From the NCBI GenBank assembly GCA_016235675.1, contig JACRJN010000092.1, positions 1 to 36,347 on the forward strand: a DNA stretch of 36,347 nt, read 5' to 3'. This DNA comes from Candidatus Schekmanbacteria bacterium. GTDB taxonomy: Bacteria > SZUA-182. The translations under genes were made by a program, and so were the position numbers. Each line of letters starts with the position of its first letter. The first letter of the stretch is position 1. Under the pieces are notes generated by a model that had not been told where the DNA came from, ran no database searches, and saw only the letters and a list, made by a program, of their open reading frames with translations. Positions 1 to 36,347 of this stretch are shown here, piece by piece.

Positions 1-82
1 AATTCTATTTCTTATTCCGAACTCAGGTTTCTTATCTCAAACCTGCCAAGCCTTACCAATCGGCCCGCCGCCCTTTAGAAGG

Positions 83-197
83 GTTTCGGTGTGGAACACA
101 CCCGAAACATCCAGGATAGTAACTTTGCGTAACATGAGTAAGTAACTTCAATGTGTACAAGGGAATGTAGGGGCGGGGTCTCCCCGCCCTTGGTACA
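83..197. repeat. Intergenic palindromic repeats left of the glycosyltransferase
   Basis: The first 354 bases hold no gene I can support. At 83-108 there is a palindrome of the GTTTCGG...CCGAAAC type, related to copies at 18577-18598 and 19917-19995. At 154-197 an inner GGGGCGGGG/CCCCGCCC hairpin with a 3-nt loop sits between outer arms TGTACAAGGG and CCCTTGGTACA, so it is a nested hairpin. Both look like REP-type non-autonomous repeats. Neither is followed by a T-run, so I do not call them terminators. Confidence 0.6.
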
Positions 198-354
198 ATT
201 GTGAGTAAGGGGTCCATTTTGATGGGGAAGGGAATTTTTTTATCCCGAACTACGGTTACAAAGCTGCCAACTGGATTCATGTGGGACAAACCCGAGGATG
301 GGGAAAACTGGGTGTAAGTCACAAAGCAAACTTACCCATAAAAGATGTCCACCC

Positions 355-1503
355 CTATAAGCGCTTAATAATTTTAGCCAACTTTTGGGAATTTTTCTTC
401 GCATCAAAAAGAGTTTCAGCTCTTTCCCGTCCCTTAGACCCAAGTTTTTCCCTCAACGGCTTGTTTTCCATAAGTTCTTGAATCTTTTTTGCCAAAGCGA
501 AAAAATCCCCCGCAGGGATAAGCATCCCTGCATTACCAATTACTTCCGGAATAGAACCGCTAAGAGTAGAAATAACAGGTTTTCCAGTAGCCATAGCTTC
601 CGCTAATACCATTCCAAACTGTTCCTGCCATGTCATAATCGGATAACTTGGAAGAACAAGAACATCGCTCATTTTGAAAACATCGGGCATATCCGCGTAA
701 GACACAAAATCCAAAAATCTAAAATGTTCCTTCAAATTCGATTGTTGTATTATGCTTTCCATGTTTTCCTTTTGAGCGCCCTGCCCGGCGACAGCTACTA
801 CAAAATCTTTTATCCCCCAATCCCGCAAAATCTTAGCAGCATAAACCAGGTTATGAACACCCTTCCAGGATACAAGTTTGCCAACATAAAGGACTACAAA
901 ATTGCCTTTTGGAATATTGTACTTGCGTAAAACAGCCTCTGGTGGATTGCTTGGTTTAAATCTTTCTAAGTCAATACCCGGGTATACTACTTCAATTTTT
1001 TCTTCAGGAATCCCTTCTACTAACATGGCATTTTTAGCTGTTTCGGTATAGGGCAAAAAAAGATCAACTTTATCTAAAACCGATTTCTGCATAAGATGTG
1101 TTTTGGGATCAAGTATACACCTAAAAGGAATATTCTCCCACCAAGCCAGAACAAATTTAAACCCCAACTTATCTTTTAAGCTACTTAGGGTGTAGGCAGA
1201 ACGCATGTGGTCAGAAGAAAAAACTACATCCATATTTTTTAGGTATTTTTTTAGGGAAAAGTAATAAAAATCCATCCTTCGGTACGACGTCCAAAATCTT
1301 TTATACGCTACTATTGGTTCCCTTGCTCCCAAAAGAATTTCTTCAGCATGGAAAAGGGGTTGTTTTTTTAGCTCCATTAAGCCTATGTCATAACGGTTCC
1401 TTTCTCCTACAAAAACGGTTATGTCTATTTCTTCTTTCATGGGCTCAAAACGCTGCATGCTCCATTTATTTACTCTATTGTCTAAAACAATACCTAATTT
1501 CAT
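355..1503 (-). CDS. Glycosyltransferase family 4 (GT-B fold)
   Basis: The 382-residue product is a cytoplasmic or membrane-associated GT4 retaining glycosyltransferase, a family that transfers sugars from nucleotide donors onto glycans, lipids or polysaccharide precursors. The C-terminal donor-binding domain is clear. It has LYVGKLVSWKG at the start of the Rossmann half, and the EX7E motif as EQFGMVLAE followed by AMATGKPVI. A GIDLERF segment marks the hinge region. I place the start at the ATG at 1503, giving MKLGIVLDNRV, rather than at a longer in-frame start at 1539. The shorter start matches the family's N-terminal beta-strand, and the upstream codons overlap the promoter. No surface-polysaccharide cluster is visible on this side of the window, so the acceptor cannot be inferred. 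There is no ribosome binding site, and the start lies 7 nt after a -10 box. Confidence 0.9.
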   Translation of the reverse strand: MKLGIVLDNRVNKWSMQRFEPMKEEIDITVFVGERNRYDIGLMELKKQPLFHAEEILLGAREPIVAYKRFWTSYRRMDFYYFSLKKYLKNMDVVFSSDHMRSAYTLSSLKDKLGFKFVLAWWENIPFRCILDPKTHLMQKSVLDKVDLFLPYTETAKNAMLVEGIPEEKIEVVYPGIDLERFKPSNPPEAVLRKYNIPKGNFVVLYVGKLVSWKGVHNLVYAAKILRDWGIKDFVVAVAGQGAQKENMESIIQQSNLKEHFRFLDFVSYADMPDVFKMSDVLVLPSYPIMTWQEQFGMVLAEAMATGKPVISTLSGSIPEVIGNAGMLIPAGDFFALAKKIQELMENKPLREKLGSKGRERAETLFDAKKNSQKLAKIIKRL

Positions 1504-1510
1504 GCTATCC

Positions 1511-1539
1511 AATATACCATCTGGCCTGGTTTTTGGCAA
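1511..1539 (-). promoter_or_regulatory. Sigma70-type promoter of the glycosyltransferase, leaderless geometry
   Basis: On the minus strand TTGCCA (1534-1539) is followed after 17 nt by TATATT (1511-1516), with TGG just upstream forming an extended -10. Only GGATAGC (7 nt) separates the -10 box from the ATG at 1503, so transcription would begin at or next to the start codon. Confidence 0.6.
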
Positions 1540-1790
1540 GGGGGTTTCTCCAGCAATTCTCGGTGTAGGCTGGTTAGCAGCTTATACCAATTTGCTATCA
1601 ATCATAGTGGACTTGCTGATTACCTGGATAACAGGGATATTACATATAGCCACCGCTTTGGGGAAAAATATTATCGCCCTGTTCGGCGGGTTTGAAGACC
1701 CGGAAAAACTTGGTACGACACATAATCTTAATCGAAAACAGGTTACCGCAATAACCAAACAAAAAATCTGCGAACCTTGCAATATGACAC

Positions 1791-1918
1791 TATAGCAAAC
1801 GGCTTGAATAAGTTGACATACACCAAGCATGTCATTGCGAGCGAAGCGAAGCAATCTCAGGAGGTTGCTTCGTCGCTTCGCTCCTCGCAACGACAACTTT
1901 TCAACTCCGTTTGCTATA
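1791..1918. repeat. 128-bp imperfect hairpin element (MITE-like) with GTCATTGCGAG core
   Basis: Perfect 12-bp ends TATAGCAAACGG (1791-1802) and CCGTTTGCTATA (1907-1918) continue inward with partial pairing. They enclose a core of GTCATTGCGAGCG and its complement (1831-1894). The core recurs at 15161-15237 and 22659-22736 with different outer arms. The rest of 1540-2153 has no supported gene, apart from degenerate copies of a TTTGATAGCGAA motif at 1941-1960 and, inverted, near 1581-1600. Confidence 0.75.
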
Positions 1919-2042
1919 ATGCGCTGGCAAAGGTTGAATGTTTGATAGCGAATTAGTATGAATTCCCACTTTTTGCTGCCTCTCAATCTAATCGGTACTA
2001 TGCTTAGCAACAAATAAAAATATGCCTTATATTCTATGTACC

Positions 2043-2071
2043 TTGTTATCAATAAAATAACCTGGTATACT
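2043..2071 (+). promoter_or_regulatory. Promoter of the giant beta-helix gene
   Basis: TTGTTA (2043-2048), a 17-nt spacer, then TATACT (2066-2071) preceded by TGG (extended -10). Predicted initiation near 2078 leaves a leader of about 75 nt. The ribosome binding site AGGA (2143-2146) lies 7 nt before the ATG at 2154. Confidence 0.6.
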
Positions 2072-2153
2072 TTAGTAAGAGCAGTAGTGTGTTCGCATAG
2101 ATTAATATTATATCTATTTACTTATATTTTTTAACTATATATAGGAACGTTGT

Positions 2154-5100
2154 ATGAGACTAAAAACGCTTCATTTTGTTCATTTTTTTGTTGCGTTAAT
2201 TTTGTTGATGTTGTTTATTAACAGCACGGAGGCCGCCACCCGATATGTCAATGGGGGGTGCAGTTTGGACGGGGACGGGACAAGTGCGGATTGTGCCCTT
2301 ACGGAGGGCGGAGCCGGGGCGCGCAAGACTATTCAGGCGGCTGTCGATATGGCGGGCGGAGGGGATGTAGTGAAGGTTGCGGCCTATAGCGCGTATACTG
2401 TTGCCGATACTACAACCACTACCTATTATTATGAAAATATCATCGTTACCAAGGAAATAACCCTGGAGTTGTATACCGGCAACGGGGATGTTTGCACCGC
2501 TGACTGTCCTGCTACTTATAAGTCCAACAACCCTTGTCTTTCCGATTGCAAGAACTGGGATATTCGGCCTAAACACCTGCCGCCGGCATCTTCCAAGTTT
2601 CTGAGCTCCTGGATTGTAATCAACGGCGACAAAAACAATGATAAAAAGGGGGACAACGGCAATGCCACTATCGCCTGGAGCGGCGGGGTAGGGGGAACGC
2701 TGCGCAATTTTACTGTCAGCGGCGGTTATAGTTCAGTCAGCGGCGGATCAGGTGCGGGCGTTTTGATCGGCGGCGAAGAAACGAGTGTAGCGGTCAGCGG
2801 CCTGTATGTCAGCAATAACGATGCAGGTATTGCCGTGCGTTACGGCGCCACTCCTACCATAACCGGCTGCACTATTTCCAATAACTCCCGTAGCGGATTG
2901 GTTGTCCGCGACGGTTCTGCTCCGATAATCGGCGGGGTGGAGGATTGGAACAGTCTTGAGGCCAATAAAATTTTTGCCAACAGCCAATCCATGACCGGGA
3001 CGGAGTGCTTTGCCGGAGGCGGTTACAGCGAGTGCGAACAGCAGCGGACAGAAGGCTGCGCCGCGGTAACGGTGATGGATTCCTCCAGCCCGAAAATCTG
3101 GGGCAACCAGATTTATTCCAACAAATATACCGGCATAGTTTCCCTCGGACAATCGTCGCCGTCTATTAAAACGAATATCATCAGTAAAAACGGACGTACC
3201 GGTCTGGGGATGTTTTCCACCGGCATGAGTGTGGAAATCATCGGGAATTGGATCGATGATAACGAGCGGGGTATCGGTATTCAAAGCAGCGGCGATCCCT
3301 GCAATAAAATTCAGATCAAAAATAACGACATCCTCAATAATGATTTAAGCGGTTTGGCAACTTGCAACGCTTATAGTCAAATCGGCGGGGCGGCGGGCGA
3401 GGGCAACCGGATTTTCAACAATGACGGTTACGGCATGTTCATCTCCTTAGACAGCCAGGTGCAAATCAGCAACAATAATATCCTCAACAACACCTTTTCC
3501 GGCATCAAGCTATTCAAATCGGAAGGTACCATCGAAGAAAATCTGATTGCCGATAACGGTTGCGCCTGGGCCACCAATAATAAATGCGGTGCGTTAAGCA
3601 GCAGGGTTTACGGTCAGATTGAATTGGACGCAAGCGTTGGTGAGCGTATCAATCATAATATTATTGTGGGCGGCAATTACGCCAACGGCTCTTTTGAAGG
3701 TATTGGGATTTTAGCCATGGAAAGCGGGGTTTTTCGCGGTGTTCTGGCGGAATTGCGTGAAGTGAAAGATAACCTTATTTACCGGGTGGGATTGGGTATA
3801 AAACTGGACAGCAACGCCGGTTACGGTTCAGATGCGGCGTACAGAGCCGGTGCGGTGGATCGCAATCTGGTAATGCATTGGGGCAGCAGTTCTCTGGATA
3901 CTGACGGTACTGTGGACGGTTATGTATTGGGTGCGGGAAATTCTCCGGGGGAGAATACCTATTATTACGGGCAGGAAAGCGGCAGTTTCGGAGCGGCCAA
4001 CTACATTTTCCGCGATCCGGATCATGAAACTATCGCCTATAGTTCCGGTGCGGTTAATCCGGATTTCAAACTGACATTCGCTGCCGATTCGCCGGTTTAC
4101 AGCCTGAGCGATTACTGCACCGCTCCGCCCCAAGATTATCTGGGAGCCGGCAGAAACTTCAGGTTTATCGAAGAAGAGCGGGGGGCTACTCCGCTAAATC
4201 CGCCCACCGTGCCGGTACTCGGACGCTTCGACGATCAAACCGGCCTGGGGTTGAATGAAGTCAAACTGGCTTCCTATCATTTAAAGGCCAACGGCTACTA
4301 TAACAATATGTATTTAATCACCTATCGCAATGGTGCTCCGGCAACCTGGTCAACCATTACCGGGTATGTGAAAGCCGGTACTATCCCTAATCTCGCCACG
4401 GTTTCCCCGGCATACACCGCTCAAACCCATCCGGTGCAAAACGAACAATATATAATTGTCTCCGGTGAATTGGGCTATCGTTTTACCACACAGTCATTAA
4501 AAAACCTGACTCCAGCCGCGGACGCCGCCGCTCCGGTGTTGACCGGCCTGATTCCGCCCGATGGGGCCGGCGGCGCTTTATGTAATCAGACCATCGTTAT
4601 GTACTTGCAGGATGTGGGAGACGGGGTTGATCCGAATAGTGTCCAGGTAGGGTTGAGCGGAGCCGGTTCCGGAACATGCGCCTTAGGGGCTTGCGCCATA
4701 GATGTCGGAGAGAACAGCAGTTATCTTAAGGTGATTTTAAATCCGGCGCCGTTATTGAGTGCGAATACCGAATACACTATCATAGTCAGCGCCGAGGATC
4801 GGCAGACTAATAACCTGTATGCCACCGGCACTTTTACCACCACCACGCCTTGCGAAGGAGTAGACAGCGACCCGACCATCGAAAACTTAAAGCCGGCCAG
4901 CGGCGCCAATAACGTATCTGTTGCAAGCACCATCAGCTTCAAGGTACGGGACACCGGCAGCGGCGTCAATCCGGACGAAATCGCTTTAGCCATCACCGAT
5001 AACGGGATTACCACGCAGGTTGCTCCGGATAAGGTGGCTTTATCCGATGGAAACGGGTCAACCCCGGATTACTCGGTATATTACAAACCAAAGAGCGAAG

Positions 5101-8100
5101 ACGGTTTCAATCAGGGGCTGTTCGGCTCAGGCAAGAGTTATTCCCTGCTTTTGCAATCCCGCGATTATGACGACAATATCTTTACCGTAAGCAGCAGCTT
5201 CACTACGGTAGCCGATGTAGTATTGCCCCAAGATGTAAGCTATTTGCGGGCGGAAACCAAAGGCACCAACAGTATCAGGTTGAGTTGGATTCCCAGCGAA
5301 AATATAGATTGCGACATTGCCGGTTTCCCCTACACTCTTTATATTGACAGCGGCAGCGGCTATGATGCGGGACGGACGTTAAACGGTCTGGCTTCCGGCG
5401 AGGGTTCTTATACGGTGGGTAATCTGATGGAAGGGGCTTATAACTTTAAGATCACAGTTAAAGACACTGCCGGGAACGAAAGCGCCGGTGCGGAATTAAA
5501 GAATGTCTATCTGGCGACCAGCTCCGATTTTGCTGATGATTTCAACGGCTTCTACGATGATTTTGCCAGCGATTTGAGTAAATGGGATAGTCCGGGAGCG
5601 GATTGGTCGATAGCGGGCGGGGAATTACAGTACAGCGGGGCCAGCGGGCAAACCAGCGAGTTGATTACGAGCAATCTAGAGCGCGGCGATTATAACTTCC
5701 AGGGGAAGATCAAAATTGCCGGTGGGAATGCCGGTTGGCTGCTTTTGCGCAAAACTGTCGGCAGTCAGACGGCGGAGAGCGGTTATTTGGTACGGATCGG
5801 ATTAGGGAACACGGACAATGTGGGGATTTATGAATTGAGCGTAACCGGGATGAAAACGCTGGAGGTGGGGAGTACCGGCAGCACAATCGGCACAATCAGC
5901 ACCGGTACCTGGTATAACTTCAAAGTCAAAATCGTGAGCGGGGTAATCAAGTTTTATCTGGGGATTACTCCCAATCCGGCCGATATTTTACAGGTGCTGG
6001 CCATTGATCCTGACAATACTTATTGGGCCGGTCAAATCGGTCTGTATCAACCGGCGGGCGGCGGCAGTGTGCTTTATGATGATCTGGAGGTGGATTATAC
6101 CTCAGGCAGCAGCATTTATCGCTACACCTCAAGCAGTAGCGGTTATCAGCATATCGCGGGCAACGCCCCGGCGGATTTGACCAAAAATGTTTTGCAATTC
6201 AACGGCGGCGCCGATACCGAGTTATTGATCGGGCCCTTAGCTTTGGCGGACAACTATCTGTACAAAATAAAATTTAACATAGCAACCGGGAGCGCCGGAA
6301 TCATAGTAAACAAAGCCAATGATACGGCAGTAAAAAGCAGCGGGTATTTAATTCAGGTAAATCCAGGCGTTAGTGATAATGTCGAATTTTACGCCTTGCC
6401 TGCTGCCACTCCTCATAAAACCGGCAGTTATTCTATCAGTACCGGCCAGGATTATGAGATGTGGCTGATCAAACGCGACAGCGGTTATGAAGTGGATATG
6501 TACAACGGTTCCCCCACCCTGATTTTAACCGCCAACGATGTAGGTAATTACGCGGCAAACAATGCTGCCGGGATTTATACGGAGGCGTCCAGTCAGGTAA
6601 CCTATGACGATATCGCGATCAGCAGGCAGTTGAGCGACATCGGTCAGGATACCTTCATAACCTCGAATTACACCTACAGCCAGATACAAAGCGCCATCGA
6701 TAACGCCAACACCGGCGACAGCGTTATTTTCTCCACCGGCACCTATGCTTTGAGCGGCAACACCTTAAAAATGAAGAGCGGTGTTAACCTGAAGGCACAA
6801 ACTATCGGGGCCTGCGGGGCAAAAACCATAACGGTTACTGGCAGCGGAACATTGATCCAGGCGGCTAATGCTGCCTCTATCGAGGGTTTTAAGCTAAAAG
6901 GCAATACGATTAATGTGGGGATTTTGGTGCGTGATGTGGCCCCCGCGACTATTGCCGACAATGAAATCGTCAGTTGTTATGACGCCATCCGGGTGGGCGG
7001 CGGGGCTTCCGGGGATGTTATTTCCGCTCCCGATATACAGAATAACTGCATCTACGGCAACAGCAATAACGGTATTTCCAACTCCTTTGAATCCATGGCG
7101 GTTATTCGCAGCAATGATATTTATAATAATGCCAATAACGGAATCGGCATCAACGGGCAGGCCGCACCGCAAATTAGAGGCAACACGATTTACAATAACC
7201 AGATTGGTATCGGCAACCGCGGGCAGAGTTACGCTACTATCGAGCAGAATAATTGGATTTACAGCAATTCCAATCAGGGTATCGGCATTCGGGATGAAGC
7301 CCATCCGTTCATTCGCAATAACCGCATTTATCGTAATTTTACCGACGGCATTGGGGTAGGGTGTCCGCCCAGCGATCCCAATTGCCTTTCTACGGCTAAC
7401 CCGCTCATCGATAACAATATTATCTATTCCAACTTTGAAAGCGGCATTGCCCTGCGTTCCCAGGTTAGGCCCCAGAGTATTGCCGGTAACGAAATTTATA
7501 ACCATATTTATTCGTGTGCCGGGGCTAATTGCGAAGACTCAGACCATTCCTTCGGTGCCGGGATTCGCTTTTTCGACGACGTTAACCCGTATCTGGGACA
7601 AAATAACCTGCATGACAACAGTTACGGTATTTCCTTTAGGGTAAATGCCAATAATTCCTTTACCCTGAACGGGTTATCCGTTACCCAAAACGGAATCGGT
7701 TTGCATATCGGCGGCGACAGCGCCATAACGGTGGAAAATTGCATCATTTACAGTAATTACAAATTGGGCATCGGTATGTACCATAACGCCCATCCCCTGG
7801 TGCGCAACAACCAAATCCGCTACAACGGGGACGCCGCCGGACGCGCTGGGGAATATTTAAAATATATGTCCGGGGCCGGAACCGGGGTGGGTGGCATCGG
7901 TTTGGCTCAGGAGACCTATCCGACCATCACCAATAACAACATCTGGGGAAACAAGGCCGCGATTTTGCTGGAAGACGACACCCTGGATACGCAAAGCGGT
8001 TTAGCTTTAGATGAGGTACGGTTAGGATCGCTGGCCTCAAGTGTGAAAGATGACTATAAGGATCGCAGCCTGTACTTATTTATAGCCGACGGCGGGGATC

Positions 8101-11100
8101 TGGGCTACAACGGCGGCGCCAGTCAGCAGGTGGTGTCTATTACCGCTTACAATGAATCTACCAAGGTGGCTAGCATTTCTCCGGCCTATACCAGCAGACC
8201 GGCTCAGGGCGAGCATTACCGCATCTTCCGGGAGAATTTCGGCATCGGTTTGCGCGGCTGCAAGCGTAATGACCAGTCAGCCTGTTCCGAGGCTGCCGAT
8301 TCGCCGGGGATACCCAAAATCTATAACAACCAAATCCATGACAATTTCCTGGGGGTGGCCATCGGCGGTCGGGATGATGTTAACGGCGCTCCCAATCCGG
8401 AGGTTTATAATAACACCATTACCAGCAACGGAGTCACCGGGTGTCCGGGTGATTTTGCTTATTGCGGCGGCGGTATCGGCAACCGCGCCCATTCATCCGC
8501 TAATCTCCATCACAATACCATCCGCAACAGCAATAACCTGAACAATTACGGCATCGGGGTGCGCGAGGCGGCCAGCCCCACTATTTTTGCCAATACCATT
8601 ACCAGCAACCGCATCGCGGTAAGCTTCTACAGCGCCAGCGGTGACATCACTATCACCAGCAACAGTCTTATTAATAACGGGGTATATGTTCCCGGACGGA
8701 TTCGCGGCGGCGGCATCGGATTATATGAATTTGCCGGTAACCTTACTATCGACAATAATGTTATCGCTTCCAATCATGGCAGCGGGCCGGGGGCGGGCGG
8801 CATCGGTATTCGTCAACTGAACGGCGGCACCATCAACATCGGCACCACCTACGGTAATACCTTCCGTTATAATATCGGCGGACAGGAGGCCGGAGAACTG
8901 CGCTGCGGCGGGATTGGCGGGCGTTATGATAAGCCGGCGGGCGGAACGGTGACAATCAGTAAAAATACCCTTTTTAACAATATAGCCGGCGGTATCGGCC
9001 TGGATGATTTTGAATATGCCACCTTTGTGGTCAGCGGAAATACTTCCCACCACAACGATAAAGGGATTCGCGTCCGTAACGTTGCTGATGTGACCATTAC
9101 CAACAACAGCATTTATTCCAACGGTGACGGCACCCAGGGCGATCCGGCTAACAACAAATTAGTGGATGCCGGTATTTCACTGCGCCGGGCACTTACCACT
9201 CCGGTCTTTCCGGCGATGGACATTACCATTACCAGCAATACCATCAAGGGTAATCACGGGGATGGGATAAGTTTAGCCGACTTCCAGACCGGGGATACCG
9301 TGACCATCCAGAAAAATAAAATCGGCGGGGATGTGGCCGGTGACGGAAATGATTACTGGGGTATCAATATCGGCATTTTCGATGAGACGGCCTTTACGGG
9401 AGCGGTTACTATCGGCAGCGCTGACCCAACTTTAGGCAATACAATAAAATATAACCGGCAGTCCGGGATGTCCATTTCCGATGTGAACGATACCGTAACC
9501 ATCAAAAACAACAACATTTCCTATAACGGCCAGGCTGACTTGGCCTTCCCGGACGGGACTCAGGACGCCTCCGGTATTCGCTCCCGGAACAGCACTTTCG
9601 GGGCGAATAAAATAGTTGATAATACTATCAGCTATAATCTTTATGCCGGGATCGCCTTTAAAAACAGCGATGGTTACATCAATTCAGGCAATGAGATATT
9701 TGAAAACGGTAACCTGTATGAGCTACTGCCGCTATACGGCAGGACGATCTGCCCCAATTGTGAACCGGCCGGGCCCGGCGGCGGGCCGGGGAGTCTGACC
9801 GGGGACGGCGGCATATCGGTCAGGGATTTAGCCTTGAATAAAGAGGTGCGGATTTATGACCCGTTGCGCACTGAGATTCATGACAATCATGTGGGGGATA
9901 TACGGGTCAAACCTGATAATCAAGGTAAAGTATATTTGAACGATGTAGAAGTGATACCGGTCAAAGTCGGTGGATTAATTACCGGGGTGGGGTTATTTTT
10001 TGATTGCTTTGAGGAAGCGGATGCCACTACCTCTATTGACGACGGTGGATGCAATGGTACGATCAGCGGTTATGGATATGGGGCAAAAGCAGGAGTAAAC
10101 AACAGCCTGGCTAATAATGATCGCTTTGGGATTGTGGTACGCGGGCCATATTCGCAAAATCTGATCATCGAAGGCAATATCATTGAAAACAATATGCTGA
10201 CCACTAACACCAATAATGTAATTTGTTCTATCGATCCTCCTGCTGATAAAGACCATATCGGCGGTGGGATTGCTTTGACCTGCGGGGCGCGCCCGATTAT
10301 CCGCAACAACAAGGTTCGCAAAAACGGTGCCGAACTCAGGCCGGAAGATAAGGGCGGCCATTCCGGGATTAATCTGTTGAATGCCGGCGCAACTCAGATT
10401 TACGACAATGAAATCTACAGCAACAAAAACGACGGTATCGGTTTGATTGACAGTCAAATTCTTTCCGCCCCTCAAATTGGTATCAAGACTCAGGCCGCTA
10501 ACAAGATTTACGGCAACGGACGCCGCGGCGTCGGGGTGTGGGGTGCAGGTTCCGTTAGCATCGCTAATAATCAGATTTATTCCAACACCGGCGGCGGTAT
10601 CGGCAGCCAGGGAACGGCGGGCATTACTATCGACTATAACCAGGTGCGCAATAACAAAGACACCGCTATCGGGATCAAGACCTTTACCGGCTCGGTAACC
10701 ATCAGCAACAATACCATTACCAGCAATGCCGGAGTAAACAGCCCCGGCGGTATTGGTGTTTCTGCCAGCGCCAACCCGATAATTACCATTTCCGATAACA
10801 CCACCAGAAACAATACCGGGATGACTCAGCAGAACGGGATCAGTATGGGCGGTTTCAACGGTTTGGCCAGCATTACGGTTGGGCCGGGCAACACGATAGA
10901 CGACGGGTTGCTTTTTTCCACCTCTCCCAACCAAAACCTGACCATTCGCTACAATACCCGTTTGGAGCAAATCGGGATTAAAGATTTTAAAGATACTGTC
11001 ATCACCAGCAATACCAGCATTACCGGTGGTATCGCCTGCAACGGGACGACCGGCAGTACGCTAACTGTTCGGAACAATTCCTCGATAACCGGGATTGCCC

Positions 11101-14100
11101 CGGATCGGTCCACTGTAGGGGCGCAAGGTACTATCACCATGACCGATCTGACCACGGCCACCATTACCAATAACACCACAATTGCCGGTTACGGTATGGC
11201 CATGACCAATTGTACTGATGTGTACATCACCAGCAATACTACCATCAGCGGCCAAGCCACCGGCGATGACGCTACCGGCGGCATAATTGCTAAAAATGTG
11301 GCCAATCTGAACATTCGCAACAATAACTCGATTGCCAACGGGATTGCTAACCGTGGAGAAGCGGGCAATAAGGATATGACCATTACCAATAACGCTCTGA
11401 TTGCCGGGAAAGCCAGCAGTTCGTTATATCCCGGTACGGAGGCATCCATCCTGGCCCTGACCTTGCGCAACCTGACTATCAACAAGAGTGGTAGCGGCAG
11501 TCAGCAGATAAAGGGCTACGGCATCGCCTTCAAGGATATGACGGGTACTGTGAACGTACAGGACAACAATTTGCTCAGCGGAAACGCACACACCGTGTAT
11601 ACTTCCTTAACCAACGATGGGGTGGTTTTGGGCTACACTGCTTCCGGGACAACCACCATCCGCAACAATACCATCAGCGTAACTGATACCGCCCTGATGA
11701 GCACCTCCAGCGGGATCGGGCTGCGGGATATTACCAGCGCAACAATCGCCCGCAACACCATCAAGGGCGTGACCGGTACTGCCGGCAGCGGTTATTTCGG
11801 GATCGAACTGGACGGAAGCGCCACCACCAGCGCCACCATTACTACCAACACGATTAAATACTTCAAGCGCAGCGGTTTGCGCGCCAAACAATATAGCGGA
11901 ACTAATATGTTGTACATCCGCGACAACACCATCAATAGCTGCGGTCTGTCCAATTACCGGGATGGGTCGGCTGTCCGCTATGCCTCCGGCGTTCAGTTGC
12001 AGGATAGCAAGATTGCCGCGGTAACCGGCAATACCCTTCAGCGCAACAAATATACCGGTATAGCACTGGACAATACCGATGGCACTGTCGGCCCCAGCAA
12101 TATTATTCGTTACAACGGGGGCAGCGTCTCTTGTGATGGCTTACAAGGCCCGGATTTGGGAGACGGCGGAGTAGCCATCAGAGATTTGGATGCCATTGAT
12201 ACCGTAATTGTTTCCAACAACACGATAACCGATAACTATATCGGTACAGTCTCCCGCAAGGATTGCGTTGGAACGGTGCGTTTGAACGGAACGGCCATAA
12301 GCTGCGGCCCCTTCGGCGCCGGTTATTGGGATGAGACGCAAACCAAGGTTTACGTCGATACCACCGGTGTCTACGTGAATAACGGAACGGTAACGAAGGT
12401 CAGAAATGATCAAATAGTGGATTGCACCGCCGATCCCAATATTCCCGACATCGTTTCCGGTGGCAGCGTTTGGGGGATTGCTGTTGTGGGCGGGGTGCAG
12501 AACGCGATAGTCCGCAACTGCAATATCCGGCAAAATATGACTGCGAGGAACACCTTCGGGCCGCAGGGGGTTTCCATCGGCGGCGGTATGCTAATCGGGC
12601 CGAACTGTTCGGCGACCATTTACAGCAATACCGTCTATAATAACGGCTTTGAACTGGCCAGCGGTTCGGCGGATAAGACCATTGACAGCAACACTGCGAC
12701 TGAATGGATCAATCACCCGAAAGATGATGTTGCTCCGCATTGGATTATCTATGATTTGGCCAGCGACAAGGCGGTAACCCAGGTGGAGATATTCACCTCT
12801 GGAATTGGTGGAGCCGGTACGCGTAATTGGGATGTTTACCTTACGACCCAGGCGGTTGGGGCGTTACGCGACGCCACGGTTTTGTCCGATACCTATAAGG
12901 TTATCAGCAATTGGGCGGTAGGCGATACCAGCAGCAACTATTGGGATTTGTCGCCCACCATCTCCGGCAAAACCGGGCGCTATCTGAGGATTTCCACTAA
13001 CGATGCAAGCGCCATTAAGAGCGGCCATCTCCTGGAAGTCCGTTATAAGACTACCGGCAGCTTTGTACGGCCTGTTTCCCCCAACGGCAACGGCGTTTTC
13101 TGGGCTTGCAGCGAGATCGAAAGCGGTAATTCCGGGATAAGCCTACGTTGTACCGCCCGCACCGAACTGCGCAACAACACCATTTACAGCAACTGGAATC
13201 ACGGTTTGGAAAGCCGCGGCTCGATTGTCAAGTTCGGCCCTGGCAACAAGGTTTACAATCAAAATAACAGTTGGGGCATAGGCGTGTCTGATAATACTAT
13301 ATTCAGCGCGGTAAATAATCAGATCTACAATAACGGCAAGGGCTTCGGCATGACCATGATTAGTGGCGATGTCCTGATTTACAGCAACACCATGTACGGC
13401 AACAAGGAATTCGGCGCGGTCGGTTTGGATCGGACCATCGGCAATGTGCGGATCAATGTGGGAAAGAATCAGGTTTACAGCCAGTTGAAAAACGCTCTCA
13501 GCTTTGAAATTAATGGTGCCCCGGATGTGTTGGATTTGAATATTTATTCCAACAATATTTACAGCAACACCCTTAACGGCATCCGTGCACGCGGTCTGGA
13601 TAAGGCTAATATCAGTATCCGCAATAATACCCTGAAAGCTAATACCCAATTCGGTATTCAGTTTGATGATTGCGGCAGTACCGGCGGAGGCGAATCCAAT
13701 ATCAGCATTACTAACAATCTTATCACCAGCAGTAAGGATGCGGCAATGAGGTTCGAAAGAACCGTGGCCAACGATGTTTACATCTATTCCAACATCCTCA
13801 GGTATAACAATACCACCTATGCCACAGGTACGGATGAATGGGGCGGGATCTGGTTCCAGGAGACCAATAATGTACGGATTACCAAGAATGATATTCTTTC
13901 TAATAACGGGATAGGGATTAAATTCCAGGATTCTACTAATATCTTTATCGGCTGGACCGGTTTTGATCCCTCTAATGCCAGTCCGCCCAAATATGCGTCA
14001 GCGGCCAGATCCGGTACAGGGGCGCAATGTGACGGTTATTATACCAATCTGATTAATACCGGTGTGATGAATAAGTGGGAGGATAGCGACCTGTGGGATA

Positions 14101-15116
14101 ACGTCAACCAGGTGCGGGCAGCCGGCAAAGATGGCAATATTATTAAGGGTAATAAGGGGTGGGGTGTTCAAATGTTGGCGGAAACAAAAAATATGACCGT
14201 CAATATGCAGGCCAATGTCATATACAATAACGGGTTAGATACGACAGGCATGATGGGTGGCGGAATCGGAATCCGGTCGCTGAACCCCTATGGGGTAACG
14301 GCAACCGTCTATGCTACTCGTATAGGTAATCATCCCTCTGGCGATGGCGTAATGACCGAAGGACATAATTCTGTTGTTTATGTGAAAAACACCCGGTCGA
14401 TAAACGGTGACAGCGTCCAGGCCAAATGCGGTGCTCACATAGAGGCTTTGGACGGTTGTCATGTCAATGATACGGTCAGAACAGACGCCCAGCCGTCCGG
14501 TACGGTTTGCGATAATGGATATAAAGTAGCTACCGCCTTGATTTATAACTATAACTACGTCGGTTGCGTCAACAGGTGCGCCGGTTCGTCCAACAAAACC
14601 GGCGAAAGTTATATCGAGATTTCCAAGAGAAATTGCATCGGCGGCCATGTCCCGGCTGACGGCCCGACGGATTACGACATTCATGATCACAATCGCTTTG
14701 AAGCCGGTTCGGTTTTGGAGTCCCATGAGGGCGCTTGTGTCCGAATCTGGGACGGCAACGAGTTTGTGGGCGGCGGAAGTTTCCGAAAGAATCATTCCAC
14801 CGGTTGCTTTAACTTCTATGGCTATGACAACCCCAGTTGTTCCGGCACTTCCAGCCCCAACAAGGTTTATAGCACCTCTGTAGGGATGAGAGGTGGGTTA
14901 TGGTGCGGAAACGAATTATACGGCACCACCCTGCAAAGCGGCGATGCTCCTGTACAGGCGACAAACAATAAGTGCATGTCCGGCAGTTGTTCGGTTTCCA
15001 CCGGTTACGAAGGCGGCATCTCCTGCAACTCTCCTGTCTCCGGCAACACCAATAACGGCGGTACCTGGAGCTGTGACAGTTATTCGCCCTGCGGCGGCAA
15101 CGGCACTTGCCAGTAA
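2154..15116 (+). CDS. Giant secreted right-handed parallel beta-helix mosaic protein
   Basis: The 4320-residue product starts with a signal peptide (about 1-27, ending STEA). Residues about 60-680, 1500-3495 and 3640-4225 are three long beta-helix blocks of short rungs rich in NN, SNT and GI motifs (NosD/PbH1 type), each suited to stack Asn ladders. The first two begin with an IQxAxD...GD pectate-lyase-like cap. Between blocks one and two lie a module of about 80 residues (689-768), two Ig-like domains of the SbsA/Big_5 kind (785-1021), an FN3-like domain (1023-1121) and two concanavalin-like beta-sandwich domains (1124-1317, 1322-1496). A second copy of the 80-residue module is at 1945-2027. 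A discoidin (F5/8 C)-like domain is at about 3499-3638. The last 95 residues are rich in Cys. I see no LPXTG, PEP-CTERM or autotransporter barrel. A surface or extracellular adhesin or glycan-binding role is inference, since catalytic residues of a polysaccharide lyase were not recognised. Confidence 0.9.
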   Translation: MRLKTLHFVHFFVALILLMLFINSTEAATRYVNGGCSLDGDGTSADCALTEGGAGARKTIQAAVDMAGGGDVVKVAAYSAYTVADTTTTTYYYENIIVTKEITLELYTGNGDVCTADCPATYKSNNPCLSDCKNWDIRPKHLPPASSKFLSSWIVINGDKNNDKKGDNGNATIAWSGGVGGTLRNFTVSGGYSSVSGGSGAGVLIGGEETSVAVSGLYVSNNDAGIAVRYGATPTITGCTISNNSRSGLVVRDGSAPIIGGVEDWNSLEANKIFANSQSMTGTECFAGGGYSECEQQRTEGCAAVTVMDSSSPKIWGNQIYSNKYTGIVSLGQSSPSIKTNIISKNGRTGLGMFSTGMSVEIIGNWIDDNERGIGIQSSGDPCNKIQIKNNDILNNDLSGLATCNAYSQIGGAAGEGNRIFNNDGYGMFISLDSQVQISNNNILNNTFSGIKLFKSEGTIEENLIADNGCAWATNNKCGALSSRVYGQIELDASVGERINHNIIVGGNYANGSFEGIGILAMESGVFRGVLAELREVKDNLIYRVGLGIKLDSNAGYGSDAAYRAGAVDRNLVMHWGSSSLDTDGTVDGYVLGAGNSPGENTYYYGQESGSFGAANYIFRDPDHETIAYSSGAVNPDFKLTFAADSPVYSLSDYCTAPPQDYLGAGRNFRFIEEERGATPLNPPTVPVLGRFDDQTGLGLNEVKLASYHLKANGYYNNMYLITYRNGAPATWSTITGYVKAGTIPNLATVSPAYTAQTHPVQNEQYIIVSGELGYRFTTQSLKNLTPAADAAAPVLTGLIPPDGAGGALCNQTIVMYLQDVGDGVDPNSVQVGLSGAGSGTCALGACAIDVGENSSYLKVILNPAPLLSANTEYTIIVSAEDRQTNNLYATGTFTTTTPCEGVDSDPTIENLKPASGANNVSVASTISFKVRDTGSGVNPDEIALAITDNGITTQVAPDKVALSDGNGSTPDYSVYYKPKSEDGFNQGLFGSGKSYSLLLQSRDYDDNIFTVSSSFTTVADVVLPQDVSYLRAETKGTNSIRLSWIPSENIDCDIAGFPYTLYIDSGSGYDAGRTLNGLASGEGSYTVGNLMEGAYNFKITVKDTAGNESAGAELKNVYLATSSDFADDFNGFYDDFASDLSKWDSPGADWSIAGGELQYSGASGQTSELITSNLERGDYNFQGKIKIAGGNAGWLLLRKTVGSQTAESGYLVRIGLGNTDNVGIYELSVTGMKTLEVGSTGSTIGTISTGTWYNFKVKIVSGVIKFYLGITPNPADILQVLAIDPDNTYWAGQIGLYQPAGGGSVLYDDLEVDYTSGSSIYRYTSSSSGYQHIAGNAPADLTKNVLQFNGGADTELLIGPLALADNYLYKIKFNIATGSAGIIVNKANDTAVKSSGYLIQVNPGVSDNVEFYALPAATPHKTGSYSISTGQDYEMWLIKRDSGYEVDMYNGSPTLILTANDVGNYAANNAAGIYTEASSQVTYDDIAISRQLSDIGQDTFITSNYTYSQIQSAIDNANTGDSVIFSTGTYALSGNTLKMKSGVNLKAQTIGACGAKTITVTGSGTLIQAANAASIEGFKLKGNTINVGILVRDVAPATIADNEIVSCYDAIRVGGGASGDVISAPDIQNNCIYGNSNNGISNSFESMAVIRSNDIYNNANNGIGINGQAAPQIRGNTIYNNQIGIGNRGQSYATIEQNNWIYSNSNQGIGIRDEAHPFIRNNRIYRNFTDGIGVGCPPSDPNCLSTANPLIDNNIIYSNFESGIALRSQVRPQSIAGNEIYNHIYSCAGANCEDSDHSFGAGIRFFDDVNPYLGQNNLHDNSYGISFRVNANNSFTLNGLSVTQNGIGLHIGGDSAITVENCIIYSNYKLGIGMYHNAHPLVRNNQIRYNGDAAGRAGEYLKYMSGAGTGVGGIGLAQETYPTITNNNIWGNKAAILLEDDTLDTQSGLALDEVRLGSLASSVKDDYKDRSLYLFIADGGDLGYNGGASQQVVSITAYNESTKVASISPAYTSRPAQGEHYRIFRENFGIGLRGCKRNDQSACSEAADSPGIPKIYNNQIHDNFLGVAIGGRDDVNGAPNPEVYNNTITSNGVTGCPGDFAYCGGGIGNRAHSSANLHHNTIRNSNNLNNYGIGVREAASPTIFANTITSNRIAVSFYSASGDITITSNSLINNGVYVPGRIRGGGIGLYEFAGNLTIDNNVIASNHGSGPGAGGIGIRQLNGGTINIGTTYGNTFRYNIGGQEAGELRCGGIGGRYDKPAGGTVTISKNTLFNNIAGGIGLDDFEYATFVVSGNTSHHNDKGIRVRNVADVTITNNSIYSNGDGTQGDPANNKLVDAGISLRRALTTPVFPAMDITITSNTIKGNHGDGISLADFQTGDTVTIQKNKIGGDVAGDGNDYWGINIGIFDETAFTGAVTIGSADPTLGNTIKYNRQSGMSISDVNDTVTIKNNNISYNGQADLAFPDGTQDASGIRSRNSTFGANKIVDNTISYNLYAGIAFKNSDGYINSGNEIFENGNLYELLPLYGRTICPNCEPAGPGGGPGSLTGDGGISVRDLALNKEVRIYDPLRTEIHDNHVGDIRVKPDNQGKVYLNDVEVIPVKVGGLITGVGLFFDCFEEADATTSIDDGGCNGTISGYGYGAKAGVNNSLANNDRFGIVVRGPYSQNLIIEGNIIENNMLTTNTNNVICSIDPPADKDHIGGGIALTCGARPIIRNNKVRKNGAELRPEDKGGHSGINLLNAGATQIYDNEIYSNKNDGIGLIDSQILSAPQIGIKTQAANKIYGNGRRGVGVWGAGSVSIANNQIYSNTGGGIGSQGTAGITIDYNQVRNNKDTAIGIKTFTGSVTISNNTITSNAGVNSPGGIGVSASANPIITISDNTTRNNTGMTQQNGISMGGFNGLASITVGPGNTIDDGLLFSTSPNQNLTIRYNTRLEQIGIKDFKDTVITSNTSITGGIACNGTTGSTLTVRNNSSITGIAPDRSTVGAQGTITMTDLTTATITNNTTIAGYGMAMTNCTDVYITSNTTISGQATGDDATGGIIAKNVANLNIRNNNSIANGIANRGEAGNKDMTITNNALIAGKASSSLYPGTEASILALTLRNLTINKSGSGSQQIKGYGIAFKDMTGTVNVQDNNLLSGNAHTVYTSLTNDGVVLGYTASGTTTIRNNTISVTDTALMSTSSGIGLRDITSATIARNTIKGVTGTAGSGYFGIELDGSATTSATITTNTIKYFKRSGLRAKQYSGTNMLYIRDNTINSCGLSNYRDGSAVRYASGVQLQDSKIAAVTGNTLQRNKYTGIALDNTDGTVGPSNIIRYNGGSVSCDGLQGPDLGDGGVAIRDLDAIDTVIVSNNTITDNYIGTVSRKDCVGTVRLNGTAISCGPFGAGYWDETQTKVYVDTTGVYVNNGTVTKVRNDQIVDCTADPNIPDIVSGGSVWGIAVVGGVQNAIVRNCNIRQNMTARNTFGPQGVSIGGGMLIGPNCSATIYSNTVYNNGFELASGSADKTIDSNTATEWINHPKDDVAPHWIIYDLASDKAVTQVEIFTSGIGGAGTRNWDVYLTTQAVGALRDATVLSDTYKVISNWAVGDTSSNYWDLSPTISGKTGRYLRISTNDASAIKSGHLLEVRYKTTGSFVRPVSPNGNGVFWACSEIESGNSGISLRCTARTELRNNTIYSNWNHGLESRGSIVKFGPGNKVYNQNNSWGIGVSDNTIFSAVNNQIYNNGKGFGMTMISGDVLIYSNTMYGNKEFGAVGLDRTIGNVRINVGKNQVYSQLKNALSFEINGAPDVLDLNIYSNNIYSNTLNGIRARGLDKANISIRNNTLKANTQFGIQFDDCGSTGGGESNISITNNLITSSKDAAMRFERTVANDVYIYSNILRYNNTTYATGTDEWGGIWFQETNNVRITKNDILSNNGIGIKFQDSTNIFIGWTGFDPSNASPPKYASAARSGTGAQCDGYYTNLINTGVMNKWEDSDLWDNVNQVRAAGKDGNIIKGNKGWGVQMLAETKNMTVNMQANVIYNNGLDTTGMMGGGIGIRSLNPYGVTATVYATRIGNHPSGDGVMTEGHNSVVYVKNTRSINGDSVQAKCGAHIEALDGCHVNDTVRTDAQPSGTVCDNGYKVATALIYNYNYVGCVNRCAGSSNKTGESYIEISKRNCIGGHVPADGPTDYDIHDHNRFEAGSVLESHEGACVRIWDGNEFVGGGSFRKNHSTGCFNFYGYDNPSCSGTSSPNKVYSTSVGMRGGLWCGNELYGTTLQSGDAPVQATNNKCMSGSCSVSTGYEGGISCNSPVSGNTNNGGTWSCDSYSPCGGNGTCQ

Positions 15117-15129
15117 CGGAATTTTAGTG

Positions 15130-15266
15130 TAACGTTTCAATAAAACATGTACATTTAATTGTCATTGCGAGCGACCGAAGGAAGCGAAGCAATCTCTGCC
15201 CGTGCGTCTGAGATTGCTTCGCTCCGCTCGCAATGACAGGTTTGTATACCTTTTTATGAAACGTTA
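15130..15266. repeat. 137-bp hairpin element with GTCATTGCGAG core
   Basis: Ends TAACGTTTCA (15130-15139) and TGAAACGTTA (15257-15266) pair perfectly and continue as an imperfect stem. The inner core 15161-15237 is the GTCATTGCGAGCG...CGCTCGCAATGAC repeat also found at 1831-1894 and 22659-22736. It lies just after the stop of the giant gene. No T-run follows the stem. Confidence 0.75.
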
Positions 15267-15269
15267 TGC

Positions 15270-15392
15270 TAGTACAGCATCCATTTTGTACTGACAGGTT
15301 GGAGTAGGGACTTCAGTCCCGTGAATCCGCACGGGACTGAAGTCCCTACTCCATACAACACAACACGTCAAAACTAAATGGATGCCGGACTA
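15270..15392. repeat. Nested hairpin: 23-bp perfect stem inside an outer inverted repeat
   Basis: An inner perfect 23-bp inverted repeat (15301-15323 and 15330-15352, 6-nt loop) begins GGAGTAGGGACTTCAGTCCC. The outer arms 15270-15295 and 15366-15392 pair imperfectly around GCATCCATTT. The inner stem is a relative of 18663-18733. Placed between the convergent giant gene and pstB, it could end or stabilise both transcripts, but it lacks the T-run of an intrinsic terminator. Confidence 0.7.
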
Positions 15393-15399
15393 GGCACTT

Positions 15400-16188
15400 C
15401 TAAATCACATACTGGTTGGCGTAGCCTTCGATAAAACTGCCTTCTACATAAGCTTTCGTCCTGGAATCTTTGGGCTTTTCAAAAAGTTCCCGGGCCGGGC
15501 CGTGTTCGATCACCTGTCCCAGGTAAATAAATACGATATAATCGGCTAAGCGTTTGGCCTGGCGCAGGAGATGGGTTACAATCACCATGGTGTATTTGCC
15601 CTTCAGTTCCATAAATCTTTGTTCAATCCGTTCGGCTGAAATCGGGTCAAGCGCCGATGTCGGCTCATCCCCTAAGATTACCTCCGGTTCTACCGCCAAC
15701 CCGCGCGCCAGACACAACCTTTGCTGCTGCCCGATGGATAGCCTGGACGCCGGTTGATGCAGGCGATCCTTAACCTCACTCCACAGGCTGGCTTCCTGTA
15801 AATAGCGCTCCACGATTTCATCTAAAACCCGCTTGTCTTTTATGCCGTGCAAGCGCGGGCCGTAAGCCACATTTTCATAAATCGACATGGGCAGGACGCA
15901 AGGCCGCTGGGAGAGCAGCCCCATCTTTTTGCGCAAATGGGTAACCTCCACTTTAGGATCGTAAATATCCTCCCCATCGACCAAAACCTTCCCGCTGATT
16001 TTGAAACCGTCCTGTAAATCCAAGAGGCGGTTAAAAGATTTTAAAAGCGTGGTTTTCCCACATCCGGAAGGGCCGATAATGGCGGTCAGTTTTTTGTTGG
16101 GGATGTCCAGATTGATGTTTTGCAAGGCGTGCTGCTTACCGTACCAAATATTCAAATTTTTTACACTGATATGACTTTGACCGCTCAT
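15400..16188 (-). CDS. pstB: Phosphate ABC transporter ATP-binding protein PstB (divergent)
   Basis: A 262-residue ABC ATPase that would power phosphate import through PstC-PstA at the inner face of the cytoplasmic membrane. Walker A GPSGCGKTT is at 39-47, a Q-loop SQRP near 93-96, the signature LSIGQ at 150-154, Walker B VILGDEP at 170-176, a D-loop SALD, and the switch His in VTHLLRQ at 206. Overall length and the PMSIYENVAYGPRLHG stretch are typical of PstB. The signature has Ile for the second-position Gly (usual LSGGQ), Gly replaces the common Met before DEP, and THLLRQA replaces the common THNMQQA, so it belongs to a divergent branch. It is the last gene of the pst run, 277 nt after pstA, with a nested hairpin in the gap. 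A weak AGAGGG site lies about 10 nt before the ATG. Confidence 0.9.
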   Translation of the reverse strand: MSGQSHISVKNLNIWYGKQHALQNINLDIPNKKLTAIIGPSGCGKTTLLKSFNRLLDLQDGFKISGKVLVDGEDIYDPKVEVTHLRKKMGLLSQRPCVLPMSIYENVAYGPRLHGIKDKRVLDEIVERYLQEASLWSEVKDRLHQPASRLSIGQQQRLCLARGLAVEPEVILGDEPTSALDPISAERIEQRFMELKGKYTMVIVTHLLRQAKRLADYIVFIYLGQVIEHGPARELFEKPKDSRTKAYVEGSFIEGYANQYVI

Positions 16189-16226
16189 GTTTTAGTTTCC
16201 CTCTTAATTTTAATTCTGATTTTTTT

Positions 16227-16447
16227 CACCACGAAGTACACGAAGTACACGAAGAAAATCCAAATTATATCGTTTTCTAGTTGTCATTCCCGAATGGTGT
16301 TATCGGGAATCTGGTTTAACTGCTTGAAAAACCATATCCGTCCCCGAAGTCTTTATCGGGGATAAAAGCATTTGGGGATGACAGTGTGTCTTATCAACTA
16401 GAAAACGATATTAATTTCTTCTTCGTGTGCTTCGTGCTCTTCGTGGT
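16227..16447. repeat. Nested hairpin between pstA and pstB
   Basis: The outer arms are CACGAAG-rich (left 16227-16255, right about 16417-16447 as the complement), a repeat type common in environmental bacterial genomes. Inside, a 145-bp element (16267-16411) has perfect 17-bp ends ATATCGTTTTCTAGTTG/CAACTAGAAAACGATAT around a GTCATTCCCGAATG...GGGGATGAC core. The core closely matches the one in 26697-26841. It lies within the pst operon and may reduce pstB transcription or protect the pstCA part of the mRNA (inference). Confidence 0.75.
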
Positions 16448-16465
16448 TAATATCGTATTCTCTTT

Positions 16466-17317
16466 CTAATCCCCCAAATCCCCGGTAAATCTCCTGGACA
16501 ACATTCTGGCAATGATGCTGATAATCAGAACAATAGCGGTCAAAACCAGTGCCGAGGCATAACCGCGCTCCTGTACCTCCGGGAAGGGCGTTCCCAGTTG
16601 ATAAAAAATCGCCAGGGGCAGCGTGGCTACCGGCCCGGTTAAAGAATACGGCAGGGAATCGGTGAATCCGGCGGTAAACAGAACCGCGGCGGCGTCTCCC
16701 ATGCCGCGGCCTAAGGCCAATAATATCGCGGTCAGCACCCCCGGCAGGGCTTGTTTGAAAATCACCTTACAGGCGGTCTCCAGCCGGGTTGCCCCTAACG
16801 ATAGCGATGCTTCCTGCAACTCATGCGGAATCATCTTCAGCACTTCATCGATGCTGCGGCACATGATCGGCAGTACCAAGAGGGTTGTTGCCACCATACC
16901 CGCCAGGAGGGAGGCGCGCCAGCCGAAAAATATCATCAGGGTAAAGCCGAAAGCCCCGTAAACAATGGAAGGGATTCCCCACAGCACATCTAAAACAAAG
17001 CGCACCCAAAAAGCGAAGCGGGAATTTCTCTTCAGGTAAATATTCAAATAAAGGGTCAGCGGCAAGCTTATCAGCAAGGCGATAAACGTCGCGCCTAAAC
17101 TCAAGACCAGGGAGCCGAGGATCGCGTTGAGGATGCCTCCCTCCTTGCCCATGTAATATCCGCCCTTGGGGGTTTGCACCAGCATCGACCAACTCAGGGC
17201 GGGAAAGCCTTTCACGATAATGGTCAGTAAGATGGAAATCAGGCTGCCCAAAACCGTCAGGGTGGAAAACAGCATCAAGGCTTTGAAAAAATACTCCTCT
17301 GTTTTTCGTTTATCCAT
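16466..17317 (-). CDS. pstA: Phosphate ABC transporter permease PstA
   Basis: A 283-residue inner-membrane permease forming the phosphate channel with PstC. About six hydrophobic helices are visible. LWGIPSIVYGAFG and the EAA coupling loop ELQEASLSLGATRLETACKV, which contacts PstB, are diagnostic of the PstA/PstC family. I start it at the ATG at 17317, which overlaps the pstC stop as TAATG and has AAAGGAG 9 nt upstream. Starts at 17323 and 17356 are also in frame, but the first sits too close to the Shine-Dalgarno and the second lies well inside pstC. The overlap implies translational coupling to pstC. Confidence 0.92.
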   Translation of the reverse strand: MDKRKTEEYFFKALMLFSTLTVLGSLISILLTIIVKGFPALSWSMLVQTPKGGYYMGKEGGILNAILGSLVLSLGATFIALLISLPLTLYLNIYLKRNSRFAFWVRFVLDVLWGIPSIVYGAFGFTLMIFFGWRASLLAGMVATTLLVLPIMCRSIDEVLKMIPHELQEASLSLGATRLETACKVIFKQALPGVLTAILLALGRGMGDAAAVLFTAGFTDSLPYSLTGPVATLPLAIFYQLGTPFPEVQERGYASALVLTAIVLIISIIARMLSRRFTGDLGD

Positions 17318-18240
17318 TAGCATCTGCTCCTTTCCAGGCGCAATAAAATTCCCCAACCGGCGACATTAAATAAGGTGGTTAGCAGCAATAAAATAAAGGC
17401 GGCCAATAGCACCGCCGAGTCATACAAGGGGATGGACATCATCTCGCCATAGGTGTTGGCGATTAAGGCCGGCAGCGGATAAGCCGGATCGAAAAAGGAC
17501 TTGGGCAGAGCGAAAAGGCTGCATCCGGCAACCATCAACACCGCTATCGTCTCGCCCAAGGCGCGGGAAAGCCCCAAAATCACGGCGGCGACCAGACCGG
17601 GATATACCTTGCGCAAAACGGCAAGCTTGGTGGTCTGCCATTTCGTCGCCCCCAGAGACAGGGAAGCCTCCCGGATTTCGGCAGGCACGGTATGCAAGAC
17701 CTCACAGACCACGGAAATAATGATCGGGAAAATCATCACCGCTAAAACGATGCCCCCGGTCAGGGCGCAGAAGCCGGTATAATTATCGGAACTAAAAGGC
17801 AGAAAGGGTAATTTTTCCGTAAAAAAGGGCATCATATAATCCCGCACCAATGGCACTATGGTAATTACCCCCCAAACCCCATGGATGACCGGGGAAATCC
17901 CCGCCAATAAATCGATTACCGGTTTGATCAGATGGCTTAATTTGCGCGGGGCATATTCCGCCAGATAAACCGCGGTCAAAATACTTAAGGGAACGGCGAT
18001 CACAATCGCGATTCCCGTCACCCAAATCGTTCCCAGAATAAAGCCGTCCAAGCCGAATTGCCCGCTGCCCGGATGCCAGGTGGAGTTCAGGAGCAACTCG
18101 CCCAGGCTTTTAGTCGCCAGAATCGGCTGCGCCCGCCGGTACAATCCCCAGGCAATCAGCAAAGCCAGATTCAGCACCAGCAGGCAGATGAGAAACATGC
18201 TCTTGTGGGCGATAGTATCTTTGATTTGCCTTGTGTTCAT
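17317..18240 (-). CDS. pstC: Phosphate ABC transporter permease PstC
   Basis: A 307-residue inner-membrane permease, partner of PstA. An N-terminal helix (about 14-33) is followed by the usual periplasmic stretch and five further helices. The LAGISPVIHGVWG segment and the EAA loop EIREASLSLGATKWQTTK match the family, and RALGETIAVLMVAG is the conserved helix. The ATG at 18240 overlaps the stop of the HPr-like gene as ATGA, with GGAG 5 nt upstream, so translation of the two is probably coupled. The gene order HPr-pstC-pstA-pstB is unusual because pstS normally precedes pstC directly. Confidence 0.93.
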   Translation of the reverse strand: MNTRQIKDTIAHKSMFLICLLVLNLALLIAWGLYRRAQPILATKSLGELLLNSTWHPGSGQFGLDGFILGTIWVTGIAIVIAVPLSILTAVYLAEYAPRKLSHLIKPVIDLLAGISPVIHGVWGVITIVPLVRDYMMPFFTEKLPFLPFSSDNYTGFCALTGGIVLAVMIFPIIISVVCEVLHTVPAEIREASLSLGATKWQTTKLAVLRKVYPGLVAAVILGLSRALGETIAVLMVAGCSLFALPKSFFDPAYPLPALIANTYGEMMSIPLYDSAVLLAAFILLLLTTLFNVAGWGILLRLERSRC

Positions 18241-18494
18241 ATTTTCTCCACAAATAATTTGCAGATATTTTCTATGACCTCTTTTTCATCCGGGCCGTCT
18301 GCAATAACTGCGATATTCACACCATTTGTAGCCTCTAAAGTTACCATCTCTAAAATCGAACAGGCATTAGCGAATTTACATTTATGGCAGAGATACGCCT
18401 TGGACTTATGTTTCCTGGCCAGTTCTGCAACTTTGACCGCTTCCCGCATATGCAAACCGTGCGGATCGGATACTGTTACTCGCTTGATTTCCAT
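18237..18494 (-). CDS. HPr-family phosphocarrier protein inside the pst operon
   Basis: An 85-residue cytoplasmic protein of HPr size. HPr relays phosphate from PEP and enzyme I via a phosphohistidine. Counting from the ATG at 18494, GLHMR places His at exactly 15 and Arg at 17. Ser lies at exactly 46 in NACSILEM, the position phosphorylated by HPr kinase in many bacteria. The C-terminal half (TNGVNIAVIADGPDE) matches the HPr strand and helix. Oddities are Glu at 18 instead of the usual Pro and a Cys cluster YLCHKCKFANAC (Cys36, 39, 45). GGGAGGG just upstream supports this start over an in-frame TTG at 18506. The stop overlaps the pstC start (ATGA). No enzyme I, enzyme II or HPr kinase lies in the window. 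A link to phosphate uptake is inferred from context only. Confidence 0.85.
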   Translation of the reverse strand: MEIKRVTVSDPHGLHMREAVKVAELARKHKSKAYLCHKCKFANACSILEMVTLEATNGVNIAVIADGPDEKEVIENICKLFVEKI

Positions 18495-18506
18495 AGTCCC
18501 TCCCAA

Positions 18507-18929
18507 AAAAATCCGTCAGTGTAGGGTGGGCTGTGCCCACCATCCTTCAGAAATAACCACAACTGTGCTGTGTTTCGGGAGGGACTCCCGAAACACATTT
18601 TCATGAGATTTCAACCTTGAAGTTACTTAGGGACTTAGAATATACAAATATACCGTTTTTAGGAGTAGGGACTTCAGTCCCGTTCCCCGCCTGTTCGCAT
18701 CGTGCGTCTGGACGGGGCTAAAGCCCCTACTCCAAATGACTGCGGTATTTTTACTTAGAAGCCTGCCGTTGATGTGGTGGTCATACCGGTAGCCAGGCAT
18801 CCTGCCTGTGTGTTACGGCACAGCATGGAAGCTTTGGCTTTAACCCACAACTTCCAGTGATTGCACCGTTTTTGTGTGGGCGTTGCCCACATCACAGGCA
18901 AGATGCCTGTGCTACCGGATATAGGTCGA
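18507..18929. repeat. Cluster of palindromic repeats between pstS and the HPr-like gene
   Basis: No gene was seen in these 423 nt. They hold GTAGGGTGGGCTGTGCCCACC near 18519-18540, a GTTTCGGGAGGGACTCCCGAAAC hairpin near 18577-18598, a GGAGTAGGG...CCCTACTCC hairpin at 18663-18733 with weak outer arms containing AATACCG, and a long inverted repeat. The last has arms TACCGGTAGCCAGGCAT (about 18785) and its complement (about 18900), with further small hairpins inside. Such repeats between pstS and the permease genes would let PstS be made in excess (inference from REP behaviour in other transport operons). Confidence 0.65.
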
Positions 18930-19865
18930 CTACCGCAATCCCTGCAACACCTTCTCCCGCTCAGCCTTCAGCACTGGCAGGCTGGCCGCCACATCATTCA
19001 CAATCTTTGTTCCGGCATCGGACAGGGCAAATTCGATAAACGCTTTTGTTAACCCCTGCGGTTTGCCTTTTACGAAAAAGTAATTCCTGCGGGTGGCCGG
19101 ATAACGCCCGCTTTCGATCGCCTTGACCGCCGCTTCTCTGGTGGTATAGACCTCATCGGCATCGGCTGCGCCGTTTTGATTGGAATCGATGGGAACCAAT
19201 TTAGCGCCGGGAACAACCTGCCCTTCACGGGTAAAGACATAACTGAAATTGGAGTAGCCGATACCGATGGGATCACGCCGTGTCGCTTCCAGCAATCCCG
19301 GATCGCCGTATACCCCGATGCCGCGCAAGTCCTCCTGTTTCTTGCCCATAAAAGCCGCCCAGGCCGCCGCCGCTCCGCAAGCATCCGAACGGGTATAGAC
19401 ATGAACAGGCCGGTTGAGCTTTTTCCCGGTCACATCATCCCAGGTTTTGATTGTCCCGCTAAGATATATACCCTTCCAGGTGTCTTTCTTCACCCCTTTG
19501 GTCAGAAGATCGGCCAAGGCCGGATTTTTATCGCTCACTACCGCATAAACCGCATCATGCAGAACATAAACCGGCACGATGCCCTGCTTAATCTCTGCCG
19601 GGTCCGGCTCACGGGAGACCATCCCAATATCCACCAGCCCGGCAATCGCGTCCGCCGCGCCCTTACCGGCTCCCCCGGCTGAAATATCTATCCGTACATT
19701 AGGATGCAGCTTTTGAAAAGCCTCACCCCAGGCCACCGCGGTAGGATAAATCGCCCAGGCGCCAGATATGGTCAATGTCCCTTCCAGTTTTTGCTGAGCG
19801 AACCCGGTATTAGACGAAAGCAAAACTCCCGTCAGCATCAAACCCGCAATCAATTTTCTTGTCAT
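18930..19865 (-). CDS. pstS: PstS-like periplasmic phosphate-binding protein (variant subfamily)
   Basis: A 311-residue periplasmic binding protein with a signal peptide (1-23, ending GFA) that would deliver anion to PstCA. The mature start TLTISGAWAIYPTAVAW and the SAGGAGKGAADAIAG and VDIGMVSRE stretches fit the PBP-like fold. The ligand loop is SDACGAA (160-166) where E. coli PstS has SDGSGTS, so side chains that contact phosphate there are replaced. A 12-residue EF-hand-like loop with Asp227, Asn229, Asn231, Asp235 and Glu238 is present. I recall these features as shared by a subfamily of PstS-like proteins rather than errors. Context (porin, PstCAB) argues for phosphate, but another oxyanion cannot be excluded. 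GGGAGG lies 4 nt before the ATG. Confidence 0.87.
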   Translation of the reverse strand: MTRKLIAGLMLTGVLLSSNTGFAQQKLEGTLTISGAWAIYPTAVAWGEAFQKLHPNVRIDISAGGAGKGAADAIAGLVDIGMVSREPDPAEIKQGIVPVYVLHDAVYAVVSDKNPALADLLTKGVKKDTWKGIYLSGTIKTWDDVTGKKLNRPVHVYTRSDACGAAAAWAAFMGKKQEDLRGIGVYGDPGLLEATRRDPIGIGYSNFSYVFTREGQVVPGAKLVPIDSNQNGAADADEVYTTREAAVKAIESGRYPATRRNYFFVKGKPQGLTKAFIEFALSDAGTKIVNDVAASLPVLKAEREKVLQGLR

Positions 19866-19876
19866 GTAACCTCCCT

Positions 19877-19995
19877 GTAGGGTGGGCTGTGCCCACCTTA
19901 TTTGAATTCAATTGATGTTTCGGCGTGAAACACGCCGAAACCGTAAAGGGGTAACGTTCCCCTTGATAGTTTCGGCGTGAGGACACGCCGAAACA
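19877..19995. repeat. Three palindromes between the porin gene and pstS
   Basis: GTAGGGTGGGCTGTGCCCACC (19877-19897) repeats the unit near 18519. Two GTTTCGGCGTG...CACGCCGAAAC hairpins follow, at about 19917-19941 and 19968-19995. No promoter or Pho box was recognised in this gap, so pstS is probably read from upstream of the porin. Confidence 0.65.
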
Positions 19996-20009
19996 CCCGT
20001 CGTGGGGGT

Positions 20010-21347
20010 TTAAAAAAGCAATTGGAATCTGCTGAGCACTAATTTTTCATCATTTCTATCTGCGGTGTTGACGTTGCCGCCTTCAAATAACGCCTGTCCA
20101 TAATTGAGCATAAACCGGATATTCTTCAGCGGATACCAAGTTACCCCTAAGGTATATTCAGTCACTTTATGCGCTGAGGTAGTTGCATCGGCATAAGTAG
20201 GAAAAACCTCCTGATCTATATTCAACCTGGCGAAACGTCCGGCGATTTCCCAGGCGCCCCAGGGGTTTTGCGGGGTGATCCCGCCTTTGAAGGCATTCTT
20301 TTCCCCGGTAAGAATGTAAGAAACAGTAACTTGCCAAGCGTCATTATTAATCCTGGCCTCTTTACCGTTTAAGCTGATTTCCTGGCTGGTGCTGGCATAT
20401 TCTCCCAGTACCCCCAACGAATTCCAGTAATAATAGGCTTGCGGCGATATACGATGCCGTCTCCCGTTTGCCGCCACTCCAGCACGATAACTGAAAAATT
20501 TTTCCTGGATTTGGGTCTTGAAGGATGCCGGCAAAGATGAAGTCGCATTTCCTTTAGAATCTCCAACGGTTGCCGAGACCCCGAATCCCAAGCCCTTCAA
20601 AGGCTCTATAGCGCTTTGACTGAAGGGCTGCATAAAAATTCGGCCATCGACATCTTTGCCGTTATTGCTGTCGCCATCCGAGTTGCCGTTATCCGGAGAA
20701 CCGTTAAAAACGCCTAGCGCATAACTTACAGTACCGCCCAACAAGTCGCCGTGTAATTGAACGCCTAAATCCCGGAAGGGAAGTAAGTTGACCACCAGAC
20801 TGCGCTCAACGAAATTACCGTCCGGATCGTTTTGGATGAACGTTAAACCTACCGGGGTGGTAAATCTACCCAATTTAAGTTTGGCCTCCGGGAAACAGGT
20901 TATATCCACATAGGCATCGAACAGTTCCGCTTTGGCCTGGCCGAATTCCTGCATCACCCGGAAATCGAAATAGCGGAAAAGCGTGCCCTCGAAAAAACCG
21001 CGGGCGCGGCGTAAAATAAATTGATCATATCCGGGCGAGCGATCATTGGTTTCTTTAAATACCCGCGCGTCCAGATTTACCAGCCCGCGAAACCTAAGCT
21101 GAAAATCCCCGTCCGCCGATTTGATGGAAAACCCCTCTTTGCCCGCACTAATTATCGGCGGTTGTGGTTCATCCTGTTTTTTAATCGCCATATCCGCCCG
21201 GAAACCTGCCGCATCTTCGTTGGTGACCACTTTCTTGTCAATGAGCAAATTCAGCAACCGATCCGTGTCGGACTCCGCCGCCTGCGCCAATGACGCCCCT
21301 AAAATCAATCCCCCTGCCAGCCAACCGGTTAAAACCCGCTTATCCAT
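20010..21347 (-). CDS. Phosphate-selective porin, OprO/OprP family
   Basis: A 445-residue outer-membrane porin that would admit phosphate or polyphosphate to the periplasm for PstS. A signal peptide is seen (1-23, ending AQA), then a short linker. The barrel begins at about residue 70 (FQLRFRGLVNLDARVF), with the family's conserved RRARGFFEGTLFRYFDFRV, LKLGRFTTPVGL and ERSLVVNLLPFRDLGVQLHG segments. The chain ends QLLF, and a C-terminal Phe is the usual barrel-assembly signal. AAAGGAG lies 5 nt before the ATG. It lies 83 nt downstream of the Rrf2-type regulator and 144 nt before pstS, all on the minus strand. Confidence 0.92.
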   Translation of the reverse strand: MDKRVLTGWLAGGLILGASLAQAAESDTDRLLNLLIDKKVVTNEDAAGFRADMAIKKQDEPQPPIISAGKEGFSIKSADGDFQLRFRGLVNLDARVFKETNDRSPGYDQFILRRARGFFEGTLFRYFDFRVMQEFGQAKAELFDAYVDITCFPEAKLKLGRFTTPVGLTFIQNDPDGNFVERSLVVNLLPFRDLGVQLHGDLLGGTVSYALGVFNGSPDNGNSDGDSNNGKDVDGRIFMQPFSQSAIEPLKGLGFGVSATVGDSKGNATSSLPASFKTQIQEKFFSYRAGVAANGRRHRISPQAYYYWNSLGVLGEYASTSQEISLNGKEARINNDAWQVTVSYILTGEKNAFKGGITPQNPWGAWEIAGRFARLNIDQEVFPTYADATTSAHKVTEYTLGVTWYPLKNIRFMLNYGQALFEGGNVNTADRNDEKLVLSRFQLLF

Positions 21348-21370
21348 TGCTTCTCCTTTTTGATATTTCC

Positions 21371-21399
21371 TATATCACATATCTATTCTATAAAGTAAA
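21371..21399 (-). promoter_or_regulatory. Possible weak promoter before the porin
   Basis: On the minus strand TTTACT (21394-21399), 17 nt, then GATATA (21371-21376). The match is poor. An alternative -10 TATACT lies at 21407-21412. No tandem CTGTCAT-type Pho box is visible, so phosphate control by PhoB is not supported by sequence here. Confidence 0.25.
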
Positions 21400-21430
21400 T
21401 CTATTTAGTATAGTTTAAGGACAAAAATTT

Positions 21431-21895
21431 TTAGATTTGGAACATCAAAATTTCATCTTTCTTGAAAATATCCCCTTTATTATGATCGCAAACATCGGCT
21501 AAGGTAATCCGGTCTAATATTTCCACGGTGACCTTTCTGACTTGATACATCACGTTATACAAGCCGCAGGATGCTTCCCGTTCGCAGGTAACATGAGCGG
21601 TTTTGCTAACGCAGCTTAAAGGCGCCAGCGGCCCGTCAAAAAGACGGATCACTTCCCCTAAGGTAATCTTGTGCGGAGGCCGATTCAAATAATATCCGCC
21701 GCCGATACCGCGTTTGCTTTGTAAATATCCGGCATTGCGCAGCATGAGCAGAATTTGCTCCAGGAATTTTCCCGGTATATTCTCTTGCTGAACAATTTCA
21801 TGGGTTTGCATCAATCCCTTGTTGCTGCTTTCATAATTCATGGCTAAAGCAATCAAGGCACGGATGGCATATTCCCCTTTTTTAGACAGCCTCAT
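21431..21895 (-). CDS. Rrf2-family transcriptional regulator with putative Fe-S cysteines
   Basis: A 154-residue winged-helix regulator of the Rrf2/IscR/NsrR type. The start MRLSKKGEYAIRALIALA is the classic family opening. IPGKFLEQILLMLRNAGYLQSKRGIGGGYYL is the recognition helix and wing. Cys95, Cys104 and Cys110 (CX8CX5C) lie where relatives bind an Fe-S cluster, with slightly wider first spacing than IscR. A longer in-frame reading to 22000 runs through the promoter and is rejected. AGGGG lies 9 nt before the ATG at 21895. Its position directly upstream of the porin on the same strand suggests it could control the phosphate cluster, or simply sit next to it. Confidence 0.88.
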   Translation of the reverse strand: MRLSKKGEYAIRALIALAMNYESSNKGLMQTHEIVQQENIPGKFLEQILLMLRNAGYLQSKRGIGGGYYLNRPPHKITLGEVIRLFDGPLAPLSCVSKTAHVTCEREASCGLYNVMYQVRKVTVEILDRITLADVCDHNKGDIFKKDEILMFQI

Positions 21896-21938
21896 CGGCT
21901 TTTCCCCTGTCCCCTTAAAGTCTATCAACTTAATATAC

Positions 21939-21967
21939 TTTATACCAAAGTTTAAAACCCTTGTCAA
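21939..21967 (-). promoter_or_regulatory. Strong sigma70 promoter of the rrf2-type gene
   Basis: On the minus strand TTGACA (21962-21967), 17 nt, then TATAAA (21939-21944). Predicted initiation near 21932 gives a leader of about 37 nt. It may drive the whole regulator-porin-pst run, since no clear terminator follows the regulator. Confidence 0.75.
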
Positions 21968-22077
21968 GGGGAAAATCATAGATTTTATAAAAATATTCAA
22001 CGCGAAAAATTTCTTACAGATTTTTTAAGATAAATGGGGTAAAAGTAATACAACTAATTACGTTATTTAAAATTTTT

Positions 22078-22086
22078 TGCTATAAT
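22078..22086 (+). promoter_or_regulatory. Extended -10 promoter of the small lipoprotein, leaderless geometry
   Basis: TGCTATAAT (22078-22086) is a perfect extended -10. The -35 region (TTACGT, 22058-22063) is poor, as is usual with extended -10 promoters. Exactly 7 nt (CATTGGT) precede the ATG at 22094 and there is no Shine-Dalgarno. Confidence 0.6.
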
Positions 22087-22093
22087 CATTGGT

Positions 22094-22438
22094 ATGAAAA
22101 AAAGAGACTTAAAGATTCACATTTCAATTTTATTGCTCAGTATTTGTCTTACTGGTTGTTTGTCTCGCCGGAATCCTTATGCCGACCTTTCTGTCGATAA
22201 GTGGAAGAATGTCCCTGAGGATGCAAAAGCAGAAGAATTTAACAAGTGTATAAGAAAAGCTCAGAATTATATCGACAGGGCGTTTACAGACCGAAAAGCG
22301 GAACGGGTTTTACTTGGTGCGGCTTTGGCGGAGATAGAAACGGCTTTGGAAATCTATCCTAAAGATTTTAAAACTCAAACGATGAAAAAGCTGATCGAAA
22401 AACAGATGGAGAAGGCATCTATCGCAAGAGGGGAATAA
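22094..22438 (+). CDS. Small lipoprotein of unknown function
   Basis: A 114-residue product with a basic N-terminus (MKKRDLK), a hydrophobic stretch and a lipobox LTGC, making Cys22 the lipidated residue. The mature part is charged and helical. The stretch AEIETALEIYPKDFKTQ resembles one TPR helix pair, which suggests a protein-binding role, but one repeat is too little to assign a fold. The gene stands alone, divergent from the Rrf2-type regulator. Start choice is fixed by the signal peptide even though no ribosome binding site is present. I do not recognise a named family. Confidence 0.8.
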   Translation: MKKRDLKIHISILLLSICLTGCLSRRNPYADLSVDKWKNVPEDAKAEEFNKCIRKAQNYIDRAFTDRKAERVLLGAALAEIETALEIYPKDFKTQTMKKLIEKQMEKASIARGE

Positions 22439-22460
22439 TTTTTACGTAGCCGTAAACGTA

Positions 22461-22512
22461 GTAGTGCCGGGGCTTTAGCCCCGGGAATTCAGCCCTAAAG
22501 AGCTGGGACTAC
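22461..22512. repeat. REP-like double hairpin
   Basis: GTAGTGCCGGGGCTTTAGCCCCGG followed by a CAGCCCTAAAGAGCTGGGACTAC stem. The same architecture (GTAGT... hairpin, short AT-rich link, CAGCCC hairpin, ...ACTAC) recurs at 23434-23486, 32307-32355, about 32420-32463 and 36213 onward. Confidence 0.7.
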
Positions 22513-22658
22513 AGAATTCTTACAATTCCCCTACGCATATATTATGTACCCTGTACTACGCAACGCATCACTTATCAACCATTTGATAGCGAAATAGTAT
22601 TATTATTCACCTGCTTTATCTGAAAATAACTGGTCGCGTTCTCAATAAGACCCAAAGT

Positions 22659-22736
22659 GTCATTGCGAGGCAGCCTTATCGCCGAAGCAATCTCATGTGC
22701 ACGCATGGAGATTGCTTCGCTTAAGCTCGCAATGAC
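22659..22736. repeat. GTCATTGCGAG hairpin element downstream of the ATPase operon
   Basis: Core arms GTCATTGCGAG (22659-22669) and CTCGCAATGAC (22726-22736), with inner GAAGCAATCTC/GAGATTGCTTC. Imperfect outer pairing continues to about 22625 and 22770 (AGACCC near 22648 against AGGTCT near 22742). A copy of the TTTGATAGCGAA motif lies just left, at 22582-22600. It lies between the convergent lipoprotein and atpD genes. Confidence 0.7.
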
Positions 22737-22786
22737 GCTTCAGGTCTGCGGTATTTCTACGCTACCAAATAACTTGCTTAACTAAT

Positions 22787-23416
22787 CTACTTACTGCCGG
22801 ACTTTTTAATATGCTTCAACCGAAACGTATCTTCACGCGCCCGCTCTTCCAAAGCGTTTTTGATGAATCTGGTCTGGCTGGTCAACCTAGGAACCAAGGT
22901 TTGCTCCAGGGCGTTTACCCGGCGGCTGGTTTTTTTGATTTCCTGCCCCAGGCGTTTTAGATGTACTTCCACCGAAGCTATATCCAATAGTTGATTAAGT
23001 ATCTCTTCAAAATTTTCGCCGGCCATATCCACACGGGCGCTGACACCGGTTATGCTGTAACCTCTGCCTAACAATTCACGGCGAAAATTAATGCCTTCTT
23101 TATGGACTTCGGGAATTTCCAAACCCCAGAGAATTTTTCTATCTATACCGATCTTAACATCACGCTTCCCTGCCGCCGCTGCGGAATTCAGGGCTTGATC
23201 GCCGTCGATGCCTTTGGCGATCATTAAAGAGCGATAGGCGTTGCCCGCGGTTTTTTCCAGCTTTTTACGCGCTTCCAATAAAATCTGCACGATTGCAAAA
23301 AACTCTTTAACCAAAGCATCACGCTTTTTCTTTAATAAGTCTACACCCTGCTTGGCCAGCTTGATCTGCGCTTTTTTGGCCAGCAGGTTCATGCGGGTTG
23401 GACTGACTTGTTCCAT
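22787..23416 (-). CDS. atpD: V/A-type ATPase subunit D (central stalk)
   Basis: A 209-residue central-shaft subunit that rotates inside the A3B3 head, the functional analogue of F-type gamma. The start SPTRMNLLAKKAQIKLAKQGVDLLKKKRDAL is the family hallmark. N- and C-terminal helices form the coiled coil (C-terminal LGQEIKKTSRRVNALEQ...LTSQTRFIKNALEERARE). AGGAA lies 5 nt before the ATG. It is the last gene of the operon, separated from atpB by 79 nt that contain a REP-like hairpin. Confidence 0.95.
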   Translation of the reverse strand: MEQVSPTRMNLLAKKAQIKLAKQGVDLLKKKRDALVKEFFAIVQILLEARKKLEKTAGNAYRSLMIAKGIDGDQALNSAAAAGKRDVKIGIDRKILWGLEIPEVHKEGINFRRELLGRGYSITGVSARVDMAGENFEEILNQLLDIASVEVHLKRLGQEIKKTSRRVNALEQTLVPRLTSQTRFIKNALEERAREDTFRLKHIKKSGSK

Positions 23417-23433
23417 GGATTTCCTGTAATTCC

Positions 23434-23486
23434 GTAGTCTAAAGCCCTTCAGGGCTGAATTTCCAGGGCTAAAGCCCTGGCACTAC
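23434..23486. repeat. REP-like hairpin between atpB and atpD
   Basis: GTAGTCTAAAGCCC TTCAGGGCT, then CAGGGCTAAAGCCCTG and CACTAC, a unit of the GTAGT/ACTAC family. It occupies nearly the whole gap between two operon genes. Confidence 0.7.
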
Positions 23487-23495
23487 GACGACGGT

Positions 23496-24905
23496 TTAAA
23501 AGAACGGGGTTTGCACCCCATCGCTCATTATTTCGGTAAAATAACGATTGATCAAGTCTTTATTGACGCGTTTGAGTTCACCTTGCGGGATATGTTTCAA
23601 TAGTTTCCAGCCCAGGTTTAAGGTTTCGATAATCCCGCGGTCAAGATTTCCCTGACCAATCATGTGTTTTTCGAAATCATCGGCAAACTTCAGATAACAG
23701 CGGTCAAGCTCAGACAAAGATTCCTCGCCGACGATAGCGATCAAACGTCGGATGTCGCGGCCCTCAGCGTAGCAGGCATAAAGCTGATTGGCCAAAGCGC
23801 GATGATCCTCACGGGTGCGGCCTTTGCCGATACCGTTGTTCATCAGGCGGGACAGGCAGGGCAAAATATCGATGGGCGGAAATAAGCCCATGCGGTGCAA
23901 CTGACGGGAGAGCACGATTTGCCCCTCGGTGATATACCCGGTCAGGTCGGCGATGGGATGGGTTATATCGTCATCGGGCATGGTCAATATCGGAATCTGG
24001 GTCACCGAACCGGTGCTGCCCTTGATCTGCCCGGCACGTTCATATATTGTTGACAAATCGGTATACATATAGCCGGGATAACCGCGCCGACCGGGAATTT
24101 CTTCACGGGCGCTGGCGATTTCACGCAACGCTTCGCAGTAGTTGGTCATGTCGGTTAAGATAACCAAGACCTGCATATTATGTTCGAAGGCCAGATATTC
24201 GGCGGCAGTCAAAGCCATACGAGGCGTCAAAATACGCTCGATGGTCGGGTCATCCGCCAGATTGATGAAAGCCACCAAACGCTGCAATGCGCCGCTGGCC
24301 TCAAAATCCTGCATAAAAAATGCGGCTTCGCGCTGGGTCAACCCCATCGCGCCGAATACGATGGCGAAACTCTCGTCTTCACCCAAAACCTTGGCCTGGC
24401 GCAACAACTGAGCGGCGATTTCATTGGCCGGGAGACCGGCACCGGAGAAAATCGGCAGTTTTTGCCCGCGCACCAAGGTGTTAAATCCATCGATAGCGGA
24501 GATACCGGTCTGAATAAAGTCCGCCGGTTTGCGGCGGGAAACCGGATTGATCGGAGCGCCGATAATTTCGATGCGCTTCTCCGGGATGATTTCCGCCAAG
24601 CCATCCAGCGGTTTGCCAGTGCCGTTAAATATTCTACCGACCATATCCTTGGAAACATTCATTCTGGCAACGTCTTCCTCAAGATAGATGGTAGTATAGG
24701 CAACCGCTAAACCGGTCGTATCAGCCAACACCTGAATAACAGCATATTCTTCAGATACTTCCAAAACCTGTCCATTGACTTGCTTGCCGCTGGGGGCAAT
24801 GATTTTTACCATAGACCCATAAGGATAATTGCTGGCACCCCTTAAAAAGAGCAGCGGGCCGGAAATATAATCTACAGTTTTATATTCACGGGTGACTAGT
24901 TCCAT
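23496..24905 (-). CDS. atpB: V/A-type ATPase subunit B (non-catalytic)
   Basis: A 469-residue non-catalytic head subunit alternating with A in the A3B3 hexamer. It has the degenerate P-loop region [17 protein letters not shown], the adjoining [17 protein letters not shown], and the [26 protein letters not shown] and [22 protein letters not shown] stretches typical of bacterial and archaeal B. Length is normal. The ATG at 24905 overlaps the atpA stop as TAATG, so the two are coupled at translation, which suits their 3:3 stoichiometry. Confidence 0.96.
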
Positions 24906-26641
24906 TATTCAACCCCCAATTCTTGATCGATCCTGGCAAGGACGGTCTTAAAATGCTCGGCGAATTTATCGTTGGGTACTTCTTTCAAGCGGGAAATCTC
25001 TTCACGAATCGGCAATGCCAATATATTTTCCATGGAGATACCGCGATTTAAAGCGCTGTTACTTTTATCATAAAAGGTCAGGAGTCCGGTCATCATTCCG
25101 TGTTGCTTAAACAAGGGGCAAAAGGCGTCGATTTCAGAAAAGGCGTTTTGCTGCAAATAATCTTCCCGCATCATCTTGCTTACTTCCAAAATCAAACGTT
25201 CATTATCCGGCAAGGCATCGGGGCCGACCAACTGTACCACTTCCTGTAATTCGGCATCTTTCTGTAATAATTGCATCATCCGGTTGCGCAAGTCGTTCCA
25301 GTCCGGAGCGACGTTGCGGGAAAACCATTTTTCCAGAATTTCCGAATACAAACTATAGCTTTTATTCCAGTTGATTGCCGGGAAATGTCTTCTATGCGCC
25401 AATGAGGCATCCAACGCCCAGAAGGCACCGATAACGCGCATCGAATTCTGGGTTACCGGTTCGGAAAAGTCACCGCCCGGAGGGGAAACCGCACCGACGA
25501 TGGTTACCGCACCGACGCGCTCATCAGAGCCGTTACAAATAACCCGTCCGGAGCGTTCATAAAAGTTCGCCAGACGTGTGGAAAGGTAGGTTGGGTAACC
25601 TTCCTCGCCGGGCATTTCTTCCAGACGGGAGGAGATTTCACGCATCGCTTCCGCCCAGCGAGAGGTGGAATCGGCCATCAAGGCCACACTGTAGCCTTGG
25701 TCACGGAAATATTCGGCTAAGGTGACTCCGGTATAAACCGAGGCTTCACGGGCGGCAACGGGCATATTGGAGGTATTGACGACCAATATGGTACGATTCA
25801 TCAGAGGGCCGCCGCTTTTGGGGTCTTCCAGGTGCGGGAATTCGCTCAAAACGTCGGTCATCTCATTACCGCGCTCGCCACAGCCGATGTATACGATAAT
25901 GTCGGTCAAGGCATATTTGGCCAACATCTGCTCGACTACGGTCTTGCCTGATCCGAAAGGCCCCGGAACCGCAGCATTCCCGCCGTTGGCGATCGGAAAC
26001 AGGGTATCGAAAATCCGCTGGCCGGTGATAAACGGCTCATCCGGATCCAATTTGCGTTTATAAGGACGACGCTGACGAACCGGCCAGCGCTGCATCATCT
26101 GTATTTTTGTGCCGTTCTCTAATTCGGCGATATTTTCCAATATATTATATTCACCGCTGGCGATGGTCATGATCTTTCCGCCAACGCCGTTCGGCACTAA
26201 TATTTTGTGGATAATTGTCGGGGTTTCCTGCACAGTCCCCAGAATATCACCGGAAACCACCATGTCCCCGGCCTTATATTGGGGAACGAATTTCCATTTT
26301 TTGTTCCGATCGATAGGCGCAACCTCAATCCCGCGGCCGATAAAGTTGCCGCTGATCGCCTCGATCAATACCAACGGGCGTTGAATCCCGTCAAAAATAC
26401 TGGTCAGTAAGCCCGGCCCCAAATCGACCGCCAGAGGACTGCCGGTGCTGACCACCTTCTCACTGATCATCAAACCTGAAGTATCTTCGTAAACCTGGAT
26501 AAAGGCAGTATCCCCGTCCAGACGAATTATTTCGCCGATTAAGCCCTTTGTACCCACCTTAACCAGATCGTACATTTTGTTGCCCGTCATCCCCTTGGCA
26601 ATAACCGCCGGGCCGGAAATCTTGGTAATTTTACCTTCCAT
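24905..26641 (-). CDS. atpA: V/A-type ATPase catalytic subunit A
   Basis: A 578-residue catalytic subunit that hydrolyses or makes ATP. The P-loop GPFGSGKT is at 227-234. It is preceded by the bulge region ([35 protein letters not shown]) that distinguishes A from F-type beta. [10 protein letters not shown], the catalytic Glu loop, and [30 protein letters not shown] follow. Length is typical, with no truncation. GGGAT lies 8 nt before the ATG at 26641. A 286-nt gap with a nested hairpin element separates it from atpF. Confidence 0.97.
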
Positions 26642-26674
26642 CTGTCTTATCCCTTCTCCCCCTGGGAGAGTATA

Positions 26675-26917
26675 TTGTAGCGCGAGGGCTTATCCCAATG
26701 CTGTTGACTTAAGGGGTTGGTGTTGTCATCCCCGAATGCCTTTATCGGGGATATGGTGTTAATTCTAAAACCAGATTCCCGATAAAGGCATTCGGGGATG
26801 ACAAAATGGGAGTTGCGCAAACTCCTTAAGTCAACAGCATTGAGGGTTTATCCCCCGCTTATAAGGTAAGGATATATCCCTGCCTCTGCATGTTGGGGAT
26901 AAACCCCAACGCTACCT
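26675..26917. repeat. Hairpin element inserted into another palindromic repeat
   Basis: A 145-bp element (26697-26841) has perfect 18-bp ends AATGCTGTTGACTTAAGG/CCTTAAGTCAACAGCATT and a GTCATCCCCGAATG...CATTCGGGGATGAC core. It is flanked by GAGGGCTTATCCC (26684-26696) and GAGGGTTTATCCC (26842-26854), 12 of 13 identical. The flanks belong to an older palindrome whose arms are GTAGCG...TTATCCC (from 26678) and GGGGATAAACCCCAACGCTAC (about 26894-26914). It interrupts the ATPase operon between atpF and atpA. Confidence 0.8.
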
Positions 26918-26927
26918 TAATCCGATT

Positions 26928-27278
26928 CTATTTTCCGCCCACCTTAATCTGATAGCCGATGGCATTCTGAATCAATTTGGCGGCATAATTTTCACCCTGC
27001 TTTTTCCTTCCCCAGCGGTTTAAATTACCGGAAGGCAAAGGAACGACCAGAGGGACACCCATCTCATCGATTTTTTTGACTGTTTTTTCGCTGAAGGCAT
27101 TATAAATATCGTCGTCGATACCTACTATCCCGTACTCCCGTCCGGATTTGACGATCGCATCAATAATCCGTTCCGCTTCGTCCGAATTTCCGGCTTCCGA
27201 AACATCCACACCGGCCAGACGATACCCGACCGCCAATTGAGGGCCGGTAATGATCAAGATTTTACATTCTTTTTGCAT
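26928..27278 (-). CDS. atpF: V/A-type ATPase subunit F
   Basis: A 116-residue small Rossmann-like subunit bound to the D shaft that can modulate hydrolysis. TGPQLAVGYRLAGVDVSEAGNSDEAERIID is the family's opening motif, and YGIVGIDDDIYNAF and GVPLVVPLPSG follow as expected. It starts 13 nt after the atpC stop with only a weak AAGAAG site, so coupling to atpC is likely. Confidence 0.94.
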   Translation of the reverse strand: MQKECKILIITGPQLAVGYRLAGVDVSEAGNSDEAERIIDAIVKSGREYGIVGIDDDIYNAFSEKTVKKIDEMGVPLVVPLPSGNLNRWGRKKQGENYAAKLIQNAIGYQIKVGGK

Positions 27279-27291
27279 AGTATTTATCTTC

Positions 27292-28383
27292 TTAACGTAC
27301 CATAATCAATTCATTCCAGGTTATTTCATCCGGTACGCCGAATTCCTTACAACGACCCAATATTCTTAAGTTGGTAAATTCCACGTATTTAAATCTTAAA
27401 TACCCCAGCAGAATGCCAAAACCCAACACACTTTGGGTATAAACACGAGCCAGCCACTTTACCAATTGCTCTTCCAAGCTTCGTTCGAAAACCGCAACAT
27501 CCTGAACCTTTTCGAATAACATTCCCCGTTTATCAATTGCTTCATGATATATATGCTTATTGAGATATTCCATGGCATTTTTGAGAGAAGCGCAAGCGAT
27601 AATATTTTGAAAATCACGAATGATTAGCTTTTCACCGCCGGGAACGAAATATTCTTCCGCTTCATCCGGCAAAACCTTGGCTTTTAACAAGCGCAAACTG
27701 TTTAGTAAGTTTAACATGTCGATTTCCTTTTTCACCAGCTCATTTACTAAACGATAGTTTGAACTCCACCGATCGGTAAATCCCAGTAACTGGGTATAAT
27801 AAGCCAAATCCAGCGCCCGTTCCAGTTTTAATAAAGTTTTTGAATCAGGCTCTCCCGCATAAACCGCTTTTAATTGAGGCGCATATTTTACATTCCATAT
27901 TTCCAATTGCTTAATAAACGCCGCAATATCCGGCTGCTGAGCCAATTTCTCCCAGAGTTCATCAGGCAAATGCCCTGTGAAGGTAAGCGCATCCAGGGAA
28001 AAAGGCACATTGGTAAATTTAGCGCGCAAAACGGTTTTTAAATTTTGCAGATCCCATCTTTCCAATAATAAATCGAATAATATCCGCGGCTCACCAACGA
28101 TAATTTCTTTAATTTTCTCCAGAGTTTTTTTGAAGTTAAGTTCTAACGCTTTTTCAAATATCACAATTTGAGAAGCATTTTCACCTAATTCTTCTTTAGC
28201 TTCCAGCACCTCTTCCGCGTAATCGGTTTCCATGAGTAACTTATTGATTCCCGACACACTTTCTTTTTCCATCAGACGTTGATAAGCATCGCGTCTCAAT
28301 AATTTGGAACTCAAACCGCGCACACGGGCATTGATATACCCATAATCATCACTGGCCAAACTGGTAGAGCCGAACTCAAACAT
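27292..28383 (-). CDS. atpC: V/A-type ATPase subunit C (d-type rotor adaptor)
   Basis: A 363-residue, largely helical subunit that sits on the K ring and couples it to the D-F shaft. The start FEFGSTSLASDDYGYINARVRGLSSKLL and WDLQNLKTVLRAK fit the family, as does the near-terminal YLRFKYVEFTNLRILGRCKEFGVP stretch with E-x-T/TNLR. I use the ATG at 28383. A GTG at 28392 is in frame. It overlaps the 3' end of atpE by 8 nt. Confidence 0.93.
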   Translation of the reverse strand: MFEFGSTSLASDDYGYINARVRGLSSKLLRRDAYQRLMEKESVSGINKLLMETDYAEEVLEAKEELGENASQIVIFEKALELNFKKTLEKIKEIIVGEPRILFDLLLERWDLQNLKTVLRAKFTNVPFSLDALTFTGHLPDELWEKLAQQPDIAAFIKQLEIWNVKYAPQLKAVYAGEPDSKTLLKLERALDLAYYTQLLGFTDRWSSNYRLVNELVKKEIDMLNLLNSLRLLKAKVLPDEAEEYFVPGGEKLIIRDFQNIIACASLKNAMEYLNKHIYHEAIDKRGMLFEKVQDVAVFERSLEEQLVKWLARVYTQSVLGFGILLGYLRFKYVEFTNLRILGRCKEFGVPDEITWNELIMVR

Positions 28384-28930
28384 ATAAAACACCGGCGACT
28401 TTCCCGCTCAGCATAATGCGTACCTTACTGATCCGGGAAGCAAAAGTATTGTGATTGGCGACCAAATCATTTTGAGAAATCGAAACCCCGGCGATAATAC
28501 TGTCTTTTGCCTGAACATTGCCTGCAATATTCAGTTTCGCCGCAATGCTCTTCGCTGCGGCAACATCCGCCGGATTCACGAAAATATCCACCGTGCCGGT
28601 AAAACCGGAATACGCCTCGGCCATCAGCTTTTCCAGCACTTGGGCATAATTCGGCTGGCTGCGCAAATTATTCAATTCTTTTAAAGCGCTGTCAAAAACC
28701 TGCGTCATCCCTTCCTGCTTAACATTCAACACCAGCGGGGAAACACATTTTATCTGGGTTGTTTTCGCCTGAATTTTTTTCTTCTCGGCAATAACTTCGT
28801 TCAGACGTTTTACTTCAAATTCCGCCTTTTGCAATATTTCATTGGCCTGTTGGGATGCGGCTTGTAAAATCTTCTCCCGCGCCAAACCAATCTGTTCCTG
28901 AATAACCTCTAAAATCCCAACCTCTGACAT
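28376..28930 (-). CDS. atpE: V/A-type ATPase subunit E (peripheral stalk)
   Basis: A 184-residue peripheral-stalk subunit. The long N-terminal helix (EVIQEQIGLAREKILQAASQQANEILQKAEFEVKRLNEVIAEKKK) forms the stator coiled coil with the H/G subunit, and a globular C-terminal domain binds the head. ATG at 28930 is preferred, although a GTG at 28957 would add nine residues. Neither has a strong Shine-Dalgarno. A 328-nt repeat-rich gap separates it from atpK. Confidence 0.9.
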   Translation of the reverse strand: MSEVGILEVIQEQIGLAREKILQAASQQANEILQKAEFEVKRLNEVIAEKKKIQAKTTQIKCVSPLVLNVKQEGMTQVFDSALKELNNLRSQPNYAQVLEKLMAEAYSGFTGTVDIFVNPADVAAAKSIAAKLNIAGNVQAKDSIIAGVSISQNDLVANHNTFASRISKVRIMLSGKVAGVLYV

Positions 28931-29258
28931 ATCCAACCCCAAGTCCTCATCCGGCACCGGTATGTGCCTTCGCGATGAGGGACACTTTAAATTAAATTAA
29001 TGTAGCGGTTAACCTGTTTGTACAACGCACCGACTGACTCTAATCCTGGCTTCGGGAGCCATTGTGCCAATGCCGGATACAGCGGTTAGTTCGGCAAATA
29101 TGCCCGCTAACCACTGTATCCATTAATTTTATCTGTTGTTCACTTAACGTAGCGCAGACCTTTAGGTCTGCTCCTTCGTTCCCGCCAGAGCCACCCCATA
29201 AGCTGAGGCTTTTGCCCTGCGCTACGTCTTAAGGAAACGGTATTTAAGTGCGTCAATT
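28931..29258. repeat. Repeat-filled gap between atpK and atpE
   Basis: No gene was seen. One palindrome pairs GGATACAGCGGTTAG (about 29077-29091) with CTAACCACTGTATCC (about 29108-29122). A second has outer arms CTTAACGTAGCGCAG (29143-29157) and CTGCGCTACGTCTTAAG (29217-29233) around a GCAGACCTTTAGGTCTGC hairpin, related to the unit near 32483-32513. No promoter was recognised. Confidence 0.65.
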
Positions 29259-29624
29259 TTAGAGAACAATCAACATGGCGGCGATAACGAATCCCAAGAT
29301 GACGATTGTTTCCGGGATGGCCACTAAAACGATGAACATAGCCGCTGTTTCCGGACGTTCTGCAATTGCACCAGCGCCAGCACCTCCGATTTTCATCTGA
29401 GCTAAAGCTGTCCCGAGGGCACAGAAACTAATGGCAATAGCAGCAGCTATCGCTTTAATACCGGGTGTCCATTCATTACCCGCGGCCTTTACTGTACCGG
29501 CGGCAGCCCCTTCGCTGGCTTCCGCCATCCCGATATTAGCTAACGCGGGAAGGGACAAGCCGGTTCCCAAAAACGCCAACAGCATAGCCATTACAAACGA
29601 TAAAACCAAAGATTTCTTAAGCAA
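29259..29624 (-). CDS. atpK: V/A-type ATPase proteolipid subunit K (rotor ring)
   Basis: A 121-residue ring subunit. Two ring helices are seen, at about 55-78 and 95-120, joined by the polar loop GGAGAGAIAERPE. The ion-carrying carboxylate is Glu105 in AIPETIVILG. An additional N-terminal hydrophobic segment (about 5-29, ending LPALA) looks like a signal peptide or third helix. The best start is a TTG at 29624, 7-8 nt after AGGAGGT and overlapping the atpI stop. The only ATG codons lie inside the first hydrophobic segment. I cannot tell H+ from Na+ specificity from this sequence. Confidence 0.9.
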   Translation of the reverse strand: MLKKSLVLSFVMAMLLAFLGTGLSLPALANIGMAEASEGAAAGTVKAAGNEWTPGIKAIAAAIAISFCALGTALAQMKIGGAGAGAIAERPETAAMFIVLVAIPETIVILGFVIAAMLIVL

Positions 29625-31548
29625 TTTCTTCACCTCCTCTACCAAAGGGTTTATATCTTATACCTTCAAGCTTGACGAATTTTGTGAACGATTCCACAAA
29701 ATTCAATCTTAAACCATGTATTGTAGGCCCGACCAAACCCAGCATTAAATTTATCACATGTATCAGAATACACAATGAAAGACCGATGACGACGGAGGGT
29801 GCTTTGACGGCAATAATATTGGCTACCATGGCCATAATTACCGATTGCATACCAATCGCCATAATACGGGCATAGGAGAGAATGTTGCCGATTGTGCCGA
29901 AGATTTCCAATGTGCCCGCGATTCCACCGCTGCATGCCAAAGCTATCAAGGCCGCCACCGCGATAATTCCGACGGGCAGCATCAAACCGGAAGGCATAAC
30001 ACCGGCACCAATCAGCAGCATGGCAATCAAAGTAAAAATGATCACTATTGTCGATACCGCTTCGACCACATGCGCATTTACGCTGTGGTGGTGTTTATAA
30101 GAAATATACGCCTTACAACATAAAGAGACTACTATATGAAACACCCCGAAGCCGACAGTTAAGGCAAAGGGCTTCATCAGATCGGGAAAATGTTCACGAT
30201 TGACCAGAATCGGGCGCAGACCGAAGAAATGTCCCAGAGTGCCCAGCACTTCTCCGAAGAGAAAACCGAAAACGATTGAAGAAATTGAGCATACAAGCAA
30301 CACGAAGCCCACATCGTCCAATGCTTTATTGGTTTTACCCTTACCCTTAATAACTAATGCGATAAGCAGAACAATCAGCCCATAGCCAATGTCGCCTAAT
30401 ATCATGCCGAAAATAATAGGAAAGAAAATAGAAAGCAATCTGGTAGGATCGATACCGCCGTAAAGCGGAGCGCGGAAAGCGCTTAAGCAAACTTCGAAAC
30501 GTTTGGAATAGGCATTATTTTTTAAGGCTACCGGAACCTTCTTATGTTCCGCTTCTTTTATATCCAACTCCTCGATAATTACTTTATTTCCAAAAGAGTC
30601 TTTAATCATCTTTTTGAAAGCATCCAGCTTTTCATCGATAATCCAACCCAGTATTACAAAGGTAAATTTAGTTTCGGCAAACTTGTCAACAACACCATAT
30701 AAGGATAATTCTTCGGCAGCTTTTGCCTGGATTTTCTTTAAAATGCCCTGATTACGACTGCCAAAATCCTTCATTTGGGAATCTAATGCCTTTAATTCGC
30801 CCGGCAGAGCCGATTTTTTTTTAACGACGGCGGCGACGGTGGCATTCTCTAATACATCTTTCAGCGATCCCCCGCTATTTTCTTCAGAAAAAGGATATTT
30901 TATCCCTTCTTCCCTGGTTAATTCGGTCTTAATTTTAGCCAGATATTGAACGGGAGCGGCGATTATTACCGCGACATTTTTAGCATCTAAATCCGTGCTG
31001 AAAACCTCAGATTTACCTTCGCTTAAATTATGGGCTTTGGTCTTGACTAAATCGACAATCCCTTCTTTTTTAACTAAAGATAAGGCCAATAATTCTTTGC
31101 CTGTAACGCCTTTAGCCTGTTCCGCTAACCCGCTGAACGTTTTTACTAAATCATCTGAGTCATTCTGTGACCGCTTCAACTCAGAAGGCTGACGCTTCAA
31201 ACTGTTAAATTCGTCCGTAAGACTCTTTACATATCCGGCTATTTCAGCCACAGACTTCTTTAAAATTCCCTCATCGCCTGACTTCCCCGGACTGAGTTCG
31301 CTAATCTCTAATTCCTGTGAAAAAAAGGTCAGCATATCCTCGGCTTGTGCCGACATATTCTCTAATTGTTTGACTTGCCCGGCTTCCTGTTCCGTCAGTT
31401 GCGCGGTTTTTAACGACCCCACTGCGCCATGCTCTTCCCCGACCGGATTTTCCACGTGCAAACAACCGAAGTCATAAACCTTTTGTATCAGTTCAGACAT
31501 TATTGAGCGCGGAGCAATTACTTGTATTTTATCCATTTTTTGGATCAT
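29617..31548 (-). CDS. atpI: V/A-type ATPase subunit I (membrane a-type stator)
   Basis: A 643-residue subunit supplying the ion half-channels. The N-terminal half (to about 360) is a cytoplasmic stalk with coiled coils. The C-terminal half has seven or eight membrane helices, with ARIMAIGM carrying the conserved Arg that faces the K-ring carboxylate. FFPIIFGMILGDIGYGL is another family mark. The start is the ATG at 31548 (MIQKMDKIQV), with AGGAGG 5 nt upstream. An upstream in-frame start at 31572 would swallow that site. It overlaps the start of atpK by 8 nt. Confidence 0.94.
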   Translation of the reverse strand: MIQKMDKIQVIAPRSIMSELIQKVYDFGCLHVENPVGEEHGAVGSLKTAQLTEQEAGQVKQLENMSAQAEDMLTFFSQELEISELSPGKSGDEGILKKSVAEIAGYVKSLTDEFNSLKRQPSELKRSQNDSDDLVKTFSGLAEQAKGVTGKELLALSLVKKEGIVDLVKTKAHNLSEGKSEVFSTDLDAKNVAVIIAAPVQYLAKIKTELTREEGIKYPFSEENSGGSLKDVLENATVAAVVKKKSALPGELKALDSQMKDFGSRNQGILKKIQAKAAEELSLYGVVDKFAETKFTFVILGWIIDEKLDAFKKMIKDSFGNKVIIEELDIKEAEHKKVPVALKNNAYSKRFEVCLSAFRAPLYGGIDPTRLLSIFFPIIFGMILGDIGYGLIVLLIALVIKGKGKTNKALDDVGFVLLVCSISSIVFGFLFGEVLGTLGHFFGLRPILVNREHFPDLMKPFALTVGFGVFHIVVSLCCKAYISYKHHHSVNAHVVEAVSTIVIIFTLIAMLLIGAGVMPSGLMLPVGIIAVAALIALACSGGIAGTLEIFGTIGNILSYARIMAIGMQSVIMAMVANIIAVKAPSVVIGLSLCILIHVINLMLGLVGPTIHGLRLNFVESFTKFVKLEGIRYKPFGRGGEEIA

Positions 31549-31613
31549 AGTAACCTCCTCAAATATGATCACTTACGACAGTAAAACAATTTATTCGATT
31601 TTATTCTCAGAAA

Positions 31614-31958
31614 TTATTCAGGCAATACCGCCTCAATAATCATGGCCACAGCTTTAGAAGAATTAGCCGCGAGCTTTTTCTTCACTTCTTCCGCTTCGGC
31701 CTTTTCCCAATCGGCGATAACATTCTTTTTGACCGTCTGACCGGTTCTGGCCGCCAATACGGCTTGTTCCACCGTCATTACCTCTCTTTTGGCGGAATTT
31801 ACCATCTCAGTCGCTTTTGTTTGGGCATCGCGGATAATCCGATCGGCTTCAATTTTTGCTGCGGCTATCGCGTCCTCCAACTCTTTTTCCTTTTCCAGGA
31901 TTTTAAGTAAGGCGCTTTCTTTTTGACCGTGTTCATCATGGTGGTGATGCTGGCTCAT
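31614..31958 (-). CDS. atpH: V/A-type ATPase subunit H/G (peripheral stalk)
   Basis: A 114-residue peripheral-stalk helix, partner of subunit E. KILEKEKELEDAIAAAKIEADRIIRDAQTKATEMVNSAKREV is a continuous amphipathic, coiled-coil-forming helix typical of NtpF/AtpH. The N-terminus SQHHHHDEH is His-rich. The start is the ATG at 31958, with AGGAG 7 nt upstream. A longer reading to 32006 lacks a ribosome binding site. It is the first gene of the operon, directly downstream of a promoter. Confidence 0.88.
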   Translation of the reverse strand: MSQHHHHDEHGQKESALLKILEKEKELEDAIAAAKIEADRIIRDAQTKATEMVNSAKREVMTVEQAVLAARTGQTVKKNVIADWEKAEAEEVKKKLAANSSKAVAMIIEAVLPE

Positions 31959-32023
31959 GTAACCACTCCTGCATTTCCGTAATTTATGACCGTAAAATAC
32001 AACCAATACCTATTGGGTTAAAG

Positions 32024-32052
32024 TTTTTATCACTAAGCGACAAATTTGTCAA
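32024..32052 (-). promoter_or_regulatory. Probable promoter of the V/A-ATPase operon
   Basis: On the minus strand TTGACA (32047-32052) is followed after 17 nt by TAAAAA (32024-32029). The -35 is perfect and the -10 moderate. Predicted initiation near 32017 gives a leader of about 60 nt before atpH. Confidence 0.5.
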
Positions 32053-32258
32053 GCAAAAAGAAGCAGGTTAGATAAGAAAAAAACTCGGGAAAACGCTGTT
32101 TGATTTATTTCCATATTTTAATAAAGCTTATTATCTCTTCAAACTCCATAAGTTAACTGTAATCATATCGTGTAAGTTAAATAAAATAAAAAATAAAAAT
32201 CTTGTTTAACCAGAACAAATCAAACGATGTTTTGTTTGTTCTGCTATGGGTTAATATT

Positions 32259-32606
32259 CATATATCCAAAGATTCCCGTGGGCAGCGTTAATCACCGGAC
32301 AGCAATGTAGTCCCGTGGCTTTAGCCACGCATTTTCAGCTTAGGCTGAGACTAACGGTAGGTTCATCCGGAACAGCCTGAATTATAGAGAAGATTTAACC
32401 ATTTGTGAGTTGTGATTGCATGGCTTAATGCCATGAAGATCAGCCCTGAAGGGCTGGGACTACGCATATTAATAAATGTTTTGGCTGAGGGGCAGACCTG
32501 AAGGTCTGCGCTACAACAATAAATTTACCTGTTTGATTGCAACTTGGTATCATATATCCAAAAATTCCCGTGAGCAGCGACTTGGGTTAAATTAATCACC
32601 GAATAG
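32259..32606. repeat. Direct repeats bracketing a REP cluster at the 3' end of purD
   Basis: Copy 1 (32259-32303) and copy 2 (32551-32606) share CATATATCCAAA, ATTCCCGTG, GCAGCG and TTAATCACCG, copy 2 having about 11 extra bases inside. Copy 2 contains the purD stop. Between them lie REP-like units at 32307-32355, about 32420-32463 and 32483-32513, and no gene. The rest of the 32007-32595 gap shows only the ATPase promoter and AT-rich sequence. Confidence 0.65.
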
Positions 32607-33864
32607 CCCGATGCCCTATATCTTTTCGATAATACATATCTTTAAATTGAATTTTTTCGATACCTGTATAAGTTGACGCTATCGCCTGTTTTAAATCATG
32701 GTGCAAAGCGGTAATCCCCAATACGCGGCCTCCCGCGCTTACTATCCCGCCCTCACGATTTGCGGTACCGGCGTGGAAAAGTAATAAATCGCCCGAATTA
32801 TCGAATTTATCCCAGCCGCCGATCAAATCGCCTTTGCCATATTTTCCCGGATAGCCTCCGGCAGCCAATACCACGCAAACCGCCGCCTCCGTTCGCCAGT
32901 TCAACTCAATTTCAGCTAATTTACCTTCGATGACCGCCTGAAAAACAGGCACGATGTCCGAAGCAAGACGCGGTACAATCACCTGCGTTTCCGGATCGCC
33001 GAAACGAGCGTTGAATTCCAAGACATACGGTTCCCCGCCAATTATCATTAAACCGGCGTACAAAACCCCGCGATAATCATAGCCCTCGGCAGCCAGAGCC
33101 TTGACCGTAGGCAGCATTACCCGTTCCATTATTTTATGATAAAGGTTGTCATCGACAAGCGGGGCGGGCGAATAAGCCCCCATACCGCCGGTATTCGGCC
33201 CATTGTCGCCGTCGAATATCGCCTTATGGTCTTGGGCGGAAACCATGGGCAAAACCGTCTTGCCGTCGGTAAAGGCCAGGAAGGAAACCTCCTCCCCCGC
33301 CAGGCAATCCTCGATAATCAGCTTATCCCCGGCCGCGCCGAAAACCCGGCGCTCCATAATCTCATCGATAGCTTGCCTGGCTTCCGCCTCTTTACGGCAG
33401 ACAACCACCCCTTTACCGGCAGCCAGTCCATCCGCCTTGACAACCAGCGGCATTCCCTTTTGTCTCACGTAATCCTTGGCTAATTGAGCATCGGTAAAAA
33501 CCCGAAAACCGGCGGTGGGGATGCGGTATTTACTCATCAGTTCTTTCATGAATACCTTGCTGCCCTCTAATTGCGCCGATTTTTTGTTTACACCGAAGAT
33601 TTTTAACCCGTTACGGTTAAATTCATCGACGATTCCCAGTGTCAGGGGCAATTCCGGCCCGACCACGGTAAGATCGATTGATTTGGTGCAGGCAAAATCC
33701 AATAACCCGGATAAATCCGATACCGCCAGGGGGATACACTCAGCAATTTGTGCAATTCCGGCATTTCCGGGAGCGCAATATACTTTATCCACCAAGGGAC
33801 TTTTTTTGATTTTCCAGATCAGCGTATGTTCACGTCCGCCGCTGCCGATTACTAAAACTTTCAT
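32596..33864 (-). CDS. purD: Phosphoribosylamine--glycine ligase (GAR synthetase)
   Basis: A 422-residue ATP-grasp ligase joining glycine to phosphoribosylamine in purine synthesis. The N-terminal domain begins MKVLVIGSGGREHTLIWKI, with YCAPGNAGIA and VVGPELPL. The ATP-grasp core has VVKADGLAAGKGVVV, DHKAIFDGDNGPNTGGMGAYSPAP and FNARFGDPETQ, all diagnostic. Length is typical. GGAGG lies 8 nt before the ATG. It is not next to other pur genes. The window shows no clear promoter for it, since the upstream space is taken by a hairpin element. Confidence 0.97.
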   Translation of the reverse strand: MKVLVIGSGGREHTLIWKIKKSPLVDKVYCAPGNAGIAQIAECIPLAVSDLSGLLDFACTKSIDLTVVGPELPLTLGIVDEFNRNGLKIFGVNKKSAQLEGSKVFMKELMSKYRIPTAGFRVFTDAQLAKDYVRQKGMPLVVKADGLAAGKGVVVCRKEAEARQAIDEIMERRVFGAAGDKLIIEDCLAGEEVSFLAFTDGKTVLPMVSAQDHKAIFDGDNGPNTGGMGAYSPAPLVDDNLYHKIMERVMLPTVKALAAEGYDYRGVLYAGLMIIGGEPYVLEFNARFGDPETQVIVPRLASDIVPVFQAVIEGKLAEIELNWRTEAAVCVVLAAGGYPGKYGKGDLIGGWDKFDNSGDLLLFHAGTANREGGIVSAGGRVLGITALHHDLKQAIASTYTGIEKIQFKDMYYRKDIGHRAIR

Positions 33865-33897
33865 TGTTTAAACCTCCGGTTTAGGCTTCAGGCTTTA

Positions 33898-34036
33898 GGG
33901 GCTGTGCCGCAACTGCTTGCAAACCCCAAAAGCTCTCAAAATGTCATTCCCGTGAAAACGGGAATCTAGTCTTTTCAAGAACTTCTGGATTCCCGCTTCT
34001 GCGGGAATGACATTTTGGGAGTTGCGGCACAGTCCC
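33898..34036. repeat. 139-bp hairpin element between purD and the DUF465 gene
   Basis: Terminal arms GGGGCTGTGCCGCAACT (33898-33914) and AGTTGCGGCACAGTCCC (34020-34036) pair at 16 of 17 positions. The core is GTCATTCCCG...CGGGAATGACATTTTGGGA. The segment TGGGAGTTGCG at the core-arm junction is shared with the element at 26697-26841. Flanks outside the element (GGCTTCAGGCTTTAGGG and, inverted, GGCTATAGACTTTGGG) also pair imperfectly. Confidence 0.75.
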
Positions 34037-34104
34037 TGTAGCCCAAAGTCTATAGCCTTTTTTGTTTTCTTAATAAAAGCTTACTATACTTCATGGCTTT
34101 TACC

Positions 34105-34133
34105 TTGACAAGGTATTTTTCACACCGTATAAT
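34105..34133 (+). promoter_or_regulatory. Perfect-consensus sigma70 promoter for the DUF465-ilvD pair
   Basis: TTGACA (34105-34110), 17 nt, TATAAT (34128-34133), a full consensus match. Predicted initiation near 34140 leaves about 50 nt before the ATG at 34192. No attenuator-like leader peptide for branched-chain amino acids was found in that leader. Confidence 0.85.
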
Positions 34134-34191
34134 TTTTTATTAGGATGTAAAATTCTTAACCAACCTCTGGCTTCCAAATGGAGGGCTAAAG

Positions 34192-34428
34192 ATGAACGAA
34201 AGTCAAATCAGAAACATATTGCGCAAAGAAAATGATGAGTTCCAACGCCTGGAAGAAAAGCATCATCAGTATGAGAAGGAATTAGACGACATCGCTAATC
34301 TAACCTTCACATCGCCGGAGGATGAGTTGAAAAAAGCCGAATTGAAGAAAAAGAAGTTAAAAATCAAGGATAAGCTGTACGAAATAATCTCTAATTATGA
34401 AAAGGAGCACGGGAATCTTTGTCTATGA
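34192..34428 (+). CDS. Small coiled-coil protein, DUF465/YdcH-like
   Basis: A 78-residue charged helical protein. The layout of an N-terminal helix with [21 protein letters not shown], a short break, and a second Lys/Glu-rich helix ([19 protein letters not shown]) matches the DUF465 (YdcH) family, whose function is not established. GGAGGG lies 6 nt before the ATG. Its stop overlaps the ilvD ATG (ATGA), so the two are co-transcribed and probably coupled at translation. Confidence 0.8.
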
Positions 34429-36077
34429 ACAGCGAACGAATTAAGCAGGGATTGTTAAGAGCGCCGCAAAGAGCGCTGTTATTTGCTACCGGAGTCAGCA
34501 AAAAATCGCTGGATGCGCCGTTTATCGGCGTTGTCAGCAGTTTTACCGATCTGGTGCCGGGGCATACTGGTATGCGTGAACTGGAACGTTTTATCGAAAA
34601 GGGGATTCACAGCGGCGGTGGCACCTCCTTTATCTTCGGCGTACCGGCCATTTGCGACGGGATCGCCATGGGACATAAAGGGATGCACTATTCCCTGCCC
34701 CTGCGCGAATTAATCGCCGACAGCATTGAATGCGTAACTATCGCTCACGCTTTGGACGGCCTGATACTTTTAACCAACTGCGACAAAATCACCCCAGGTA
34801 TGTTGATGGCGGCGGCTCGCCTGGATATTCCGGCCATCGTGGTTACCGCCGGGCCGATGCTTTCCGGACGGCATAACATGCGGCGCTTATCTTTGGTACG
34901 CGACACCTTCGAAGCGGTCGGACGCTGTCAGCGGGGCGACATCAGCCGGGAGGAAATGACGGCTCTGGAAATGGAAGCCTGCCCCGGAGCGGGAGCCTGT
35001 CAGGGTTTATATACCGCCAATACCATGGCCTGCGTTACTGAAGCTTTGGGCATGTCTTTACCGGGATGCGCCACGGCTCTGGCGGTATCAGCCCGCAAGC
35101 GGCGTATCGCCTTTGAAAGCGGCTATCAGATTGTCCAATTGGTGCAGGACAATATCGGCGCTAAAAAAATAATGACCCAGGCCGCTTTTGAGAATGCCAT
35201 CCGCGTAGACATGGCGCTGGGCGGTTCGACCAATACCGTTTTGCACATTCCGGCCATCGCCCATGAAGCCGGAGTCGATCTGCCCCTGGAATATTTCGAC
35301 CGCATCAGCCGCAAGACTCCGCATATCACCAGCCTGTTACCCGGCGGTGAGGCTTTTATGGAAGATTTGGATTTTGCCGGCGGCATCGGGGCGATTTTAA
35401 ACCGCTTCCAAGACAGCCTGATCGATAATCCCACCGTGAGCGGGCAGAGCATTAAACAGTTAGCTGAAAGCGGCTGCGTGGTCTCCGAGGACATCATCCG
35501 TCCCCTGGACAATCCATTCCATGCCGAAGGCGGCATTGCCGTATTGAGGGGTAACATCGCCCCCGACGGGGCGGTAGTCAAACAATCGGCGATTTCGGAG
35601 AAGATGAAACGCTTTTCCGGCCCAGGCCGGGTTTATAACAGCGAAGAAGAGGCGATCAAAGACATTATGGCCTCGCAAATCAAGGCGGGCGATATTGTCG
35701 TTATCCGTTACGAAGGGCCGAAAGGCGGCCCCGGTATGCGCGAGATGCTCTCCCCCACCGCGGCCTTAGTCGGTATGGGCTTAGGCGAAAGCGTGGCCCT
35801 GATCACCGACGGTCGTTTCTCCGGTGGCACTCACGGCCCCTGCATCGGTCATATCGGGCCGGAGGCCATGGAAGGCGGGCCGATTGCATTAATTTGCGAA
35901 GGCGACATCATCAGCATCGACATCCCCGCCCGCCGTCTGGATCTAAACGTGACCGACCAGGAACTGGCCCGGCGCAAAGCTTTATGGAGCGCACCGGAGC
36001 CTAAAATCAAAAGCGGCTATCTGCGCCGCTATGCCAAAACAGTCAGTTCAGCGACCACCGGGGCGGTGGTGGGATAA
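34425..36077 (+). CDS. ilvD: Dihydroxy-acid dehydratase
   Basis: A 550-residue Fe-S dehydratase converting dihydroxy acids to 2-keto acids in valine, isoleucine and pantothenate synthesis. [16 protein letters not shown] and [20 protein letters not shown] carry two cluster cysteines, and [13 protein letters not shown] carries the catalytic Ser. The N-terminal region reads [10 protein letters not shown], like the E. coli-type enzyme, rather than the Cys-containing version of plant [2Fe-2S] enzymes. I choose the ATG at 34425 because [19 protein letters not shown] matches the family start and forms an ATGA overlap. A TTG at 34419 is better spaced from GGAG (34404-34407) and cannot be excluded. 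Length is normal. Confidence 0.96.
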
Positions 36078-36101
36078 TTAATAAAAAGGCGGAAAGGCTG
36101 A

Positions 36102-36185
36102 ATGAAAAATGAAGACAGAAGAAAAGAACTCGGGAACATGTTGATGGATATAGCCAAATATTTGGCCACGAGAGTGTTCACCTAA
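36102..36185 (+). CDS. Tiny open reading frame after ilvD, possibly a gene remnant
   Basis: A 27-codon frame opens with MKNEDRRKELGNMLMDIAKY and ends at TAA (36183-36185), with GGAAAGG 5 nt before the ATG. The RRKELGNMLMDIAKY stretch resembles the N-terminus of short membrane proteins (DUF6722-like, from memory) whose hydrophobic second half is absent here. A REP cluster begins 27 nt after the stop, so truncation by repeat insertion is possible. It may equally be a chance frame. Confidence 0.35.
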   Translation: MKNEDRRKELGNMLMDIAKYLATRVFT

Positions 36186-36212
36186 AGATAGATATTTATA
36201 TATTTAAAAAAC

Positions 36213-36347
36213 GTAGTCCCGTGGCTTCAGCCACGTATTTTCAGCCCCTTAGGGCTGCAAAAAAAGGTATGTTCGTATGGAACGCGCCGAAAGTATTGAG
36301 AGTCATAATTGCAGGGCTAACGCCCTGAAGTTCAGCCCTGAAGGGCT
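36213..36347. repeat. REP cluster at the right edge
   Basis: GTAGTCCCGTGGCTTCAGCC (36213 onward) nearly duplicates 32307-32330 (one base differs within the stem). A CAGCCCCTTAGGGCTG hairpin and, at the window end, AGGGCTAACGCCCT and CAGCCCTGAAGGGCT units follow. No gene is seen in this stretch, and the last unit is cut by the window edge. Confidence 0.7.

Follow-up and report, generated by a model that had tools for sequence, protein, structure and literature searches.

A second, cysteine-bearing HPr in a PstSCAB-type importer operon of Candidatus Schekmanbacteria: a possible link to sulfur nutrition

Why should an HPr-family phosphocarrier be encoded inside the operon of an ABC importer? The question is raised by a 36,347-nucleotide stretch of DNA from a Candidatus Schekmanbacteria bacterium (hereafter the window). 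A minus-strand operon in this stretch encodes, in order, an Rrf2-family regulator (21431..21895; PF02082, 122 bits), a Porin_O_P family outer-membrane porin (20010..21347; PF07396, 112 bits), a PBP_like_2 substrate-binding protein (18930..19865), the HPr (18237..18494), a PstC-type permease (17317..18240; TIGR02138, 255 bits, cutoff 196), a PstA-type permease (16466..17356; TIGR00974, 213.7 bits, cutoff 193) and a PstB-type ATPase (15400..16188; TIGR00972, 350.9 bits, cutoff 343). According to an earlier note on this DNA, the HPr could connect the uptake of phosphate with a PTS-like phosphorelay and might fill the role of PhoU. We favour a different reading, in which the protein is a specialised second HPr serving sulfur nutrition and not phosphate, and we put the probability of this reading as a whole just short of one half (about 0.48). 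One third of the window (2154-15116) is taken up by a single 4320-aa open reading frame full of NxIysNxxxGIxl-like repeats of a parallel beta-helix type.

The HPr gene runs on the minus strand from 18494 down to 18237 (85 codons), while the plus-strand reading of the same interval contains many stops. GGGAGGG, a Shine–Dalgarno-like element, lies just 5' of its ATG (18498..18504, minus strand), and its TGA overlaps the ATG of pstC in an ATGA (18237..18240, minus strand). The 85-residue translation, MEIKRVTVSDPHGLHMREAVKVAELARKHKSKAYLCHKCKFANACSILEMVTLEATNGVNIAVIADGPDEKEVIENICKLFVEKI, passes the cutoffs of both family models (PF00381, 73.3 bits, cutoff 23; TIGR01003, 64.2 bits, cutoff 47.9), and its AlphaFold2 model (mean pLDDT 95.0) has the HPr fold, an open-faced beta sandwich, with a TM score of 0.94 against E. 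coli HPr (1poh). The earlier description of an HPr-like gene coupled to pstC is borne out, as are the positions it gave for His15, Arg17, Glu18, Ser46 and Cys36/39/45. His15, the putative phosphorylation site (codon at 18450..18452, minus strand), and Arg17 are invariant in an alignment of 44 HPrs that includes the window protein. The cysteines form a triad, C36-x2-C39-x5-C45, within codons 36-46 (CHKCKFANACS, ending at Ser46; 18357..18389, minus strand), which is seen in the translation and the model and recurs in three other HPrs; we refer to HPrs with this triad as C3-HPrs. In the model, the triad lies beside Ser46, on the face that bears this serine: it occupies the beta2-beta3 hairpin and the stretch immediately preceding helix B. 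The protein is a rare HPr variant. Although the genome encodes an HPr kinase, the usual Ser46 context, KS[IL]xG, is altered by Cys45 and Glu49 in place of Lys45 and Gly49, so that it is doubtful from the residues whether Ser46 serves as an HPr-kinase site. This doubt counts against the sulfur reading.

The rest of the genome, a 2.98-Mb draft that is ~90% complete, bears directly on the phosphate proposal. Enzyme I, HPr kinase and phoU, for which the earlier note had suggested a search, are all present. Enzyme I lies on contig C116 (TIGR01417, 662 bits), and the HPr kinase gene is located behind rpoN and hpf and is followed by genes for mannose-type IIA and IIB. There is one other HPr gene, not far from truB, with ordinary, canonical residues. 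Contig C103 carries a complete pstS-pstC-pstA-pstB-phoU operon followed by phoB and phoR. PhoU is thus not missing, and the window operon is not the main phosphate system; the observation that no phoU is visible holds within the window but not for the genome. Outside these two pst operons, a PstC query detected no PstC/CysT/ModB-like permease in the genome. As a separate observation, the enzyme I gene on C116 shares its strand with aprAB, the genes for adenylylsulfate reductase, which start 371 bp downstream of it (L040:149-4495); this makes another PTS-sulfur neighbourhood in the genome.

What, then, might the importer carry? The window binding protein scores 121 bits against TIGR02136, far below the cutoff of 206.6, whereas the PstS of C103 reaches 281 bits. 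It belongs to a non-canonical PstS-like family with members in 14 of 386 genomes at E < 1e-30, its own genome included. The family alignment is marked by the motifs SGA[WF]A[LI]YP and TRSDxxGA (also given as TRSDxCGA) and by a DxNxNGxxDxxE insertion, none of which is found in the aligned C103 PstS. The insertion resembles an EF-hand or dockerin calcium loop. In three of the 13 relatives (G235, G137 and G077), the gene for the binding protein is immediately preceded by an orthologous, CymR-like Rrf2 gene, with products 50-61% identical to the window Rrf2. Two further relatives have sulfate-assimilation genes beside it: in G087, cysD, cysN and cysC come just before it in the same orientation, and in G070 it is accompanied by a sulfite/nitrite reductase-like gene, cysD and cysN. 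Neither the window operon nor the regions retrieved around the 13 relatives showed linkage to PhoU or phoBR. It counts against the sulfur reading that no sulfur gene adjoins in the window itself and that eight of the 13 relatives have neither Rrf2 nor sulfur genes nearby, although the contigs of several relatives end close by and absence of neighbours is accordingly weaker than presence.

Set against the PstSCAB phosphate importer, the window system is alike in that PstC, PstA and PstB pass the curated models, but differs in that its binding protein does not reach the PstS cutoff, phoU is lacking, an Rrf2 regulator is present and relatives lie beside cysDNC. Judged by these gene neighbourhoods, the importer is likely to be sulfur-linked, and its substrate is probably sulfate or a related sulfur oxyanion. 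If so, a family annotated as phosphate transporters would likely be of sulfate type. The regulator itself is matched best, among specific models, by CymR at 84 bits, below the cutoff of 195. Upstream of its gene lies TTGATAGACT (21917-21928, minus strand), and in G235 the interval from Rrf2 to the binding protein contains it again without change (L262:2749-2758). The element is a putative operator for Rrf2 and overlaps a sigma-70-like promoter, although the pattern is, within the window alone, no rarer than chance.

The idea that the HPr links the uptake of phosphate with a relay of PTS type and substitutes for PhoU can draw on the curated models passed by PstC, PstA and PstB, on the missing phoU of the operon and on the 'phosphate-selective' name of the porin family. 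We nevertheless regard it as very improbable: phosphate has its own pstSCAB-phoU-phoB-phoR cluster on C103, the binding protein scores too low for the PstS model, and it is Rrf2 and cys genes, not PhoU, that accompany its relatives. Neither phosphate import nor a PhoU-like role is therefore supported. What stands of the earlier idea is an HPr of the phosphorylatable type whose translation is coupled to that of an ABC importer, the genome also encoding enzyme I, HPr kinase and another HPr. An action of this HPr on the importer and a function of its cysteine cluster may hold as well, with sulfur in place of phosphate.

The cysteine triad offers a second, separate route to function. A search of 386 genomes with the window HPr returned one HPr, in G237, with the same C-x2-C-x5-C-S, and a two-sequence profile built from this pair returned two further triad HPrs, in G403 and G404. 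The three genomes belong to one phylum, of which 44 genomes were searched and which is not that of the window genome, and each also carries an ordinary HPr. With a four-sequence profile, the three outside members score 151-161 bits and all other HPrs in 384 genomes score 84.6 bits or less. Among 40 ordinary HPrs, cysteine is never found at position 39 or 45 and is found at position 36 in four. The cluster that the earlier note had singled out is thus a trait common to four HPrs from two phyla.

All three outside C3-HPrs are encoded within Rrf2-MetY-CysK clusters of cysteine biosynthesis. The order is Rrf2, an OscA-like DUF2292 protein, a DUF3034 outer-membrane-type protein, MetY, CysK or cystathionine beta-synthase, and then the C3-HPr; the OscA-like gene is present in the clusters of G403 and G404, and the Rrf2 of the G404 cluster scores 135 bits with the CymR model (cutoff 195). 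The window C3-HPr likewise lies in an operon headed by Rrf2, that of the importer. C3-HPrs are thus associated with sulfur, and in the window the C3-HPr is associated with an importer whose family occurs with sulfate genes. Each of these two observations draws on its own set of genomes and genes. That C3-HPrs are regulatory HPrs of sulfur loci is, in our estimate, an even proposition.

Some features of these clusters would also suit a thiol protein, in which phosphotransfer has been abandoned and the HPr fold serves to carry or sense a metal or persulfide/sulfur. The CxxC on a hairpin with a third cysteine is reminiscent of a metal knuckle, and the neighbours in the other phylum include Thi4 and MnmA (both in G237 and G404) as well as cysteine desulfurase-like and MoeB/ThiF-like proteins. 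However, His15 and Arg17 are conserved in all four triad HPrs, which would be unexpected had phosphotransfer been given up, and we hold this explanation to be improbable. A few details of the clusters may be recorded on their own account. In G403 and G404, the C3-HPr and the OscA-like DUF2292 protein both end in GGGI (L213:13337-13528 and L214:14645-14851), and a MoeB/ThiF-type E1 gene lies nearby in L213. GGGI as a sulfur-carrier tail was considered and rejected, as the window HPr ends in VEKI and the G237 HPr in GSGI.

How firmly does the window protein belong with the other three? In a tree from which long-branched rows were removed and in which the cysteine columns were kept, the four triad HPrs fall on one side with support of 97/90. 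Masking the cysteine columns leaves the group of the three outside members intact (96/96) but removes the window HPr from it and places that protein nearest to an ordinary HPr, which speaks against the sulfur reading. A test of a single clade on the masked columns gives a p-AU of 0.51, which neither rejects nor supports it. As the grouping is lost on masking, membership of the window HPr rests on the triad and its context and not on the remaining sequence. Its triad may possibly be convergent, or the protein may be only loosely related to the others.

Resemblance of the masked protein to ordinary HPrs also suits a more mundane account, namely that an extra HPr gene was inserted between pstS and pstC, probably by horizontal transfer via repeats, and acts as a generic PTS phosphocarrier or has no particular role. 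The earlier note had asked whether the HPr is fixed next to pstC, and it is not. In all 11 relatives in which both the binding protein and PstC are visible, among them two operons of the same class in G006 and G002, the two genes either overlap or are at most ~90 bp apart, and no HPr gene intervenes. This absence of HPr from all related transporter operons weighs against the sulfur reading as well. A scan of contigs for close relatives of the HPr returned ordinary HPrs only, at 40% identity or less and none near pst genes, and plasmid and phage collections yielded nothing useful.

The 435-bp gap between pstS and the HPr gene (18495..18929, minus strand) is filled with dispersed genomic palindromic repeats, detected as repeat matches and inverted repeats, which have 64 matches in the genome, the gap itself included. 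Palindromic repeats with dozens of copies across the genome also make up the intergenic region 19866-20009, and the palindrome GTGGGCACAGCCCACCCTACA is common to both gaps. GC content is 41.9% (GC3 0.43) in the HPr gene and 49-55% (GC3 0.59-0.67) in the four genes of the transporter. Since the Rrf2 gene of this operon has a rather low GC content too (0.446), codon composition was judged weak and set aside as proof of transfer. With that caveat, repeats and composition fit a lineage-specific insertion.

An incidental location would thus find favour in the related operons that lack HPr, the repeats upstream, the deviating composition and the canonical HPr elsewhere in the genome. It accords less well with the tight ATGA coupling to pstC, the intact catalytic residues and a rare cysteine triad shared with HPrs of sulfur operons, and we think it fairly unlikely.

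If the sulfur reading is followed, a mechanism can be outlined from the coupling to pstC, the intact His15 and Arg17, the enzyme I of the genome and the triad beside Ser46. Enzyme I would charge His15 of the C3-HPr from PEP, and the cysteine thiols might report the sulfur or redox state through metal binding, a disulfide or a persulfide. In the least certain step, the C3-HPr would bind the importer ATPase or the Rrf2 regulator and throttle uptake; the former is modelled on the action of P-Ser-HPr or EIIA-Glc on maltose ABC importers, the latter on that of HPr with CcpA. P-Ser-HPr has been described as binding and inhibiting the ATPases of ABC importers (PMC2860498), which makes direct contact between the C3-HPr and the importer plausible. 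Even so, direct gating of the window importer by the C3-HPr is a tentative proposal that we consider rather unlikely to be correct. A similarly low probability attaches to the broadest version, that an undescribed class of HPr, with a CxxCx5C thiol or metal site beside Ser46, joins PEP/PTS phosphorylation to sulfur or redox status, directly controls sulfur uptake and cysteine biosynthesis, and has here been captured by the operon of a PstSCAB-type sulfate importer. If right, the PTS and sulfur assimilation would be connected by a cysteine-bearing HPr dedicated to this purpose, and the energy state of the cell may be tied to its sulfur supply. In the part of the open literature covered, we found no description of such a connection or of a sulfate-type role for this importer family, and no precedent for an HPr associated with pst, PhoU, sulfur or cysteine motifs.

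Compared with known systems, the window protein shares with the HPr family (PF00381, TIGR01003; E. coli PtsH, B. subtilis HPr) its fold, length, His15, Arg17 and Ser46. It differs from ordinary members in Cys36/39/45, Glu18 and Glu49 and in being a second genomic copy within an anion-importer operon. Crh and NPr are likewise paralogous HPrs given to regulation and not to sugar transport, although the window HPr matches them only moderately in sequence. Crh lacks His15, NPr belongs to the rpoN locus of PTS-Ntr, and we know of no sulfur linkage for either. Inducer exclusion by P-Ser-HPr or EIIA-Glc (PMC2860498) provides the same proposed action, a PTS protein on an ABC ATPase; however, the known cases act in trans on sugar importers, whereas the window HPr is encoded inside an anion-importer operon. 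Finally, in the E. coli gene order cysZ-cysK-ptsH-ptsI-crr an HPr gene likewise stands beside genes for sulfate uptake and cysteine synthase, but its product, unlike the window HPr, is the general HPr of the sugar PTS and has no cysteine triad.
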